Positions 1-64,000 of a stretch of 64,000 nt of DNA are shown piece by piece. The stretch is from the NCBI GenBank assembly GCA_003762875.1, contig RIBL01000012.1, positions 1 through 64,000 on the forward strand. Direction: 5' to 3'. This stretch comes from Muribaculaceae bacterium Isolate-110 (HZI) (GTDB lineage: Bacteria > Bacteroidota > Bacteroidia > Bacteroidales > Muribaculaceae). Both the position numbers and the translations under genes were made by a program. The first letter of the stretch is position 1. Every line of letters starts with the position of its first letter. The notes under the pieces are model-generated. The model searched no databases and was not told the origin of the DNA. It worked only from the letters and a program-made list of their open reading frames with translations.

Positions 1-126
1 ATGAAAGAAACCAAGAAAACACTCCAAAATCAACTATAATTGTATCTAATTTTTTAAATTTGCATGTCCTATGAAACGGTGCACTTCTCAATTAGAATCT
101 GGCGCACTTCTCGATTAAATTTTACA
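1..126. mobile_element. End of an IS21-like insertion sequence
   Basis: Two direct copies of a 20-base motif lie at 78-97 and 101-120 (core GCACTTCTC.ATTA, 16 of 20 bases identical, 23-base offset), followed by a terminal CA at 125-126. Read from the other strand the end begins TGTAAAATTT. Multiple terminal repeats and TG...CA ends are typical of IS21-family elements, where they bind the IstA transposase. Exactly at this point the intron-encoded reverse transcriptase stops matching its family. No istA or istB gene is inside the window, so the element continues to the left. Family assignment is inference from the end structure only. Confidence 0.6.
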
Positions 127-606
127 TTTTATGTCACCTTCGACAAACCACTTCACACCCGTGAACGTCCTTTGAATCTGAGTCAGTGCGGTATGGCAGC
201 TCTTGTGAGGTCTGAAGCCATGGGAGCGGTCGGAGAACGCACCCTCATAGATGGCTTGCAGAATCATCCGCGCTACCTCCTGCACAAGCTTGTCACTCCA
301 TGACGGGATTCCGAGAGGACGCAGTTTCCCGTTTTTCTTCGGGATATATGTCCTCTTTGCAGGATGTGGGGTATAGGTCTCATCCTTGAGACTTTCAATC
401 AGTCGCTTAATCTTCGCGAGGCTCATGCCGTCCATGGTCTCCCCGTCAGTGCCGGGCGTCATGTTGCCCTGCTTGACTTTGAGCCTCTCGTAAGCGGCAT
501 AATACATCTCCTCATTGAAGAGCAAGCGGTAGAGACGCTCGTACTTATAGTCCGAGGTCTTGCTGTGTGAACACAGAGTGTCGATTATCAACTGTGGATT
601 TCTCAT
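115..606 (-). pseudogene. Group II intron reverse transcriptase/maturase, truncated
   Basis: N-terminal part of an LtrA-like protein, starting MRNPQLIIDTL. It carries RT blocks 0-2: the segment around GNMTPGTDGETMDG, then YIPKKNGKLRPLGIPSWSDK and the HGFRPHKSCHTAL region. After FVEGDIK the family normally continues GCFDNIDH, but here the frame reads C-K-I-stop because an IS21-like end joins at base 126. The catalytic YADD block, maturase domain and HNH domain are missing from the window. A longer frame starts at 663, but the family start and the intron RNA upstream favour 606. Non-functional as it stands. Confidence 0.85.
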
Positions 607-1196
607 ACGTCTCTCACGTCTTCTACGGTTGATAACTGACAGCCACCTGCCACCCTTCGCCATGTACGCGGCTTTCCCGCGCTCGGACTACTATGGTGGC
701 TCCGTTGCCATGTCGGGTATTCATGACCTTTGTCAATAGCCTTGCGGCATCCCGATTTAGGCAATCTTCGCTTAGATATATAGCAACAGGCACAGCATAC
801 TGTCGGATACGACTTTCGTTCTTCTATCCGCTTATTGCGGTCGCTTCGGGACTGACTCGTTGCCTTGCGCGAAAATGCAGGTCGCGCAGGTGTCCCGATA
901 CGGCGTATGTAACTGCTTTCCGCCGTAGCCACTTCTAAGGCCGCTGAACTATCGTTCAACCAATCAGGCTTTATCCTCATGTATGCCTTTCTTCCTTGCA
1001 CCTCAGTCGCGGATTTGCAGTTATCCGACTCGGCACTTTTCAGACATGCTGTTTTCCTCCCTTGGTTTCCCGCAGAAGTGTCCGCTCCGTCACCACAAGG
1101 GTGGCAGAGAGTAAGTCTGATGGAAGTAGGTAAAATTGAGTCCATACCTAAACTATTGCTATTTAGTTATTTGCTATATATCCTATACGAACGCAC
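127..1196 (-). mobile_element. Group II intron, 5' portion, inserted in traE
   Basis: On the minus strand the traE reading frame runs ...TTC AAG ATG C and then meets GTGCG at 1196-1192, the usual 5' end of a group II intron. The stretch from 1196 to about 610 has no gene-like reading frame and should be the intron's structured RNA (domains I-III and part of IV). From 606 downward it encodes an LtrA-type reverse transcriptase. The intron is interrupted at 126 by an IS21-like end, so domains V-VI and the 3' splice site are not in the window. The intact traE frame would be expected to continue as M-Q-N, which fits insertion after ATGC. Confidence 0.75.
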
Positions 1197-1452
1197 GCAT
1201 CTTGAAATAGACGTTGAAGGCACCTACGAGGACAATCACTGCGGCGATAGCCTTCATGAGATTGGAGACAGGGGTCTGGTAGGAGCTTACCTCCTGTGTG
1301 GCTTTGGTGAAGCCTGCCGCACCCTTGCTGGCGGCCATCATGTCGGACACGGTGAGCATCACCGCGCCCATAGCAAGCATACCCTTACGGGCGAAGGCAG
1401 AGTTGCCGAGGGGTGAGATAGCACGCTGACACTTTGATTTGATTTTCTGCAT
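1183..1452 (-). pseudogene. TraE (DUF4134) conjugation protein, cut by group II intron
   Basis: Small integral membrane protein of Bacteroides conjugative elements, probably a VirB2-like or mating-pore component. The first 85 codons are normal: a positively charged N-terminus, a hydrophobic segment LAMGAVMLTVSDMMA, the family signature TKATQEVSSYQTPVSNLMKA and the second hydrophobic segment AIAAVIVLVGAFNVYFKM. After FKM the group II intron starts (1196) and the frame reads R-A-F-V-stop inside it. The intact protein would be about 110-120 residues. It may still be expressed if the intron were complete and spliced, but the intron is broken by an IS in this copy. Confidence 0.85.
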
Positions 1453-1486
1453 ATACGCTGATTGATAAGTTCTTGAAAAGGTTATC

Positions 1487-1538
1487 GGGCGTTAAAGGCA
1501 ATGCAGGGCGTTAAAGGCAGTGTCGGGCAGTAAAGACA
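1487..1538. repeat. Three 19-base direct repeats between traD and traE
   Basis: Three copies of GGGC(G/A)TTAAAGGCA-like sequence start at 1487, 1506 and 1525 with an exact 19-base period; the first two are identical over 14 bases and the third differs at two positions. They lie in the 165-base gap between the TraD-like gene and traE. A period near two helical turns suggests a protein-binding or leader RNA element, but no function is known to me. Confidence 0.7.
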
Positions 1539-1617
1539 ACTTAGTTCAATAAAGGCATCGGTTCGGGGAGAGAGGGTTTATGCGATACAAATATGGTTAG
1601 CGGTAAGTCAGATTATT

Positions 1618-1983
1618 TCAGGCAGCGGACTCACATTTGATGATGATTTCTCCGAGGCCGGCGAGCGAGGCATCTTCAGAACTGGTGATGTTGCGGGCTT
1701 TTCTTGCAAGCTGTTCAACCGGAAGATAATTTGTCATCAGCGGCTTGGAGAGGGTCGGTTTCTCGGCCGGAGCCTTGACCGGCTTCTTGGCACTCTGTTG
1801 ACCGCGCTTGATTTCGATAGCCTTGAATGAGTTTGCTTCATCGGATATGTCGATCTCAGCTTCATCGGGTGTACCGGATTCATCGGCGGCTCCCGTAGGC
1901 TTTATGAAAAGATCCATACAGACAAGGACTGCATAATATAATATGAGTACGGCTGTCAGGCAGGTAAAAATAGTTCCGAACAT
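1618..1983 (-). CDS. TraD-like conjugative transposon membrane protein
   Basis: 121-residue protein with one N-terminal transmembrane helix (residues about 4-26, ILYYAVLVCMDLF), an acidic linker (DESGTPDEAEIDISDE) and a basic, lysine- and proline-rich middle. The C-terminus NYLPVEQLARKARNITSSE is the most conserved-looking part. Its position between a TraC-like gene (5-base gap at 1984-1988) and traE matches the traA-B-C-D-E order of Bacteroides conjugative transposons, so TraD is assigned by synteny more than by recognised fold. The function within the mating apparatus is unknown. Confidence 0.6.
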   Translation of the reverse strand: MFGTIFTCLTAVLILYYAVLVCMDLFIKPTGAADESGTPDEAEIDISDEANSFKAIEIKRGQQSAKKPVKAPAEKPTLSKPLMTNYLPVEQLARKARNITSSEDASLAGLGEIIIKCESAA

Positions 1984-1988
1984 GATTA

Positions 1989-2576
1989 TCAGATTATTTT
2001 TGTTGTGAATGATTGTTGTTGCGGCAAGGGAAGAAAAGTAAGGCCGAGGGATACGCCTCTGTCCTCGTGTCTTGAACAGCGTGCCATGTCCGGACTGAAA
2101 AATACGGTGTCGTTGCCACGCATGACCACATATCCGTATTGTTTGAGCCGGTTGCGTAAGATTGCCCGTCGGCGGTTGCCTGTGACCTTGACATTAGTTA
2201 TCGGGGCAAGTCCTATCCTCAGGCGCAGTCTCTCACGACGTATTATTTCCTTGCGTCTGGAGGAAATGAACCGTGAGGCATCATCGGCATCGCGTTTCAG
2301 TCCCAAACGTCCGGCCATGCGTTTGACGGTACGGAGACTCAATCCTGTCAGGCGTGACAGTTCGGACTGGGAACGAGTGCGGTAATTCTCCATAAGGATT
2401 CTCTCAGCCTCCTTGCGTCTGATGTCACGTTCCTTTTCAAGTCCGAGTTCGGCTGCTTTCGCCACCACACACCTCGTACCCACACCGATAGTTGCTGCTA
2501 TCCGTGTATTCGTGTCGTGCGGATACATCTCACGCAGTGTGCGGAGCATATCATAAGACCATTTGATTGTTCTCAT
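1989..2576 (-). CDS. TraC-like conjugative element protein with HTH-like repeats
   Basis: About 195 residues, starting MRTIKWSYDMLRTL. An upstream ATG at 2645 would overlap the preceding traB-like gene by 56 bases, so 2576, which lies 13 bases after that gene's stop, is preferred. Two helix-turn-helix-like segments are visible: NTRIAATIGVGTRCVVAKAAELGL and SQSELSRLTGLSLRTVKRMAGRLGL (given here only as the core motifs IAATIGVG and ELSRLTGLSLRTVKR). This suggests DNA binding, perhaps control of the transfer operon. It belongs to a family found in Bacteroidales conjugative elements; I cannot name the Pfam with certainty. Confidence 0.6.
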   Translation of the reverse strand: MRTIKWSYDMLRTLREMYPHDTNTRIAATIGVGTRCVVAKAAELGLEKERDIRRKEAERILMENYRTRSQSELSRLTGLSLRTVKRMAGRLGLKRDADDASRFISSRRKEIIRRERLRLRIGLAPITNVKVTGNRRRAILRNRLKQYGYVVMRGNDTVFFSPDMARCSRHEDRGVSLGLTFLPLPQQQSFTTKII

Positions 2577-2589
2577 ATCCAGTAAGTTT

Positions 2590-2964
2590 TTATGTGTTGC
2601 CGAGTAATGACCTGTTGTTTTTTCGGAATTGCCGCAGCCTGTCAAGATACCGGTTTACAAAAGTCCTGACTATGGCGTTCACAATATCGGAGCGGCATTT
2701 GCGGTCGATGTCGCAGGCATCGAGGGAGTCCGCAAGGTCGCGGTCGAGCTTGCATATCATGCGGTCATCTTTTTTCTCCCTGAAATTATACAGGGCAAGG
2801 TTCTTTCTGAAAAGCTCCCAGTCATCGTCATTGTCGGGCGACGACTCAGGTTCGGGAACGGTATGCTGTTCCGGTGCCTGTGGCATGGTCTCCGCTCCGG
2901 GAACAAGGTTGCCGAGTCCTCCGAGCAGGTCGTTCAGTTTGGGGTATGGGGTGTCCTGGTTCAT
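2590..2964 (-). CDS. TraB-like DUF3408 conjugative transposon protein
   Basis: 124-residue protein with a disordered, proline- and acid-rich N-terminus (about 1-48) and a helical C-terminal half containing the ribbon-helix-helix-like stretch KLDRDLADSLDACDI and SDIVNAIVRTFVNRYL. This arrangement is typical of DUF3408 proteins that follow the ParA-like TraA in Bacteroides conjugative elements. Its start codon overlaps the parA-like stop by four bases (2961-2964), so the two are translationally coupled. It is probably the DNA-binding partner of the ATPase, analogous to a ParB-type pair; that is inference from order and size. Confidence 0.7.
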   Translation of the reverse strand: MNQDTPYPKLNDLLGGLGNLVPGAETMPQAPEQHTVPEPESSPDNDDDWELFRKNLALYNFREKKDDRMICKLDRDLADSLDACDIDRKCRSDIVNAIVRTFVNRYLDRLRQFRKNNRSLLGNT

Positions 2965-3659
2965 TCTTCTTCTGTATTTGGTATGCCGAATATGTCATTG
3001 TAAATATGGTTGAAGGCCGGTGATACTACGAGCATCTGGTCGTCCATGCCGGAGATTGTGCTGAAACGGCGTAGTGTCTGGCGTTTATAAACGGTCGGTG
3101 CTATACGCACGTGTTCGCTCAGCTTCTTGTTCACGAGCTTCCATAACTCCTTTTCCTCTTTGGTGCCGACACCCTGTTCTTCAAGATTGGGTATTACATA
3201 GTGTACCGTTTTCATGACATTTCCGATGCTTCGTCTCAATTCGACTATCATGGCGACAAATACAGCGGTGGAGGGTACGGTCAGATTGTCATAGTGGAAC
3301 GGAGTCAGCAAATAATCCGTATTGGCGAAAAGTGCCAGCAATGCCTGGTCGTTGAGACTGCCTGCCGAGTCAAACAGAGCGAAGTCCACGGCGGCTGAGT
3401 TGTGCAGGTTCTCGATCAGCGCGATAAGAGCCGGCTCGTTGCTCATGCTGAAAGGATATACGTTATAAGGCAGCGGCACTCCTGCATAGGTGGCGGTGTC
3501 CGCTGTGCGTTTCTTGACGATGGACTGCTGCGGATCGGTGTCGAACACGGTCACGCTGTGCCCCCTTGACACAAGGTAGCTTGCGAAAAGGGCGCACAGC
3601 GTTGTCTTGCCGACACCGCCTTTCTGATTGGCGAATGTGATTATACAGGTTGATTCCAT
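2961..3659 (-). CDS. ParA-family ATPase (TraA of conjugative transposons)
   Basis: 232-residue deviant Walker-A ATPase. The P-loop KGGVGKTT lies at residues about 14-21, a switch-I-like DTDPQQS at about 41-47 and a Walker-B-like FALFDSAG at about 92-99. In Bacteroides conjugative elements this gene (TraA) heads the transfer operon. It probably acts in element maintenance or in positioning the relaxosome, by analogy with ParA proteins. A -7 promoter box on the minus strand (TAATTTTG at 3695-3688) lies about 30 bases before the start. The first gene of the traA-B-C-D-E series seen here. Confidence 0.88.
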   Translation of the reverse strand: MESTCIITFANQKGGVGKTTLCALFASYLVSRGHSVTVFDTDPQQSIVKKRTADTATYAGVPLPYNVYPFSMSNEPALIALIENLHNSAAVDFALFDSAGSLNDQALLALFANTDYLLTPFHYDNLTVPSTAVFVAMIVELRRSIGNVMKTVHYVIPNLEEQGVGTKEEKELWKLVNKKLSEHVRIAPTVYKRQTLRRFSTISGMDDQMLVVSPAFNHIYNDIFGIPNTEEE

Positions 3660-3687
3660 TGATAGAAACTGTCGGTTGGTTTTTGAG

Positions 3688-3695
3688 CAAAATTA
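3688..3695 (-). promoter_or_regulatory. Candidate -7 box for the tra operon
   Basis: TAATTTTG on the minus strand matches the Bacteroidota TAnnTTTG box and sits 28 bases upstream of the ParA-like start. No clear TTTG was found at the expected upstream distance, so support is partial. The 178-base gap between this operon and the relaxase gene is otherwise without a gene. Confidence 0.4.
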
Positions 3696-3837
3696 TCATG
3701 GGCCGATTGCTAAACCCGAAATTCCGAACAGTTTTCATCATCGGATAATGCGATATTGTGTTGAAATAGCTATCAGAGCGTGTAATATAGTGGCTATCAC
3801 GCACACGGTGTCACCGGATAGAAGTCACGGAAACAGG

Positions 3838-5397
3838 CTATCGTCTTATCGAGGACTCATCATCTATCCTGTCATAGTCCCCTTTGTAGCCTACTTCCCA
3901 TTCCCTGTTCTGACCTTGACCTGACTCCACGTCATGCGGCTTCCTTATTCCGGAACCGGGCTTTCGTCTGACGGCCGCGTTTTGTTTTTTGTTCTCGACG
4001 GGATTCTTGACAAACTGGAGCCGTCTTATATCGAAGCCCTCGTTTTCAAGATTTATAAGGACACGGGCTTTCATGTCAAAGGCATACATTTCTCCCTCAA
4101 TATCCCGGATTGTAAATCCTGCACTGCGGAGTGTCTGGCGGCGTATATAACCTGAACTGTCGTCAAATATGCTCCTCAGATCTGACAGCCGGTTATTATA
4201 CTGTGTTGTCCTTGTCCCGTTGATTTCCACCATGTGGGGCACAGTCACCTTGCCGATTGAACAGAGGAAGTCCCGCTCCGCTTCCGTTGCCGGAGCGAAT
4301 GACTCCACCCATTGAATACGGTTGTTGCGTCTCAGAGCCTCCCACATATGGGGGCGGAGAGGACGGCTGTCTCTGCCTCGCCATATCTGCCCCTGTTTCA
4401 CATAGGCTTTGTACTGGCGGCTCAGTACGTCGTTAAGCTCGCCAATGGTGATTTTTGGGTCATTGGCTAACAGGGCGTCGATTTGTGAGTCTATTCTTGC
4501 GAACCGTTCATCAGGTGTCGCAAAATCCAGTAGCTCCTTTATCGGATATATCTTGCCTCCGTTGATGACAGCTTTCTTGTTATGGTCGATTATCATATAA
4601 CCGTATGGAGAATCTTTCTTTCCGAAAAACACAAGCTCGATACCGAATTTCCTTTTCAGTTCATCGGCGAGTTCTTTCTTGTTGGCGGTCAGGTCTCGGT
4701 ATTTGGCGAATATTGCGCGGAGCTGTCTCCTGCGCTGACGGTCGAATGTCGTTGAACGGTAATGTGAGCTGATTTCCTCCAGCAGTATTTTAAGACACAC
4801 GGCACCGCCACGTTTTATGGAAACCACTCCCTCATTGTCGTAGCACTCATAACCGAGCGAGTTCATAAGAGCCTTGAACTGTGTGATGGACGTGAATTTA
4901 TAAGACAGGGCTTCTTCCATATCCCTGTGTGCTTTCTCGTTAATGTCGTTTCCAAGCAACCGCTCGACCACACGTTGCGACCTTACCCGTTCATGGTTAT
5001 GGTCTATCTTGCGACCGTCCGGTGCCACACGCGATGTTATTATATGTATATGTGTGTTGTCAGTATCGGTATGTCCGTAAACCAGCAGGGGCTGTCCTTC
5101 TTCTCCATATCCCATCTCCCGGAGATATTCATGGGCGAAGTCCAGAAGTTCCTGTTCCGTCTTTTCGTGTCCCCGGCATGAAAACGCCATGTGGAACTGC
5201 GCTTTCTTGATTCTCGGATTTTTGGAAGAGTAATTTTCAAGATAGGCGACGAGGTCGTCGGGGGTATGGTGTCCCATCATTTCGACCGCATCAAAATTTT
5301 TCATTTCCAGCAGATGTGCCGAGCCTTTGGCTACCTTGCGTTCATTATATCCGACCGCATGGAAGCAGGTGCTTGAAGGAAGTATTGTCGCTATCAT
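3838..5397 (-). CDS. Relaxase/mobilisation nuclease (MobB-like, MOBP type)
   Basis: 519-residue relaxase that would nick oriT and remain attached to the transferred strand. The N-terminal ~170 residues form the relaxase domain. The metal-binding histidine triad is visible as HTDTDNTHIHI (residues about 109-119), and a catalytic tyrosine is likely Tyr18 in the segment AVGYNERK. The C-terminal half is charged and helical, without a recognised primase or helicase domain. It lies about 100 bases downstream of a ribbon-helix-helix mobilisation gene in the same direction, as usual for Bacteroides elements. A coupling ATPase (TraG/MobC-like) normally near this gene is not present in the window. Confidence 0.85.
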   Translation of the reverse strand: MIATILPSSTCFHAVGYNERKVAKGSAHLLEMKNFDAVEMMGHHTPDDLVAYLENYSSKNPRIKKAQFHMAFSCRGHEKTEQELLDFAHEYLREMGYGEEGQPLLVYGHTDTDNTHIHIITSRVAPDGRKIDHNHERVRSQRVVERLLGNDINEKAHRDMEEALSYKFTSITQFKALMNSLGYECYDNEGVVSIKRGGAVCLKILLEEISSHYRSTTFDRQRRRQLRAIFAKYRDLTANKKELADELKRKFGIELVFFGKKDSPYGYMIIDHNKKAVINGGKIYPIKELLDFATPDERFARIDSQIDALLANDPKITIGELNDVLSRQYKAYVKQGQIWRGRDSRPLRPHMWEALRRNNRIQWVESFAPATEAERDFLCSIGKVTVPHMVEINGTRTTQYNNRLSDLRSIFDDSSGYIRRQTLRSAGFTIRDIEGEMYAFDMKARVLINLENEGFDIRRLQFVKNPVENKKQNAAVRRKPGSGIRKPHDVESGQGQNREWEVGYKGDYDRIDDESSIRR

Positions 5398-5497
5398 GTG
5401 AATATATGATTAAGATAAAATCACGGTTTGGGATTATATGAGTATAAGGAACCGGGGCTATATGATAATTCGGTTATAGTTGCATCAGATGTTCGGA

Positions 5498-5896
5498 TTA
5501 TCCGTTCTTCAGTACACTGCGTATTATCTTGCTTACTACATCGGAGTGTTCGGCTATGATTTTATCCATAGTCTTCTTCAAGCCATCTATGGAAGGTATC
5601 AGTACCTCTTTATAATATGTCTCGCTCAACAATCCGGCTACGGAAAGTTCGTTGGCGCGTTTCATTGCCTGGTTGAGATTGCCGCCGGCCCAGCCAAGTT
5701 CGTCCTTGAATCTCCGGCAGAGCGAGGCCATCTCTTCCACGGCTTGCATACGGTCTTTCGCGTCCTTGTCGGAAAACTCCACAAGTGCGGCACGGATATA
5801 CGAGCTTATGCTCCTGAATTCCTTTGAGCGGACTTTGAGCCGTTCAAGTTCGGTGTCGGTAAATAGAATCTCTATTCTGTTGGTTCTCTTTTCCAT
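5498..5896 (-). CDS. Mobilisation accessory protein (MobA/MobC-like, ribbon-helix-helix)
   Basis: 132 residues. The N-terminus EKRTNRIEILFTDTELERLK followed by SISSYIRAALVEF is a ribbon-helix-helix DNA-binding motif of the type found in MobA/BmgB/MobC accessory proteins. The segment LGWAGGNLNQAMKRANEL is the well-known conserved N-L-N-Q-x-x-x-x-x-N signature of the bacterial mobilisation family. The protein would bind oriT and recruit the relaxase encoded just downstream. A strong imperfect palindrome at 5956-6011, 60 bases before its start, is a plausible target. Confidence 0.85.
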   Translation of the reverse strand: MEKRTNRIEILFTDTELERLKVRSKEFRSISSYIRAALVEFSDKDAKDRMQAVEEMASLCRRFKDELGWAGGNLNQAMKRANELSVAGLLSETYYKEVLIPSIDGLKKTMDKIIAEHSDVVSKIIRSVLKNG

Positions 5897-5955
5897 ATTT
5901 TCCAGTGATTAAAAATCGGCGAGTTGCGAGCTGATTTTCTCCGCCCGACAGGGTG

Positions 5956-6011
5956 GCAAGTTACTTTTCTTCGGTAAAACTCCGTTTTATCCGGGGAAAA
6001 GTACAACTTGC
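5956..6011. other. Candidate origin of transfer (oriT) palindrome
   Basis: The arms GCAAGTTACTTTTC (5956-5969) and GAAAAGTACAACTTGC (5996-6011) pair with a two-base bulge. Between them GGTAAAA and TTTTATCC pair as a second, inner stem, so almost the whole 56 bases can fold. It lies directly upstream of the mobilisation genes, where Bacteroides oriT sites are found. A second hairpin (CTTCG-CACGG-CGAAG) follows near 6064-6078. Neither the nick site nor the relaxase specificity can be proven from sequence. The rest of 5897-6337 is AT-rich and holds no gene that I can see. Confidence 0.5.
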
Positions 6012-6337
6012 TTAACAAATTCTGCACCTTTGGCACGAGTGCCCTGATGCACTCCCGACCTCGCTTCGCACGGCGAAGTTAGCTCACTTCGGTTGACCGC
6101 GCACAAATTCCGAACATAATCTTTTTATCTGACAACTTGGAACATCGGTACTCAATCAAAGAATAATGATTTGCCCTATGTATCATACACTCTTATTATC
6201 ACATACTGTCGTTATCGGATAGTGACTGCTGTTGCTGTCACGACAATCACATTATCATATACAGTGATATGGCTTGTATCAGAGCATGAAATGATGTGAA
6301 AATCAGATGAATATGTACTAAAATAATGGCTTGAAAA

Positions 6338-6369
6338 TTTGCATAAGTCATTGAAATTTAGTATATTTA
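6338..6369 (+). promoter_or_regulatory. Promoter of the small membrane protein gene
   Basis: TTTG at 6338-6341, a 20-base spacer and TATATTTA at 6362-6369 (one mismatch from TAnnTTTG) form a good Bacteroidota promoter. Transcription would begin near 6375, giving a leader of about 40 bases before the ATG at 6414. Confidence 0.5.
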
Positions 6370-6413
6370 CATACTCGGAGCATTACTTCGGGCGATAGTT
6401 TGATGATGTTGAA

Positions 6414-6668
6414 ATGGCATTATCAGACTATCTGAACATCATAATATCTCTCACCATGTTCGCACTTCTATTGATGATATATCTATTGCCCGTTGCGATA
6501 GTCGCAGGATTATTGCTCCGCTTTATCCGATGGTCGCTTGTAATGATTATACGTCTTGCCTGCCGGATTGTGTCTTTGGTATGGCGTATGATTTGTTGGC
6601 TGCTTCTGCTCGGCTGGAGAGGATTACGGTCGTTGTGGAGACGGTATCGACACAGGACTGCTCCGTGA
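6414..6668 (+). CDS. Small hydrophobic membrane protein, unknown function
   Basis: 84 residues, with two predicted membrane helices (about 8-38 and 43-67) and a basic, tryptophan/arginine-rich C-terminus (LGWRGLRSLWRRYRHR). It points away from the mobilisation genes and has its own plausible promoter at 6338-6369. I recognise no family. An accessory membrane role in the conjugative element (exclusion, entry, or toxin-like activity) is possible but only a guess. A weak hairpin (AGGGAGAA / TTCTCCCT, about 6680-6717) follows the stop. The gene could also be a chance frame. Confidence 0.45.
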   Translation: MALSDYLNIIISLTMFALLLMIYLLPVAIVAGLLLRFIRWSLVMIIRLACRIVSLVWRMICWLLLLGWRGLRSLWRRYRHRTAP

Positions 6669-6778
6669 AATTTTCTTTAAGGGAGAAAATCAGGAGGGTA
6701 GGCATAATCTTCTCCCTGCGGTGGGATTTTTCAGGCTGGGAAGCAAGAGGGAAAACAGTATGGATTTCGGCTGATGTG

Positions 6779-7005
6779 CGCCACCTTTGCCGTCACCTTG
6801 ACCGACACCTTATCCGCCACTTCTGCCGCCACCATTTCCGCCACCCGTTCCGACACCTTTGCCGTCACTGATACAGACACATTTACATACACTCTTAGGG
6901 ACACTCTTTCGGACACTTATGGGGACACCTTTGGGGACACTTTTACAGACACCTTTTCCGCCACTTTTTCGGTCAGTGTGCGCCACCTTTTTCGCCACCT
7001 TTTTT
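6779..7005. repeat. Degenerate 12-base tandem repeat, about 19 units
   Basis: The plus strand reads as a continuous series of 12-mers close to CGNCACCTTTNC (for example CGCCACCTTTGC, GGACACCTTTGG, AGACACCTTTTC). The period is a multiple of three, so one minus-strand frame spells a four-residue repeat of the type K-V-S/A-x (TAKVSERVAEMVAAEV...), interrupted by one TAA. Similar E-N-V-T or K-V-S repeats occur in the C-terminal tails of some Bacteroidales element proteins; no such protein start is present here. It is therefore either a protein-tail remnant or a DNA-level iteron array near oriT. Confidence 0.75.
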
Positions 7006-7298
7006 GAGGCTTCCGGACACCCGTCCACAGCTCCGAACTTTTGCCTGAAAACAAGCGTTCAATTATGAGAATCACAATTTTCAATAGTTAAATATTGTTT
7101 ATTTGGCAAATATTCGGATAATAAGTGTTAAATTTGTGGCATACCCGCCAAAAGCAGAAAATCAGGGCAATTTTGCCCTCCAAAATAGAGCGGAAAATGT
7201 GGTACAAACTGTGGTACATTGCTTCTCAATTACATCAAGCAACAAATTGATAATCAATAAGATAATACCACTCTCACAAAGCCCGCTCGGATCACCAA

Positions 7299-7335
7299 AG
7301 GGTCACAAATTCAATATGAGTTTGTGGCCCTTTTT
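7299..7335 (+). terminator. Rho-independent terminator at the element/chromosome junction
   Basis: AGGGTCACAAA (7299-7309) pairs with TTTGTGGCCCT (7321-7331) with one G-T pair, followed by TTTTT on the plus strand. It has no plus-strand gene upstream in the window, which suggests that the gene it once served (a tRNA or an integrase) was displaced when the mobile element inserted. The 18 bases before it, AGCCCGCTCGGATCACCA, loosely resemble the 3' half of a tRNA acceptor region. Confidence 0.6.
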
Positions 7336-7375
7336 CGTGTCCGCAAGCGATAACTATGGGAGCCGTTAAAAGATA

Positions 7376-7410
7376 CGGGAGGCAGGTACGTGATGTGTAC
7401 CTGTCTCCCG
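7376..7410 (-). terminator. Terminator of the xylan utilisation operon
   Basis: CGGGAGGCAGGTAC and GTACCTGTCTCCCG form a 14-pair stem with one G-T pair and a 7-base loop. On the minus strand it is followed by a T-rich stretch. It lies 135 bases after the GH10 stop codon, so it should end the long operon transcript. Confidence 0.7.
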
Positions 7411-7545
7411 GTTGTTGATTATTGATTTAGGAGGAAATGGTTATAACTGCCGGCCGGTGTGGGGCTATTAGTTGTGTCAGAATGGTCTGTTAGCTTTGTC
7501 TGACGCGGCTATCAGCTTCTCCGGCAGAGCAATTATGTAGAGTTA

Positions 7546-9669
7546 TCAGTCCTGTCCGGCGAGGCCTTCGGCTATGCCTGCGTAGGCCGGTTTGCGGTTG
7601 AGTGCTGCGTTCCATATGCCGGTGGGCTGGTCGGGACGCCATCCGGAGCCTTCGGGGCTGTCGGTCTGACACCAGAATGTGATGCCGAATTGCTGCTCGA
7701 CGGGTATGATCTCGAAGTATTTGCGGATGATCCATTTGTAGTAGTCGGCCATGAGCTTGTGCTGCTCGAGGGTTACTTGAGCGGTGGGGATGTCGTTGCC
7801 GTTTTCGTCAACGAGTCCCATGTCGAGCTCGGTGATGCGGACGAGTTTGCCTGAAGCCGCCATGAGACGGAACATTTTTTCGATATGGTCGGCCTTGCTC
7901 TGTTGTGTCTGCGGGTTGAGGTAGTAGGAGATGTGCATCTGCGAGCCGATGCCGTCGATGCGTGTCACGCCGTCGCTTTCCCACTGTTCGATCCACGAGA
8001 TAAGGCTTTTGAGTTTCTGGTTGTCGTCCCAGTCACTCTCGAGGTTGTAGTCGTTGATGAAGAGTTTGAGGTCATCGGGGTTGCCTCCGTTTTCCTCAAA
8101 GTATTTGCGGGCGTATTTGACGGGCACTCTCACGAAGTCGTCGCCAAGGTAGTCCTGCCAGTAGAATTTCTTGGCGGCGTCGGGGTCGTTGACAGCATGC
8201 TGTAGATCATAACGCTGTCCCCATGGTCCGCCCGAGATGGGTTCGTTGACAACGTCCCAAGCCTTTACGTAGCCCTGGGTGGCGGCCATCATGCCAGACA
8301 CCCAGCGTTCCATTTCGGCTTCGAGTATTTCGGCTTTCTGCTCGGGGGTGAGCTGGATTACATTGGCAGATTTCTCGTAGTAGATCATCATCGAGGCGAT
8401 TTCGATTTTGCCATCATAGTTTCCTACGTTGAAGAGTATGCGTGTTGCTCCGTCTCCGTTGACCGTTCCTTTTACGGTGATGTCGTTCCAGTCAGTGTCA
8501 ATGGCCATGCTTCCGAGAGAGCCGCAGTCGACGTATCCGTCGGGGTTTTGGAATAGGAGGCTAACGGAGCCTTTCTTCGAGCCTCTGACGCGCATGTCGA
8601 TGAGATAGGTCTGGTCGACTTCAAGCGGAGTTTCGGTCTCGTAGCAGGCTTGTTTTTCCCAGTCTTTTGCTGCGGTCGAGTTGTTTATGACAAAGACTCC
8701 GTCGATTACGTCATATGTTATGTCACTGCCCCATCCTCCGAGCTTGTGGTCATCGGAGAAGTCGAATGTCTCGATAGGAACTTTGGTTTTGGCGATGTTG
8801 GCTTCGCTGTGAGAGAGTCTGATCCAATCGATTTCGAGAGAGCCGTCATATGTGCCCGGCTGGAATACGGAGAATCCGCCGGCTGTTGTGACGGGTGGCA
8901 TTTTGATTGACACTTCAGACCATTCGTCGGTAAACGACATTCTTTTTTCCTGGAGGGCTCCCCAGTCGCCGAGCTGTACGTTGAGGTCGCCGGGTTTGCT
9001 GCCGCGTATACGGGCTGTGACGGTGTATTCGCGTCCTTCTACAAACTGGAGGCCATCCATTACGAAGAACTGATACCATTCGCCGGGATACTCCTTGACG
9101 GTCAGGACTCCGTCGACCATATCGGGCTTATAGCCCATCACGAAATAGGGAAATTCGGTCACGCCGTCATATGTGACAGTCGCGTCTTCGATTTCGATCA
9201 TATCACCGGGGTCCACTTCGGCGTCTTTGTCTTTGATGAGGCTGTTGAGCCACTTGGCGTTCTGCTGTTCATGCCAGCAGAGAGTGTGGCCGTAGACCTG
9301 CACTCCGGCCGAGCGGGCGTTTTCCACGAAGGCTGTGACAGTGCTGAAGTCCATGTCGCCTTTGTCGTCTACCACCGAGGCATATTTCATGGCGTTTCCG
9401 GCCGTGATGATGTCAAAGTTGTGATTGGTGAGGCGGTATATCACTCCTTTGCTGTTGTAGTCGCTTGCGAGGACACCTGTGCCGAGCAGGAAGCTCGGAT
9501 GGGCACTCCGGTCGAGATAGCTCTTGAGGTCGGCATAGCTGTCGAGATATTCATAGTCGGTCAGGACCTGAGGCTTCTCGACGGTGTAGGGGAGTATATC
9601 GGTGTCGGCGCATGCTGCGAGCAGTCCGGCTCCGAGGGTTATGGCTGTGAATATTCTGTACTTTACCAT
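7546..9669 (-). CDS. GH10 endo-1,4-beta-xylanase lipoprotein with inserted CBM pair
   Basis: 707-residue surface enzyme that cleaves the xylan backbone. Signal peptide with lipobox LLAAC, lipidated Cys20. The GH10 barrel is split: its first part (about 40-148, with GHTLCWHEQ) is followed by an insertion of two beta-sandwich carbohydrate-binding modules (about 155-290 and 298-432, CBM4/9/22-like), then the barrel resumes. Acid/base Glu476 is in WDVVNEP and the nucleophile Glu614 in ITELDMG. This insertion architecture is known from Xyn10C-type enzymes of Prevotella and Bacteroides xylan loci. Last gene of the operon, 11 bases after the XusE-like gene. Confidence 0.95.
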   Translation of the reverse strand: MVKYRIFTAITLGAGLLAACADTDILPYTVEKPQVLTDYEYLDSYADLKSYLDRSAHPSFLLGTGVLASDYNSKGVIYRLTNHNFDIITAGNAMKYASVVDDKGDMDFSTVTAFVENARSAGVQVYGHTLCWHEQQNAKWLNSLIKDKDAEVDPGDMIEIEDATVTYDGVTEFPYFVMGYKPDMVDGVLTVKEYPGEWYQFFVMDGLQFVEGREYTVTARIRGSKPGDLNVQLGDWGALQEKRMSFTDEWSEVSIKMPPVTTAGGFSVFQPGTYDGSLEIDWIRLSHSEANIAKTKVPIETFDFSDDHKLGGWGSDITYDVIDGVFVINNSTAAKDWEKQACYETETPLEVDQTYLIDMRVRGSKKGSVSLLFQNPDGYVDCGSLGSMAIDTDWNDITVKGTVNGDGATRILFNVGNYDGKIEIASMMIYYEKSANVIQLTPEQKAEILEAEMERWVSGMMAATQGYVKAWDVVNEPISGGPWGQRYDLQHAVNDPDAAKKFYWQDYLGDDFVRVPVKYARKYFEENGGNPDDLKLFINDYNLESDWDDNQKLKSLISWIEQWESDGVTRIDGIGSQMHISYYLNPQTQQSKADHIEKMFRLMAASGKLVRITELDMGLVDENGNDIPTAQVTLEQHKLMADYYKWIIRKYFEIIPVEQQFGITFWCQTDSPEGSGWRPDQPTGIWNAALNRKPAYAGIAEGLAGQD

Positions 9670-9680
9670 GGTCGTAGATA

Positions 9681-10754
9681 TTATTGAACGGTGTAGCTGA
9701 ATTCCTCGAATTTATTCTGACGGTCACGCATCACCATCCGTTCGTCAGTAGTCACCTTATAGGTGGCGAGACGGCCTGTCGACTCGTCGCATATGTAGTC
9801 GATGGTGTAGGTGTAGGAGAGTGTGAGGAGGTCGCGGTCTTTGTCGCCCCATGCTTTGGGTTCGCCCTGTCGGGTCCACTGTCCTTGTCCCGAGGCTTTG
9901 CATCCGGCCGATTGGGTAGAGACGGTGCATACACCGCGGTCGTCGATGTCGAGCAGGAGTTCACACACGAGTGTCTTTTCCGATTTTTCGCCTGCGGCGT
10001 CAATCACTGGGACTGTGTGGGTGAATGTATATGTCGATTGGGTCAGGCTCTTGGTGACGAGATAGCGCAGCGAGGCTTTTTCCCAGAGTTCGGTTACGCG
10101 GTTGTCGGTCTTTACTTCACCGTTGTTGTCGATGTTGTCGGTGCCTTTGCTAAGCCAGCATCCGTGATAGGGATTTTTATATTTCACGGCATAGAGCACA
10201 TAGTCTTTGGGCTGTTTGGCCCAGTCGTCCTTGACGAGACGGCGGGGATTGGCTATGCCGTCCTTTGGTTTGCCCTGAAGTATGGAGTCAGCCGAGGAAG
10301 TGAGTACAATAGGGATTACGTAGGTGGTTTCGACCGAAGCGGGGTCCTCGAAATAGGAGTCGCTCAGCTGCACGCGCACACCTCCGAGCACATTGCCGGG
10401 CGTGATTACCATCTGGTCGCCCAAGATGGAGTAGTAGGAGGCCGGCATAGGGAGCACGGGACGGCCGTCGGAGAAGTAGAGTCCGTCGCACAGCGAGTTG
10501 TCGACGGTGAAGGCGGCCGAATGGGTCTCATTGTTGACATTCACGCCTCCGAGCACTGCCTTGATGTCAAACATGTGGGCGTTGTCGAGGTCGGTGTTGT
10601 AGTCACCGTCGTCGCCCAATGTGATGGTGCGTATCGGTGCCTGTGTGCCGAATGAGATGGTCTGATAATCGAAATTGTCAAACTCTATATCGCTGTTGTG
10701 GCATGAGCAGAGGGATACGGCGAGTGAGGATATGATGAAAAGTGATTTTTTCAT
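9681..10754 (-). CDS. DUF1735-type surface glycan-binding lipoprotein (XusE-like)
   Basis: 357 residues, type II signal peptide ending SLCSC (lipid anchor probably Cys18). The N-terminal ~160 residues resemble a DUF1735/BT_3987-type immunoglobulin-like domain (segment YFSDGRPVLPMPASYY), and the C-terminal ~190 residues form a beta-rich domain seen with it in xylan loci. No catalytic motif is visible. Between xusD and the GH10 gene, its position equals that of xusE in the described Bacteroidota xylan cluster, where it is thought to help bind xylan at the cell surface. The role is inferred from synteny. Confidence 0.75.
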   Translation of the reverse strand: MKKSLFIISSLAVSLCSCHNSDIEFDNFDYQTISFGTQAPIRTITLGDDGDYNTDLDNAHMFDIKAVLGGVNVNNETHSAAFTVDNSLCDGLYFSDGRPVLPMPASYYSILGDQMVITPGNVLGGVRVQLSDSYFEDPASVETTYVIPIVLTSSADSILQGKPKDGIANPRRLVKDDWAKQPKDYVLYAVKYKNPYHGCWLSKGTDNIDNNGEVKTDNRVTELWEKASLRYLVTKSLTQSTYTFTHTVPVIDAAGEKSEKTLVCELLLDIDDRGVCTVSTQSAGCKASGQGQWTRQGEPKAWGDKDRDLLTLSYTYTIDYICDESTGRLATYKVTTDERMVMRDRQNKFEEFSYTVQ

Positions 10755-10800
10755 GAATATAGTATGTATAATGGTATTTATACTTTATAAGAAAGGTGGA

Positions 10801-12564
10801 TTACCATCCGGCGTTTTGTTGCAACGCGTTGAATTTAAGCACTTCGGAGTAGGGTATGGGTCCGTAGTACATGTAGTCGCGATAGGAGCGGGTCTCCACG
10901 TCGATGGGAGTGAAGACGTTGCCGGTGATGTTCATGCCGCGAGCTGTGGCATTGAGGTCGGATTTCCAGCGGCGGATGTCGAAGAAGCGGAATCCCTCAA
11001 AGCAGAGCTCAAGTCGGCGTTCGTTGCGTATGAGCTGTCTCATGAGGTCTTTGTCGGCCTTGACTTCTTCGAGATACGGGTCACCGTTGTCGGCACCGAT
11101 ACCTGCGCGCTGGCGTATGGCCTTGATGATGTCGTAGGCTGAATATCCGTTGCTGCCTGTCCCAGTGGGGCCCCATGCTTCGTTGGCCGCTTCGGCATAG
11201 TTAAGGAAAAACTCGGTGTAACGCATACGTGCCGTGTAGTGGGCTTTGCCGGAAGTAGTGCTGGGGTCGCAGTTGACATCCTGACGCAGATGTTTTTTCA
11301 GATAGTAGCCGGTGCGTGTCGATGTGGAAATCTTGCCCAAAGCATCGTTGTCGGAGCCGTCGGCCGCGGTGGTGATGGTGCGGTTGTCGTGTCCGGCAGT
11401 GCCACCGTTATACAGGATGTATTGCGCCAGACGGGGGTCTCGGCCGGTGTAGGGATCTGAGTCAGAATATCCGGCGCGGCTGTCGGTGATGGGATAGCCG
11501 TTGAGCATGGGGAAAGCATCGACGAGATTCTGCGTGGGATTGATGCGTCCATTGCCGTAAAGAGTGGGTGGGAAATTTTCTTTCTCGAGGTCGGATGTGC
11601 CGTTAGCCTTACCGCTGCGCCATATGATTTCGGCGGGCGACTGATAGTCGGCGAGATTGTCGATGCCCGGGTCGCAATACCAGGTGCCGCCGTTGGGGTC
11701 GAGGCTGTCGGGGCCGCCCGAGTAGTTGACAATCGTAGCGTTGAGATTGGCGGCTTCCTCCCAGGTCACGCCCGAAGCCTCATAGGCCGGGCTGGCTGCC
11801 ATGAGGGCGAGACGGGCGAGATAGGCTTCGATTATCTCGCCGCATATACGGCCGGTGAAACGTGCGCCAAACACTCGTTCGAGCTGTCCGTCGGTGATGC
11901 CGGGATAGCGTGAGCGCATGGTCTCGAAGCAGCTTTCGCCATAGCGTGTGGGGAGTACCTCAAGTGCGGCTCTGGCATCGCGCTCGATGGCATCCATGCA
12001 CTCGGCAAATGTGTTGCGGGGTACGTTGAAATTGCTTGAGGCGTCCTCTGGCACTTCCACTATGGGCACGCCGAGCAGGTTGCCGGCGGCGTCAAAACCG
12101 GCATGAGACTGAAGAAGATAATACATGTGGATGGCGCGCAGTCCGCGGGCCTCGGCCTCGAAACGTTTGCGGAAGAGCATGTTGACGGTCTCGTCCTTGG
12201 CCCATGTCACGCGGTCGAGATTGGCTATAAGCAGGTTGCAGTACTGTATGGCCGAGCGGCATCCTTCCCAGCGGTTGATGGGATTGTTCTGCGAGGTCCA
12301 TCGGCCCGAGGCTATGATGCGGTAGCTGTTGTTGGCGTCGTTTGACACAGCGTCGTCTGTAGCCACTTCGTTGAATGACATCGAGCCGTTGTCGGGGATA
12401 TATATATATGCTATACCGAGCATGTTTTCGGCATATGACGAGTTGGATTCGAGAAAGTCGAGCGGGAGATTGTTCTCTGGCGCAGGCTCGAACACATCGT
12501 CACATCCCGTCAAGGCAGCCATGGCTACCAGTGATGTCAGGCACGGAATGATAAACTTTTTCAT
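10801..12564 (-). CDS. SusD-family glycan-binding lipoprotein (XusD-like)
   Basis: 587 residues. Lipoprotein signal peptide MKKFIIPCLTSLVAMAALTGC with Cys21 followed by D-D, an acidic start typical of surface-exposed lipoproteins. The N-terminal TPR-rich region includes NRWEGCRSAIQYCNLLIANL, and the conserved C-terminal SusD part contains IRQRAGIG, LIRNERRLELCFEGFRFFDIRRW and the final PIPYSEVLKFNALQQNAGW region. It would cap the SusC pore encoded directly upstream (21-base gap) and hand oligosaccharides to it. Second SusD of the locus; equivalent to xusD by order. Confidence 0.93.
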   Translation of the reverse strand: MKKFIIPCLTSLVAMAALTGCDDVFEPAPENNLPLDFLESNSSYAENMLGIAYIYIPDNGSMSFNEVATDDAVSNDANNSYRIIASGRWTSQNNPINRWEGCRSAIQYCNLLIANLDRVTWAKDETVNMLFRKRFEAEARGLRAIHMYYLLQSHAGFDAAGNLLGVPIVEVPEDASSNFNVPRNTFAECMDAIERDARAALEVLPTRYGESCFETMRSRYPGITDGQLERVFGARFTGRICGEIIEAYLARLALMAASPAYEASGVTWEEAANLNATIVNYSGGPDSLDPNGGTWYCDPGIDNLADYQSPAEIIWRSGKANGTSDLEKENFPPTLYGNGRINPTQNLVDAFPMLNGYPITDSRAGYSDSDPYTGRDPRLAQYILYNGGTAGHDNRTITTAADGSDNDALGKISTSTRTGYYLKKHLRQDVNCDPSTTSGKAHYTARMRYTEFFLNYAEAANEAWGPTGTGSNGYSAYDIIKAIRQRAGIGADNGDPYLEEVKADKDLMRQLIRNERRLELCFEGFRFFDIRRWKSDLNATARGMNITGNVFTPIDVETRSYRDYMYYGPIPYSEVLKFNALQQNAGW

Positions 12565-12585
12565 ATGGATGATTGGTTGTAAGCG

Positions 12586-15411
12586 TTAGAAATTGACTTT
12601 GACACCGAGATTGTAGGAGCGGTTTTGCGGGGCACTTCCGACTGACGTCTCGCGATATTTGTGACGGCTGCAGACTGAGAGGAGGTCGTTGCCGTTGACG
12701 TAGATGTCAAGACCTTTGACAAACTTGTCGGTAAACCATTTTGAGGGCAGATTGTAGGTGAGCTGCACCTGGTTGATGTAGAAGGCGTCGGTCGAGAAAG
12801 TCCAGAAGTCGGAAGTCACGAAGTTAAGGTCGCCGCTTTGGGTGGTGAGGCGTGGATAGGTCGCTGTGGCGGCAGTCTCGGGAGTCCAGCGTCCGCGCAC
12901 CATTTCGGAGTATTTGCGGTCGCCGTAGACCCATGCATAGCTGTTGTCCATGACACCTGTCGCACCGGCGTTGCCTGAGCCTGCCACGAAGAGGGTAAAT
13001 CTCTTGTAGGCGGCTGTGAGGTTGAAGCCGAAGCTCCAGGGGGCCGACCAGCGTCCGAGCACCACCTGGTCGCGCGAATCGATGATGCCGTCACCATTCA
13101 TGTCCTGATACTTGAGGTCGCCGGGCTTGGTGGTGTTGTTGATTACGGCCGAGCCGGCTATCTCTTCCTCGCTCTGGAAAAATCCGAGGCAGCGGTAGCC
13201 GCGGAGGGCGTCGACAGGGGCACCTTCGTTACGCAGCCAGTCATACTCTACATTCTCGCTCACGCGGGTGTTCTTGGCTGTGGTGTACATCACGTTGGCT
13301 CCGAGAGTCAGGTCAACCTGGCCGAAGCGGTGCGAGCCGGTGATGCCGAGGTCAAATCCGGTGCGACGCTGGTTGTTATAATTGATCCAAGGTATGAACG
13401 AGCTGTTGGGATAGTAGGTCTTGAAGTAGCTCGGATAGAGGTTGGTGGCCTCGATGGGGAGTCCGTCGGTGTTGACGGTGAAGAACTCGGCGTTGAATTT
13501 CAGCGCGCTGTTCCACAGAGAGCCTTCGATGCCTACGTTAAACTCTTTGCGCTTGATGAACGTCAGGTCGGGATTGGCTCCCTGGCGTGACACGAATGTC
13601 TGTATGCCGGTCTGGGTGTCGTTCCATCCCCACCAGTCGCCGTCGGCGGTAAACTTGTTGTCGTAGAGATAGTAGCCGTTGATGTCGAGGTCCTGAAGTA
13701 TCATGCCGTAGGTGGCGTTGAGTCTCAGCTCGTCGACCACGCTTGAGCCTTTGAGGAAATCTTCCTGACTGATGCGCCATCCGAGACTGCCGACAGGCGA
13801 GAAGCCGTTGCGGTGGCCGGGGGCCAGCTTGGCGGAGTGGTTGAGAGCTCCGTTAAACTCGGCATAGTAGCGGCTGTCATAGTTGTAGGCGGCGCGCATG
13901 GCGAGCGAGGCATTGGTGGTGCGGTGATACTCGCCTGTGATGGTGCGCTTGTAGCCGTGGGCTATGAGGTTGGCTTCGATGCCATGGAGGTCATTGAATC
14001 GGCGGTTGTAGTCAAACTGTCCGGAGAACATTAGTGTCTGACGCTCGGCCGAGCCGCTGATGTTCTGTACGCCCGAGCTGAGGTCGTTGCCAAACTTGGT
14101 TATGTCGGCTATCACATCCTTGCCGCCGTAGTTGCTCCATGAGGCCTGGTAGGTGGCGTAGGTGTTGTTGATGGAGGTCGAGTAGCTGGTGTTGTAGTCG
14201 ACCGCGCCGCGGACCACGAAGCGGAGTCCCGGGGTAATCTTGTCGAGGCCGATGCGTACTCCGGCGTCAAACTGCAACTGACGGCTTGTCCACTTGGAGT
14301 AGCCGGCGGCATACATTGCGGCGAAGGGGTTGGTCTGATACTGCTGCGTGCCTCCGAGCAGGTATTTTCCGTCGACGAGGAATCGCGAGTTGTTGACGAG
14401 CACCCATGAGTTCTCGTCATCGGGCTCGATGGCTTCTATCGGTATCAGCGGCACCAGCGGCGACGACCCGGGGATGGTGGGACGCATGTTGGCCGACTCG
14501 GACCAGTAGTTGGCCAGGTCTGTGCGGTTGTCATAGAAGGTCGCGCTGGTGTTGACCCATCCTGTCACCCAGTCGTTGAGACGCAGGTCGATGTTGCCGC
14601 GCACGTTGAGACGTGTGGTGCCGTTGTTCTTGCCCTCGCCGAAGTTTAGGATGTCGTCACTGTGATAGAGACCGATGAGGGCGTAGAAGGTGGCATACTT
14701 GCCTCCGCCGGTAAACTCTGCCTGACCTTCGTAACGCCATGAGTGGCTGCGCAGATAGTCGTCGGAGAAGAAGTTGATGTCGGGGTAACGCCATGGATTC
14801 TTGCCTGAGGCATAGTTGTAGATGTCAGTCTCGGTGAAGGCTGCTTCGAGTCCGTCATTGCGTCGGGCCTCGTTGTAGAGGGTCATGTACTCGGCCGCTC
14901 CAAGATATTTGGGATAGGCCTTGGGGACAAAGAGTGTAGCGTCGCCTCTAACCGACACCTGGAGTCCGGTGGTGCGGCCGCGTTTGGTGGTGATGAGTAT
15001 CGCGCCCTTGGAGGCCGCGCTGCCGTAGAGCACCACGGCTTGCGCGCCTTTCAGAAACGAGATGGTCTCGATCTCGGCGGGAATGATGTTGTCGGCGTCA
15101 CGGGGCACACCGTCGACGAGCACGAGGGCGTCGCCCATATTCCAGAGCTGACCGTTGTAGCCGGCCACAAGGCTCTGCATGTTGGCGAGGCTGTATGTGG
15201 TGTAACTTTTCTTCTGAAGGTCCACCATGTTGACCTGCGAGACTCCGCCGAAGATGTCGTCGGGCGATGCTGTGCGGAAGGGGAGCTGCACCTCGTTGCC
15301 CAGCGAGTCGAGTGCGGCGGCGTTGTCGTCGGCATCGGCCAGAGCGGCGGCCGGTGTGAGCATGATGGCTGCCGCCAGTGCGGGATATATCAGTTTATGT
15401 ATTTTTTCCAT
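12586..15411 (-). CDS. SusC-family TonB-dependent transporter (XusC-like), short N-terminus
   Basis: 941-residue outer-membrane beta-barrel importer for xylo-oligosaccharides. After the signal peptide (about 1-25) the protein enters the plug domain almost at once (ALVLVDGVPRD, IETISFLKGAQAVVLYGSAASKGAILITTKRG). The CarboxypepD-like N-terminal extension and the usual SusC TonB-box sentence present in the upstream SusC are missing. The barrel ends with the aromatic C-terminus YNLGVKVNF. The short N-terminus is a known trait of the second SusC in xus-type clusters. Pairs with the SusD encoded 21 bases downstream. Confidence 0.93.
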   Translation of the reverse strand: MEKIHKLIYPALAAAIMLTPAAALADADDNAAALDSLGNEVQLPFRTASPDDIFGGVSQVNMVDLQKKSYTTYSLANMQSLVAGYNGQLWNMGDALVLVDGVPRDADNIIPAEIETISFLKGAQAVVLYGSAASKGAILITTKRGRTTGLQVSVRGDATLFVPKAYPKYLGAAEYMTLYNEARRNDGLEAAFTETDIYNYASGKNPWRYPDINFFSDDYLRSHSWRYEGQAEFTGGGKYATFYALIGLYHSDDILNFGEGKNNGTTRLNVRGNIDLRLNDWVTGWVNTSATFYDNRTDLANYWSESANMRPTIPGSSPLVPLIPIEAIEPDDENSWVLVNNSRFLVDGKYLLGGTQQYQTNPFAAMYAAGYSKWTSRQLQFDAGVRIGLDKITPGLRFVVRGAVDYNTSYSTSINNTYATYQASWSNYGGKDVIADITKFGNDLSSGVQNISGSAERQTLMFSGQFDYNRRFNDLHGIEANLIAHGYKRTITGEYHRTTNASLAMRAAYNYDSRYYAEFNGALNHSAKLAPGHRNGFSPVGSLGWRISQEDFLKGSSVVDELRLNATYGMILQDLDINGYYLYDNKFTADGDWWGWNDTQTGIQTFVSRQGANPDLTFIKRKEFNVGIEGSLWNSALKFNAEFFTVNTDGLPIEATNLYPSYFKTYYPNSSFIPWINYNNQRRTGFDLGITGSHRFGQVDLTLGANVMYTTAKNTRVSENVEYDWLRNEGAPVDALRGYRCLGFFQSEEEIAGSAVINNTTKPGDLKYQDMNGDGIIDSRDQVVLGRWSAPWSFGFNLTAAYKRFTLFVAGSGNAGATGVMDNSYAWVYGDRKYSEMVRGRWTPETAATATYPRLTTQSGDLNFVTSDFWTFSTDAFYINQVQLTYNLPSKWFTDKFVKGLDIYVNGNDLLSVCSRHKYRETSVGSAPQNRSYNLGVKVNF

Positions 15412-15438
15412 TGATGTGATTCTTTAGAGTGTTTATGA

Positions 15439-17364
15439 TCACCAGCCCGGGTTCTGGCCAAATTCGACATACATCTTGGAGTCGCTGACCTTGAGGGGCA
15501 ACCACCAGTGTTTGTCGGTGAAGTTGCGGGTGAGGATTACCTCTTCGTGAAATCCTATAACCTCGTTTTGTGTGGGGTCCTGGATGTTGACGCCCTTGGA
15601 GGAGTCTTTCTCCACGCCTGTGAGGTCGCCCACACGCTGAAATTCCTGCGAGGTCTTGATGTTGTAGGGATACTTGTCGAGGAGCAGCCAGCGGCGCAGG
15701 TCGTTGAAACGGTGGGCCTCAAATGCAAGCTCCACGGCACGCTCGCGGCGCACTTCGCCCATGAATGCTTCGAGCGAGCCTGTAAACTTGGCGTTGACCG
15801 GATCGACACCCGCACGCTCGCGGATGGTGTTGATGGCGTCGAGAGCCGAGAGCGAGCATTTGGACGAGCGTCCGGCGGGCGCGCCGGTAGCCTCGGCGGC
15901 GGCCTCGGCATACATCAGGTAGATGTCGGCCAGGCGCATGTAGGGCACGAGCATGTGGTTGTTGGCTCCCCAGTTGCCGGCTCCCTGATTATCCCACTGG
16001 TTGAAGTCGTCGCGGATAAACTTGTAGTTGAGATAACCTGTGCGGCTTCCCTTGATGACGTCGCGCATCACGCCGTCGGTGTAGAGCGGGGCGTAGCGTA
16101 TGGGGTCAGCCGCGGCGTCGCCGCCAAGTTCGAGCTTGCATCCGTCAAAGCGTATGTCGTGATAGAAGCGCGGGTCGCGGTCCTTCCAGGGATGTGACTT
16201 GTCAAAGCCCGAGTCGGGGTCGTCGAGTGGCAGACCGTTGGCCATGCCGTAATAGTTGACATAGTTGGCCGTGGGCTGGAAGATGTTACCTCCTTCGGGG
16301 TCAAGGAAGGCTGTGCCGTATGAGCGGGTCTGGCCCCAGTTGGAGCGGTTCCATTCGATGACGGGGTTGCGGAATATTGCTTCGGTCGAGCCCGGCATCA
16401 GTCCGCCCTTGCCGTGGGTGAGGAAGAGCTCCTTGTAGTTGGCGAAGTCGACGAGCGAATACTGTGTCTGTCCGCTCTCCACGAGCGAGAGCAGTTCGCC
16501 GAAGGCTTCGGCGGCGCGGCGGCACATGTCGGTGTTGTAGGTCTGCGAGCCGGTCGACTCCCAGTTCATGAGCGGGCTGCCGGCCCAGAGGAGGTTTTTG
16601 CCGAGATAGCCGAGGGCCATGATTTTATTGATGCGCAGCTCGTTGTTGCCGCGTGTGGGTGCGCCTGTCGAGGTGTTGTCCCAGTTGACAGGGAGCAGCG
16701 AGGCTGCTTCGCTGAGGTCGGCTGCGGCGAGATTGGCACAGTCGTGGTAGGAGAGACGGGGCAGGGTGAGCTTGCCGCCCGAGAGCACTTCGTTGATGTA
16801 GGGGAGACCGCCGAAGTACTGCATGAGCTGGAAGTGGAAAAATCCGCGGAAGAAGAGAAGCTGTCCGCGTATGATGTCTCTCTGCTCCTGAGTGGCCTCG
16901 GTGAGACGGTCGAGGTTGGCCAGGCCGAGGTTGGCCTTGCGGATACCGTACCATGCGCCCTGCCAGAGGGTGGGGCGGTCGCCCACATGAGCGGGATCGG
17001 GAGCATAGTCGGTGGAGAAGTTGCTGATGTCCATGAATCCGCACTGCCATCCGTCATGCTCTGACTGCCAGCCCCAGAAGTCGCCCTGGTCTACCTTGTA
17101 GCCCATGAAATAGTCTTTGCCGACATTGATGATTTCGTCCTCGCCCCAGTTGAAGGAGTTGTTCCAGTAGCCGGTGGTGAAGTTGGGCACGCAGAAGTAG
17201 AGCTCTTCGACAAATCCCTGGAAGTTGCGGAAATTCTTGAAGGCTTCGTCGGCGGAGATTTCGCTCTCGGGTGCCTTGTCAAGATAGTCGGTACATCCGG
17301 TCAGGGCTGACGCTGACATGCCGGCTAATAGAAGATATGCGATATATGACTTGATTTTTTTCAT
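15439..17364 (-). CDS. SusD-family glycan-binding lipoprotein (XusB-like)
   Basis: 641 residues. Signal peptide with lipobox SALTGC (Cys24), followed by TDYLDKAPESEISADEAFKN, the classic start of SusD proteins. Conserved SusD segments are RGQLLFFRGFFHFQL, YMRLADIYLMYAEAAAEATG, INTIRERAGV, VRRERAVELAFEAHRFNDLRRW and the terminal WWLPLKVSDSKMYVEFGQNPGW region. It binds xylan at the cell surface together with the SusC encoded 11 bases upstream. Larger than a typical SusD by roughly 60-100 residues, as in other xylan loci. Confidence 0.93.
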   Translation of the reverse strand: MKKIKSYIAYLLLAGMSASALTGCTDYLDKAPESEISADEAFKNFRNFQGFVEELYFCVPNFTTGYWNNSFNWGEDEIINVGKDYFMGYKVDQGDFWGWQSEHDGWQCGFMDISNFSTDYAPDPAHVGDRPTLWQGAWYGIRKANLGLANLDRLTEATQEQRDIIRGQLLFFRGFFHFQLMQYFGGLPYINEVLSGGKLTLPRLSYHDCANLAAADLSEAASLLPVNWDNTSTGAPTRGNNELRINKIMALGYLGKNLLWAGSPLMNWESTGSQTYNTDMCRRAAEAFGELLSLVESGQTQYSLVDFANYKELFLTHGKGGLMPGSTEAIFRNPVIEWNRSNWGQTRSYGTAFLDPEGGNIFQPTANYVNYYGMANGLPLDDPDSGFDKSHPWKDRDPRFYHDIRFDGCKLELGGDAAADPIRYAPLYTDGVMRDVIKGSRTGYLNYKFIRDDFNQWDNQGAGNWGANNHMLVPYMRLADIYLMYAEAAAEATGAPAGRSSKCSLSALDAINTIRERAGVDPVNAKFTGSLEAFMGEVRRERAVELAFEAHRFNDLRRWLLLDKYPYNIKTSQEFQRVGDLTGVEKDSSKGVNIQDPTQNEVIGFHEEVILTRNFTDKHWWLPLKVSDSKMYVEFGQNPGW

Positions 17365-17375
17365 TTTTCGATGGA

Positions 17376-20300
17376 TTAGATGTCAAATCTGAAACCTATG
17401 TTGAAACGCTTGACCGTAGGATATGCGCCCTGGCTGGCGTTGCCTGTGCCGGCAAAGTTTGACTCGCGGTCGTCGGGCATCTTTGACCATACCCACAGGT
17501 TGTTGCCGTTGAGATAGAGCTTGAGTGACGAGAGACCCAGATGTTTGATCCAACTGCCCGAGGTCCAGGTGTAGGCTATCTCGACGTTCTTCAGACGCAC
17601 GTATGAGCCGTCATAGTGGTTGTAGCGGTTGTCCCAGCCGTTGTAGTAGGAGGGGGTGGAGTTCCACACGGGAAGAGGACGGTCGATGTCGTCGCCGTAG
17701 GGGGTCCAGAAGTTGACACCGGCAAAGAGTGTGTTGAGCTTGCCGCGGTATGACTCGAAGACCACGGTGCGGTTGACGTTGGTCACGCCGTAAAACTGCA
17801 TGTAGAGGCTCCAGCCTTTCCAGTCCCAGCCGATGGTGGCGTTGTAGGTGTTCTGCGGTGTGCCGCTGAATCCGTAGGGGGTGCTGTCGGACGAGTCGAT
17901 GACACCGTCGCCGTTGTAGTCGACCATGATGGGCTGTCCGGGGAGCTTCTGGTTATTGTTGGAGTTGTGGGGTGTCATGGCGATGACGTCATCCCAGGTG
18001 TTGGCATAGCCTGCGTCATAGATGATGTGGTCCTGGCCGATGGTAAAGCCGGCGGTCTTGCGGTAAGACTCGAGCAGTTCGGGGTCGTCATATTCGAGCA
18101 CCTTGTTTTCGGCGTGTGTCATGCTGAAGTTGCCCCATACGTGCATGCCGTTGCCGAATGTCTTGTTGAGTCGGAGCTCAAGCTCGTAACCCTTGCTTGA
18201 TACGCGGCCGAGGTTGGCGGTGGGGGCTGTGCCTCCGAAATAGGAGGGGATGGCACGGCTGCTGCCGTTGACCAGGATGTCGTTGCGACGCTCGTTGAAG
18301 ATTTCGACTGTACCGGCCACGAGTGATTTCATGAAAGAGAAATCTATACCGAAGTTCTGCTTGAGCGACTTCTCCCAGTGGATGTCGGGGTTGCCTATCT
18401 GCGACTCCTTATACCATGTGTAGGGCGAAGTCTGGCCGGCTACGGTCGAGAGCACGAGCGGTGCGTGGGTGGCCCACTGTGTGGCGTAGATCCAACGCTG
18501 CCAGATGTTGTCATCGCCCACCTGGCCGATAGAGTAGCGCACCTTGAGGTTGTCGAGCCAGCCGCGGCTGAAGTTCATGAATTTTTCCTGACTGATGCGC
18601 CAGCCTACGGCTCCCGAGTTGAAGAACTCGAAGCGGTGGCGGCGGTCAAATTTCTCCGAGCCGTTGTAGGCACCGTTGTATTCTACGAAATATTTGTCGG
18701 CATAATTATAGGTGGCGCGGAAGGCCCAGTCCTCGCGATAGTTGGGAAACTCGCTGCCGGTGGCACGCTCGTCGCGGTTGAACACGCCCATGGCTGTCAC
18801 GTCGTGGTTGCCGAACTTGCGGCCCCAGTTGATCTGTGCCTGATAGAAGAGATTGCGCTGTGTGGCCCAGTCGCGTGTGGCACCGGGCTTGATGCTCCAT
18901 TTCATGTCTTCGGAGAAGTCGAGGCCGTTGGTCTGGGTCTGCTTTATCCACACAGTCTCGCCTGTCTCGGGGTCAATCCATTTAGTTTGCGGTTCGTAAT
19001 AGTTCTCGCATATGCCTCGGTCGGCCTCGACAAACACGTTGTCCCACGACACTGTGGCACTTGCGCGCAGTCCCTGGGTGATGAACGAGAGGTCTTGCTC
19101 AAGGGTGAAGTCGGTGTTGATGCGTGTGGTGGTCGTGTATTCCACACCGCCGGTGGCGAGAATCTGCATTGAGTTGGGTGCGCCCTGGCTGTTGGCCGGA
19201 TAGTAACCCCATGTGCCGTCGGAATATCTGGGGATAAATGCATCGGCAGGTGCACCGTAGGCTGCCTGCCACATCTGTGTGGCACCGAAGGAGTCGTCCG
19301 AGACATTGTAGGGCGATTTTTTCTCGCCGTGAGAGCCCGAGATGTTCATCTTGAACACGGTGGAGCGTGTGATGTTGAAGTCGAGGTTGGAGCGCACGTT
19401 CACGCGGTTGAAGCCGTAGCCGCCTGTGTAGCCGCGGCCGGTCTCGTATTCGCGGAAGAGGTCACCCTCATGGAGAAAGTCGATGGAGGCGAAATATTTC
19501 ACGACCTTTGTGCCGCCGCTGATGTTGATGTTAGGATTGTAGGCAAAGGCCTGTTTCTTGAACAGAGCGTCCTGCCAGTCGACGTTGGGATAACGCTCGG
19601 CTTCCTCGAGATTGGCCGGATTGCGGTATTTCTCGATGATGCTCATCGGTGTGATGCTGGCCCATGATTCGGGAGTGAGGCCGAGCTCGCGCTCGATGAC
19701 GCGGTTGCGCATGTATAAGGCTTCGGGAGAACCTTCGGTGCCGGGGAGCTGCGAGGCTACCTTGGCTGTGAGGTTCATGCCCACCGATATCTTGGCGCGT
19801 CCTTCATTGCCTCGCTTGGTGGTGATGAGGATTACACCGTTGGCTCCTTTCACACCATATACGGCGGTGGCCGAGGCGTCCTTGAGCACAGATACCGACT
19901 GGACCGAGCCGATGTCGACCGACGACATGGGTCGCTCGATGCCGTCTACGAGGATGAGAGGGTCGCTGCTGTTCCATGAGGTCTGGCCGCGGATAACGAT
20001 TTTGGGGTCCTCGTCGCCGGGCATACCCGATGACTGCATGGTGACAACGCCCGGAAGGTTGCCGGTAAGGGCCGCGCCGATGCTCGACACACCACCGGTC
20101 TTGGCGAGAGTCTCGCCCGTGGCCTGGGTGATGGCACCGACGAGCGACACTTTTTTCTGCTGTCCGTAGCCGACCACAACCACTTCGTCGAGCACTTCCG
20201 AGTCACTCTGGAGAGTGACGGTGACATGGTTGCGCCCGTTGAGGGCTACTTCCTGCGACTTCATGCCTACATACGACACGAGCAGGGTGGCTTTTAGCGA

Positions 20301-20510
20301 CTTAACATTAAGAGAAAAGTCTCCGTCAAATCCTGTGGCGACACCGTTGTTGGTGTTGCCTTTCTCCTGGACTGTCACACCGATGAGGGGTTCGCCGGTG
20401 TCGTCGACGACCGTGCCGGTCACGATGTCGGCCATAGCGGCCGACGTACCCGTGACTAACATAGCCAGCAACAGGAGAATGTAATGAAGTTTTTCAGTTA
20501 CATTTTTCAT
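17376..20510 (-). CDS. SusC-family TonB-dependent transporter (XusA-like)
   Basis: 1044-residue outer-membrane importer. Signal peptide (about 1-27), a CarboxypepD_reg-like domain (about 28-105, VTGTVVDDTGEPLIGVTVQE), the TonB-box sentence DEVVVVGYGQQKK, a plug domain (about 120-230, with ILVDGIERPM and VLKDASATAVYGVKGANGVI) and the barrel ending VKRFNIGFRFDI. Takes up oligosaccharides in partnership with the SusD encoded 11 bases downstream. There is a 100-base gap to the preceding GH43 gene, containing an AT-rich stretch and the small inverted repeat TTGAA-TCTTTG-TTCAA; an internal promoter there is possible but not clear. Confidence 0.95.
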   Translation of the reverse strand: MKNVTEKLHYILLLLAMLVTGTSAAMADIVTGTVVDDTGEPLIGVTVQEKGNTNNGVATGFDGDFSLNVKSLKATLLVSYVGMKSQEVALNGRNHVTVTLQSDSEVLDEVVVVGYGQQKKVSLVGAITQATGETLAKTGGVSSIGAALTGNLPGVVTMQSSGMPGDEDPKIVIRGQTSWNSSDPLILVDGIERPMSSVDIGSVQSVSVLKDASATAVYGVKGANGVILITTKRGNEGRAKISVGMNLTAKVASQLPGTEGSPEALYMRNRVIERELGLTPESWASITPMSIIEKYRNPANLEEAERYPNVDWQDALFKKQAFAYNPNINISGGTKVVKYFASIDFLHEGDLFREYETGRGYTGGYGFNRVNVRSNLDFNITRSTVFKMNISGSHGEKKSPYNVSDDSFGATQMWQAAYGAPADAFIPRYSDGTWGYYPANSQGAPNSMQILATGGVEYTTTTRINTDFTLEQDLSFITQGLRASATVSWDNVFVEADRGICENYYEPQTKWIDPETGETVWIKQTQTNGLDFSEDMKWSIKPGATRDWATQRNLFYQAQINWGRKFGNHDVTAMGVFNRDERATGSEFPNYREDWAFRATYNYADKYFVEYNGAYNGSEKFDRRHRFEFFNSGAVGWRISQEKFMNFSRGWLDNLKVRYSIGQVGDDNIWQRWIYATQWATHAPLVLSTVAGQTSPYTWYKESQIGNPDIHWEKSLKQNFGIDFSFMKSLVAGTVEIFNERRNDILVNGSSRAIPSYFGGTAPTANLGRVSSKGYELELRLNKTFGNGMHVWGNFSMTHAENKVLEYDDPELLESYRKTAGFTIGQDHIIYDAGYANTWDDVIAMTPHNSNNNQKLPGQPIMVDYNGDGVIDSSDSTPYGFSGTPQNTYNATIGWDWKGWSLYMQFYGVTNVNRTVVFESYRGKLNTLFAGVNFWTPYGDDIDRPLPVWNSTPSYYNGWDNRYNHYDGSYVRLKNVEIAYTWTSGSWIKHLGLSSLKLYLNGNNLWVWSKMPDDRESNFAGTGNASQGAYPTVKRFNIGFRFDI

Positions 20511-20610
20511 TGCAATAAAGTTATTAAAAATGATATTAGATTGAATCTTTGTTCAATTTCTATTATAGTATGGTAAGGGGAATGGTAAGGAATGACAGGT
20601 AAGGCATTTA

Positions 20611-22329
20611 TCATTCAACGTCAGATGCGTAAAGGCCTATGGTTGTGCCGGTGAATCCTCCGGCCTTGGCCGTTGACATGAAGGCGGCGTCGAGATCCGA
20701 GGCCAGTGTCTGCCATGAGGAGCCGTTGTCGGTAGAGTAGGCGAAGTCAAGGCTGAGGCCTTTTGACTCCACGCGCAGGTCGACCGACGAGTTATCGGCT
20801 TCGAGAGCCTGGAAGGCGAGTTCTTCGGTGCCGGTGTCGGAGATGCGTCGGAGCACTATGTGTTGCGAGCCGTCTCTGAGAGCTTTGCCGAGAAAATACT
20901 GGTGTAGTTCGTCCTTGAACAGCAGCATGCCGGCACACTGCCTGTCGTGGGCGGGGACAAATGTGAGCGTGGTTGAGGCTGTGTATTTGTGATGCTGAAT
21001 GCGGCGGCATACAAAGGGGAGCACAGCCTTGTCGATTGAACTTACATTTCCGCATTTGAGGGTGAGATGGCCGGGGTTGGATGTAAGGGAGTAGTATTCG
21101 GTGGCCGGGCCGCGCAGGGTGTGCCACTCAGGGCCGAGGATGCTGTCGGTGAAGTTTTCTTCCCATGTAAAGTTGCCTGTCATGGATGACGTGTCGCGCA
21201 CGGTGCCCGGCATGTCAAACTGCATGGCTACTGTCTCGCCCTCGCGTGTGATGTAGGGCCAGCCGTCGTCGGTCCAGCGCACGGGGAGCATGAATGTCTC
21301 TCGGCCGAGATTCTCGATGTCGTTCTCGATGGGGCGGCATGCGAGAAATACGCTCCACCATGATCCGTCGGGAGCTTTGACAAGGTCGGCATGTCCGGCG
21401 CATGTCACGGGATTGCTGCGCGAGCTGTCGAGTGTGCGCTGGGTGAGTATCGGGTTGCCTTCCCAGGGTTCAAATGGCCCCATGGGCGAGTTGCCGCGAT
21501 ATATCACTTCGCTGTGCTGGGTGCTTGTGCCGCCCTCGGCTGTCATCAGGTAGTAGCGGCCGTCTATTTTATAGATGTGCGGACCCTCACACCAGATGGG
21601 TTTGTCCTGCGGGCGTACACCTTTGTTGACTATGATCTTGCGCTCGCCGATGCAGCGGTCTGTCGCTGTGTCAAACTCCACGATTCTCACTGTGCGGTGG
21701 CCGGGATATTCTGGCTCGTTGTCAGGGGCGTCATCGTTGTTGACGATATATGCCTTGCCGTCCTCGTCAAAGAAGAATGCCGGGTCGATACCCTGCACTT
21801 CGGGGAGCATGATGGGGTCGCTCCAGCCTTCGGCGGGATTTTGGGTCTTGACAAAGAAGTTGCCTGCGCCGACATTGGTGGTGACCATATAGTAGGTCTT
21901 ATTGGCGGGATTGTAGGAGATGTCGGGAGCAAAGATGCCGCCGCTCACATGCTGCTTCTCGAAATTTTTCAGTTGTGACGGACGGTCGAGCACATAGCCG
22001 GTCTGTTTCCAGTTGACGAGGTCGCGGCTGTGAAACAGGGGCACTCCCGGATAGTAGGTGAAGGTGGATGTCACCAGATAGTAGTTGCCCTTGTCATCGG
22101 CACATATGGAGGGGTCGGAATACCATCCCGGCAGAATGGGGTTGTAATACGAGCTGTCGCCGGCCGGAGGATTGGCGGCATAGAAGTCATCGTTGCCCAT
22201 GTAGGAGAAGGAGCTGAAGATGGCGTGAGAGTCCTGAGGCTCTATGCCACCTGTGCCGGTCGCGCAGCCTGTGACAGCCGTCGCCAGCATCAGGACGCCT
22301 GCATGTAGATGACAATGCTTGGTTTTCAT
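20611..22329 (-). CDS. GH43 beta-xylosidase/alpha-L-arabinofuranosidase lipoprotein
   Basis: 572 residues. Lipobox TAVTGC, Cys22. The five-bladed GH43 propeller (about 60-380) shows the catalytic base Asp72 in GWYSDPSIC, the pKa-modulating Asp in QGIDPAFFFDED and the acid Glu in WCEGPHIYK. The C-terminal ~190 residues form a beta-sandwich domain typical of GH43 xylosidases. It should remove xylose or arabinose from xylo-oligosaccharides. First gene of the xylan operon, about 410 bases downstream of the HTCS regulator gene. Specificity between xylosidase and arabinofuranosidase cannot be settled from sequence. Confidence 0.92.
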   Translation of the reverse strand: MKTKHCHLHAGVLMLATAVTGCATGTGGIEPQDSHAIFSSFSYMGNDDFYAANPPAGDSSYYNPILPGWYSDPSICADDKGNYYLVTSTFTYYPGVPLFHSRDLVNWKQTGYVLDRPSQLKNFEKQHVSGGIFAPDISYNPANKTYYMVTTNVGAGNFFVKTQNPAEGWSDPIMLPEVQGIDPAFFFDEDGKAYIVNNDDAPDNEPEYPGHRTVRIVEFDTATDRCIGERKIIVNKGVRPQDKPIWCEGPHIYKIDGRYYLMTAEGGTSTQHSEVIYRGNSPMGPFEPWEGNPILTQRTLDSSRSNPVTCAGHADLVKAPDGSWWSVFLACRPIENDIENLGRETFMLPVRWTDDGWPYITREGETVAMQFDMPGTVRDTSSMTGNFTWEENFTDSILGPEWHTLRGPATEYYSLTSNPGHLTLKCGNVSSIDKAVLPFVCRRIQHHKYTASTTLTFVPAHDRQCAGMLLFKDELHQYFLGKALRDGSQHIVLRRISDTGTEELAFQALEADNSSVDLRVESKGLSLDFAYSTDNGSSWQTLASDLDAAFMSTAKAGGFTGTTIGLYASDVE

Positions 22330-22531
22330 GATTAATTATGGTTTATCGGTTATGTTTCTTGATATGTCGTAATTGAGCTATGTCGGTTGCCGGGACGGCT
22401 GCGTGAAAATGGGTCGAAGGAATCGGGACGGTGTCAGCGTCGCGACCCGATTCCTTGACCGCGGTCCTAAAACAATCTACCTGTACATATTCTCAATGAA
22501 GAAGTCATAGTGGGGTCTTTTTGATATGCAG

Positions 22532-22539
22532 CAAAGTTA
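22532..22539 (-). promoter_or_regulatory. Candidate -7 box for the xylan operon
   Basis: TAACTTTG on the minus strand matches TAnnTTTG exactly and would give a leader of about 195 bases before the GH43 start. No good TTTG is seen 19-20 bases upstream, which is common for promoters that depend on an HTCS activator. Confidence 0.45.
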
Positions 22540-22670
22540 CATCCATCCCTGTTTAAGCGCGTTAAGTATCGTAACATGTAAAATAAAATATCAGTGTAGC
22601 CGTTAATATTTGTAATAATTGTGTTAATAATTGTCTCATTGCCGATGTATAAAGGTGTGTGGGCATATCG

Positions 22671-22718
22671 AAAGCCGGGTGTATGAGTGTCATAGTACAC
22701 TCATACACCCGGCTTTTT
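22671..22718 (-). terminator. Perfect 20-pair terminator hairpin after the HTCS gene
   Basis: The arms 22671-22690 and 22697-22716 (AAAGCCGGGTGTATGAGTGT and its complement) pair perfectly around a 6-base loop. T-runs are present on both strands, longer on the plus side. It lies 24 bases beyond the HTCS stop and separates regulator transcription from the operon. Confidence 0.75.
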
Positions 22719-22742
22719 CACGTAACTTCTCAGTTGAGGCGG

Positions 22743-25700
22743 CTATGTGTCTGACTCTTTCCGGCCGGCTTCTGAACGCAACTCTCCGCTGAGATATTTG
22801 GCTCGATATTCCGACGGAGAGAAGCCCGTGAATTTCTTGAATGCCGTCGAGAAGTAGGTCTGTGAGGTGAAGCCTACGGCATATGCTATCTGTGTCACCT
22901 CGACGTCGGGTTTCTGAAGAAGTATACAGGCTTGTTTGAGACGCGTGTTGCGGATGAAGTTGCTCGGGGTCATGCCTATGAGATCCTTGAGCTTGCGGTG
23001 GAGGTGTACACGGCTGATGCCTGCGCTCTGGCCGAGCATCTCGACGTTGAGCCCGGGGTTGTCGATGTTGTCGTTGATGATGCTGATGATGCGTTCCATC
23101 AGAGCTTCGTCATAGCCTTTGATTTCAGGCACCGGGGTGGATGATTCGGTGTCCTGTACGCCCGAATATTTGCCTTTGAGACGCAGACGGTTGTCGATGA
23201 GGCTGTCGATAAGCGAGTCGAGCTCGTTTATACTGAACGGTTTGCTCAGATAGCCGTCAGCTCCACGGTCCCATCCTTCGATACGGTCGGCAATGTCGCT
23301 CTTGGAGCTGAGTATGATGACGGGTATGTGGTGGAGGTTGATGTTGTTTCTTACGAGCCGCAGGAATGTAAGTCCGTCCATCACCGGCATCTTCACGTCA
23401 CACACCACCAGGTCAACACTCTCTTCGGTGATAATCTTCATGGCCTGAGAGCCATCGGAGGCGGTGACAGTCCTGTAGCCAAGTTCCTCAAGGTGGTGGT
23501 CGATGTATTGGCGCAGCTCGGCGTCGTCATCGACTATGAGTATGCGTTTGGCGTGTGCGATGTTGCGCCGGCGGCTTATGGTGTTGTGATTGTCAGGTGT
23601 TGTGAGGTCGTTGCCTACAATGTTGCGGTCGTTGCGAATGCTTGCATAGCCTGTTGTCTCCTCTTCATTGTCATGTTCGCGCTGAAGTTCGGAGGGGGCG
23701 TAAGCCGACTCGCTGACGGGTATTGTAACTGTAAATTCGCTGCCTCGGATGCCGTCGGTGCGGTTGCGGCCGCTGATGGTGCCGTGATGGAGCTCGGTGA
23801 GGCGTCGGCACAGGTCGAGCCCAATGCCTACTCCGGCGGTGCCGGCTGTGTGATTCTCTCGTCCACGGTAGAAGCGTGTGAATATCTTGTCCAGATTGCG
23901 CGGATCGAGTCCTATGCCGGTGTCGGTGACACGTATCACACTACTTACCCCCCCCGATTTCAGTGAGTTAGCTGTAGATAGCGATACTGTTATCTCTCCT
24001 CCCGGCTGGGTATATTTAATGGCATTGGATATTATGTTGACCAGGATTTTGTCGAGATTATCGCGGTCAATCCATACTTTTTCGTCCGGTTGTCCTGAGT
24101 GGTCAAATGTCAGTGTAATCTTCTTGTCGGCAGCCTGTGGCTTGAACATGTCGACGAGTTCGCCGACAAAGGCTGTGAGGTCAGTCTTACGGCACAATAG
24201 GCGCATGCCGCCTTTCTCGATTTTGCGCAGGTCGAGCAGTTGGTTGATGAGCGAGAGTATGCGCTGGCCGTTGCGGTGCATTAAGCGCAGTTTCTCGTTG
24301 ACAGCCGGGGCGAACGGCTCTCTCAGCAGAGACTCGAGAGGCGTGAGCATTAGTGTTATCGGCGAGCGTATGTCGTGGGAGACGTCCATGAAGAATTTTA
24401 TCTTGGCGTCATAGATTTTTTCCTCTCTTTTCTTTTTCATCACTATGGCTGAGAGAACTATTACTGACAGGAGTATCATCAGATATATGATCTTGGCCAC
24501 GCCGCCCATATACCATGGAGTGGTGATGTCGATTGTGATGTGTGATTCGTCGGAGCATACGTTGTTGTCAACGGCTTTGAGAGTAAGTGAGTATGAGCCG
24601 GGATCGAGGTGGGGGAGATATATCACGTTTTCACCCGGAGCAGATGTGACCCAGTCGTCGGAATAGCCCGACAGTCTCCACATGTAGCGTACGTTGGCTC
24701 CGTCGCGAAAGTCGAGGGTGGATAGACGCAGCGTCAGGGCGTTGTCCTTGTAGGGTAACCTTATGCCGAGCGGGTCGGTGGAGGTTATGACTTTGCGGCC
24801 GTTGATTTCGGTCAGATTATTGATGCGCTCGCCGTTGAGCAGCATGGATGTCACTCTTACTTTGGCGTTAAATCCGGTCACGGGGATTGAATCCGGACAG
24901 AACATAGTGATGCCGAGGTCGCCGCCCAGCACTATGTCGCTGTCGGCTGTGGACCGTCCGAATGAAAAAGCGTTCTCTTTCAGTCCGTAGCCGCCGTAAT
25001 AGACTGTGATGTCTTTACCGTCGGCCGACATGTGGTTGAGTCCACGCTTGGTAGCTATCCACCAGCCTCCGTTGCGGTCGGAGATGACGGCCCTGACGTC
25101 ATTGTCGGTGAGACCGTCGAGGGTGGTGTATTTGCGCAGCAGAAACTTATGTGGATCGTAATGTACCAGTCCGTGGCTTGTCCCGGCCATGACTGAACCG
25201 TCGGATTGCGGCTCGAGGGCAAACGTGGCACCTTTGACAAACGGAGCCTGGTCAAGAGGTGACAGTTCGTCAGCAGCAATGTCGTAATAGGATATGCCTC
25301 CGTAGAGACCTATCCATACAGCGGAAGAGTCGGCCGACAGTTCCATGGATGTGAAGTAGGGATTGTTGAGCCTTCCGCCTTCGGGGTCTGACTCATACCA
25401 CTTGCTGGTGCCGGTCAAGGGGTTGTATCTCATAAGCCCTATGCCGTGAAATCCTGTCAGAAGGTCTCCGTCAGGAAGGATGCAGGTCTTGAGTGACGGA
25501 TATTTGCCGGGATAGTCGAGGACTTTGCGCAACTCACGTCCGTCGGGGAGCGAGATGCTCCATATGCCGTCGTTGGATACTCCTATATACAGACGGTCGC
25601 CTGACGTCGTCAGTGATGTCACTGCTCCGTGGGAGGGTATGTCGACCTGCGATAGCTTGGAGCCGGTGCTGTCAATCACCGCAACACTGTTGGCAAAACC

Positions 25701-26792
25701 TACGATTATATTGTTGCCCCACACGGCCAATCCACCAAGACCTCCGCAGAAGTCGGGCAGTGAGCATGACAGCGGATGGTACGAGAACGGGATTGCCTCG
25801 CGCGGGATGCATGCGAGTCCGCGGTAGTTGCAGCCTATCCACAGGTCGCCGTCACTGTCGGCGTGGATGCTTCCGAGTTTAGTGTCCTTGAGGCTTATGG
25901 ATGGCAGATATACGTCAGGATAGCGAGCGGCTTCACTTGCTCCTGGCTCTATTTTCCAAAGGCCGTCGGCGGCTGTTGAGTAATATACGTTGCCGTCGGG
26001 AGACTTGGTGAAATTTTTGATGTATTTGCGCCCGTCGTTGTCCGAACAGATGGTGCTGACACTATTGTCATCGGCCGATATGCGAAAAATGTCGTTGACC
26101 GAACTCAGTAATATGTCACCGCTGTCTTCAATCACAATGTCGGTGATGTAGGCGTCAGTGACATTGACCTCCGAGACATTGCCGTTGCGGTTAACGATGG
26201 CGACATTGCCGTTGTTGGTGCCTACATACAAGCGTCCGTCATTGGCTGAGGTCAGACAGTTGAAACCGAGCTCGGCTGTCCGGTTGAGCAGGTATCTCAC
26301 AGCAGTCGGCCGTTCGGCGGTCTCGTCAATAATGTATAGGCCAAGACCTCCGACAATAAAAGTTATGGTGCCGTCGGTCTGTTCGCATATGTCGGCTATA
26401 TAGCCGCTGTAATTGATGGAGGGGAGAGTGATGCATAGAAAAGAGTCGGACTGCGCGTCGTAGAGATTCAGACCGTTTGACGTGGCGGCCCATACGCGTC
26501 CGCGAGAGTCGGCGAAGACATGTATGATGCGGTTGTCGCTGATGGAGCCGGGGTTGTTTTCGTCATGACGGTAATAAAAGTAGTTGTTGCCGTCAAATTT
26601 TATCAGGCCGTTGTCGGTGGCAATCCATAGAAATCCGTCATCGTCCCGGCAGAAATCCTCATATATGCCGATTGTGAAAGCCGGGTCGGAAAACATGCGT
26701 CCGGTCCGGGTCATTACTGCTGTAGCCGTAACACTTGTCAATACCGCATATATACTCAGTAACAGTAGACATATTCTTTTTGTAATATTCAT
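22743..26792 (-). CDS. Hybrid two-component system (HTCS) regulator of the xylan locus
   Basis: 1349-residue one-protein signalling system. A signal/anchor helix (about 5-24) is followed by a periplasmic double beta-propeller sensor of Reg_prop repeats (about 30-650, for example DDGFLWIATDNGLIKFDG) and a Y_Y_Y domain (about 690-760). One transmembrane helix (about 770-790) leads to a HisKA domain with FMDVSHDIRSP, an HATPase domain (NIISNAIKYTQPGG, DTGIGLD), a receiver domain (phospho-Asp in VVCDVKMP) and a C-terminal AraC-type HTH (about 1230-1330, QIAYAVGFTSQTYFSTAFKKFTG). It probably senses xylo-oligosaccharides and activates the operon next to it. Confidence 0.95.
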   Translation of the reverse strand: MNITKRICLLLLSIYAVLTSVTATAVMTRTGRMFSDPAFTIGIYEDFCRDDDGFLWIATDNGLIKFDGNNYFYYRHDENNPGSISDNRIIHVFADSRGRVWAATSNGLNLYDAQSDSFLCITLPSINYSGYIADICEQTDGTITFIVGGLGLYIIDETAERPTAVRYLLNRTAELGFNCLTSANDGRLYVGTNNGNVAIVNRNGNVSEVNVTDAYITDIVIEDSGDILLSSVNDIFRISADDNSVSTICSDNDGRKYIKNFTKSPDGNVYYSTAADGLWKIEPGASEAARYPDVYLPSISLKDTKLGSIHADSDGDLWIGCNYRGLACIPREAIPFSYHPLSCSLPDFCGGLGGLAVWGNNIIVGFANSVAVIDSTGSKLSQVDIPSHGAVTSLTTSGDRLYIGVSNDGIWSISLPDGRELRKVLDYPGKYPSLKTCILPDGDLLTGFHGIGLMRYNPLTGTSKWYESDPEGGRLNNPYFTSMELSADSSAVWIGLYGGISYYDIAADELSPLDQAPFVKGATFALEPQSDGSVMAGTSHGLVHYDPHKFLLRKYTTLDGLTDNDVRAVISDRNGGWWIATKRGLNHMSADGKDITVYYGGYGLKENAFSFGRSTADSDIVLGGDLGITMFCPDSIPVTGFNAKVRVTSMLLNGERINNLTEINGRKVITSTDPLGIRLPYKDNALTLRLSTLDFRDGANVRYMWRLSGYSDDWVTSAPGENVIYLPHLDPGSYSLTLKAVDNNVCSDESHITIDITTPWYMGGVAKIIYLMILLSVIVLSAIVMKKKREEKIYDAKIKFFMDVSHDIRSPITLMLTPLESLLREPFAPAVNEKLRLMHRNGQRILSLINQLLDLRKIEKGGMRLLCRKTDLTAFVGELVDMFKPQAADKKITLTFDHSGQPDEKVWIDRDNLDKILVNIISNAIKYTQPGGEITVSLSTANSLKSGGVSSVIRVTDTGIGLDPRNLDKIFTRFYRGRENHTAGTAGVGIGLDLCRRLTELHHGTISGRNRTDGIRGSEFTVTIPVSESAYAPSELQREHDNEEETTGYASIRNDRNIVGNDLTTPDNHNTISRRRNIAHAKRILIVDDDAELRQYIDHHLEELGYRTVTASDGSQAMKIITEESVDLVVCDVKMPVMDGLTFLRLVRNNINLHHIPVIILSSKSDIADRIEGWDRGADGYLSKPFSINELDSLIDSLIDNRLRLKGKYSGVQDTESSTPVPEIKGYDEALMERIISIINDNIDNPGLNVEMLGQSAGISRVHLHRKLKDLIGMTPSNFIRNTRLKQACILLQKPDVEVTQIAYAVGFTSQTYFSTAFKKFTGFSPSEYRAKYLSGELRSEAGRKESDT

Positions 26793-26987
26793 AGCGATGA
26801 TATTTCACAATTCAAAGATATATCTTTTTGGTCACACATTAAAAATCATGTTTCTGAAAATTATGCGCACGTCAAAAATCTAACGACTATGTTACATTAT
26901 TTAATGTGAGGGGCGGTAACGTGGTGTGGGATTGGTGTATACGTTGGCGGGGTATGTGGGTTGTGGATTGAGATGTGAGGGAGGAAG

Positions 26988-27019
26988 TTGGGCGGTAAGG
27001 TTTTTGTGGATTAATTTTG
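26988..27019 (+). promoter_or_regulatory. Promoter of the tyrosine recombinase gene
   Basis: TTG at 26988-26990, a 21-base spacer and TAATTTTG at 27012-27019. Transcription from near 27025 fits translation from the ATG at 27061. The preceding 26890-26990 region is unusually T/G-rich without being coding on the plus strand. Confidence 0.5.
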
Positions 27020-27060
27020 GCTGTTTTTAACTTGTGTTTTATAATGTACAAAAAGCAGCT

Positions 27061-28299
27061 ATGGCAACGATTAAAGTAAAGTTTCGCCCGTCGGCGGTCG
27101 CAGAGCGCGAGGGTGCAATCTATTATCAGATTATACATGAGAGAAGGGTGAGGCAATTGCTCACGCAATACAGGGTGATGCCTGACGAGTGGGACGGCTG
27201 CCGCATGACGGTGAGGGTGGTTGCTGACAGTGTGCGACGCAGACATGTGATGGCTGTGCGCGAGATGGTGAGATATGATATGGAACGTCTTGTGCGTATA
27301 GTGCGCCGTCTTGATGACGAGGGTCTGGGATATACGGCCGATAATGTGGTCGAGGAGTTCAGACGATATGGCGAGGAGTATTCGCTGTCGAGCTATATGG
27401 AGGATATGATAAGACGGTTGAGGGGCAACGGCAAGATCAGGACGTCGGAGACTTACAGGTCGGCGTTGCTGAGTTTCCGCAAGTTTCTGTGTGAGTCGCA
27501 GGTGGACGGATGTATGGACGGAGGCCGGGATATCATGCTTGACAGTCTTAACAAGGAGGTGATGGAGGCTTATGAGGCATGGCACCGCAACCGCGGGGTG
27601 ATGCCAAATACGATTTCGTTCTATATGCGCATATTGCGTGCGGTGTATAACCGTGCGGTGGAGGCTGAGATTATTGAGAACCGTTATCCGTTCAGGTATG
27701 TCTACACGGGCATTGACAGGACTGTGAAGCGGGCGTTGCCGCTGTCGGTCATCAGACGCATAAAGGGGCTTGACCTGTCGGGGATGCCGGGGCTTGATTA
27801 TGCGCGCGATATGTTTATCATGAGTTTTATACTCCGAGGCATGAGTTTTGTGGATATGGCTTATCTGCGCAAGTGTAATCTTCGCGACGGTTATGTTACT
27901 TACCGACGGCGCAAGACGGGACAATTGTTGACTATAAAGTGGACCCGCGAGATGCAGATAATCCTTGACAAATATAGGGAGAATGCGAGTGATTTTCTGT
28001 TGCCTATTATCCGCAGAGGTGATGTGAATGAGCGTGTGGCTTACCGTAATGCGGGTTATAGCATCAACAGGAGTCTGAAACGTGTCGGAAGAATGGCCGG
28101 GCTGGAGATACCGCTCACACTCTATGTGGCGCGCCACAGTTGGGCGTCGGCAGCCAAGGCCAAGGGGGTGCCTGTCGGGGTAATCAGCGAGGGGATGGGG
28201 CATGACAATGAGGCGACGACGAGGATATATCTGGCGTCGCTTGACACGTCGGCCGTCGACAGGGCCAATGCTCTGATACTCCGAGGTCTGGTGCAATGA
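27061..28299 (+). CDS. Tyrosine recombinase/integrase, lone
   Basis: 412-residue site-specific recombinase of the Bacteroidales phage-integrase type (start MATIKVKFRPS; a GTG at 27034 is an alternative). It has an N-terminal Arm-binding-like region (1-90), a SAM-like core-binding domain (about 110-205) and a catalytic domain with Arg in FILRGMS, Lys in YRRRKTGQ, the H-x-x-R box VARHSWAS, His in EGMGHDN and the nucleophile Tyr in TRIYLASL. All catalytic residues appear present. No other mobile-element gene, excisionase or flanking repeat is evident. It may be a DNA invertase controlling nearby surface loci, or a remnant integrase. Confidence 0.9.
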   Translation: MATIKVKFRPSAVAEREGAIYYQIIHERRVRQLLTQYRVMPDEWDGCRMTVRVVADSVRRRHVMAVREMVRYDMERLVRIVRRLDDEGLGYTADNVVEEFRRYGEEYSLSSYMEDMIRRLRGNGKIRTSETYRSALLSFRKFLCESQVDGCMDGGRDIMLDSLNKEVMEAYEAWHRNRGVMPNTISFYMRILRAVYNRAVEAEIIENRYPFRYVYTGIDRTVKRALPLSVIRRIKGLDLSGMPGLDYARDMFIMSFILRGMSFVDMAYLRKCNLRDGYVTYRRRKTGQLLTIKWTREMQIILDKYRENASDFLLPIIRRGDVNERVAYRNAGYSINRSLKRVGRMAGLEIPLTLYVARHSWASAAKAKGVPVGVISEGMGHDNEATTRIYLASLDTSAVDRANALILRGLVQ

Positions 28300-28304
28300 G
28301 GAAC

Positions 28305-28351
28305 GCGGGGAGACACACATACATACTGAGGCTGTGAGAGTGTCTCCCCGC
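28305..28351 (+). terminator. Hairpin after the recombinase gene
   Basis: GCGGGGAGACAC (28305-28316) and GTGTCTCCCCGC (28340-28351) form a perfect 12-pair stem 5 bases after the recombinase stop. There is no clear T-run, so it may be a factor-dependent terminator or a transcript-stabilising hairpin shared with the convergent gene. Confidence 0.55.
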
Positions 28352-28408
28352 ATTGCAAGGTTGTATTTGAAGGTGTAATATTGTTGTTGCTACTGTTGCT
28401 GGCGGCGA

Positions 28409-29818
28409 TTATTTTTTGAGTTCTTCGAGGATGGTGGAGACGAGGAGGTCGTGGTCGCGGAAGTCGGGCCGAGGGGTGACTGTGCCTTTGCGGTCAATGA
28501 GGAAGTAGTAGGGGATGCCGTCGATGCCGTATCGGTCGTAGATGGCTCTGGACTGGGATTCGGTGAGGCGGTAGTGGTGGCCTTTGATGGAGGGTATCAT
28601 CTTGTAGTAGGCGGGGACGGGCGATGACTCGTCGGCTATGTAGACCCATACGATGTCGGGGTCGGAGAGCAGGTCGGCTTTGAGTGGCTCTGTTTCGGCT
28701 ATGCCGGCTTTGCAAGGGCCGCACCAGGTGTTCCAGCGGTCAATCAATACGACTTTGCCGGGGTGCATGGCGGCGATGGCGTTGATGATTTCGGTGTCCT
28801 CGACGTCAGGAACGGGCGATACCAGTCGGGCGGCTTCGGCGAAGCGTTTTTGGGCTACGGCGTCGATGTTGTCGATAGCCCGGGCGAAGAAGGGGTTGTC
28901 ATAGGCTTTGAGGCGGTCGGTGAGAGTGGAGTCAGGGCGTCCTTCATAGGCAAGGCGTGCAGCCTGACGGTAGGTGGAGAGTGTGCCGAGGAGTGAGCCT
29001 TCCGCTCCGGCAGCGTTCCAGTCGACGTTTCCGAGCGAGGAGGCCACACTGCTGTGTCCGCTCATGAGGATTGTCTCGTCGTCGGGATCGATGGCCGCAA
29101 TGACGGCGGCATAGTTGGCGGGAGACATGTCGACGGCTATGGAGTCAAAATTGAGAGGTTTGTCGTAGCCGTTGAGGGTAAAGTAGTTGCAGCGTCCGGC
29201 AAACTGACGGTCGGAAGCGAGGGTGAGCAGGTCGTTGGTGAGTTCGGCATTCTCGATGACGCGCTGTATGTCGGAGAGCGATGTGTCGGCGTCGATGGCG
29301 GCTTTCTGCTCCTTATATTTTGCGATGATGGCTGCGGTGTAGTCGTCGCCATTCATGTCGTAGCGGAAAAAGTCGGCCGAGAAAATGTTCATGTCATACT
29401 TGTTTTGGTATTTTGACAACTGACGGTTGAATTCGGCAAAACGTCCGTTTGTAACGATGGAGTCGCGATAGATTGTCGCGTCGGTGACTTCGCCCGGGGC
29501 GATGCGTATAGTGCCGTAGCGGTCGTCGGCCGAGGCGTTGAGCAGGCTGAGGGTCATGTCGCCCTGAAGGTCGAAACGCATTGTCACTTTGCCCAAGGGG
29601 TCGAGAGGGGTGGGTATGATTTCACCGAGGTCGTCATAGGTGTAGGTGATGGCTTCGATGTAGCCGTTGCGCAGAGAGTCGTAGTCGGCTATGGTGATGT
29701 TGAGCACGGCCGAGTCGCATGCATATGTCGGTGACAGTGATTGGTCGGAACCGTTGCCTCCTGCACATGATGACAGCAGGAGTGTGGCGGAGGCCAAGGG
29801 GAGGAATTTTGATTTCAT
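28409..29818 (-). CDS. Thioredoxin-like (TlpA-type) lipoprotein, last gene of sigma/FecR operon
   Basis: 469 residues. Lipoprotein signal peptide ending LLLSSC (Cys18). An N-terminal ~310-residue region of beta and helical segments, of the type found in Bacteroidota TlpA/DUF4369 lipoproteins, is followed by a thioredoxin domain (about 340-469) with the redox motif WNTWCGPC and the cis-proline segment YGIDGIPYYFLID. It would act in the periplasm or at the membrane surface as a thiol-disulfide oxidoreductase. It lies 61 bases downstream of a susD gene and resembles the lipoprotein at the head of the same operon in layout, though the sequences differ. Confidence 0.85.
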   Translation of the reverse strand: MKSKFLPLASATLLLSSCAGGNGSDQSLSPTYACDSAVLNITIADYDSLRNGYIEAITYTYDDLGEIIPTPLDPLGKVTMRFDLQGDMTLSLLNASADDRYGTIRIAPGEVTDATIYRDSIVTNGRFAEFNRQLSKYQNKYDMNIFSADFFRYDMNGDDYTAAIIAKYKEQKAAIDADTSLSDIQRVIENAELTNDLLTLASDRQFAGRCNYFTLNGYDKPLNFDSIAVDMSPANYAAVIAAIDPDDETILMSGHSSVASSLGNVDWNAAGAEGSLLGTLSTYRQAARLAYEGRPDSTLTDRLKAYDNPFFARAIDNIDAVAQKRFAEAARLVSPVPDVEDTEIINAIAAMHPGKVVLIDRWNTWCGPCKAGIAETEPLKADLLSDPDIVWVYIADESSPVPAYYKMIPSIKGHHYRLTESQSRAIYDRYGIDGIPYYFLIDRKGTVTPRPDFRDHDLLVSTILEELKK

Positions 29819-29879
29819 AGGTTGGTGAAATTATCGGGCCCGAAGAGCCTGAGTGGAGCTGTCGGGCCCGATATTAAGA

Positions 29880-31277
29880 TTAATAATTCTGGGTAAGCGA
29901 GGGGTTATAGCGTGTGGCGTTGGCCGGGAAGGGGATTACCCACAGGGGGGAGTCGGGCGAGATGGAGTAGGTGCCCTTGTCGCCGAGGTCGCGCGTGATG
30001 GTGGCGCGATAGTCGGGCTCGGTGTTCCAACGCTTGCAGTCGAAGAAGTTGTTGTAGGTGCCATACATCTCCACTTTCTTGGCTTCCTGCATCTTTTTCA
30101 TGGCCTGGGTCTGAGAGAGTCCCGAGCCTTTGAGGGCTGTGTAGCCGTCGATGCGGCGCATCTGCACCATGTCGACATAGTTGAGACCGTCGTCAATCTG
30201 TCCGCCACGGATGGATGTCTCGGCCAGGAGATAATACATGTCCTCGGTGCGTATGCCGTAGTTGTTGAATATGACATTGCTGAAGGCTGTGTATATCATG
30301 CCGCCGGGATAGGCATACTCGACGGCGGCATCTTCCCATGTAGGGAGGCTGTTCCATCCGGTTTCGTATTTGCGTATGAAGTCGTCGGGCGAGAAGAGAG
30401 CGGCAAGTTCCTTGGACATGCAAGTGTAGGTGAGCGACACTCGCGCGCCTCCGCCGGCATAGAGATAGTTGTTGCCGTTGTCCCAGGGGAGCTCCCAAGA
30501 TCCGGTGGTCATTGTGGCGGAGCGGTTTTCGAGATTGTTGTTGTAGCGCAGGGCTGCCGCGGCATAGCGGGCCGCCTCGTCGTAACGTTTCATCTGCATG
30601 AGCACCTTGGCGCGCACGGCGTTGCCGAAGGCTTTGTCGGCACGCATGACGTTTGTGTTGTCGGGGAGCACGGCAATTACATCGTCGGAGCAGTCATCGA
30701 GGATGTTGGCATAGACTTCGGCTATGGTGTTTTTCTCTTTGGTCTCCTCCATGTTGATATAGTTGACGTAGGGCACACCTCCAAGTTGAGCCGCGGTAGC
30801 TTCGTCATACTGTTTGGCATAGATGTTGACGAGCAGATAGTGGAAGTAGGCGCGCTTGACACGGGCCTCGGCAATGATGAGATTTCTCACGGCGTCGCTA
30901 CCTGTGGCATCGGGTGCCTTGTCGGTGATGACGTTGCAATAGTAAATCTGACGGTAGAGAGAGTTGTAGCGAGAGTCGGACTCGGCGATAGTGGCGCGGT
31001 CGATGCTTTCGTCATATGTGACATAGGCATACTCCAGTGTCAGGGGCGAGGCCAGGAGTTCGGACATGTCATACCATGCGGGAAAGCCGTCGTTGCACAC
31101 CATGCCGATGTCGTTGAGCGGGCCGGTGCCGAAGGCGTATTCCTGATTGAGAAGCAGTTCGAGGTCGGCCACATTGTCGAGCGTGGTCATCCCCTTGGGC
31201 GTAATGTCGAGCTTGTCGTCGCACGAGGTCAAGGCCAGGGCGGTGCCGACAAGTGCGGGCAATAATATCTTTTTCAT
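29880..31277 (-). CDS. SusD-family lipoprotein of the sigma/FecR operon
   Basis: 465 residues. The start MKKILLPALVGTALALTSC (lipid Cys19, then DDKLDITPKG) is chosen over an in-frame ATG at 31388 because the latter lies inside the upstream susC gene and lacks a signal peptide. The SusD landmarks AEARVKRAYFHYLLVNIYAKQY, an N-terminal SusD-like fold and a C-terminal RagB/SusD domain are visible. The acidic residues after Cys19 suggest surface exposure. It begins 13 bases after the partner susC. Substrate unknown: no glycosidase is encoded in the operon, so peptides or glycoproteins are as likely as glycans. Confidence 0.9.
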   Translation of the reverse strand: MKKILLPALVGTALALTSCDDKLDITPKGMTTLDNVADLELLLNQEYAFGTGPLNDIGMVCNDGFPAWYDMSELLASPLTLEYAYVTYDESIDRATIAESDSRYNSLYRQIYYCNVITDKAPDATGSDAVRNLIIAEARVKRAYFHYLLVNIYAKQYDEATAAQLGGVPYVNYINMEETKEKNTIAEVYANILDDCSDDVIAVLPDNTNVMRADKAFGNAVRAKVLMQMKRYDEAARYAAAALRYNNNLENRSATMTTGSWELPWDNGNNYLYAGGGARVSLTYTCMSKELAALFSPDDFIRKYETGWNSLPTWEDAAVEYAYPGGMIYTAFSNVIFNNYGIRTEDMYYLLAETSIRGGQIDDGLNYVDMVQMRRIDGYTALKGSGLSQTQAMKKMQEAKKVEMYGTYNNFFDCKRWNTEPDYRATITRDLGDKGTYSISPDSPLWVIPFPANATRYNPSLTQNY

Positions 31278-31290
31278 TGTGATGACGTCA

Positions 31291-34200
31291 TTAGAAGTTG
31301 AGGAAAAGGCTGAAAGTGTACTGTCGCGGAGCTTTGTTGCGGTTGGAGCCGTCGAAGGCGTTGACAGCCTCGGGGTCCTTGCCGGCATTGTTGCGCACCC
31401 ATGTGGCTACGTTGGTCATCTGCACGCGCAGACGGGCTTCGTTGATGCCTATGCGTCGGGTGAGCTGATTGGGGAATGTGTAGCCGACCACGATGTTGCG
31501 GAGCTTGAGATAGTCGGCCGGCACAACGTTGCAGCTTGCATAACGGGTGTAGAGGTCGGCCGAAGCCACGATATTGTCGGAGGCATAGCCGTTGGCGAGG
31601 TAACGGGTTGCGTCGCCCGAACGCCAGTAGTCGAGATAGCTTGAGGGGATGGCGTCGATGAAGGTGGTGATGTTATAGCCGCTTTCGGAGCCTTCGGCAG
31701 TCATGTCGTCGGTGTTGACGCGCATCACGTGGCCGCCGTAGTAGGCAAACATGCCCGAGAGTGAGAAGCCCTTCCATGTCAGTTCGGGGGTGAATGTGCC
31801 TACAAACTTGGGGTCGAGCGAGCCGCTGTAGACGATGTCGTTGACAGTGAACGAGTCGTTGGTCACCGAGGAGTTGTGGGTGTTGCCCTCACGGTCGCGC
31901 CACAGCACGTATTGCAGTCCGTCGACAACCTCCAGTCCGGCATAGTCGTAGGAGAAGAGTCCGCTGATGGGGTAGCCCTTGTGAAGACGTCCGGCCGAGA
32001 GAGCGTCAAAACCGCTTGATGGAGCCTTGTTGACGTATATAATCTTGTTTTTGTTGTATGACAGGTTGAGATAGGCGTTGATGCCGAGCTGATTGCGGTT
32101 GCGGGCCTCGAGGATGTGGCCGTTGAGCTGGAGCTCGACGCCACGGTTGACGCAGATGCCGTTGTTGATGGTCACGGCTGTCACACCGTTGGTCGGGTCG
32201 ACATCGGTGGAGCAGAGCAGGTCGGAGCCACGCTTGTGGTAGTAGTCAAACGAGCCGCTGATGCGGTAGCCGAGGAAGGAGAAGTCGAGACCGGCGTTCC
32301 AAGTCTGTGTTTTCTCCCAACGCAACTGGTCGTTGGGGGGATTCTGGAGAGAGGCGTAGTTGGTGCCGGTGTAGTCGTTGAATGCAATCTTGGCTACGAG
32401 ATATGACGACACGCTCGAGTCGATGTTGCCGGTGAGGCCGTAGGAGAGTCGGGGCTTGAGGGCGTCAATCCAAGTGATGTCGCGGAGGAATGACTCGTTG
32501 TGGGCGTTCCATGACGCACCTACCGACCATAGCGGACGTCCGCGGAACTTGGGGTCGGCACCGAAAAGGTCGGTCTTGTCGAGACGCCATGAGCCGGAGA
32601 GCGAGTAGCGGGAGTCGAAGGTGTAGTTGGCGTTGAAATAGAGCGAATAGAATCGGTGGAGGATGTCGGAGGTGTAGAAATCCTCGCCCGAGGGTGCGCC
32701 TACCATGGAGTAGTCGCTTCCGAGCACGCTTGGCTTGAGATTCTGGTCGGCGAGGGTCTTGAAGTTGACGATGCCGTTCTTGTTGGTCTGAGTCTGGTCG
32801 TCATAACCGAGAAATACCGTGTTGGAGGTCTTGTCGCGTGAGTTGCGATATTCAAATCCGGCCACTGCATCGATGTTGTGCTTGTCAAAGATGGTGCGGC
32901 TGAACTGAGTCTGGGCGCGGAAAGTCCAGTATGCTCCTTCGGATGTGAACTGGTCGAGGCGTCCGCCGTCAGGGATGTAGTGTATGACGGCTTCGCGATA
33001 GGCTGTAATCGGTTCCCAGTTCTCGTCATAGTCTTCGTAGGCTTCCTGTCCGATGCCGGTGTAGAAGTTGTAGAGGTTGCGCATGTCGGCCGACTCGGCC
33101 TCGCGGTAGGTGTTGCGTTTATAGTAGATGTCCTCATACTGGAACATGCCGCTTGCCGTCCATCCGGGCAGAAGTTTGAGAGTGCCCTGAAGATAGGTGC
33201 GAATGTTGGTGCGACGCGAGTCGACCGGATTCATGCCTATTTCAGCCAAGGGGTTGTACCACATGCTCTTGAGGGCATAGTCGGGATTGGACATAGCCGG
33301 GAGTTCGTCATATACGCCCTGGGTCATGTCGGCAAGTGAACCGTCGGAGTTGTACATGGAGCGGATGGGTGAATATTCGTTGATGGTCGGGCGTCCGTAG
33401 TGGCTCTTGCCGCGCTCGCTGATGACGTTGGCACCGACCGCTAAGTCAAACCATTTGGTGACCTTGAGGTCGCCGCGATATTTGAATGTGATGGCCGAGG
33501 AGTTGTTGCCCACCTGACCGAGATTGTCGTGAGTGTAGTTGAGCACGATGCTTGACGAGAGCGATTTGCCCTGTACGCGCAGACCGAGATTGTAGTGTTG
33601 CTGCACTTGAGCGCGCTCGAAGTTGTCGAGATATTCCTGACGGAAGTCATTGGATGCATACTGACCCAGAGTCCTGTCGAGCTCGGCATCGCTGATGTCA
33701 CCCACATAGTTGCCTACGAGAGCGCGGATGGCACTCGCCATGCGAGTGCGGCGTGTGTTGTAGCGTGTGACGAGCGAGTTGAGGGCTGCACCGTCGGGAC
33801 GGCTCTTGATGTAGTCAAAGTTGTATTTTTCGAGTTCGATGATTTCGGCTGCCGTAGCCCAGCCGTAGTTGTCATAGTTGTTTTTCTCGGTCAGAGTGAT
33901 GTCGGTGTTGAAGTCGATTGTCACCTTGTCGGACGAGGCACGCTTGGTGGTGATGACAATCACACCGTTGGCTGCTCGGGCACCGTAGATTGATGCCGCG
34001 GCGGCGTCCTTGAGCACGGTGATGTTTTCGATGTCATAGGGGTTGACGGTCTCTATGCCGCCCTCGATGGGCAGACCGTCGACCACGATGAGGGGCTGAG
34101 TGTTGGCCTGGAATGAGCCGAGGCCTCGGATGGTCATTTTCTGTCCGTCACCATTGTTATAAGTGACGAGTCCGGGCACCTTGCCTTCGAGGCGGTCGGC

Positions 34201-34863
34201 GACCGAGCCGGTGAAACTGCGGTCGATGTCGGCTGCCGAGACGGTCTGATAGGCACCGGTGGCGTTTTCACGCTTGAGATTCTGATAACCGGTGACCACG
34301 ACCTCGTTCATGAGCGTAGGGTCAAGGGTAATGACTACAAAGGGCTGCTTGGGGTCGACCTTGACAGTCTTGGTCTTCATGCCGACGTATGACACCTCGA
34401 TGCGCGGCGACTTGCCTTCGACAAGTATGGAGAACTGACCGTCGATGTCGGTGGCCACTACCGACTTGGTGCCCGGGACGGCCACAGTGGCACCTGCAAG
34501 CACTTCGCCGTTGTCATCAAGCACCTGACCGGAGAAGGTGTTCTTGTACCAGCGTTCCTCTTTGCCTTTGGAGAGCACGATTGTCTTGTCGACCAGCTCG
34601 AAGTCAAGACCGAGCTGGAGAGTGACCACGCGGTTGAGTATCTGCTCGAGACTCATGTCGTGAAAATCGCCGGTGACAGTGCGGTTGTCAAGGCCGGAGA
34701 GGATGCCTTTGTTGTACACAAACTCGTAGCCTGTGGCTTTCTTGATAATCTGGAGGGCCGCTTCGGGCTTCTCGTCGGTGAAAGTCATGTCATAGTTGCG
34801 TGCCAGCAGAGCCATAGGCATGAGCGTCACGGCCACTATGAGAGTGAGTAGTCTGAGTTTCAT
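31291..34863 (-). CDS. SusC-family TonB-dependent transducer with STN domain
   Basis: 1190-residue outer-membrane transporter. Signal peptide (about 1-22), a secretin/TonB N-terminal STN domain (about 24-100, MTFTDEKPEAALQIIKKATG), a CarboxypepD_reg-like domain (about 110-195), the TonB-box sentence MNEVVVTGYQNLKREN, a plug (VLKDAAAASIYGARAANGVI) and a long barrel ending QYTFSLFLNF. An STN domain marks transporters that signal to a FecR anti-sigma factor; a fecR gene lies 48 bases upstream. When the ligand is bound, STN would act on FecR to release the ECF sigma encoded at 37723. Confidence 0.94.
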   Translation of the reverse strand: MKLRLLTLIVAVTLMPMALLARNYDMTFTDEKPEAALQIIKKATGYEFVYNKGILSGLDNRTVTGDFHDMSLEQILNRVVTLQLGLDFELVDKTIVLSKGKEERWYKNTFSGQVLDDNGEVLAGATVAVPGTKSVVATDIDGQFSILVEGKSPRIEVSYVGMKTKTVKVDPKQPFVVITLDPTLMNEVVVTGYQNLKRENATGAYQTVSAADIDRSFTGSVADRLEGKVPGLVTYNNGDGQKMTIRGLGSFQANTQPLIVVDGLPIEGGIETVNPYDIENITVLKDAAAASIYGARAANGVIVITTKRASSDKVTIDFNTDITLTEKNNYDNYGWATAAEIIELEKYNFDYIKSRPDGAALNSLVTRYNTRRTRMASAIRALVGNYVGDISDAELDRTLGQYASNDFRQEYLDNFERAQVQQHYNLGLRVQGKSLSSSIVLNYTHDNLGQVGNNSSAITFKYRGDLKVTKWFDLAVGANVISERGKSHYGRPTINEYSPIRSMYNSDGSLADMTQGVYDELPAMSNPDYALKSMWYNPLAEIGMNPVDSRRTNIRTYLQGTLKLLPGWTASGMFQYEDIYYKRNTYREAESADMRNLYNFYTGIGQEAYEDYDENWEPITAYREAVIHYIPDGGRLDQFTSEGAYWTFRAQTQFSRTIFDKHNIDAVAGFEYRNSRDKTSNTVFLGYDDQTQTNKNGIVNFKTLADQNLKPSVLGSDYSMVGAPSGEDFYTSDILHRFYSLYFNANYTFDSRYSLSGSWRLDKTDLFGADPKFRGRPLWSVGASWNAHNESFLRDITWIDALKPRLSYGLTGNIDSSVSSYLVAKIAFNDYTGTNYASLQNPPNDQLRWEKTQTWNAGLDFSFLGYRISGSFDYYHKRGSDLLCSTDVDPTNGVTAVTINNGICVNRGVELQLNGHILEARNRNQLGINAYLNLSYNKNKIIYVNKAPSSGFDALSAGRLHKGYPISGLFSYDYAGLEVVDGLQYVLWRDREGNTHNSSVTNDSFTVNDIVYSGSLDPKFVGTFTPELTWKGFSLSGMFAYYGGHVMRVNTDDMTAEGSESGYNITTFIDAIPSSYLDYWRSGDATRYLANGYASDNIVASADLYTRYASCNVVPADYLKLRNIVVGYTFPNQLTRRIGINEARLRVQMTNVATWVRNNAGKDPEAVNAFDGSNRNKAPRQYTFSLFLNF

Positions 34864-34911
34864 CGGTCAAAAAATGATAAATTAGAAAAAAAGGTTGATT
34901 ATGATAGATTA

Positions 34912-36063
34912 CTATTGTCGTGAGATTACGACCTTGCCGTCAGTGACGGTAAAACGTATGCCCCCGCACTTCTCGAGGATGGCGATGGCTGTGGTGAAGT
35001 CGGAGTAGCGAGGTATGCTGCCCATAAATTCCTCCTGCTCGAGAGCGGGGTCGGCAAACTCGTAGTCAAAGTCATACCATCGTCCGAGATCCTGCATGAT
35101 GCGGAGAAGAGACTGATTTTCAAAGACAAAACGTCCCTTGCGCCATGAGGTGACCACCTCGGTGTCGACCGGCTTGACATTGACCCTCTCGTCGTCCGTA
35201 GAGAACACAGCCTGATGGCCGGGCGTGAGGAAGAGCTCGCCCGAGCTGCCGCCGATGCGGCTCAGCGATACGGCTCCGTGCTCGAGAGTGGTGTAGACGT
35301 TGTGTTCCTCGGGATAGTTGCGCACGTTGAACGATGTGCCGTAGACCCGTATGATCTGTCCGGCGGTCTCGACGCAGAAGGGGCGCAGGCTGTCGGTGGC
35401 TACAGCAAAGTAGGCCTCGCCATCGACGCGCACGTGGCGCATGTTGTCGCTGAACGAGGGGGGATAGTAGAGGCGTGTGTCGGAGTTGAGCCACACCTCG
35501 GTGCCATCCTCGAGCTGTATCTTGAACTCGCCTCCGCGCGGCACGTTGAGACACAGGTCGCGGAGCTCCTCGGCCGCTCGGTTGCCGCCGGTGATGAACT
35601 CGGAGGCGGAGGTGACAGTGTCGGACGCGCTGAGCAGGACGGTGCGGCCCGAGGCGTCGGAGAGGAGGGCACGGGTTACGCCCGGCTTGATGTCGGCCAC
35701 CGTGACGGTGTCGGTGACAGCCGCGAGCATCGGCGAGCCATCTCCCTCTCCGGCCGACGGACGGGTCAGCAGCAATGAACCGGCCACCAGCACTATGATT
35801 ACGGCTGCGGCCACGCTGACACGGCGCAGACGCAGACGCCATATGATGGCGTTGACCTGACGCTGCATGTCGGCACACGCGCGGCTGCTGTCGACCATCC
35901 GCCACAGGTCAAGCGAGTGTTTCAAGTCTGACGGGGCGGTGAGCCGGTCGAAGAGCTGCCTGTTGGCACTGCTATCGCCGGCCCATTCCGACAGCTCTTG
36001 TTGCTCTTGCGGGGTCAGAGGGGTGGAGAGTCGTTTGATGAGAAGCTGGCTTATACGGTCCAT
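34912..36063 (-). CDS. FecR-family anti-sigma factor
   Basis: 383-residue inner-membrane regulator. The cytoplasmic N-terminus (1-80, LSTPLTPQEQQELSEWAG) binds the ECF sigma; a single transmembrane helix lies at about 83-100 (VAAAVIIVLVAGSLLL). The periplasmic FecR domain (about 175-290) contains GGEFKIQLEDGTEVWLNSDT and VRVDGEAYFAV, and a C-terminal DUF4974-like domain follows (QSLLRIMQDLGRWYDFDYEF). It receives the signal from the STN-bearing SusC encoded downstream. Unlike the usual sigma-fecR order, the sigma gene is divergent and a thioredoxin-like gene stands between them. Confidence 0.94.
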   Translation of the reverse strand: MDRISQLLIKRLSTPLTPQEQQELSEWAGDSSANRQLFDRLTAPSDLKHSLDLWRMVDSSRACADMQRQVNAIIWRLRLRRVSVAAAVIIVLVAGSLLLTRPSAGEGDGSPMLAAVTDTVTVADIKPGVTRALLSDASGRTVLLSASDTVTSASEFITGGNRAAEELRDLCLNVPRGGEFKIQLEDGTEVWLNSDTRLYYPPSFSDNMRHVRVDGEAYFAVATDSLRPFCVETAGQIIRVYGTSFNVRNYPEEHNVYTTLEHGAVSLSRIGGSSGELFLTPGHQAVFSTDDERVNVKPVDTEVVTSWRKGRFVFENQSLLRIMQDLGRWYDFDYEFADPALEQEEFMGSIPRYSDFTTAIAILEKCGGIRFTVTDGKVVISRQ

Positions 36064-36088
36064 TGCTGATTATACATATAATATAATG

Positions 36089-37525
36089 TTATCTTACGGC
36101 TTCGTTGAGCACTTGGTCGATGTTGTCGTCGGAGGGGCGCACGGCATCGTTCTGAATGAAGCGTCCCTTGGCGTCAAGAAGTATGAAGCGGGGGATGCCC
36201 TGTATGCCGAGCGCGCTCATGAAGGCCTTTTGCTCGTCTTCTGAGAGTACATACTGAGGCCATTCGGGCTTGTCGTTGTCGAGCTTTTTGTGCCAGGCGT
36301 CAAGGTCGCTGTCGACCGAGATGGAGATGAACTGCAGCTTGTCGTTGCCCTTGAAACGCTTCACCACCTCTTCAAGATAAGGAATCTCGCGGCAGCAGGG
36401 GCCGCACCAAGTGGCCCAGACGTCAATGTATGTGACTTTGCCAAGCAGATCGGAGAGTTTCACCTGATTGCCTTCAGTGTCGGTGAGGGTAGGGTAGTAG
36501 GGCATCATGTCACCGTTGTTGAGTTCGACGATGCCGTCGACATCCTTGCGGTAACGCTCGATGACGTCGGGATAGTCGGCAGCCACTTTGCTGAATGCGG
36601 CCATGTATTTCTCGGCATCGGCTTTGGAGGGCTTGGATTTCTCAATGAAGAAGAACGGGGCCGACTGGAGAGCGGCGCGGCGGTTGAGAGGCTCCTTGAT
36701 GTTCTCGTCGATGAATTGCAGATTCATGATGAGGCTGTCGACATCGGGATTGGTCCAGTTGTATTCATAAGGGCTGTTGATGTTGATCCATATGCCGGAG
36801 AGATTGGCTTTGACCATCATAGGGTCTGATATGTCGATGCGGTCATACATGGCCTTGTATTCAGGGTCGGCGAGCATGTCGGTGAGCGACATGGCCTTGC
36901 GTTGGTCGCGCAGACGCGAGGCGAGATTTGACATCTTCTGGCTTATGTATTTCAGATCGAAAAGTGTCGTGTAGTATTCCTTCTTGTCTGAGTCGCTGAT
37001 GGCATCGAGGACCGAGAGCACGCGGGTGTTCTCGCTCTCAAGCAACGCGCTGTATTCGTCGGGAGTCTTGGCGTCCTCGGGGTCCATCGAGAAGTAACGC
37101 ATGAAGTCGTAGGCCTGAGAGGCGACATTGACTGCATTGCTGACATCGGCATTGTCGCCTGAGAATGTGGCGGTGCCATATTCGGCATTGTCATCAAGCA
37201 CAAGCGACATCTCGGATGTGGCACCCTTCTCGACATACGCGCCATAGTTGGCACCGTCGATATTGATTTCCACTTCCATGAAATCGACACCCTGAGGCAT
37301 TTGGGGATTGAACACGAAGTCGCCGAGCGAGTCAAGGTCGATTTTGTCATAGTTCATCGACTGTACGTCTCCATAATAAGAATAGCAGATGTAGGCCTGC
37401 GAGTCTTTTCCGAGACCTTCGATGTGGCCTTTCAGAAACGGGCCTTGGCTCTTGCTGCCACATGCCACTGTCATGGCTCCTGCCAGGAGTGCGGTGGCTG
37501 TAATCTTTGCAAACCGTGGATTCAT
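36089..37525 (-). CDS. Thioredoxin-like (TlpA-type) lipoprotein, first gene of sigma/FecR operon
   Basis: 478 residues. Putative lipoprotein signal ending TVAC (Cys22). N-terminal DUF4369-like beta domain (about 25-125), a helical linker (about 130-330), and a TlpA-type thioredoxin domain (about 345-478) with WATWCGPC and the cis-Pro segment LGIQGIPRFILLD. Expected role: a periplasmic thiol-disulfide oxidoreductase. It heads an operon with fecR (25-base gap), STN-susC, susD and a second thioredoxin lipoprotein, so redox activity and SusCD uptake seem to be co-regulated by the divergent ECF sigma. Confidence 0.9.
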   Translation of the reverse strand: MNPRFAKITATALLAGAMTVACGSKSQGPFLKGHIEGLGKDSQAYICYSYYGDVQSMNYDKIDLDSLGDFVFNPQMPQGVDFMEVEINIDGANYGAYVEKGATSEMSLVLDDNAEYGTATFSGDNADVSNAVNVASQAYDFMRYFSMDPEDAKTPDEYSALLESENTRVLSVLDAISDSDKKEYYTTLFDLKYISQKMSNLASRLRDQRKAMSLTDMLADPEYKAMYDRIDISDPMMVKANLSGIWININSPYEYNWTNPDVDSLIMNLQFIDENIKEPLNRRAALQSAPFFFIEKSKPSKADAEKYMAAFSKVAADYPDVIERYRKDVDGIVELNNGDMMPYYPTLTDTEGNQVKLSDLLGKVTYIDVWATWCGPCCREIPYLEEVVKRFKGNDKLQFISISVDSDLDAWHKKLDNDKPEWPQYVLSEDEQKAFMSALGIQGIPRFILLDAKGRFIQNDAVRPSDDNIDQVLNEAVR

Positions 37526-37695
37526 GTGTCCTGTTTTTTGTATTAATTTGGTTAATTGCTGTTGCGTTTAATTAATATTCGCAAAACACTGAGAAAAGTA
37601 TATCAAAAAAATCATTTTTGTGTAGTTTTTTTGTAGAAAAAGTGGTTTTGGGTATATTTTTGTAATTTTTTGTCGGTTTATATCGTTAAAAACAT

Positions 37696-37703
37696 TATTT
37701 TTG
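37696..37703 (+). promoter_or_regulatory. -7 box of the ECF sigma gene
   Basis: TATTTTTG matches TAnnTTTG; an upstream TTTG at 37669-37672 is 23 bases away, longer than usual. The 197-base divergent region is very AT-rich and should also hold the FecI-type promoter of the minus-strand operon, which I could not pinpoint. Confidence 0.45.
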
Positions 37704-37722
37704 CCGATGCAAAACCAATATC

Positions 37723-38307
37723 ATGCACTCAGCCGAGACTATATATCGACGGTTTATCGCGGGAGATATGAGGCCGTTTTACGACCGCTATTACCCGGGA
37801 TTGCTTATGTATGCACGGCGGTTGCTGGGTGCAGAGCTTGAATGGATGGCCGAGGATTGTGTGCAGGACGGTGTGATGGACGCATTTCAGAAGCGGGACA
37901 CTTTTGAGAGCAAGGAGCAGTGGCGGGCGCATATACTCGCATGCATACGCAACAAGGCAGTGTCGGCTCTGAGACGCCTGTCGGCCATGCGCAACTACAC
38001 AGGCCAACTCGACTTGTCGGCCTGTGAGGCCGATGCCCACAGGGCTCTCATAGAGCTTGAGACACTCGACGCTCTCTATGAGGCTATAGAGTCGTTGCCG
38101 GCTGAATATCGCACTTTGCTGAGATTGAGTTTTGAGGAGGGGCTGAAGAATGCCGAGATAGCCCAACGGCTCGGTGTGGCCGAGATTACCGTGAAGAAGC
38201 GCAAGGCGCGCCTGATTGAAATGCTGCGTCAGCGTCTGGGCGGAAATACCGAGATGATACTCCTGTTGCTGGCCATGAATAAGCATATTGTTCTTATGGC
38301 CTGCTGA
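37723..38307 (+). CDS. ECF (FecI-like) RNA polymerase sigma factor
   Basis: 194 residues. Region sigma-2 (about 15-85) includes FYDRYYPGLLMYARRLLG and the core-binding AEDCVQDGVMDAF; region sigma-4 (about 125-180) includes ESLPAEYRTLLRLSFEEGLKN and the HTH NAEIAQRLGVAEITVKKRK. It should direct transcription of the divergent operon beginning at 37525, under control of FecR. A -7 box TATTTTTG lies at 37696-37703, 20 bases before the ATG, so the message has a very short leader. The C-terminal hydrophobic tail (MILLLLAMNKHIVLMAC) is unusual but in frame. Confidence 0.92.
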   Translation: MHSAETIYRRFIAGDMRPFYDRYYPGLLMYARRLLGAELEWMAEDCVQDGVMDAFQKRDTFESKEQWRAHILACIRNKAVSALRRLSAMRNYTGQLDLSACEADAHRALIELETLDALYEAIESLPAEYRTLLRLSFEEGLKNAEIAQRLGVAEITVKKRKARLIEMLRQRLGGNTEMILLLLAMNKHIVLMAC

Positions 38308-38419
38308 GAGGTGGGGGGAGGAGCGTGGAGTTTTTTTGAACTTTTTTATGGATTTTTTTGAACCTGTCGCGAAAATTGAGACATCGCGGCGGTAATTTTG
38401 CATCGTAGACAATGAGAAT

Positions 38420-38500
38420 GGCCCGGTGGTGGAATCGGTCAGACACGCTTTATATTAGATGGAAAGTACATTGCAGGTTCGAATCCTGCCCGGGTCGCCA
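38420..38500 (+). tRNA. Atypical tRNA, Leu-like, anticodon probably UAG
   Basis: Acceptor GGCCCGG pairs with CCGGGTC; discriminator G and an encoded CCA follow. The D arm (GTG-GAATCGGTCAGA-CAC) is Leu-like and the T arm GCAGG-TTCGAAT-CCTGC is perfect. The anticodon arm is poor: the best fold has a 7-position stem with one A-G mismatch and a G-T pair, loop ATTAGAT and anticodon TAG (Leu). The variable region is only about 5 bases, too short for a class II Leu tRNA, and the discriminator is G instead of A. It may be a degenerate tRNA-Leu. A hairpin (AGACTGT/ACAGTCT) follows at about 38511-38536. Confidence 0.6.
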
Positions 38501-38656
38501 AACTTTTTGTGAGACTGTACAGTCACCGATACAGTCTATTGACTTTGATAATCTGCTTGTTAGCGGCAGTCGACAGCCCGCGTGGGGGACAGGGGGAGGA
38601 TGGGCCCGAGGTCCGCTCCGCGCGGATTGCCATACATGTCATCTTATGAAATCTCT

Positions 38657-38687
38657 TTTGCCGAGTATGCCTTTTTATGTAACTTTG
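38657..38687 (+). promoter_or_regulatory. Promoter of the LtaS-like gene
   Basis: TTTG (38657-38660), exactly 19 bases, then TAACTTTG (38680-38687): a textbook Bacteroidota promoter. It excludes in-frame start codons upstream of 38690 and points to the ATG at 38709 or 38727. Confidence 0.75.
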
Positions 38688-38708
38688 CATGAGATAAACA
38701 CATCAATC

Positions 38709-40712
38709 ATGATTCATAAGATAACGATGAACAACAGTCTGCGCACCGCAATGGCCATTGCTGCCAACCTGATTATGGCTTATGTGGCTTACAGTGTGTG
38801 CCGACTTGCGTTTCTGCTTGAAAACTGGGACCAGTATTCGCTTTCGCTGACATGGCAGTCGGCCGTTAAGATTTTTCGCGGCGGCATATGGTTTGACACA
38901 TCCGCCATATGTTATACCAATATTCTGTATATCGTGCTTGCGATGCTGCCGTTTTCGGCACCCGGCCGCAACAGGACATACCGTATGGTCACACGGATGG
39001 CTTATTTCATACCCAACACCGTAGCCGTGGTGCTCAATCTCGGCGACAGCGTGTATTATCCGTTCGGACATCACCGCATCACTACCCGTACATTCAACGA
39101 GTTTGGCAACGAGGACAATATAGGACGCATCTTCGGCATCGAGGTTATCAATCACTGGTATCTCGTGTTGCTGGCCGCTGTCATCATCTGGTGTCTGTGG
39201 CGGTTGTATCGTGAGGCATCGCTGTGTTTCAGACCGCAGACATGGAAGAAGTGGGCTGTCAATATCGTAGCGATAGCGGCAGTGACAGTCGTGGCCATAT
39301 GGGGTATGAGGGGAGCCACGTTCTTCACCTCTACGCGTCCCATCGCCGTGAGCAACGCCCATCAGTTTGCCACACGTCCGGCTGAAGCCAATGTTGTGCT
39401 CAACACACCTTTCTCGCTCATACGCACCATTGGTAAACGTCCGCCTATGGTGCCGGCCTATTTCACTACAGGTCCGGAGCTTGACAGCGTGTACACACCA
39501 CTGCATCATGCGGCTCCCGACTCGGCTATACAGAGGCATAAGAATGTGGTGATACTTATCGTGGAGAGTTTTGCCACCGAGTTTATAGGCGGTCTCAACA
39601 ACAACCGCGCACTTGACGACAGCACTTATCGCGGCTATACGCCATGGATGGATTCGTTTATCCCCAAAACGCTCACTTTCGAGCACACCATAGCCAACAC
39701 CGGAGTGTCCATCGACGCCATGCCGGCCATACTTTCGTCAATCCCCCGCATGAGCTACGGTTTTTTCCTTTCGCCTTATTCGCTCAATCACATAACCAGT
39801 TTTGCCACCGAACTGAAAAACTGGGGATACCGCACGGCGTTTTTCCACGGAGGCACCAATGACTCTATGGGCTTCCAGGCCTTTGCCCGCGGAGCCGGTT
39901 TTGAGGAATATTACGGACTGAACGAGTATTGTGAAGACAGCCGTTTCAATGGCAAGGATGACTTTGACGGCACATGGGCCATATGGGACGAGGAGTTCCT
40001 GCAATATTACGCGCTGAAAATGTCAGAGATGCCTCAGCCGTTTGTGACCGGAGTGTTCACGGCCTCGTCACATCATCCGTTTGCAATCCCCGAGCGTTAC
40101 AAGGATCGCTTCAAGGACGAGGGCATACACCAGTTGCACAAGTGCATACGTTATACCGACTATTCGCTCGGACGTTTTTTTGAGACAGCCTCGCAGCAGC
40201 CATGGTATGACAACACCATCTTTGTGCTCACGGCCGACCATTCGAGCAGCAAGACCACACATAACGAATATAAGACCGAAGCCGGACTCAACCATGTGCC
40301 TATCGTAATCTTCGACCCTTCGGGCGAGATGCCGCGCGGTGTGCGCGAGGGGTTGATGCAGCAGCTCGACATACTCCCCACCATACTCGGATGGCTGGGC
40401 TATGACCGCGACTACATAGCGTTTGGCAACGACGCGCTCGCCACACCAGCCGAGGACCGCTGGGCTTTCAACTGGATATTCACTCCGCAGATCTACATGG
40501 ACCGCTATTTTCTCCAGACCGATGCCGACTGCAATGTGACCGGCATGTATGACTATATAGACGACATACTCATGACCACCGATGTCAAGGACGCACATCC
40601 GGCCGAACGCGATGCCATGCAGCGCAAAATTAAGGGACTCATGCAGAGCTATCTCGAACGCATGGAGGCCGACAGCGTGTGGGTGCGTCAGTCGGCGGCC
40701 GACGGCTTGTGA
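38709..40712 (+). CDS. LtaS-type sulfatase-fold membrane phosphotransferase
   Basis: 667 residues (start ATG 38709; 38727 is a close alternative). The N-terminal ~200 residues contain about five membrane helices. The periplasmic sulfatase/alkaline-phosphatase domain (about 270-600) shows NVVILIVESFATEF (first metal ligand Glu), the nucleophile region TGVSIDAMPAILSSIP and TADHSSS with a following LNHVPIVIF. Such proteins are annotated LTA synthase family. In Gram-negative Bacteroidota they more probably transfer a phosphoglycerol or phosphoethanolamine group to an envelope glycan or lipid. The stop overlaps the 3' end of the convergent EamA gene by 25 bases. Confidence 0.85.
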   Translation: MIHKITMNNSLRTAMAIAANLIMAYVAYSVCRLAFLLENWDQYSLSLTWQSAVKIFRGGIWFDTSAICYTNILYIVLAMLPFSAPGRNRTYRMVTRMAYFIPNTVAVVLNLGDSVYYPFGHHRITTRTFNEFGNEDNIGRIFGIEVINHWYLVLLAAVIIWCLWRLYREASLCFRPQTWKKWAVNIVAIAAVTVVAIWGMRGATFFTSTRPIAVSNAHQFATRPAEANVVLNTPFSLIRTIGKRPPMVPAYFTTGPELDSVYTPLHHAAPDSAIQRHKNVVILIVESFATEFIGGLNNNRALDDSTYRGYTPWMDSFIPKTLTFEHTIANTGVSIDAMPAILSSIPRMSYGFFLSPYSLNHITSFATELKNWGYRTAFFHGGTNDSMGFQAFARGAGFEEYYGLNEYCEDSRFNGKDDFDGTWAIWDEEFLQYYALKMSEMPQPFVTGVFTASSHHPFAIPERYKDRFKDEGIHQLHKCIRYTDYSLGRFFETASQQPWYDNTIFVLTADHSSSKTTHNEYKTEAGLNHVPIVIFDPSGEMPRGVREGLMQQLDILPTILGWLGYDRDYIAFGNDALATPAEDRWAFNWIFTPQIYMDRYFLQTDADCNVTGMYDYIDDILMTTDVKDAHPAERDAMQRKIKGLMQSYLERMEADSVWVRQSAADGL

Positions 40713-41608
40713 GGAGCGGCCTTGCTTATGGTCACTAGAAATACTCCCGAGAATATGAGCACCACGGCCACCATCTTGAGCGGGGTGAATGTGTCGAGTC
40801 CGAGCCATATGCCCACACACGACGCCACGATGGGCTGCACGTAATTATACATGCCCACAAGCGTAGGCCGCAGGCACTTCTGGCCTATCATGATGCAGAT
40901 ATAGGCGATGAATGTGGCAAAAAACACCACATAGCCCACTCCGGCAATTTCTCTGACTGTAAACTCGCTCCACGCCGTTGCGGTCCACTCGCGGGCCGAG
41001 AACGGCAATATCATGACTGCCGCAAACGTAAACATCCATTTCATGAGGGTGATGACCGAATATTTCCTAATGAAATTGCGGTAAAACGTGAGATAGAGCG
41101 CGTAGCTCACCTGGGCGGTAAGTACAAGCAAGTCGCCCAGCACGGGGTTGTCGCCGCGCACTGCCGAGGCTGACGAGCCAAGCACAAGCATGAGCGCGCC
41201 CGAGGCTCCGAGCACGATGCCGCCGACCTTCTTGAGCGTAATGGGTTCGCCGAGTATCAGCGCGGCAAGCAGCATCACCCACAGCGGCATGGTGGTGGTG
41301 ATAATCGAGGCTTCGCCCGGAGATGTGTAGCCTACGCCAAACACATAGCAACCTTGATTGAAAAGGATGCCGAGCATTGCGGCTCCTGCCAGTAGAAGTA
41401 GGTCGCGCGGCGGCACTTTCTGATAGGGAACAAAGAGTGACGCCGTCCAGAAAAGCAGTGCTGCCCCGAGGATGCGGAAGTTGGTCATAAGCAACGGTGA
41501 CACCAGTCCGGCCGCCATGACCATTTTGGCAATGGGAGCCATCAGGCCCCACATCGTGTTGGCTCCGGCCATAGCCACATGGCCCTTGAGATTAAGAGGG
41601 TGTTTCAT
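40688..41608 (-). CDS. EamA/DMT-family membrane transporter
   Basis: 306-residue inner-membrane protein with ten predicted helices in two EamA repeats (about 8-140 and 155-295). Landmarks include MAGANTMWGLMAPIAKMV at the N-terminus, GYTSPGEASIITTTMPLWVMLL in the first repeat and MYNYVQPIVASCVGIWLG in the second. Members export metabolites or amino acids; substrate unknown. Single gene, divergent from pgeF with an 82-base AT-rich gap, and convergent with the LtaS-like gene. Confidence 0.9.
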   Translation of the reverse strand: MKHPLNLKGHVAMAGANTMWGLMAPIAKMVMAAGLVSPLLMTNFRILGAALLFWTASLFVPYQKVPPRDLLLLAGAAMLGILFNQGCYVFGVGYTSPGEASIITTTMPLWVMLLAALILGEPITLKKVGGIVLGASGALMLVLGSSASAVRGDNPVLGDLLVLTAQVSYALYLTFYRNFIRKYSVITLMKWMFTFAAVMILPFSAREWTATAWSEFTVREIAGVGYVVFFATFIAYICIMIGQKCLRPTLVGMYNYVQPIVASCVGIWLGLDTFTPLKMVAVVLIFSGVFLVTISKAAPHKPSAAD

Positions 41609-41690
41609 AATTACATCACGTTCTGAGAAAAACGCGGCAAAATTACAAATAATTTACGAAATAAAACCGAATAAAACCGACTCATTTCAC

Positions 41691-42443
41691 ATGACTATAC
41701 TCCCGATACAAAAGCTCCTGCGCTCAGGCCGGGCCACGGCCTATTACACCACCCGCGCCACATCCTCGCCCGAGGAGCCTTACAGCGGATTTAATGTGTG
41801 TCACTACACGGGCGATGATCCGGCACATGTGGCACAATGTCGCCGGGCTCTGGCCGCTCACTTTGCCCTTCCGGCTGAGCGCGTCATGATCCCCCGCCAG
41901 ACCCACTCGTCGGATGTCGCAGTCATTACCGCTCTCCCTGCCGCCCCGTCAGAGCTTGAAGGAGTCGATGCGGTTGTCACCGATATGAGCGACATTATGA
42001 TAGGGGTCAACACGGCTGACTGTGTGCCTGTGGTGCTGATTGACCCGGTGGCCGGCATAAGTGGTGTGGCCCATGCGGGATGGCGTGGAGCTGTAGGCGG
42101 AGTGGTCGAGGCGACTGTCGGAGCCATGGTGCGGCTCGGTGCGCATCCTTCTGACATAAAGGCGGCCATGGGTCCGTCGATATGCTGCGACTGCTTTGAA
42201 GTAGGTCATGAAGTGGCCGAGCGTTTTGACAATGATTGCGTCGTGATGCAACCGGGGCAAAAGCCTCATGTGTCACTTCAGAAATATGTCGTCAAGGTGT
42301 TAATCGGCTGCGGGTTACAGTCGGATAATATCAAGAAGTTTGATGATTCGTTATGTACCAGATGCCATCCCGATACATTTTGGTCGGCACGTAAGTCGGG
42401 CATAAATTCGGGCCGGATATACACGTTTGTGGTCACAAAATGA
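41691..42443 (+). CDS. PgeF-family laccase-domain protein (peptidoglycan editing factor)
   Basis: 250 residues, start ATG at 41691 after an AT-rich, non-coding gap. Conserved motifs of the YfiH/YlmD/PgeF family: RQTHSSDV (zinc-binding His), GVNTADCVPVVL (zinc-binding Cys), VAHAGWRGAVGG and GPSICCDCFEVG. Members act as purine nucleoside phosphorylase/adenosine deaminase or hydrolyse misincorporated Ser in peptidoglycan precursors; older annotations call them polyphenol oxidases. Cytoplasmic, single-gene unit; ends at a long bidirectional terminator whose stem begins on the last base of the stop codon. Confidence 0.92.
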   Translation: MTILPIQKLLRSGRATAYYTTRATSSPEEPYSGFNVCHYTGDDPAHVAQCRRALAAHFALPAERVMIPRQTHSSDVAVITALPAAPSELEGVDAVVTDMSDIMIGVNTADCVPVVLIDPVAGISGVAHAGWRGAVGGVVEATVGAMVRLGAHPSDIKAAMGPSICCDCFEVGHEVAERFDNDCVVMQPGQKPHVSLQKYVVKVLIGCGLQSDNIKKFDDSLCTRCHPDTFWSARKSGINSGRIYTFVVTK

Positions 42444-42500
42444 GAGACTGAGGTCTCGGAAGAAAAACTACAATTTTTCTTTCGAGACCTCAGTCTCTTT
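42443..42500. terminator. Long bidirectional terminator between pgeF and the GH109 gene
   Basis: AGAGACTGAGGTCTCG (42443-42458) and its complement (42483-42498) form a perfect 16-pair stem, extended inside by AAGAAAAA/TTTTTCTT. It separates two convergent genes and the left arm begins on the final A of the pgeF stop codon. Confidence 0.8.
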
Positions 42501-42529
42501 ATATCACATTGTTCAGATCAGAGTGGATG

Positions 42530-43939
42530 TCACTCTCCTTTCATGTAGTGATGATAGCCGTTGAGTTTTTTCCATGCACCGCGTGTGAAGTCGGGTACTT
42601 CGACAGGCGCGCTGCCATTCTCGATTGAGATGCGCGAGAGTTCGCCTATGGCCGACCATTCGGCGGCATCGTAGACATCCTGGTCGAGCGGCAGACCGTT
42701 GAGCAGGCAGTATACAAGACGATAGTCCATGATATAATCCATGCCGCCGTGTCCGCCGACCTTGCGGGCCATATCCTCGGTCTCGGCCTGGATGGGGTGC
42801 TTGTATTTCTGCATCAGCGATTTTTTTATGTCATCAGGGATAAACGAGTGGCTGGAAAGGTTTTCATGGTCGGGCATACCTTCAAATTTCTGCACTTCCC
42901 TGAATGCGTAACCCTCGAGAGGATACTTGTTGGCAAATCCCTCGGTGCCTGTAAGCTGATACATGCGCGAATAGGGGCGCGGATTCATTACGTCGTGCTG
43001 TATGTGCATGGTCTGGCCGTTCTCGGTCTGTATCATGCTCATTGTGTGGTCGGCGTTTTTGAAGTCGGAGCTTTCGCGTCCGAGCTGTTCTTTGACAATT
43101 CTCGGGCCGGTGAGAGCTTTTGACTCCATCGACACGATGTAGTTCATCTTGTTGCCGCGGTGTATGTCAAGCAGTTGACATGCCGGCCCCATGCCGTGGG
43201 TGGCATAGACGTCACCTTTGTGTTTCTCGTTGAAGTCGAGACGCCAGTTGCCCTCATAGGCTTTCCAGAAATCCTCAAGATTGTGGATGTAGGCTCCCTC
43301 GACGTGAAGGATGTCGCCAAAGAGCCCTTTCTGAGCCATGTTGAGGGTGGTCAGCTCGAAGAAATCATATACGCAATTCTCGAGCATCATACAGTGGCGT
43401 CGTGTCTTTTCGGCCGTATCCACAAGTTTCCAGCACTCATCCAGGTCCATAGCCGCAGGCACTTCGATGGCTACGTTTTTACCCTGCTGCATGGCATAGA
43501 CAGCCATGGGCACGTGGTTGGCCCAGTCGGTAGCGATGTAGACGAGGTCGATGTCGGGACGGCGGCAAAGCTCCTTCCATCCGTCGGGACCGGAATATTC
43601 GGCAGCAGCGGGGCGTCCGGCATCTTTAAGATATTTCTGAGGTGTGGCGAGCCGGTCGGCATGCTTGTCGCAGAGAGCCTTGATGCTTGTGCGGTCGATG
43701 TTGGCAAATCGGTAGACGGCTCCGGGACCTCTCATTCCGAGTCCGATGAAGCCGACACGAACACTGTCCATAGGATCAAGACGAAATCCTACAAGGTCGG
43801 TCTGTCCCTTGGCTCTCTCAGGCGTTTTGAGACGGATAATCCGGTCGTCTGACGATTTTTGGCCCGCGGCAGATGCTATGGAGGGAAATGCCGTCACAAT
43901 AGCCAATGCAAGATAAAATAATGTGATAAAGCGGTTCAT
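42530..43939 (-). CDS. GH109-type NAD-dependent alpha-N-acetylgalactosaminidase (Gfo/Idh/MocA)
   Basis: 469 residues. Secretion signal (about 1-24, ending SIASAAG), then a Rossmann NAD-binding fold with VRVGFIGLGMRGPGAV (about 60-75) and IDLVYIATDWANHVPMAVYAM, and a C-terminal Gfo/Idh domain with EVPAAMDLDECW and ATHGMGPACQLLDIHRGNKM. These are features of GH109 enzymes that cleave terminal alpha-GalNAc, as in mucin or blood group A, by an NAD-dependent oxidation mechanism. It forms an operon with a sugar-kinase-like gene 18 bases upstream, consistent with use of host amino sugars. Confidence 0.88.
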   Translation of the reverse strand: MNRFITLFYLALAIVTAFPSIASAAGQKSSDDRIIRLKTPERAKGQTDLVGFRLDPMDSVRVGFIGLGMRGPGAVYRFANIDRTSIKALCDKHADRLATPQKYLKDAGRPAAAEYSGPDGWKELCRRPDIDLVYIATDWANHVPMAVYAMQQGKNVAIEVPAAMDLDECWKLVDTAEKTRRHCMMLENCVYDFFELTTLNMAQKGLFGDILHVEGAYIHNLEDFWKAYEGNWRLDFNEKHKGDVYATHGMGPACQLLDIHRGNKMNYIVSMESKALTGPRIVKEQLGRESSDFKNADHTMSMIQTENGQTMHIQHDVMNPRPYSRMYQLTGTEGFANKYPLEGYAFREVQKFEGMPDHENLSSHSFIPDDIKKSLMQKYKHPIQAETEDMARKVGGHGGMDYIMDYRLVYCLLNGLPLDQDVYDAAEWSAIGELSRISIENGSAPVEVPDFTRGAWKKLNGYHHYMKGE

Positions 43940-43957
43940 GGTTATGATTAAGTAAGT

Positions 43958-45052
43958 TTATTTTAAGCGATACAATGTGTCGATAAATGCTTTCATCTCC
44001 TCCATATGCGAGTCGATGGAGGAGAGGAGTGTCATCTGGTTGCGTGTTCTGACGAGGTTGTGGTCGGTGTAGGCTGTCTTGTAATAGGTGTCGCCGTTCA
44101 GATAGTCGGCAAAAAATCTTATGGCCTGCATATAGGTCATTCTGAGGGCTCCGTGGACAAGAGTCATTTTTTCTTCGGGCGTGAGAAATGATGCCGATTC
44201 GACATAGCCGCGCGCAAATGGCCTGAAAACATCCATGTCAAATCTGATCTTTGACGTGTCAGGCTCATCTTCGGCCGCAGTATTGCCTGCAGTGCGGAGA
44301 AAATCACCGAAGTCGTCCATTACAAATCCGGGCATGGTAGTGTCGAGGTCAATCACGCAAAGGATTTCGCCATTTTCGTCAAAGAGAATGTTGTCGGCTT
44401 TTGTGTCGCAATGTATGATTCTTTTTGGCAGACGTCCATCGGAATGCATGTTCTCGGCGAGCATCATCTCAGTAGTACGAGCAAGCAGTTCGTCGGCCAT
44501 CTCTCTTACATCAGCGAGTCGGCCAACTCTGTCGGCTTTCATAGCCTCCTCAAGCTGCGACAGCCGCAACGGCATATTATGGAAATCTGGAATAGTCTCC
44601 CCAAGCTCCGGAGCATCAGGGCGGGCAAGAGTGCAATGAAACTTTCCAAACGCGAGCCCCACGTTACGGGCCATCTTCTCCGACATACCCGCTATGCTGA
44701 CCGAGCCTTCGATGAAGCGGGTCATGCGCCAGCATTCTCCGTCGGATATGACGTAGCTCTTGCTGTCGTGGGTCAGCACACATTCAAGGGCCCTGCGGTC
44801 TGCGTCGGCGATGCCCTCCTCTATGAGACATTTGCGCAGATGGGCCGAGATAGCCAGCATATTGTCCTGAAGCGTGTCAGGGTCGCGGAATATGTCGGTG
44901 TTGATGCGCTGGAGCACATAGCTATGGCCGCCCGGCTGACAGGCGATGATGAAAGTGTCGTTGATAAGTCCGTTGCCGAGACGTCGGGCACTGCACGGCC
45001 GGCCGGAAGTCATGAAGAGTGATGCTATGCCCGTCAGCTTGTTTTCGTCCAT
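43958..45052 (-). CDS. APH-fold kinase, probably N-acetylhexosamine 1-kinase
   Basis: 364-residue cytoplasmic kinase of the aminoglycoside phosphotransferase fold. Nucleotide-binding N-lobe LGNGLINDTFII and YVLQRIN (Lys absent from the strict position, Gln-Arg instead); catalytic loop IIHCDTKADNILFD; metal-binding VIDLDTTMPG. Similar Bacteroidota proteins next to GH109 or glycan loci are thought to phosphorylate GlcNAc/GalNAc at C1 (NahK-like). Co-transcribed with the GH109 gene 18 bases downstream. Substrate is inferred from context only. Confidence 0.8.
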   Translation of the reverse strand: MDENKLTGIASLFMTSGRPCSARRLGNGLINDTFIIACQPGGHSYVLQRINTDIFRDPDTLQDNMLAISAHLRKCLIEEGIADADRRALECVLTHDSKSYVISDGECWRMTRFIEGSVSIAGMSEKMARNVGLAFGKFHCTLARPDAPELGETIPDFHNMPLRLSQLEEAMKADRVGRLADVREMADELLARTTEMMLAENMHSDGRLPKRIIHCDTKADNILFDENGEILCVIDLDTTMPGFVMDDFGDFLRTAGNTAAEDEPDTSKIRFDMDVFRPFARGYVESASFLTPEEKMTLVHGALRMTYMQAIRFFADYLNGDTYYKTAYTDHNLVRTRNQMTLLSSIDSHMEEMKAFIDTLYRLK

Positions 45053-45597
45053 ACTTTAATAACGATGGTTTATGGCGTAAAAGTACGAAAAAAACAATTA
45101 AGAATCAAGAGTGGTCAAGACTTGTGTGCAGGTCGTGTTTATGACAATAAGTATAGTCACGGATTAGTGAAAACCGAGATGTCGGCAGGGGGCGATATCA
45201 GTGTCGGATGAGGTGTGACTGTGTATACACTATTTAGATTTAGTCTAAATAATATTTTTTAACATCCGATTGTCTGTTAAATTGCAGAACAACCCTAACA
45301 TCAGGCAATTGTGTTATTTTAATATTTTTTGGCCGATTCAATCATCAGATTAAATATCATATATTAATACGCTGATATTTAAGAATCTGCAATTTTGCAA
45401 CAGTTGTGCGTAGATTAATTTTTAAACAAGTCCTTTAATATGCTGAAATTCAAAGCAGTGTGATATGATTTAAAAAAGCAAGAGAAAAGCGATTTGATTA
45501 TGTGATTTTTTTTTTGGAAATTTGCAGAAGAATATGCGGGTCTACCAATACCGCAGACAACACTATTTGCCTCTCTTCTCTAACAGTCTTTAACCCC
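45053..45597. other. 545-base AT-rich intergenic region upstream of dnaA
   Basis: No gene is seen here. It contains a perfect palindrome at 45231-45251, AT-rich blocks and runs of T. I found no convincing DnaA boxes (TTATCCACA type), so an oriC is not supported by reading alone, though a region in front of dnaA is a usual place for one. The dnaA promoter was not resolved; a TTTG is at about 45521-45524 but its -7 partner is weak. Confidence 0.5.
45231..45251. promoter_or_regulatory. Palindromic operator-like site, DtxR/MntR style
   Basis: TATTTAGA-TTTAG-TCTAAATA: two perfect 8-base arms around a 5-base spacer. The shape TTTAG...CTAAA resembles operators of DtxR/MntR/IdeR-family metal regulators. 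Neither neighbouring gene (a sugar kinase and dnaA) is an obvious metal target, so the match may be structural only. Confidence 0.4.
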
Positions 45598-46989
45598 ATG
45601 CAATACCAAAACTCGCCGCAATGGGAAAAGTGTCTCAATATAATCCGTGACACGATTCCCGCAGAACAATTCCGCTACTGGTTCAGCCCGTTGTCGTTCA
45701 TCAGCATGAATGATAACGTGCTCACTATCGCCTGTCCGTCGGAGTTTTTTGCCGAGCAGCTTGATGAGCGTTACATAGGCGTGCTCAAATTCGCGCTTGA
45801 GCGAGTTTTTGGCAAAGGCATACGCCTCACCTACGAATTTCCCATCGTTGCCGACGACCCCACCTCCAAAGTAAGCATGGAGAGTGCTCATCCCAGCCCC
45901 GGAGTGAAACCCGCTCTCGGAGCCTCGGCCAATCCATTTCAGGATAAGTATGTAGAGGAAATCAACTCGCAGCTCAATCCCGCCTATACATTTGAGAACT
46001 ATTGTATAAGCGAGAGCAACAAGGTGGCCCAGTCAATCGGTGAGGCCATAGCCAACGACCCCAAGCTCAAGACGTTCAACCCTCTGTTTATCTTTGGCCC
46101 GTGTGGCGTTGGCAAAACTCACCTTATACAAGCTATAGGCATACGTATCAAGGAGCGCGATTCACGCACGCGCGTACTATATATTACGGCACGTCTGTTT
46201 CAGGACCAGTTCTCGTCGGCTACTCTGCGCGGCAAGATCAACGAGTTTATCAAGTTTTACCAGAGTATCGACACGCTTATCATTGACGACATCCAGGAAC
46301 TGATAGGCAAAGAAAAGACACAGCGCACATTCTTCCATATATTCAACCACCTCAAGCAGAACAACAAGCAGCTCATCATGTCGAGTGACTGCGCTCCTGC
46401 CGAGATGGAAGGCATGGAGGAGCGTCTGCTCTCGCGATTCAAGAGCGGCATGACCGCCCGTCTCGACAAACCCGACTATGCCTTGCGCCGCGAAGTGCTT
46501 CTTCAGAAAGCCCGTCGCGACGGAGTGAAACTCCCCGAGGATGTGGTAGAGTTTATCGTAACCAACGTTACCCAGAGCATTCGAGAGATTGAGGGTGTGA
46601 TGGTTTCGCTTCTAGCCTATGCCACCGGTCTCAACTGTGAGATAGACATCAATCTCGCTCGTCGTGTGCTCGCCAACTCTGTGAAACTCAACCAGCGCAA
46701 GACCAACTTTGAGTCAATCGCGCGCATAGTAAGTGATTTCTACAACATCGAGCCCTCGCAGATATTTGACAAATCGCGTAAACGCGAGGTGTCGGATGCC
46801 CGTCAGATGGTGATGTATCTCGCCAAGAAACATACAAAGATGCCGTTCAAGGCTATCGGAGCGCGTCTGCAACGCTCTCATGCTACAGTGCTTTATGCGT
46901 GCAAGCTAATTGACGAGCGTCTTCCCCTCGAAAAGAAGCTTCAGGAAGACCTTTCGCAGATAGAGCGTGAGCTCATGGCCGCACAATAG
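45598..46989 (+). CDS. Chromosomal replication initiator DnaA
   Basis: 463 residues from the ATG at 45598; earlier in-frame codons in the leader have no family match. Domain I (1-90, WEKCLNIIRDTIPAEQFRYWF), a linker, the AAA+ domain III with Walker A GPCGVGKTH and Walker B LIIDDIQEL, and domain IV (about 365-460) with the DnaA signature DARQMVMYLAKKHTKMPFKAIG and RSHATVLYACKLI. It opens the chromosomal origin. It stands alone rather than beside dnaN, as is common in Bacteroidota. Confidence 0.97.
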   Translation: MQYQNSPQWEKCLNIIRDTIPAEQFRYWFSPLSFISMNDNVLTIACPSEFFAEQLDERYIGVLKFALERVFGKGIRLTYEFPIVADDPTSKVSMESAHPSPGVKPALGASANPFQDKYVEEINSQLNPAYTFENYCISESNKVAQSIGEAIANDPKLKTFNPLFIFGPCGVGKTHLIQAIGIRIKERDSRTRVLYITARLFQDQFSSATLRGKINEFIKFYQSIDTLIIDDIQELIGKEKTQRTFFHIFNHLKQNNKQLIMSSDCAPAEMEGMEERLLSRFKSGMTARLDKPDYALRREVLLQKARRDGVKLPEDVVEFIVTNVTQSIREIEGVMVSLLAYATGLNCEIDINLARRVLANSVKLNQRKTNFESIARIVSDFYNIEPSQIFDKSRKREVSDARQMVMYLAKKHTKMPFKAIGARLQRSHATVLYACKLIDERLPLEKKLQEDLSQIERELMAAQ

Positions 46990-47048
46990 CCGGTTTATCT
47001 TGGCTCATACACGACTCAAAACTCATAGACCAATAATCCCCTGTCGTT

Positions 47049-47522
47049 CTATAAATCGGAATAGCAGGGGATTTGTGCAAGCATCTCACACTTGCGCGTA
47101 GCGACATCGACACGGATACAGTAGTGGTCCATCCCGTTGCTTACCACAAGGAAAGGCACGCGCAACACGATGTTGTAGCGTACTATCTGCTCAAATACTT
47201 GCCTGTCAATCCTGACCGACGGAGCCTTGTATTCGACAATCATCAGCGGCTCGAGTGCCGGAGTGTAGACCACCGTGTCACATCGGCGGGATGTCGAATT
47301 GAGCGTTATGCCCACTTCATTGGCCATCAAAGAAGACGGAAAACCGAGATGGCGCGTGAGATAGTGTACGAAATGCTGTCTCACCCACTCTTCGGGAGTC
47401 AGGACTATCCACTTGTTTCGTAGTATATCGCGCACTTCCACGCCCTTGCGTCCGGGGCGCAATGACAGATCGGCCGGCGGGAGATTGAGCGGAGATGGAG
47501 GCGTAGTGAGTGATATTGGCAT
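47049..47522 (-). CDS. HsdR N-terminal-domain (HSDR_N_2) protein, small
   Basis: 157 residues, starting MPISLTTPPSPLNLPP at 47522. A longer frame from 47594 would cover the divergent promoter region and lacks family similarity. The protein contains the PD-(D/E)XK-like type I restriction HsdR-N fold: DTVVYTPALEPLMIVEYKAPS has the catalytic D...E-x-K pattern, preceded by EEWVRQHFVHYL. Despite the fold it is encoded without HsdM, HsdS or helicase and is conserved next to holA in many Bacteroidota. Probably a nuclease or nucleic-acid-binding housekeeping protein; function unknown. Confidence 0.85.
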   Translation of the reverse strand: MPISLTTPPSPLNLPPADLSLRPGRKGVEVRDILRNKWIVLTPEEWVRQHFVHYLTRHLGFPSSLMANEVGITLNSTSRRCDTVVYTPALEPLMIVEYKAPSVRIDRQVFEQIVRYNIVLRVPFLVVSNGMDHYCIRVDVATRKCEMLAQIPCYSDL

Positions 47523-47671
47523 GGTGATAGCGATTGTTTTGTGTGGCAAATTTAAGCAAACAATTCCGACCGGGCAAATTTCAGCCGCCGACAAAGCCCG
47601 GCCAAACTCTTGTCAATGCGGGGAAATATTGCTAATTTTACACTCGCAAGTAACCTTCAACTATCCCGCCC

Positions 47672-48724
47672 ATGGCCGCCACAAAGACCGACTCCGCATC
47701 AGGCATCACCTATCCGCAACTGCGCCAAGCTATTGCTGCCCGACGGCTTATGCCGATATATCTTCTTCACGGCGAGGAAGGCTATTATATCGACGAGCTT
47801 GTCAAGATGTTTGAGTCACTTCTCCCCGAGGAGGAGCGCGACTTTAATCTCTACACGCTCTATGGTCCGGAAACCGGAGTCGACACCATAATGGATGTGT
47901 GCCAGCGGCTCCCGATGATGGCCGAGCGTCAGGTGGTAATCGTCAAGGAAGCCCAGGTCATACGCTCCGACTCGCTCAACAAGCTCCATCATTATGCCTT
48001 GCGTCCCAATCAGTCGACCGTACTCGTAATCGCATGCCGCGGAGACAAGGCAAAAGGCAAGGAACTACTGGCCGCCATAAAGCAAAACGGAGTAATATTC
48101 GAGTCAAAAAAGGTGAGCGAGCGCAATATACTACCCGTAATCTCTGATCTCATCAAGGAGAAGCACATGACTGTCGACCCAAAATCGCTCTCCATGCTTC
48201 GAGACTACATCGGCACAGACCTGGCGCGTCTATATAATGAAATAGACAAGCTCTCGTTTATACTCGGTCCGGGAGCCATGATTACACCCGAGGCCATAGA
48301 GCGCAACATAGGTATATCAAAGGATTACAACAACTTTGAGTTCCTCGACGCCATCATCAACCGCAACGCCGCCAAGTCGATGGCCATCGTGCAATACTTC
48401 ACCGCCAATCCCAAAAACAATCCTGTCATACTGACGGTGACCATGCTCTTCAACTTCTTTGCCAACCTGCTCATCTATCACTATACACGCGACAAGTCGA
48501 CTGCCGGATATATGGACGCGCTCGGATTTAAAAACCAGTGGCAACTGCGCAACTATGAGACAGCCTCGCGCAACTACAGTGTGCGCCAGACTATCGAAAT
48601 CATCTCGGCTCTGCGCGAATGTGACTGTCGCGGCAAGGGTATCGGTTCGCGTCAGAATCCCTACGACCTGCTCAAAGACCTCACCTTCCGCATACTCACA
48701 TCCTCAGGCATAATCCGCATGTAA
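47672..48724 (+). CDS. DNA polymerase III subunit delta
   Basis: 350 residues. The HolA fold is recognisable from the N-terminal PIYLLHGEEGYYIDELV (clamp-loader AAA+ domain without a functional Walker A), MMAERQVVIVKEAQ, the middle helical lid (IGTDLARLYNEIDKLSFIL) and the C-terminal collar (NNFEFLDAIINRNAAKSMAI). It is the wrench subunit that opens the beta clamp in the gamma/tau complex. Divergent from the HsdR-N gene. The delta subunit is often poorly conserved, but length and domain order fit. Confidence 0.92.
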   Translation: MAATKTDSASGITYPQLRQAIAARRLMPIYLLHGEEGYYIDELVKMFESLLPEEERDFNLYTLYGPETGVDTIMDVCQRLPMMAERQVVIVKEAQVIRSDSLNKLHHYALRPNQSTVLVIACRGDKAKGKELLAAIKQNGVIFESKKVSERNILPVISDLIKEKHMTVDPKSLSMLRDYIGTDLARLYNEIDKLSFILGPGAMITPEAIERNIGISKDYNNFEFLDAIINRNAAKSMAIVQYFTANPKNNPVILTVTMLFNFFANLLIYHYTRDKSTAGYMDALGFKNQWQLRNYETASRNYSVRQTIEIISALRECDCRGKGIGSRQNPYDLLKDLTFRILTSSGIIRM

Positions 48725-48759
48725 AACAATCCCGGGAGGAGTAAAAACACCATTGTTTT

Positions 48760-48791
48760 TTTGGAAAATTCGCCCCTTGGTTGTAATTTTG
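48760..48791 (+). promoter_or_regulatory. Promoter of the Fur-family gene
   Basis: TTTG (48760-48763), a 20-base spacer and TAATTTTG (48784-48791). The ATG at 48798 is only 6 bases beyond the box, so the transcript would be leaderless or nearly so. Confidence 0.65.
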
Positions 48792-48797
48792 CGAGTG

Positions 48798-49256
48798 ATG
48801 AATGAGGACAAGCGCAAGAGCCTCGCACGCGAGACTCTGAGCCGTTACATAGCCGACCGGCACATGCGTTGCACCCCCGAGCGTCAGGCTGTGCTCGACA
48901 GGATTATGGAGATGCCCGCACGCTTCACAGTCGACGAGTTGTGCGCAGCCGTCGGAAGTGGAGGTTTTCGTGTGAGCCGAGCAACGGTCTATAACTCCGT
49001 AAGCCTCTTTAGCCGCGTCGGTCTGCTCCGCCGCCTGCACCTGCAGCCCGACACCTGGGAGACGACCATCGAGCCGTCGCAGAGTGTCAGACTCATATGC
49101 CGCAAATGTGGAAAGGTGCGAGATGTCTCCGACCGTCAGCTTGCACGCACGCTCGCCCTCAAACGCTATCAGTCCTTCCTGCCCGACAGCTTTGAAGTGT
49201 GCATGACAGGCTATTGCACCGGATGTCGGCCGAAGGACAAAAACAGGAAGAAATAA
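48798..49256 (+). CDS. Fur-family transcriptional regulator
   Basis: 152 residues from ATG 48798, chosen because the promoter -7 box ends at 48791 and excludes the upstream in-frame start. Winged-helix DNA-binding domain (1-80, RCTPERQAVLDRIMEMPARFTVDELC and VSRATVYNSVSLFSRVGLL) and a short dimerisation/metal domain with the Cys pairs LICRKCGKV and TGYCTGCRP. The histidine-rich HHDH site of classical Fur is not evident (sequence ETTIEPSQSVRLIC), so its sensed ligand (iron, zinc or peroxide) is unclear. It lies 38 bases ahead of purA and may be co-transcribed with it. Confidence 0.9.
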   Translation: MNEDKRKSLARETLSRYIADRHMRCTPERQAVLDRIMEMPARFTVDELCAAVGSGGFRVSRATVYNSVSLFSRVGLLRRLHLQPDTWETTIEPSQSVRLICRKCGKVRDVSDRQLARTLALKRYQSFLPDSFEVCMTGYCTGCRPKDKNRKK

Positions 49257-49294
49257 AAATATACACACATAAAATATATAGTAACTTATACACT

Positions 49295-50569
49295 ATGAAA
49301 GTAGACGTGCTACTCGGGCTCCAATGGGGCGATGAAGGTAAAGGCAAAGTCGTGGACGTGCTCACTCCGCGCTACGATGCCGTGGCAAGATTCCAGGGAG
49401 GCCCCAATGCCGGCCATACACTCGAATTTGAAGGTAAGAAATACGTGCTCCGCTCCATCCCCTCAGGCATATTCCAGCATGGACAGATCAATATCATAGG
49501 CAACGGTGTCGTCCTTGACCCCGTGCTCTTCCGTCAGGAAGCCGAGGAGCTCGAAAAGAGTGGCATCGACCTCCGCTCGATACTGCGCATATCCAAGAAA
49601 GTTCATCTCATCACTCCGACTCACCGTCTGCTCGACGCAGCAAACGAAAAGGCCAAGGGCGGTAAGAAAATCGGCACCACAGGCAAAGGCATCGGCCCCA
49701 CTTACACCGACAAGATTTCACGTAACGGCATACGTCTGGGTGACGCTTTCCATAATTTTGATGAAAAATACGGCGCGCTCCGCCAGATGCACCTCGCACG
49801 TCTCGAATCGCTTGGCGCGACCCCCGAGGCCGAGCAGCTCGCCACTCTCGAGGCCACGTGGATGGATGCTATCGAATATCTCAAAGGCTTCGACATCGTT
49901 GACTCCGAATTTCTCATCAACAGCCTCCTCGCCCAAGGCAAGAGCATACTCTGCGAGGGCGCGCAAGGCACACTCCTTGACATCGACTTCGGCTCATATC
50001 CTTTCGTTACATCATCCAACACCATCAGTTCGGGTGCATGTTCGGGCCTCGGCGTGGCTCCCAACAAGATAGGCGAAGTGTTCGGTATATTCAAGGCTTA
50101 CTGCACACGCGTGGGCAGCGGTCCATTCCCCACCGAGCTCTTTGACGCCACCGGCAAACGCATACGCGACCTCGGTCACGAATATGGAGCCGTAACCGGA
50201 CGCGAACGCCGCTGCGGATGGATTGATCTTGTGGCTCTCCGCTACTCAATCATGCTCAACGGTGTCACTCAGCTCATCATGATGAAGAGCGACGTCCTTG
50301 ACGGATTTGACGAAATCAAAGCCTGCACAGCTTACCGCATAAACGGCGAGGAGACCACACAATTCCCTTACTCCATCGAAGAGGATATCGAACCTGTATA
50401 CACCACACTCCCGGGATGGAAGACCGACATGACCGGTATGCAGAGCGAGGACGAGTTCCCCAAAGAATTCAGCGACTATATCTCATTCCTTGAGAAAGAG
50501 CTCGCAACTCCCATCACTATCGTCTCGATCGGCCCCGACCGCAAGCAGACAATCGAACGCAAACGCTGA
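49295..50569 (+). CDS. Adenylosuccinate synthetase
   Basis: 424 residues from ATG 49295 (the preceding in-frame region overlaps the Fur gene and is not used). Catalyses IMP + Asp + GTP to adenylosuccinate in AMP biosynthesis. Motifs: the GTP-binding loop LQWGDEGKGKVVD with catalytic Asp and His in PNAGHT, GTTGKGIGPTYTDK, LCEGAQGTLLDIDFG, and the C-terminal GTP-binding IGPDRKQTI. Full length for PurA. Confidence 0.97.
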   Translation: MKVDVLLGLQWGDEGKGKVVDVLTPRYDAVARFQGGPNAGHTLEFEGKKYVLRSIPSGIFQHGQINIIGNGVVLDPVLFRQEAEELEKSGIDLRSILRISKKVHLITPTHRLLDAANEKAKGGKKIGTTGKGIGPTYTDKISRNGIRLGDAFHNFDEKYGALRQMHLARLESLGATPEAEQLATLEATWMDAIEYLKGFDIVDSEFLINSLLAQGKSILCEGAQGTLLDIDFGSYPFVTSSNTISSGACSGLGVAPNKIGEVFGIFKAYCTRVGSGPFPTELFDATGKRIRDLGHEYGAVTGRERRCGWIDLVALRYSIMLNGVTQLIMMKSDVLDGFDEIKACTAYRINGEETTQFPYSIEEDIEPVYTTLPGWKTDMTGMQSEDEFPKEFSDYISFLEKELATPITIVSIGPDRKQTIERKR

Positions 50570-50597
50570 AAACGCATCGGACAGTTCACATAATTTT

Positions 50598-50646
50598 TCA
50601 CCTTGCAGGGACCGGCATCCCTGCCTACTACCTCCCTGCAAGGTGA
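50598..50646 (+). terminator. Hairpin after purA
   Basis: TCACCTTGCAGGG (50598-50610) and CCCTGCAAGGTGA (50634-50646) form a 13-pair stem 28 bases after the purA stop. The T-run is weak (ATTTATATT), but position and stability suggest termination. Confidence 0.6.
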
Positions 50647-50765
50647 ATTTATATTACCCGACATCTCTCCATTACTATCTCTCTTCGGGTCAAAACATCT
50701 CTCATAAAATATACTTTTCTCCCCTCCTGTACAATCGACCCCAATCATAATCCAATCACAATACC

Positions 50766-52010
50766 ATGGCTAAAGTAAAACCTTTTCGCGGCGTTCGTCC
50801 GCCCCGTGATCTCGTCACCGAAGTAGCTTCACGCCCCTACGACGTGCTCAACTCCGAAGAAGCCCGTCAGGAAGCTCAGGGCAACCCCCGTTCGCTCTAT
50901 CACATCATCAAACCCGAAATAGACTTTGAACCGGGCACCGACGAACACGATCCAAAAGTCTACGGTAAGGCCGTCGAAAACTTCAATGCCTTCCAGCAGA
51001 ACGGATGGCTCCTCCAGGACGACGCCGAACATTACTACATATACGCCCAGACCATGAACGGCCGCACACAGTATGGCATAGTTATCGCCGCCAACGTAGC
51101 CGACTACATGGAGGGACGCATCAAAAAACACGAACTCACCCGACGCGACAAAGAGGAAGACCGCATGAAGCACGTGCGCGTCAACAATGCCAATATCGAG
51201 CCGGTGTTCTTCGCTTTTCCCGACAATGAGGTGTTGCAGGATATCATCAACCGTGTCACCAAGGGAGAAGCTGAATATGACTTCACCGCACCCGACGGCT
51301 TCGGCCATCATTTCTGGGTAATCGACGATCCTGAAATGATCGAGACCGTAACCCGTGAGTTTGACCGCATACCCTATCTCTATATCGCCGACGGCCACCA
51401 TCGCTCGGCTGCCGCCGCACTCGTAGGCCATGAGAAAGCACAGGCCAATCCCGACCACCGAGGTGACGAGGAATACAACTATTTCCTCGCCGTAGCTTTC
51501 CCGGCTTCTCATCTCAACATCATCGACTACAACCGTGTGGTGCGTGACCTCAACGGCCTCTCGCCCGAGCAACTGCTCACACGCCTCGCTGAAAACTTCA
51601 CAGTCGAGGATAAAGGCACCGATGAATACCGTCCGCAGACTCTTCACAACTTCTCGCTCTATCTTGGCGGTCGCTGGTATTCACTCACAGCTCGCCCCGG
51701 CACCTACGATGACAGCGACCCGATAGGCATCCTCGATGTAACCATCTCGAGCGATCTCATACTCCGCGATATTCTCGGCATTACCGATCTCCGTTCCGAC
51801 AAGCGCATCGACTTCGTCGGAGGTATACGCGGTCTTGGCGAACTCAAGCGTCGTGTCGACTCAGGCGAAATGGCCATGGCTCTCGCTCTCTATCCCGTAT
51901 CCATGAAACAGCTTATGGACATAGCTGACACGGGTAATATCATGCCGCCCAAGACCACATGGTTCGAGCCCAAGCTCCGCTCGGGACTCATTATCCATAA
52001 ACTCGATTGA
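50766..52010 (+). CDS. DUF1015 family protein
   Basis: 414 residues, start MAKVKPFRGVRPPRDLVTEV (the typical DUF1015 opening F-x-G-x-R). Conserved centre IADGHHRSAAAAL and NYFLAVAFPASHL. DUF1015 proteins are widespread, soluble and cytoplasmic; some are encoded with serine or phosphoserine metabolism genes and are related to ParB/SerK-type nucleotide-binding folds, but no activity is established for this group. Here it is a single gene followed by a 14-pair hairpin at 52076-52124. Confidence 0.9.
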   Translation: MAKVKPFRGVRPPRDLVTEVASRPYDVLNSEEARQEAQGNPRSLYHIIKPEIDFEPGTDEHDPKVYGKAVENFNAFQQNGWLLQDDAEHYYIYAQTMNGRTQYGIVIAANVADYMEGRIKKHELTRRDKEEDRMKHVRVNNANIEPVFFAFPDNEVLQDIINRVTKGEAEYDFTAPDGFGHHFWVIDDPEMIETVTREFDRIPYLYIADGHHRSAAAALVGHEKAQANPDHRGDEEYNYFLAVAFPASHLNIIDYNRVVRDLNGLSPEQLLTRLAENFTVEDKGTDEYRPQTLHNFSLYLGGRWYSLTARPGTYDDSDPIGILDVTISSDLILRDILGITDLRSDKRIDFVGGIRGLGELKRRVDSGEMAMALALYPVSMKQLMDIADTGNIMPPKTTWFEPKLRSGLIIHKLD

Positions 52011-52075
52011 TACACACATCCGCCACATGCTCCGCGAACAGTTTTCGGAGGTGTGAAAAAAGATGCCAATAAATG

Positions 52076-52124
52076 ATTATCCAAGAGATGACGTGCAAAA
52101 AATGCCGTTTATCTCTTGGATAAT
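52076..52124 (+). terminator. Terminator-like hairpin after the DUF1015 gene
   Basis: ATTATCCAAGAGAT (52076-52089) and ATCTCTTGGATAAT (52111-52124) pair perfectly over 14 bases with a 21-base loop. The right arm overlaps the upstream box of the tRNA-Gln promoter. Confidence 0.6.
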
Positions 52125-52146
52125 TCATCAAAACTCCGTAACTTTG
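52116..52146 (+). promoter_or_regulatory. Promoter of tRNA-Gln
   Basis: TTG (52116-52118), a 20-base spacer and TAACTTTG (52139-52146). The tRNA begins 70 bases downstream, leaving a short leader to be trimmed. Confidence 0.55.
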
Positions 52147-52216
52147 CACCACTTTAGGCTAAGATGCCTCATCCGTCATGGGCAAAGCGTCATTATTATG
52201 GCTTGAGTAAAAGGAT

Positions 52217-52287
52217 TGTCTTATGGTGTAATGGTAGCACTGCAGTTTTTGGTTCTGCCTGTCTTGGTTCGAATCCAGGTAAGACAA
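52217..52287 (+). tRNA. tRNA-Gln (UUG)
   Basis: 71-base cloverleaf: acceptor TGTCTTA/TAAGACA, D loop with AATGGTAG, anticodon stem GCAGT/TCTGC-like with loop TTTTGGT and anticodon TTG, T arm CCTGT-TTGGTTCGAAT type ending CCAGG. Discriminator A; CCA is not encoded. Followed at once by an 18-pair terminator. Confidence 0.93.
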
Positions 52288-52290
52288 CAT

Positions 52291-52337
52291 GAATCAATGA
52301 GTTAAGCATCAGCTGCTTAACTCATTGATTCTTTTAT
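52291..52337 (+). terminator. Terminator of tRNA-Gln
   Basis: GAATCAATGAGTTAAGCA (52291-52308) and its exact complement (52314-52331) with a 5-base loop, followed by TTTTATC: a strong rho-independent terminator 3 bases after the tRNA. Confidence 0.85.
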
Positions 52338-52405
52338 CTTCTTGATGCCGAATAGTTGAAGATAACGTTGCATAGTTTATGCGGACTATATTCATGGATA
52401 AAAAA

Positions 52406-52443
52406 ATACGAGAGTGCCACAAATGTTTGAGGCACTCTCGTAT
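52406..52443 (-). terminator. Terminator of the GH28 gene
   Basis: ATACGAGAGTGCC and GGCACTCTCGTAT form a 13-pair stem. On the minus strand it is followed by a run of six T (complement of 52400-52405). A second small hairpin, ATGTGGC-ATTTT-GCCACAT, lies closer to the gene at 52457-52474. Confidence 0.8.
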
Positions 52444-52498
52444 TATATTCAGGAGTATGTGGCATTTTGCCACATGCGATTTATAAGTAGGGTGGAGG

Positions 52499-53917
52499 TT
52501 ATTTTACTTCCTTGCCGTTGAGGAGAAGGTTGGTGAAGGTGACGTTGTCGTAGAGGCCGGTGAGGGAGTTGGTGCCGGAGGTTACGCCATCGAAGGTGGA
52601 GTTTTTGACCTGAATGTTGTGGATGTTGCAGAGGTCTTCAAAGCCTTCGATCTTGACGCCGAATTTACTTTTCTTGCAGGTTACGTTGTCGAGATAGACG
52701 TTCTGGACTGTCGGAGGGAAGCTGCGGTCGCAGATTTCTCGCTGCTCGTATACGAGATTGATTTTGAGGACGGCCTCCTTGCACTGGCCGACCTGTACGT
52801 TGCGGACAAAGATGTCTTCGATGACACCGCCGCGGCAGGAGTTGGTCTTGATGCGTATGACGCGGTCGAGGAGGGGCGAGTCCATGATGCAGTTTTCTAC
52901 GAAGAGGTTTTTGAAGCCGCCGGAGATTTCACTGCCTACGACTACACCACCGTGGCCGTTCTGCATGCGGCAATTTCGTACGATCACGTTTTGTGTGGGT
53001 ATGCCCCATGTGCGTCCGTCGCGGTTGCGTCCGCTCTTGATGGCTATGCAGTCGTCGCCTGTGTCAAAGAAGCAGTCTTCGATGAGTACGTTTTTACATG
53101 ACTCAGGGTCGCATCCGTCACCGTTGGGGCCGTCGTTCTGGATGTGGACGCCGCGTACTGTGAGGTTTTCGCAGAGGAGAGGATGGATTACCCAGAAAGG
53201 TGAGCGAAGGAGAGTAACGCCTTCGATGAGTACGTTGGTGCATTTTACGGGGTTGACAAGCTGTACGCGCATGCCGTAGCCGTCACCCATTACGCGCTGC
53301 TCGACGGGTGTGCCGTTTTCGTTCCATTCCATGAGCTGCGGGCGGCCTATGCGCTGTGAAATAATGCCTTTGTCAAACTCGAAGCCGTATTTTACTGCTC
53401 CGCACATGCGCCACCAGTTGGAGTTTTCGGCTCCGCCGTCAATGGTGCCTTTGCCTGTGATGGCTATGTTGGTTTGGTCGTAGGCGTAGATCATGGGCTG
53501 GTAGTTGTAACAGTCCATGCCTTCCCAGCGGGTGAGTACGATGGGATATTCCTTGAGGTCAGGGGTGAAGAGGAGTGTGGCTCCTTCTTCGAGGTGGAGA
53601 TTGACGTTGCTTTTGAGAGTGATTGGGCCTGTGAACCATGTCCCGGCGGGGATGATGACGCGTCCGCCACCCTGTGAAGAGCATCGGTCGATGAGATTGT
53701 TGATCATCTCGGTGTAGAGAAATCCGGGGGTGTCGGATTTTTTGCCATAGTCAAGCAGACGGTAATCTTTGTCAGGGAAGACGGGAGCTTTGATTTGTGC
53801 TTCGACTGCGGGATAGATGCTGTCCCATGCCACTGCCGGGGTGACGGGAGCGGATGGTGCCGCGAGAGCTGTGAGCGACAGTCCGAGGGAGAGGAGTGCT
53901 AAACAGTGTTTTTTCAT
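52499..53917 (-). CDS. GH28 polygalacturonase-type glycoside hydrolase
   Basis: 472 residues. Secretion signal (about 1-19, ending TALAAP). An N-terminal segment with GKKSDTPGF and GGGRVIIPAGTW leads into the right-handed parallel beta-helix. Catalytic motifs of GH28 are all present: NGDGCDPES (N-x-D equivalent), DTGDDCIAIKSG (catalytic Asp pair), GHGGVVVGSE (His) and RIKTNS. It hydrolyses pectic galacturonans in the periplasm. A -7 box TAATTTTG on the minus strand (53979-53972) lies 55 bases upstream. Divergent from the GH92 gene. Confidence 0.94.
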   Translation of the reverse strand: MKKHCLALLSLGLSLTALAAPSAPVTPAVAWDSIYPAVEAQIKAPVFPDKDYRLLDYGKKSDTPGFLYTEMINNLIDRCSSQGGGRVIIPAGTWFTGPITLKSNVNLHLEEGATLLFTPDLKEYPIVLTRWEGMDCYNYQPMIYAYDQTNIAITGKGTIDGGAENSNWWRMCGAVKYGFEFDKGIISQRIGRPQLMEWNENGTPVEQRVMGDGYGMRVQLVNPVKCTNVLIEGVTLLRSPFWVIHPLLCENLTVRGVHIQNDGPNGDGCDPESCKNVLIEDCFFDTGDDCIAIKSGRNRDGRTWGIPTQNVIVRNCRMQNGHGGVVVGSEISGGFKNLFVENCIMDSPLLDRVIRIKTNSCRGGVIEDIFVRNVQVGQCKEAVLKINLVYEQREICDRSFPPTVQNVYLDNVTCKKSKFGVKIEGFEDLCNIHNIQVKNSTFDGVTSGTNSLTGLYDNVTFTNLLLNGKEVK

Positions 53918-54029
53918 GAAATGATATTAATAGATTTAGAGGAATTAGAGGGGTTATTGTATTTCAGACTTCAAAATTAGTGTTTTTTTGCGAATTTGCG
54001 GGCGGATGGGGAGATTAATTTGATTTGGC

Positions 54030-54059
54030 TTGGTTTGTTGGACAAAATTATTAACTTTG
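54030..54059 (+). promoter_or_regulatory. Promoter of the GH92 gene
   Basis: TTG (54030-54032), a 19-base spacer and TAACTTTG (54052-54059). It decides the GH92 start in favour of ATG 54099, since an earlier in-frame start would precede the transcript. Confidence 0.6.
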
Positions 54060-54098
54060 TGTCCTGATCTTGTAGAATCCTTAAATCTTGAAAAAATC

Positions 54099-56240
54099 AT
54101 GGGTAACGGAGGGAGACTCGCATATGTATGTGCTGTTGTGGCGGCTTTAGTTGTCACCTCGGGCTGTGGTGTGGCCCGTGAGGGTGACGTGACGGAAAGA
54201 CTGACACAATATGTCGATCCGTTTATCGGAACGGGGGGCCACGGACATGTGTTTCTCGGGGCCAATGTGCCGTTTGGATTTGTGCAGCTCGGACCTTCGC
54301 AGGAGGTCAAGGGATGGGACTGGTGTTCGGGCTATCATTATTCCGATTCGACAATGCTCGGATTCAGCCACACACATCTCAGCGGCACCGGCATAGGTGA
54401 CCTCGGTGATATTTTGTTTGTGCCTACACGTGATCCGTCGATTGGGCAGATGAGGTTTTCGCACGAAGACGAGCGCGCCCGTCCGGGCTATTATGCAGTG
54501 AGGCTTGAGGAGGCCGGAGTGGATGTAGAGCTCACGGCCACTACTCATGCCGGTGTACACCGCTATCGTTTTGACGATGGTGACACGGCCTATGTGAAGG
54601 TAAATCTGGCTTACGGCATCGGCTGGGACAGGCCTATGGAGACTCATGTGGAGCAGGTAGGTGACTCGGCCGTGAGCGGCTACCGCTATTCGAGAGGATG
54701 GGCCAGAGATCAGAAGATATATTTTCATGCGGAGTTTTCGCGGCCTATGTCGCGATGTGAGACTGACGACACGCTTGCGTTGTGTGTGTTTGCCCCGTCG
54801 ACCGAGCCGCTTGTTGCCAAGGTAGGACTCTCGGCCAAGAGTGTGGAGAGAGCCCGGGCCAATCTTTACACAGAGGTGGGTGATGCGGATTTTGACACCG
54901 TTAGGGAACGAGCCGACAAGGTGTGGAACGACAATCTCGGGCGCGTGACGGTCACGACCTCCAGCGACAGAGACAGGCGGTTGCTGTACACATCGCTGTT
55001 TCATACTATGACCGCACCGGTGACATATAGTGACGCAGAGGATGAGGAGATGAGATACAGCGTGTTTTCTCTCTGGGACACTTACAGGGCCTCGCATCCT
55101 ATGTATACGCTGCTGTTTCCCGAGATGCAGACAGATATAGCGGCAACTTTCATGGATATATTCAGGCAACAGGGCAAGCTGCCAGTGTGGCATCTGCATG
55201 ACAACGAGACCGATTGCATGGTGGGCAATCCGGGAGTGATAGTGCTCGGTGACCTTGTGCTGAAGGGGCTGACAGACGATGTGAAGGGGGCATATGAAGC
55301 CATGCGTACATCGGCCATGCTCGACGAGCGTTCACTGGGTGAGTTGAAGCGTTATGGATACATACCTTTTGACCTCGAGGGGTGTGGTGAGAGTGTGGCC
55401 AAGGGGCTTGAGTATGCCATAGCGGACGATGCCGTAGCTAAGGTGGCTGCAAGGCTGGGTATTGAGGACACGCTGTTCATGGACAGGGCTCGAGCCTATC
55501 GAAAATATTTTGACCGTTCGACGGGATTTATGCGCGGACTCGACAGCAAAGGAGGTCGGCGAGAGGGGGCTTTCGACCCCTTTGCGGCGACACACAGGGC
55601 CGATGATTACTGCGAGGGCAACGCTTGGCAATATGTGTGGCTCGTGCCTCATGACCCTCACGGTCTGATAGAGCTGTTCGGGTCGGAGGAGGCTTTTGTG
55701 AGCAAACTCGACTCGCTCTTTGTGGCCGAGGGCAGTCTGGGGGCCGGGGCATCGCCCGACATCTCCGGCATGATAGGCCAGTATGCCCATGGCAATGAGC
55801 CAAGCCATCATGTGGTGTATCTTTACAACTATGCCGGACAGCCTTACAAGGTGGCTCCGCTCCTGCGACGAGTGCTCACGGAGCTGTATCGCGATGAGCC
55901 CGACGGATTGTGCGGCAACGAGGATGTCGGACAGATGTCGGCCTGGTATGTATTGTCGTCGATAGGCATATATCAGGTGGAGCCGGCCGGAGGCAGATAT
56001 GTGATAGGTTCTCCACTGTTTGACTCGGCCACCATAAGGCTGCCGGGTGAGAAGAGCTTCACAGTCTCGGCCAAAAACAATTCGCCACGGAATATATATG
56101 TGCAGTCGGCCTCGCTCAACGGAAAGCCTTACACCAAGAGCTATATTGACTATGATGTCATCATGAGAGGCGGAGTGCTGGAGCTTGTGATGGGCGACAG
56201 TCCGTCAGACTTCGGATGTGGCGCAGCCGACCGTCCGTAA
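54099..56240 (+). CDS. GH92 alpha-mannosidase lipoprotein
   Basis: 713 residues. Lipoprotein signal ending VVTSGC (Cys23). GH92 signature at the mature N-terminus: QYVDPFIGTGGHGHVFLGA with PFGFVQLGP and GFSHTHLSGTG. The (alpha/alpha)6 barrel contains SLWDTYRASHPMY, MVGNPGVIVLGD and GNAWQYVW, and the C-terminal half holds GNEDVGQMSAWYVLSSIGIYQV with the conserved catalytic acidic residues. GH92 enzymes are calcium-dependent inverting exo-alpha-mannosidases acting on N-glycans or yeast mannan. Stands alone, not in a SusCD locus. Confidence 0.94.
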   Translation: MGNGGRLAYVCAVVAALVVTSGCGVAREGDVTERLTQYVDPFIGTGGHGHVFLGANVPFGFVQLGPSQEVKGWDWCSGYHYSDSTMLGFSHTHLSGTGIGDLGDILFVPTRDPSIGQMRFSHEDERARPGYYAVRLEEAGVDVELTATTHAGVHRYRFDDGDTAYVKVNLAYGIGWDRPMETHVEQVGDSAVSGYRYSRGWARDQKIYFHAEFSRPMSRCETDDTLALCVFAPSTEPLVAKVGLSAKSVERARANLYTEVGDADFDTVRERADKVWNDNLGRVTVTTSSDRDRRLLYTSLFHTMTAPVTYSDAEDEEMRYSVFSLWDTYRASHPMYTLLFPEMQTDIAATFMDIFRQQGKLPVWHLHDNETDCMVGNPGVIVLGDLVLKGLTDDVKGAYEAMRTSAMLDERSLGELKRYGYIPFDLEGCGESVAKGLEYAIADDAVAKVAARLGIEDTLFMDRARAYRKYFDRSTGFMRGLDSKGGRREGAFDPFAATHRADDYCEGNAWQYVWLVPHDPHGLIELFGSEEAFVSKLDSLFVAEGSLGAGASPDISGMIGQYAHGNEPSHHVVYLYNYAGQPYKVAPLLRRVLTELYRDEPDGLCGNEDVGQMSAWYVLSSIGIYQVEPAGGRYVIGSPLFDSATIRLPGEKSFTVSAKNNSPRNIYVQSASLNGKPYTKSYIDYDVIMRGGVLELVMGDSPSDFGCGAADRP

Positions 56241-56337
56241 ATAAGTGTTAATAACGTGATGAGCGCGGAGCCGCAGGGTCTGCATAAACGTTACTATATA
56301 ATAAAGGTAGAATTGCCTAAACATTAAATCTTATATT

Positions 56338-57162
56338 ATGAGACTTGTAATCAAACCCAGCTATGACGAGGTGTCGGCCTATGCTGCGGAGCATGTGATA
56401 GGCCGCATCAATGCGGCGTCGCCCACAGCGGAGCGGCCGTTTGTACTCGGACTGCCCACAGGCTCGTCGCCGGTGGGTATGTATCGCTGCATAGTCGAGG
56501 CGGTCAAGGAGGGACGAGTGTCGTTCAGAAATGTCGTGACATTCAATATGGACGAGTATGTCGGACTGTCGGAGGGCAACCCCGACAGCTATCACGCCTT
56601 TATGCGCCGTCATCTATTCGACCATATCGACTGTCCGGCCGAGAATATCAATATACTCGACGGCAACGCTCCCGACCTTGAGAAAGAGTGTGCCCGATAT
56701 GAGGAGAAAATAAAGGCTATGGGTGGCATAGACCTGTTTGTGGGCGGCATAGGCCCTGACGGGCATATCGCGTTCAACGAGCCGTTCTCGTCATTTTCGT
56801 CGCGCACACGCATCAAGACGCTGACCTATGACACCCGCATAGCCAACTCTCGCTTTTTCGGCGGGAAGGTCGAAGCAGTGCCCACATGCGCGCTCACTGT
56901 GGGAGTAGCCACTGTGATGGACTCACGCGAGGTGCTGATACTGTGCAGCGGGCATGCCAAGGCCCAGGCCCTGCAGGCGGCCGTGGAGGGCGCACTCTCG
57001 CAGGCATGGACCGTTAGTGCCATCCAGACTCACCCCAAGGGCATGATAGTGTGTGACGAGGATGCCACAGACGAACTCAAAGTAAAAACTTACCGTTATT
57101 TCAAAAGTCTTGAAAATGAAATACAATCTTACCTCAGAAATCAAAATAGATTCTTACCGTGA
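56338..57162 (+). CDS. Glucosamine-6-phosphate deaminase NagB
   Basis: 274 residues. Converts glucosamine-6-phosphate to fructose-6-phosphate and ammonia. All active-site residues fall at the E. coli positions: Asp72 in FNMDEYVGL, Asp141, His143 and Glu148 in [14 protein letters not shown], with phosphate-binding [12 protein letters not shown]. Its last 47 bases overlap the start of a PIG-L deacetylase gene in the +1 frame. In Bacteroides a related gene encodes a fused NagB-like/PIG-L protein; here the deaminase is canonical and separate. It probably serves breakdown of host amino sugars. Confidence 0.95.
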
Positions 57163-58306
57163 GTCGTGTCCGTGGATTGACAACGACCATCTCGAATGGA
57201 CATCTCAGCTTCTTCGCTCGGCTGTGGTGTGGCTATCCGAGACTGTAGGCAAGTCAATACTCCGGTTAACGGATGATGACTATCGCGAAAATTCGCTCGG
57301 TCAACTGTTGAATATCTACGGTTCGAGCTATGACATGAACATACGTGTGTTTAACGAACTGCAGCGCACCATCACAGGCTGGCCTGGCGGCAAGCCCAAT
57401 GCCGACGATACCGACCGTCCTGAGAGGGCCGCGCCTTATCCCAAGCGGGTGATAGTGTTCTCGCCTCATCCCGACGATGATGTCATCTCGATGGGCGGTA
57501 CGCTTCAGAGGCTTGTACGTCAGGGTCATGAGGTGCATGTCGCCTATCAGACATCGGGCAACATCGCGGTCAATGACGAGGATGTGATGAAGTATATGCA
57601 CTTTGTCAACGGATTCGGCAAAATGCTCTCGACCGAGACCGGTACGGAGTTTATGAAGCAGAAATACAAGGAGGTCAAGAAGTTTCTTTCGGAAAAGAAG
57701 CCGGGCATGCCCGACTCGGCCGATGTACTTAAAATCAAGGCCCTGATACGTCGCGGCGAGGCGCGCACTGCGTGTGCCTATACCGGCATACTGAAGTCTC
57801 ACCTGCATTTCCTTGATCTGCCGTTTTATGAGACCGGAATGGTGGAGAAACTGCCGGTGTCGGAGACTGATGTAATGAAAATCAAAGAGCTGATAGATGA
57901 GGTGAAGCCTCATCAGATATATGTTGCGGCCGACCTGTCAGACCCCCACGGCACGCACCGCAAGTGTACTGACGCTGTGCTTGCCGCTATTGACATGGCA
58001 GCCCGAGAGAAGGAGCCGTGGGTTGAGGACTGTCGTGTGTGGATGTATCGCGGAGCGTGGGCCGAGTGGGATATAGAGAACATCATGATGGCTGTCCCGC
58101 TGAGTCCCGAGGAGCTGCGCAGCAAGCGTAACGCGATACTCAAGCATTCGTCGCAGATGGAGTTTGCTCCTTTCCTCGGCAATGACACACGCCTTTTCTG
58201 GCAACGGGCCGAGGAGCGCAATCGTGCTACGGCGGCTCTATATCACCGTCTCGGCTTTGCCGATTATGAGGCGATGGAGGCGTTTGTTGAATGGAAAATC
58301 AAATAA
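57116..58306 (+). CDS. PIG-L/LmbE-family deacetylase, overlapping nagB
   Basis: 396 residues from ATG 57116 (an in-frame TTG at 57110 is an alternative). A linker region (1-100, with [34 protein letters not shown]) precedes the PIG-L domain (about 110-385). Zinc and catalytic motif [13 protein letters not shown], second metal-binding H in [13 protein letters not shown]. The linker equals the junction region of fused NagB-like/PIG-L proteins of Bacteroides, so this is the C-terminal half of that protein encoded alone. It is translationally coupled to nagB and probably deacetylates an amino-sugar substrate. Confidence 0.9.
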
Positions 58307-58338
58307 GGAATTGAGAATCTTAGAATAATTATAGAATT

Positions 58339-58377
58339 GGAGAGCCGGGCGTCACAATGCTTGGTTCTCCTTTTTTT
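58339..58377 (+). terminator. Terminator of the nagB-PIG-L operon
   Basis: GGAGAGCC and GGTTCTCC pair (one G-T) around an internal GGC/GCT extension, followed by TTTTTTT at 58371-58377. Confidence 0.8.
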
Positions 58378-58417
58378 GAGTTTATTATCAGCATTTTTTT
58401 GTCTGCTGTTTTATGAT

Positions 58418-58425
58418 TAATTTTG
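58418..58425 (+). promoter_or_regulatory. -7 box of the PL10 gene
   Basis: TAATTTTG matches TAnnTTTG 22 bases before the ATG. The nearest upstream TTTG is only 16 bases away. Confidence 0.4.
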
Positions 58426-58447
58426 TGGTGTCTAAAATCAGGATATC

Positions 58448-59527
58448 ATGAATGTTTTTGCAAAGTATTTTTGCGTGTTTACGGTTTTATTGTCCGTGTC
58501 GTCTCCGGCATGGGCAGCAAAGAAAAAGAAAAATGCCGAGTTGAAGAGGGTCGACAGGGAGTTTTTTGTTACGCCCGAGGCTCGGCGAATAGGTGATCAG
58601 TTGTTGCTCTTTCAGCGCGAGACAGGAGGATGGCCCAAAAATATCGATATGGTGACTCCGCTTAACGATGAAGAGCGGGCCGAGATCGAGGCCGAAAAAG
58701 GGCGTCGTGATGACTCTACGACCGATAATGGAGCGACAACTCTTCAGATGGCTTATCTCGCACGTCTATATGCCGCGACCGGCGATACATGTTATCGCGA
58801 TGCTTTCCGCCGTGGTGTGGATTATCTGCTTGCGGGTCAGTATCCCAACGGTGGATGGCCGCAGTTCTGGCCCGAGATGCGCGACTATCAGATACATATC
58901 ACGTATAACGACAATGCTATGGTCAACACCATGAGCGTAATCCGTGACCTTATGTATGGAGCGGAACCTTATGATTGCGCGGGGCTTTTGCCCGATGGCT
59001 ACAGGCGCAGGCTTATGGAGTCGTTTTATCGCGGAGTGGAGTGTATCCTCGCTACCCAGATCAGGGATAAGGAGGGCAATCTGACGGTGTGGTGTCAGCA
59101 ACATGACCGCGAGACCTATGCTCCGGCTCCGGCAAGAGCCTATGAACTGGCGTCGTATTGCTCAAACGAGTCGGCCGCGATACTCCGTCTGCTGATGGAG
59201 ATACCCAAGCCAGACGAGCGTATCAGGCGGGCTGTCCATGCCGGCATGAAGTGGCTTGACGAGCATAAAATCATGGGTTATAGTTACACTCATGTCAATG
59301 ACAACGGTGAGTGGAATGCGACACTTGTAGCCGACAGTGACGCCGGTCCGCTGTGGGCAAGATTTTATGATCTTGAAAACGCCGAGCCGTATGTGTGTGA
59401 TCGCGACGGCATACCTCGCCGCCACCTTGAGGATATAGGCCATGAGCGTCGCAATGGCTACGGATGGTATAGCGACAATGCGTCCGCGCTCTATCCTCTA
59501 TATGAAAAATGGAAAATGGACAATTGA
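58448..59527 (+). CDS. Pectate lyase, polysaccharide lyase family 10
   Basis: 359 residues. Signal peptide (about 1-23, SSPAWAA). The PL10 fold is recognised by QRETGGWPKNIDM, TTDNGATTLQMAYLARLY, QYPNGGWPQFWPE, VWCQQHDRETYAPAPARAYELAS and the C-terminal YGWYSDNASALYPLYEKW. It cleaves polygalacturonate by calcium-assisted beta-elimination in the periplasm. Together with the GH28 gene 5 kb upstream this gives pectin-backbone activity, but neither is near a SusCD pair here. Ends 21 bases before a shared terminator with the convergent TrmH gene. Confidence 0.92.
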   Translation: MNVFAKYFCVFTVLLSVSSPAWAAKKKKNAELKRVDREFFVTPEARRIGDQLLLFQRETGGWPKNIDMVTPLNDEERAEIEAEKGRRDDSTTDNGATTLQMAYLARLYAATGDTCYRDAFRRGVDYLLAGQYPNGGWPQFWPEMRDYQIHITYNDNAMVNTMSVIRDLMYGAEPYDCAGLLPDGYRRRLMESFYRGVECILATQIRDKEGNLTVWCQQHDRETYAPAPARAYELASYCSNESAAILRLLMEIPKPDERIRRAVHAGMKWLDEHKIMGYSYTHVNDNGEWNATLVADSDAGPLWARFYDLENAEPYVCDRDGIPRRHLEDIGHERRNGYGWYSDNASALYPLYEKWKMDN

Positions 59528-59548
59528 AAATAACATAATATAGAAAAA

Positions 59549-59584
59549 ATGGAGAATCGGGTTTTGCTATGCCTGATTCTCCAT
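59549..59584. terminator. Bidirectional terminator between PL10 and TrmH genes
   Basis: ATGGAGAATC and GATTCTCCAT pair over 10 bases, extended by GGG/CCT. An A-run lies on the left and CTTATTTTG on the right, so both convergent transcripts can end here. Confidence 0.75.
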
Positions 59585-59597
59585 CTTATTTTGTTAT

Positions 59598-60389
59598 TTA
59601 TCTCAGTTGCCAGAAAGCCACGGCCGCGGCTGCTGCTACATTGAGCGAGTCGACTCCGTGGGCCATGGGGATGCGGGCTGTGTAGTCGGCCCGTTGGATT
59701 GTGGAATCCGGCAGACCGTCACCTTCCGTGCCCATTATTATGGCCAGGCGCGGCTCGGAGCATAGCTGAGGGTCGTCAATGGATACCGACCTGTCGGTCA
59801 AGGCCATCGCCACAGTCTTGAATCCGAGAGCGCGGAGCGACTCGGCATCGTCGACCCATGTCCAGGGGACGAGAAACACTGTGCCCATCGAGACGCGTAT
59901 GGCGCGGCGGTTGAGCGGATCACATGATGTCGGGGTGAGCACTACGGCATCAATGCCGAGGGCTGCGGCCGAGCGGAATATGGCTCCGATGTTGGTCGTG
60001 TCCACCACGCCGTCGATAACCACTACCCGTCGGGCGTCGCGACACACCTCTTCGACCGCGGGCGGGACAGGCCGACGCATGGCACACAGCACACCGCGTG
60101 TGAGCGTATAGCCTGTGAGTGAGGCAAGCAGTTCACGGCTGCCTGTATAGACGGGGATGTCGGGAAAGCGTGCGATAATCGAAGCCGCGTCACCCTCTAC
60201 GTGGCGTTCTTCGCACAGCATGGACAACGGTTCGTAACCGGCCTCGATGGCAACGTTGATTACCTTGGGGCTTTCGGCTATGAATATGCCGCGCGATGGG
60301 TCGAGCCTATTGCGCAGTTGGGCCTCAGTGAGCGAGGCATATACCTCCAGGCCGGGATGGGCGAGGGTGTCGACGGTGATAACGGGCAT
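59598..60389 (-). CDS. TrmH/SpoU-family RNA methyltransferase
   Basis: 263 residues. An N-terminal substrate-binding domain (1-95, RNRLDPSRGIFIAESPKVI) precedes the SPOUT knot domain (about 110-260) with the three SpoU motifs: VVDTTNIGAIFRSAAALG (N and R), AIIMGTEGDGLP and IPMAHGVDSLNVAAAAAV. It would 2'-O-methylate a tRNA or rRNA ribose using SAM. Its ATG shares one base with the upstream ABC ATPase stop (TGATG), so it is translated together with the MlaEF-like transporter. Confidence 0.92.
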   Translation of the reverse strand: MPVITVDTLAHPGLEVYASLTEAQLRNRLDPSRGIFIAESPKVINVAIEAGYEPLSMLCEERHVEGDAASIIARFPDIPVYTGSRELLASLTGYTLTRGVLCAMRRPVPPAVEEVCRDARRVVVIDGVVDTTNIGAIFRSAAALGIDAVVLTPTSCDPLNRRAIRVSMGTVFLVPWTWVDDAESLRALGFKTVAMALTDRSVSIDDPQLCSEPRLAIIMGTEGDGLPDSTIQRADYTARIPMAHGVDSLNVAAAAAVAFWQLR

Positions 60390-61159
60390 CAGTGATGTTC
60401 GTGGCTTATGACATAGCTCTTGACCTTCTGGAAAAGGTCGTTGGCGAATACAAACTCGTTGAGGGCCTCGTTGGCCGTATGGTATATCTGGTGCATGTCA
60501 CCCACCCATTCGCGGTAGCCCTTGTTGATAAACACGATGTTCTCGCCTATGCCAAGCACCGAGTTCATGTCGTGGGTATTGATGATTGTGGTGATGTTGT
60601 ATTCGTGGGTGATGTCGCTCAGGAGCTCGTCGATGACGATTGATGTGCGAGGGTCAAGACCCGAGTTGGGTTCGTCGCAAAACAGATATTTGGGATTGAG
60701 GGCTATGGCTCTCGCGATGGCCACACGTTTCTGCATGCCGCCCGAAATCTCGGAGGGGTATTTCTTGTCGGCCCCTTTGAGATTGACGCGCTCTATGCAG
60801 AACTGGGCACGGTCATAGATCTCGGCCGCGCTCATGTCGGTAAACATTGTGAGTGGGAAAGCCACGTTGCCGAGCACTGTCTCCGAGTCGAATAGAGCCG
60901 AGCCCTGAAAGAGCATGCCTATCTCCTTGCGGAGCTCTTTGATCTGCGATGAGTCCATCTGCATGATGTCACGTCCGTCATAGAGTATCTGCCCTTTTTC
61001 GGGTCGGATGAGACCTATTATCGACTTGACGAGCACAGTCTTGCCTGAGCCGCTCTGACCGATGATGAGGTTGGTCTTGCCGGTCTCGAAGGTCGCGCTG
61101 ACGTCGTGGAGTATTGTCTTGCCGTCAAACGACTTGGTGAGGTTGCGTACTTCAATCAT
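60389..61159 (-). CDS. MlaF-like ABC transporter ATPase
   Basis: 256 residues. Walker A GQSGSGKTVL (about 34-43), Q-loop MLFQGSALFDSET, signature SEISGGMQKRVAIARAI (the MlaF-type SGGMQKR), Walker B YLFCDEPNSGLDP, H-loop NTHDM. The ATPase energises lipid transport across the periplasm with the MlaE-like permease, whose gene overlaps it by four bases upstream. No MlaD-type MCE gene is adjacent in the window. Confidence 0.92.
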   Translation of the reverse strand: MIEVRNLTKSFDGKTILHDVSATFETGKTNLIIGQSGSGKTVLVKSIIGLIRPEKGQILYDGRDIMQMDSSQIKELRKEIGMLFQGSALFDSETVLGNVAFPLTMFTDMSAAEIYDRAQFCIERVNLKGADKKYPSEISGGMQKRVAIARAIALNPKYLFCDEPNSGLDPRTSIVIDELLSDITHEYNITTIINTHDMNSVLGIGENIVFINKGYREWVGDMHQIYHTANEALNEFVFANDLFQKVKSYVISHEHH

Positions 61160-61905
61160 TGCAGGAGGAGTTTGGTGAGAACGACATCGAGCAGGAGTAT
61201 GAGGATGCTTGAAGCGACTACGGCATTGGTCGAGGCTTTACCTACCTCAAGCGCACCGCCTTTCACATAGTAGCCGTAGAAGGCTGCCACCGAGGTGATG
61301 ATGTAGGAGAAGAAGAGCGACTTGATGAGTCCATACCATACATACCATTCCTGAAACATGGTCTGGATGCCGTAGATAAACCTGTTGAGCGGGATTATAT
61401 CGGTGAAAGTGGAGATGAACACACCTCCCATTATAGAGGTAAAGATGCAGAACACCACGAGCACCGGCATGAATACTAAAAATCCCACCACCTTGGGCAG
61501 CACCAGAAAGTTGGCCGAGTTGACACCCATGATGTCGAGGGCGTCGATCTGCTCGGTCACACGCATGGTGCCTATCTCCGAGGCGATGTTCGACCCCACC
61601 TTGCCGGCAAGTATAAGGCAGAGGATGGAGTTGGAAAACTCCAGCAGGATTATCTCGCGTGTGGCGAGACCTGTGGAGTAGGCCGGGATGAGTGGTGACA
61701 TGATATTGAGTTGCATCTGTATGGTGCAGACTGCACCGATGAACACTGAAATCACCAGCACAAGAGGTATGGAATCGATGCCGAGTTTGGTAATCTCGGC
61801 AATTGTGCGCGTGAAGAATATCTTCCACCTGTCGGGCTCGCTGAACACCTTGCTCATGAAGGAGCAGTAGCGACCGAAAGTGGCGAGGGAGTCGGTAATA
61901 ATCAT
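61156..61905 (-). CDS. MlaE-like ABC transporter permease
   Basis: 249-residue inner-membrane protein with five to six helices. The MlaE/YrbE signature is visible: SIPLVLVISVFIGAVCTIQMQ, GLATREIILLEFSNSILCLILAGKVG, SNIASEIGTMRVTEQIDALDIMGV (the conserved E-x-G-T-M-R-V-x-E-Q-I-D-A-L) and LVLPKVVGFLVFMPVL. Expected to move phospholipid between membranes with an MCE partner. First gene of the permease-ATPase-TrmH operon. Confidence 0.92.
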   Translation of the reverse strand: MIITDSLATFGRYCSFMSKVFSEPDRWKIFFTRTIAEITKLGIDSIPLVLVISVFIGAVCTIQMQLNIMSPLIPAYSTGLATREIILLEFSNSILCLILAGKVGSNIASEIGTMRVTEQIDALDIMGVNSANFLVLPKVVGFLVFMPVLVVFCIFTSIMGGVFISTFTDIIPLNRFIYGIQTMFQEWYVWYGLIKSLFFSYIITSVAAFYGYYVKGGALEVGKASTNAVVASSILILLLDVVLTKLLLQ

Positions 61906-62006
61906 TCTATGTCAATAAAATTTGGAATGCAAATATAGCACATTCCGTGCCTTTGGACGACACTCTCAGGAAATAATGACTATCTATAAGGCCGAAACGA
62001 CAAGAT

Positions 62007-63374
62007 TCAGCCGTTTTTGAGTGCTTCGGCCAGAGCTGCAGGGGTGAGTTGCTGCTGCTCGCCGGTGGTCATGTTTTTGAGTGTGACTGTGCCGTTGGCA
62101 AGTTCTGACTCGCCAATGATGCCTACAAACGGGATGCCGAGAGCGTCGGCTCGTCCCATCTGCTTTTTCATCTTGGCTGAGTCGGGATATATCTCGGCGG
62201 CAATGCCGGCGGCGCGCAGTTCCTTGATGACACGCAGTGACGCGGCGGCCTCGGCCGGACCGAAGTTGGTAAACATAATTCTGGCCGCACCGTGAATCTC
62301 GGCAGGGTAGAGGTCGAGGGTGTTGAGCACGTCATATATGCGGTCGGCACCAAATGAGATGCCTACACCCGACACGCCCGGCAGACCGAAGACACCCGTG
62401 AGGTTGTCGTAGCGTCCGCCGCCGGTGATGCTTCCTATCTCTACGTCGCGGGCCTTGACCTCGATAATGGTGCCTGTGTAATAGTTAAGTCCGCGGGCGA
62501 GCGACACGTCAAGCTCAAGCACGGCTTCGAGCCCGAGGGCCGAAGTTCCGGCCATTACCTCGCGCAGCTCTTCGACTCCCTTGAGACCAGTCTCGGAGTC
62601 GGCAAGCAGAGTGGCCAGCGAGGCCAGACGCTCCTCGTTGCTGCCCGAGAGGGTGATGATGGGGGTGATTTTTTCGATGGCTTCGGGAGAGATACCGCGC
62701 TCGGCAAGCTCCTCCTTCACCTTATCGAGACCGATTTTGTCTATTTTGTCGATAGCCACGGTGATGTCGACAATCTTGTCGGGCGCACCGATGAGTTCGG
62801 CTATGCCGGCCAACACCTTGCGGTTGTTGAGCTTGATGGTGATGCGCACACCCAGACGGCGGAACACCTCGTCGATCATCTGGAGGAGCTCGATTTCGTT
62901 GAGCAGTGAGTCAGAGCCTACGATGTCGGCGTCACACTGATAAAACTCGCGGTAGCGTCCCTTTTGCGGACGGTCGGCACGCCATACGGGCTGTATCTGG
63001 AAACGCTTGAATGGAAACTGGAGATCATTGCGGTGCATCACCACAAAGCGTGCAAACGGCACCGTGAGGTCATAGCGCAGACCTTTCTCGCAGAGCTGCG
63101 CAGCCAGACGCGGACAGTCGCCGGCCTCGATGAGCTTCGGGTCGGTACCGCGCAGGAAGTCGCCCGAGTTGAGAATCTTGAAGAGAAGTTTGTCGCCCTC
63201 CTCGCCATATTTGCCCATGAGCGTGGAGAGATTTTCCATCGCCGGAGTCTCTATCTGCTGGAATCCATAGAGGTGAAACACCTCGCGGATGGTGTCGAAT
63301 ATATAATTGCGTCGGGCCATCTCGGCGGGAGTGAAGTCGCGAGTGCCCTTGGGTATAGAAGGTTTCTGAGCCAT
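62007..63374 (-). CDS. Histidyl-tRNA synthetase
   Basis: 455 residues from ATG 63374 ([14 protein letters not shown]); a start at 63395 would lie on the promoter. Class II synthetase: motif 1 [20 protein letters not shown], motif 2 [21 protein letters not shown] leading to [12 protein letters not shown] and [20 protein letters not shown], histidine-specific motif [12 protein letters not shown] and motif 3 [11 protein letters not shown]. The C-terminal anticodon-binding domain follows. Single gene, divergent from endonuclease IV with overlapping promoters. Confidence 0.96.
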
Positions 63375-63389
63375 GATTTTCAAAATTTC

Positions 63390-63420
63390 TTGCAAAGTTA
63401 ATGTTTTTTTGCTAATTTTG
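63390..63420 (+). promoter_or_regulatory. Promoter of the endonuclease IV gene
   Basis: TTG (63390-63392), a 20-base spacer and TAATTTTG (63413-63420); the ATG is at 63441. This promoter overlaps the -7 box of hisS on the other strand. Confidence 0.55.
63393..63400 (-). promoter_or_regulatory. -7 box of hisS
   Basis: TAACTTTG on the minus strand, 18 bases before the hisS ATG at 63374. It supports that start and shows that the two divergent genes share promoter DNA. Confidence 0.5.
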
Positions 63421-63440
63421 CATCATAATGTAATGCGTAA

Positions 63441-64000
63441 ATGAAACTTATAGGAGCACATGTATCGGTAGAGAATGGTGTGAGCAACGCACCGCTCAAC
63501 GCACGCGCCATCGGCGCGCGGTCGTTCGCGCTGTTCACACGCAATCCGTCGCGATGGGTGTCAAAGGCCATATCCGACAAGGAGGCCCGGGCATTTGAGC
63601 TCAATTGCCGCGAGTGTGGATTCACTCCCGACATGATACTCCCCCACGACAGCTATCTCATCAATCTCGGCAGTCCCGACGCCGAGAAACTGGAGAAGTC
63701 GCGCACGGCTTTTCTTGACGAGATGCGTCGTTGCGAGCAGCTCGGACTCACGATGCTCAACTTCCATCCCGGAAGCCACATGCGTGAAATCAGCGAGGCT
63801 GATTGTCTCGACCGTATAGCCGAGTCGCTCAATCTTATCCTGTCACAGACTACGGGTGTGAAGGCCGTGATAGAGAATACTGCCGGTCAGGGCAGCAATC
63901 TCGGCTACACCTTCGCCCAGATAGCCCGCATCATCAAAGGCGTCGACGACAAGTCGAGAGTCGGGGTGTGTATAGACACCTGTCACGCCCATGCGGCCGG
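63441..64000 (+). CDS. Endonuclease IV (apurinic/apyrimidinic endonuclease), partial
   Basis: The open frame from ATG 63441 ([14 protein letters not shown]) runs off the window end after about 186 residues, of an expected ~280. TIM-barrel nuclease that incises DNA at abasic sites using three zinc ions. Metal ligands are visible in order: His in [14 protein letters not shown], His in LNFHPGSH, Glu in VIENTAGQG, Asp and His in [12 protein letters not shown]. The normal T-x-N-x-x-Q-W segment reads FTRNPSRW, a minor variant. Divergent from hisS. Confidence 0.95.

Follow-up and report, generated by a model that had tools for sequence, protein, structure and literature searches.

Gene content of the locus

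Within positions 28409-38307 of the window, by which we mean the whole 64,000-nucleotide stretch that was analysed, the list of open reading frames and profile searches placed six genes: a divergent ECF sigma factor gene and then a run encoding a thioredoxin (Trx1), a FecR-type anti-sigma factor, SusC, SusD and a second thioredoxin (Trx2) (Table 1). In transcription order, the intergenic gaps from Trx1 to Trx2 are 25, 48, 13 and 61 nt. This agrees in all six positions with an earlier sequence-only reading of the same DNA, which had also reported that no glycosidase, protease or sulfatase is encoded; the latter holds inside the operon, where carbohydrate-active enzymes, the mark of a PUL, are absent among the six genes. 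Outside the operon, a GH43 gene and SusCD pairs are located past the integrase gene, and a sulfatase-fold gene follows tRNA-Leu.

Table 1. Coordinates of the genes and predicted elements at the locus.
Feature	Position	Strand	Basis
Inverted repeat, possible terminator	28302..28354	.	Between Trx2 and the convergent integrase; terminator role inferred
Trx2, second TlpA-like thioredoxin lipoprotein	28409..29818	-	Pfam Redoxin and Thioredoxin_8 over cut-off; lipobox
SusD/RagB lipoprotein	29880..31277	-	Pfam SusD-like_3 and SusD_RagB; start by alignment
SusC/RagA TonB-dependent transporter, N-terminal STN-like domain	31291..34863	-	TIGR04056, 565 bits (cut-off 368.25); STN below cut-off
FecR-type anti-sigma factor	34912..36063	-	Pfam FecR and FecR_C over cut-off
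Trx1, exported TlpA/ResA-like thioredoxin lipoprotein	36089..37525	-	Pfam Redoxin and Thioredoxin_8 over cut-off; lipobox
Predicted ECF promoter of the Trx1-fecR-susC-susD-Trx2 operon	37577..37602	-	TATACTTTT-N11-GCGAAT
ECF sigma factor	37723..38307	+	Pfam Sigma70_r2 and r4_2 over cut-off

The inverted repeat downstream of Trx2 has 22-nt arms that are 82% complementary and spaced by 9 nt. An island at tRNA-Leu with the integrase as its mobility gene was considered and found unsupported, because the T-arm sequence recurs (plus strand) only in tRNA-Gln and a repeat search of 26000-40000 returned no flanking pair. Inversion by the integrase was likewise set aside: the sole distant inverted pair (19 nt, 89%) sits inside the integrase and fecR genes and does not flank the operon.

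SusC matches the STN domain weakly (PF07660, 21.4 bits against a cut-off of 28.4), and the adjoining SusD exceeds the cut-offs of both PF14322 (66.3 bits) and PF07980 (31.9 bits). The ORF finder started SusD at 31388; alignment with relatives moves the start to about 31277, yielding a lipoprotein signal in which the lipid-bearing cysteine is followed by the acidic residues DDK. Among proteins with a recognised lipobox, at least two acidic residues follow this cysteine in 27/29 SusD proteins versus 2/29 thioredoxins, counted with a lipobox pattern that misses or misplaces some sites. We predict that SusD points to the outside, on the opposite side from the periplasmic thioredoxins. The nearest solved chains to SusC and SusD were 8ypt/8ypu, for which our literature search found no paper naming them, and RagA was among the nine solved chains matched. 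Cargo assignment from these structures was abandoned, as the closest chains do not single out peptide transporters.

The two thioredoxins

As the sequence-only reading had noted, both thioredoxins carry WCGPC and a lipobox. In Trx1, the alignment shows WCGPCC, a glutamate after the CxxC and the cis-proline motif GIPRF. The AF2 model (pLDDT 89.5) indicates that its thioredoxin domain (residues 332-478) has a TlpA/ResA-type thioredoxin fold, with a match to 4ka0 at Z 22.7; the fold search in effect probed this domain, with one row, 4yod, extending into the helical part (231-477). Trx1 thus combines thioredoxin fold, CxxC and cis-proline (Pfam, alignment and fold search) while staying below the NCBIfam cut-offs for ResA (62 vs 170 bits) and TlpA (55.4 vs 230 bits). 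The glutamate after the CxxC is nearly invariant in the Trx1 alignment and absent in Trx2, which has glycine at that position. The Trx2 model is weak (pLDDT 68.9). In a thioredoxin tree with long branches, from which one row, L051 with two thioredoxin regions, was left out, Trx2 clusters with stand-alone Muribaculaceae thioredoxins (support 100/100), and Trx1 and Trx2 have different histories. A profile search detected DUF4369 in neither protein; it is present in 2 of the 18 members of the Trx1 alignment.

The description of both proteins as lipoproteins fits the lipobox in each, but several relatives carry plain secretion signals, so a lipid anchor is not essential and the likely site of action is the periplasm. 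For this placement we assume that signal-peptide rules from other Bacteroidota apply.

Regulation

The Pfam matches give the gene pair of ECF/FecR cell-surface signalling, an ECF sigma factor with a FecR-type anti-sigma factor. The best NCBIfam match of the sigma factor, TIGR02985, scores 96.7 bits, below its cut-off of 126.4, and FecR has a single hydrophobic stretch at residues 82-100 by hydropathy. The core pattern of the predicted promoter is present at 9 of 15 loci, where shuffled sequence would give 0.24; this is not an independent test because the motif was read by eye in the same loci later counted. A further listed locus, L039, gave no intergenic stretch and lies outside the 15. In the 64 kb, searched on both strands, the pattern has a single match. 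Separate regulation of the thioredoxin genes, named in the sequence-only reading as evidence that would count against it, is not indicated, since a common operon with one promoter is predicted.

Conservation of the thioredoxin-SusCD linkage

Five further species, from Muribaculaceae, Prevotella and Alistipes, have exactly this gene order, which is therefore not unique. The literature searched contained no paper describing this layout. A TlpA-type thioredoxin gene lies in the operon run in 29 of the 31 members of the window's SusC clade, the other two being cut by contig ends, and in 37/42 of a wider SusC clade. L180 and L181, two close relatives that fall immediately outside the 31-row clade, have SusCD without a thioredoxin and are uncut there. 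In a control sample of 41 FecR-SusC runs from other families, some of them cut by contig ends, no run contains a thioredoxin gene; for this control, 60 regions from 18 genomes, mostly top-scoring, were taken from 86 FecR_C places outside the window's own genome. The trait therefore follows the SusCD clade and not FecR operons as such, and the conservation of the thioredoxins with this clade, on which the sequence-only reading had staked its proposal, is upheld. In control regions L111 and L136, a thioredoxin gene is present outside the operon run.

In the own genome, all 7 FecR-SusCD loci have a thioredoxin, but the wider sample rejected this as a general rule. Among nine SusC genes without FecR in that genome, three have a thioredoxin downstream, in a partial set of loci of which several had been chosen for a thioredoxin or FecR match there. 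Relatives regulated by AraC and lacking FecR retain Trx1 before SusCD in 7/9 cases; since Trx1 is kept although AraC replaces sigma/FecR, it goes with transport and not with sigma signalling. The slot downstream of susD is filled by several thioredoxin lineages that differ by genus, and the layout seen more often in the 103-row SusC tree has just one thioredoxin, placed after susD. That tree was drawn from 118 SusC genes, leaving out those below 1000 aa, and the 31-row clade tree took 10 of 24 sister rows; both were built in quick mode. Duplicated loci were dropped (L001, L002, L021, L126, L139, L167, L170 and L174), and the near-identical L175 and L176 were counted as two. On these conservation results, the layout goes beyond chance.

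DsbD-family genes occur in eight related operons: full DsbD in the runs of L182 and L070, and proteins with a C-terminal DsbD_N domain in six further runs. The own genome has one DsbD. These genes lend independent support to the disulfide chemistry in the earlier proposal that uptake is linked to disulfide reduction. Some relatives have a peptidase gene after susD or the thioredoxins (Met-zincin in L072, S9 in L082, M13 in L056); none was noted in operon runs of the window's own clade, where neighbours were scanned in part.

Proposed function and alternatives

An importer encoded with two exported thioredoxins suggests that sulfur bridges of the imported cargo are broken on arrival. We prefer, at about even confidence, a reading in which the locus encodes a SusCD importer induced by its substrate, and in which dedicated thioredoxins supplied by DsbD reduce the cargo once it reaches the periplasm. 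Binding of cargo to SusD/SusC would be relayed by the STN domain to FecR, and FecR would then release the sigma factor to transcribe the operon from its one predicted promoter. Surface SusD with SusC would import a disulfide-bearing cargo, most probably peptides. Trx1 and Trx2 would be anchored facing the periplasm and would reduce this cargo, drawing their electrons from the DsbD encoded in the genome. Disulfide-containing peptides are a guess, as are the Cys-rich peptides suggested by the sequence-only reading, with iron or haem as the main rival; mucin or redox-sensitive glycoproteins, the latter put forward earlier, are pointed to by none of the present findings.

The clade linkage, the retention of Trx1 under AraC, the DsbD genes, the differing residues after the lipid cysteine in SusD and thioredoxins, and the relatives' peptidases all argue for a reductive importer. 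L180 and L181, the missing glutamate of Trx2 and solved chains that do not single out peptide transporters argue against it; conserved partners could also serve protein repair or cargo maturation, and enzymes with a thioredoxin fold can catalyse oxidation too: the available portion of one report describes FetEF as promoting oxidation in extracts (PMC10783030).

Among the alternatives, import of an iron or haem complex that the thioredoxins help to release or handle is unlikely but ranks first. For ferric citrate, control by FecR/ECF is classical. In Campylobacter, an iron-uptake cluster includes two thioredoxins, FetE and FetF, that are redundant (PMC10783030, from the portion available), and a preprint, in its accessible part, suggests that Muribaculaceae thioredoxins, one of which lies near TonB-dependent transporters, have a role connected with iron/ROS (PMC13404670). 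Against this, the 41 other FecR-SusC runs are equally ECF-controlled and lack thioredoxins, and we noted no gene for handling haem or iron in the ORFs that were read near the loci, a minority of these neighbours having been library-scanned.

Somewhat more doubtful is a role in envelope upkeep, in which the thioredoxins would maintain reduced cysteines in SusD or other envelope proteins and leave the cargo untouched. SusD of this clade does carry extra conserved cysteines (C98 in 14/18, C233 in 17/18 and C451 in 12/18, numbered from the ORF start at 31388), and cysteine occupies the position of the window's M441 in 10/18 and that of its T391 in 11/18, or 18/23 in the sister clade. However, C98, C233 and C451 occur in 2, 0 and 1 of 23 members of that sister clade, itself mostly thioredoxin-bearing, and the only cysteine position common to both SusD clades is not cysteine in the window. 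SusC has one position that is cysteine in 12/18 (threonine in the window), no FecR position is cysteine in at least half of the members, and SusD is predicted to face away from the thioredoxins.

We consider it improbable that the main work is done by the N-terminal beta-sandwich and helices, which would bind or chaperone cargo while the thioredoxin domain assists the folding or maturation of a protein that is imported or assembled. Some 330 residues lie ahead of the thioredoxin domain in Trx1, most of them modelled with confidence, but this part diverges, and most invariant columns fall in the CGPC and cis-proline regions. That the thioredoxins are passengers, present by chance or drift in genomes where they are common (21 Thioredoxin_8 matches at E 0.001 or better in the own genome), is very improbable given linkage that is clade-specific (Fisher p 1.8e-18, overstated because rows are related by descent), at 0/41 in FecR-seeded regions of other families, and outlasts regulator replacement.

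SusCD systems have mostly been studied as glycan importers, and we know of no such reductive chemical step for them. A SusCD clade that is tied to thioredoxins and has no glycan enzymes in its operon points towards another kind of cargo and an additional chemical step. It also gives some of the numerous TlpA-like thioredoxins of gut Bacteroidota a possible role and identifies genes whose study could reveal the cargo. More tentatively, reductive importers may exist across Bacteroidota as a SusCD clade coupled to dedicated periplasmic thioredoxins, some with their own DsbD, in which breakage of cargo disulfides would be part of uptake and the second thioredoxin slot would have been filled independently in different lineages.

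Comparison with known systems

The locus shares the SusC/RagA barrel and SusD/RagB lid of SusCD/RagAB complexes, RagA being among the matched chains, but has dedicated thioredoxins and no glycosidase or peptidase in the operon. Its ECF sigma gene and FecR with FecR_C are those of ECF sigma/FecR-controlled SusCD loci, and its SusC is STN-like by a weak match; the 41 sampled runs of other families differ in having no thioredoxin gene. Campylobacter jejuni fetMP-fetABCDEF is also a nutrient-uptake cluster with two thioredoxins, but it is an iron transport system with other components, and the available portion of its description names neither SusCD nor ECF/FecR (PMC10783030). A Muribaculaceae DUF4369-thioredoxin lipoprotein comes from the same family and likewise lies near TonB-dependent transporters (PMC13404670, 2026 preprint); it differs in having the DUF4369 undetected in Trx1 and Trx2, and the accessible part of the preprint gives no operon or clade analysis. 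With TlpA/ResA/CcmG oxidoreductases, the present proteins share the thioredoxin-domain fold, CxxC, cis-proline and, in Trx1, the glutamate after the CxxC; they differ in their long N-terminal extension, scores under the NCBIfam cut-offs and a gene tied to an outer-membrane importer.

Gene content and order of the operon

The locus at 28409-38307 is an ECF/FecR SusCD uptake system, and what sets it apart is the clade-wide linkage of such a transporter to exported thioredoxins. The sequence-only reading had described an operon free of glycosidase, protease and sulfatase genes, with fecR, susC and susD between two thioredoxin lipoproteins and the sigma gene divergent; this holds for the content and order of all six genes, and none of the three enzyme kinds is encoded inside the operon. 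The gaps from Trx1, the upstream TlpA-type thioredoxin, through fecR, susC and susD to Trx2, its downstream counterpart, are 25, 48, 13 and 61 nt.

Features of the operon and its surroundings in the window
Feature	Position	Strand	Remarks
PUL-like stretch	10801-26792		Two SusCD pairs, GH43, hybrid two-component regulator; separate from the operon
Tyrosine recombinase	27034-28299	+	Lone; convergent with Trx2
Trx2	28409-29818	-	Lipobox, WCGPC
susD	29880-31277	-	Between susC and Trx2
susC	31291-34863	-	Between fecR and susD
fecR	34912-36063	-	Between Trx1 and susC
Trx1	36089-37525	-	Lipobox, WCGPC
ECF sigma gene	37723-38307	+	Divergent from Trx1-fecR-susC-susD-Trx2
Sulfatase-domain gene	38412-40712		Overlapping or after tRNA-Leu, downstream of the sigma gene; real start probably later than ORF start

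The sulfatase-domain gene is one that we take to resemble the LTA-synthase type. The recombinase has a relative in L006 (8487-9707, 57.6% identical), likewise convergent to a Trx2-like gene, and from these two cases recombinase and thioredoxin may travel together as a pair.

The search for conserved gene order proposed in the sequence-only reading was made with two short peptide patterns from a SusD alignment, and a scan of the species-genome collection gave 58 loci. The exact order recurs in five further loci (L034, L035, L044, L047 and L070), and L036 and L038 carry two thioredoxins upstream. Between sigma and fecR, L045 has a truncated ORF (2341-2760) that by eye is like the Trx1 N-terminus, perhaps a decayed upstream thioredoxin. 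Six loci (L163-L166, L168 and L043) carry between sigma and Trx1, on the sigma strand, a gene of ~450-490 aa with a signal-peptide-like start; the two proteins scanned matched no Pfam family above cut-off. In the source genome, each of the seven FecR loci above cut-off carries a thioredoxin gene downstream of susD, and only the window locus has an upstream one in addition. L013 (10237-11640), a paralogous sigma/fecR-susC-susD-Trx locus of the same genome, has susD split into two reading frames.

No description of the layout was found in titles and abstract starts among the matches listed for open-licence full text, nor in the accessible parts of PMC12596196, PMC10434189 and PMC9723704. The accessible part of PMC4936053 places ECF sigma homologues of the bacterial family away from PULs; the source genome has seven ECF/FecR-SusCD loci, PUL status having been examined at the window locus only.

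Linkage of thioredoxins to the SusC clade

A tree of 103 SusC proteins places the window within an 18-row clade (support 100) whose sister is a 24-row clade. The operon run includes a thioredoxin gene in 37 of these 42 rows versus 9 of the remaining 61; among the five lacking one, contig ends truncate L037, L041 and L083 on one or both sides, and in L057 and L068 a DsbD_N protein takes the place of the thioredoxin. As a control drawn regardless of thioredoxin, a FecR_C search across 31 genomes of the order provided 60 regions, fetched from 18 genomes of other families, and of the 41 SusC genes found there together with FecR in one run, none had a thioredoxin in that run, contig ends truncating some of the runs.

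A further sample, chosen by SusC similarity, came from 397 genomes of the family; in 19 of them the window's SusC clade was present at E 1e-200 or better. Adding the 17 SusC genes new in this sample brings the window clade to 31 rows (support 95), with thioredoxin upstream in 13, on both sides in 10 (in L177 the second lies four genes further on), downstream in 6 and absent in 2, which contig ends cut on both sides (L037) or upstream (L041). The linkage of exported thioredoxins to this SusC clade is thus well supported (29/31 rows versus 0/41 controls); a lack of conservation would have spoken against the sequence-only reading. Counter to the pattern, L180 and L181, just outside the 31 rows, have SusCD without thioredoxin and are not contig-cut there, so that the next wider clade reaches 30/34.

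Putative regulator swap and thioredoxin lineages

Nested in the 31-row clade are nine loci (L040, L042, L169, L171, L172 and L175-L178) with a gene of 468-604 aa at the sigma/fecR place. TPR and AraC-type HTH domains (Pfam) were found in the three scanned (L042, L172 and L175), the other six being assigned as putative TPR-AraC regulators by position and size; together they represent a putative regulator swap inside one SusCD clade. A Trx1-type gene is found upstream of susC in 7/9 and some thioredoxin in 9/9, with the near-identical L175 and L176 counted separately. As the thioredoxin is kept despite the swap, it tracks the transporter and not the sigma/anti-sigma pair.

In a thioredoxin tree of 75 rows, whose long branches make the deeper order uncertain, the Trx1 clade holds 13 of 17 upstream genes and, from downstream positions, L013 alone. 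At least five position changes on well-supported branches are required for the 13 downstream thioredoxins of the 18-row clade. Among these, one lineage belongs to Prevotella, one to Alistipes/Odoribacter/Butyricimonas, L094 is separate, and window Trx2 with two relatives groups (100/100) with stand-alone Muribaculaceae thioredoxins. Trx2-lineage thioredoxins, mostly ~620-650 aa, also lie away from SusCD in other Muribaculaceae (L003-L012 and L020; seven in the tree).

Predicted promoter

Read in the direction of the operon, the stretch between sigma and Trx1 contains TATACTTTT-N11-GCGAAT. Of the 15 loci compared, 9 have the core ATAC-N11..15-GCG ahead of the operon's first gene, versus 0.24 expected from dinucleotide shuffles, a count that is not independent, the motif having been derived by eye from the same 15; a stricter version was matched at one place in the 64 kb. 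Among the six loci without the core (L044, L045, L013, L092, L093 and L095), some have by eye a similar -35 with a diverged -10 or spacing, and for L013 it is uncertain where fecR begins. Given the motif ahead of it, Trx1 is predicted to be part of the sigma-dependent operon.

Cellular site and structure of the thioredoxins

At least two acidic residues at +2 to +6 after the lipobox Cys are a surface-export pattern. The lipobox pattern, which missed or misplaced some sites, fits 29/41 SusD proteins, 27 of those 29 with the acidic residues, and 29/60 thioredoxins within six genes (7 upstream, 22 downstream), two of those 29 with them; by eye, 8/17 upstream thioredoxins carry an ordinary signal peptide. 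We infer that the thioredoxins would act in the periplasm.

The AF2 model of Trx1 (pLDDT 89.5) consists of a beta-sandwich (31-123) and a helical part (126-330), followed by the thioredoxin domain, which matches B. vulgatus 4ka0 (Z 22.7, rmsd 1.6, 142 residues). Fold-search rows for ResA, TlpA and CcmG reached at best Z 17.3, 16.7 and 15.8, respectively. Trx1 has a Glu after CxxC, nearly invariant in its alignment, and Trx2 a Gly, a difference by which their roles may differ.

Disulfide chemistry and cargo

Six DsbD_N proteins of 641-668 aa (L057, L065, L068, L075, L084 and L093; C-terminal match over cut-off) stand beside the thioredoxins or replace them within sister-clade SusCD operons. Their N-terminus contains VGGS, and besides DsbD_N they had no Pfam match at the thresholds used. 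A full DsbD lies in the operon run of L182 and, in L070, immediately after the downstream thioredoxin. In the source genome DsbD was matched once and DsbD_N twice, the latter by that DsbD and by the L093 gene in a SusCD-thioredoxin operon. The DsbD-family proteins are candidate electron donors to the thioredoxins. Two separate thiol-redox families adjoining one transporter clade are, in our judgement, the best evidence that disulfide chemistry may be tied to it.

Reductive import, in which SusCD cargo would be reduced by the linked exported thioredoxins, is a plausible mechanism that we rate about as likely as not. The main rival is that the SusCD module would import iron or haem, as suggested by analogy with the two thioredoxins in the C. 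jejuni fet cluster (accessible part of PMC10783030) and by what the accessible part of a 2026 preprint (PMC13404670) suggests for Muribaculaceae thioredoxins. Although no peptidase was noted among the scanned operon neighbours of the window's own clade, a peptide cargo is hinted at by peptidase genes that follow susD or the thioredoxins in some relatives, with Met-zincin (L072), S9 (L082) and M13 (L056) each assigned from one scanned protein.
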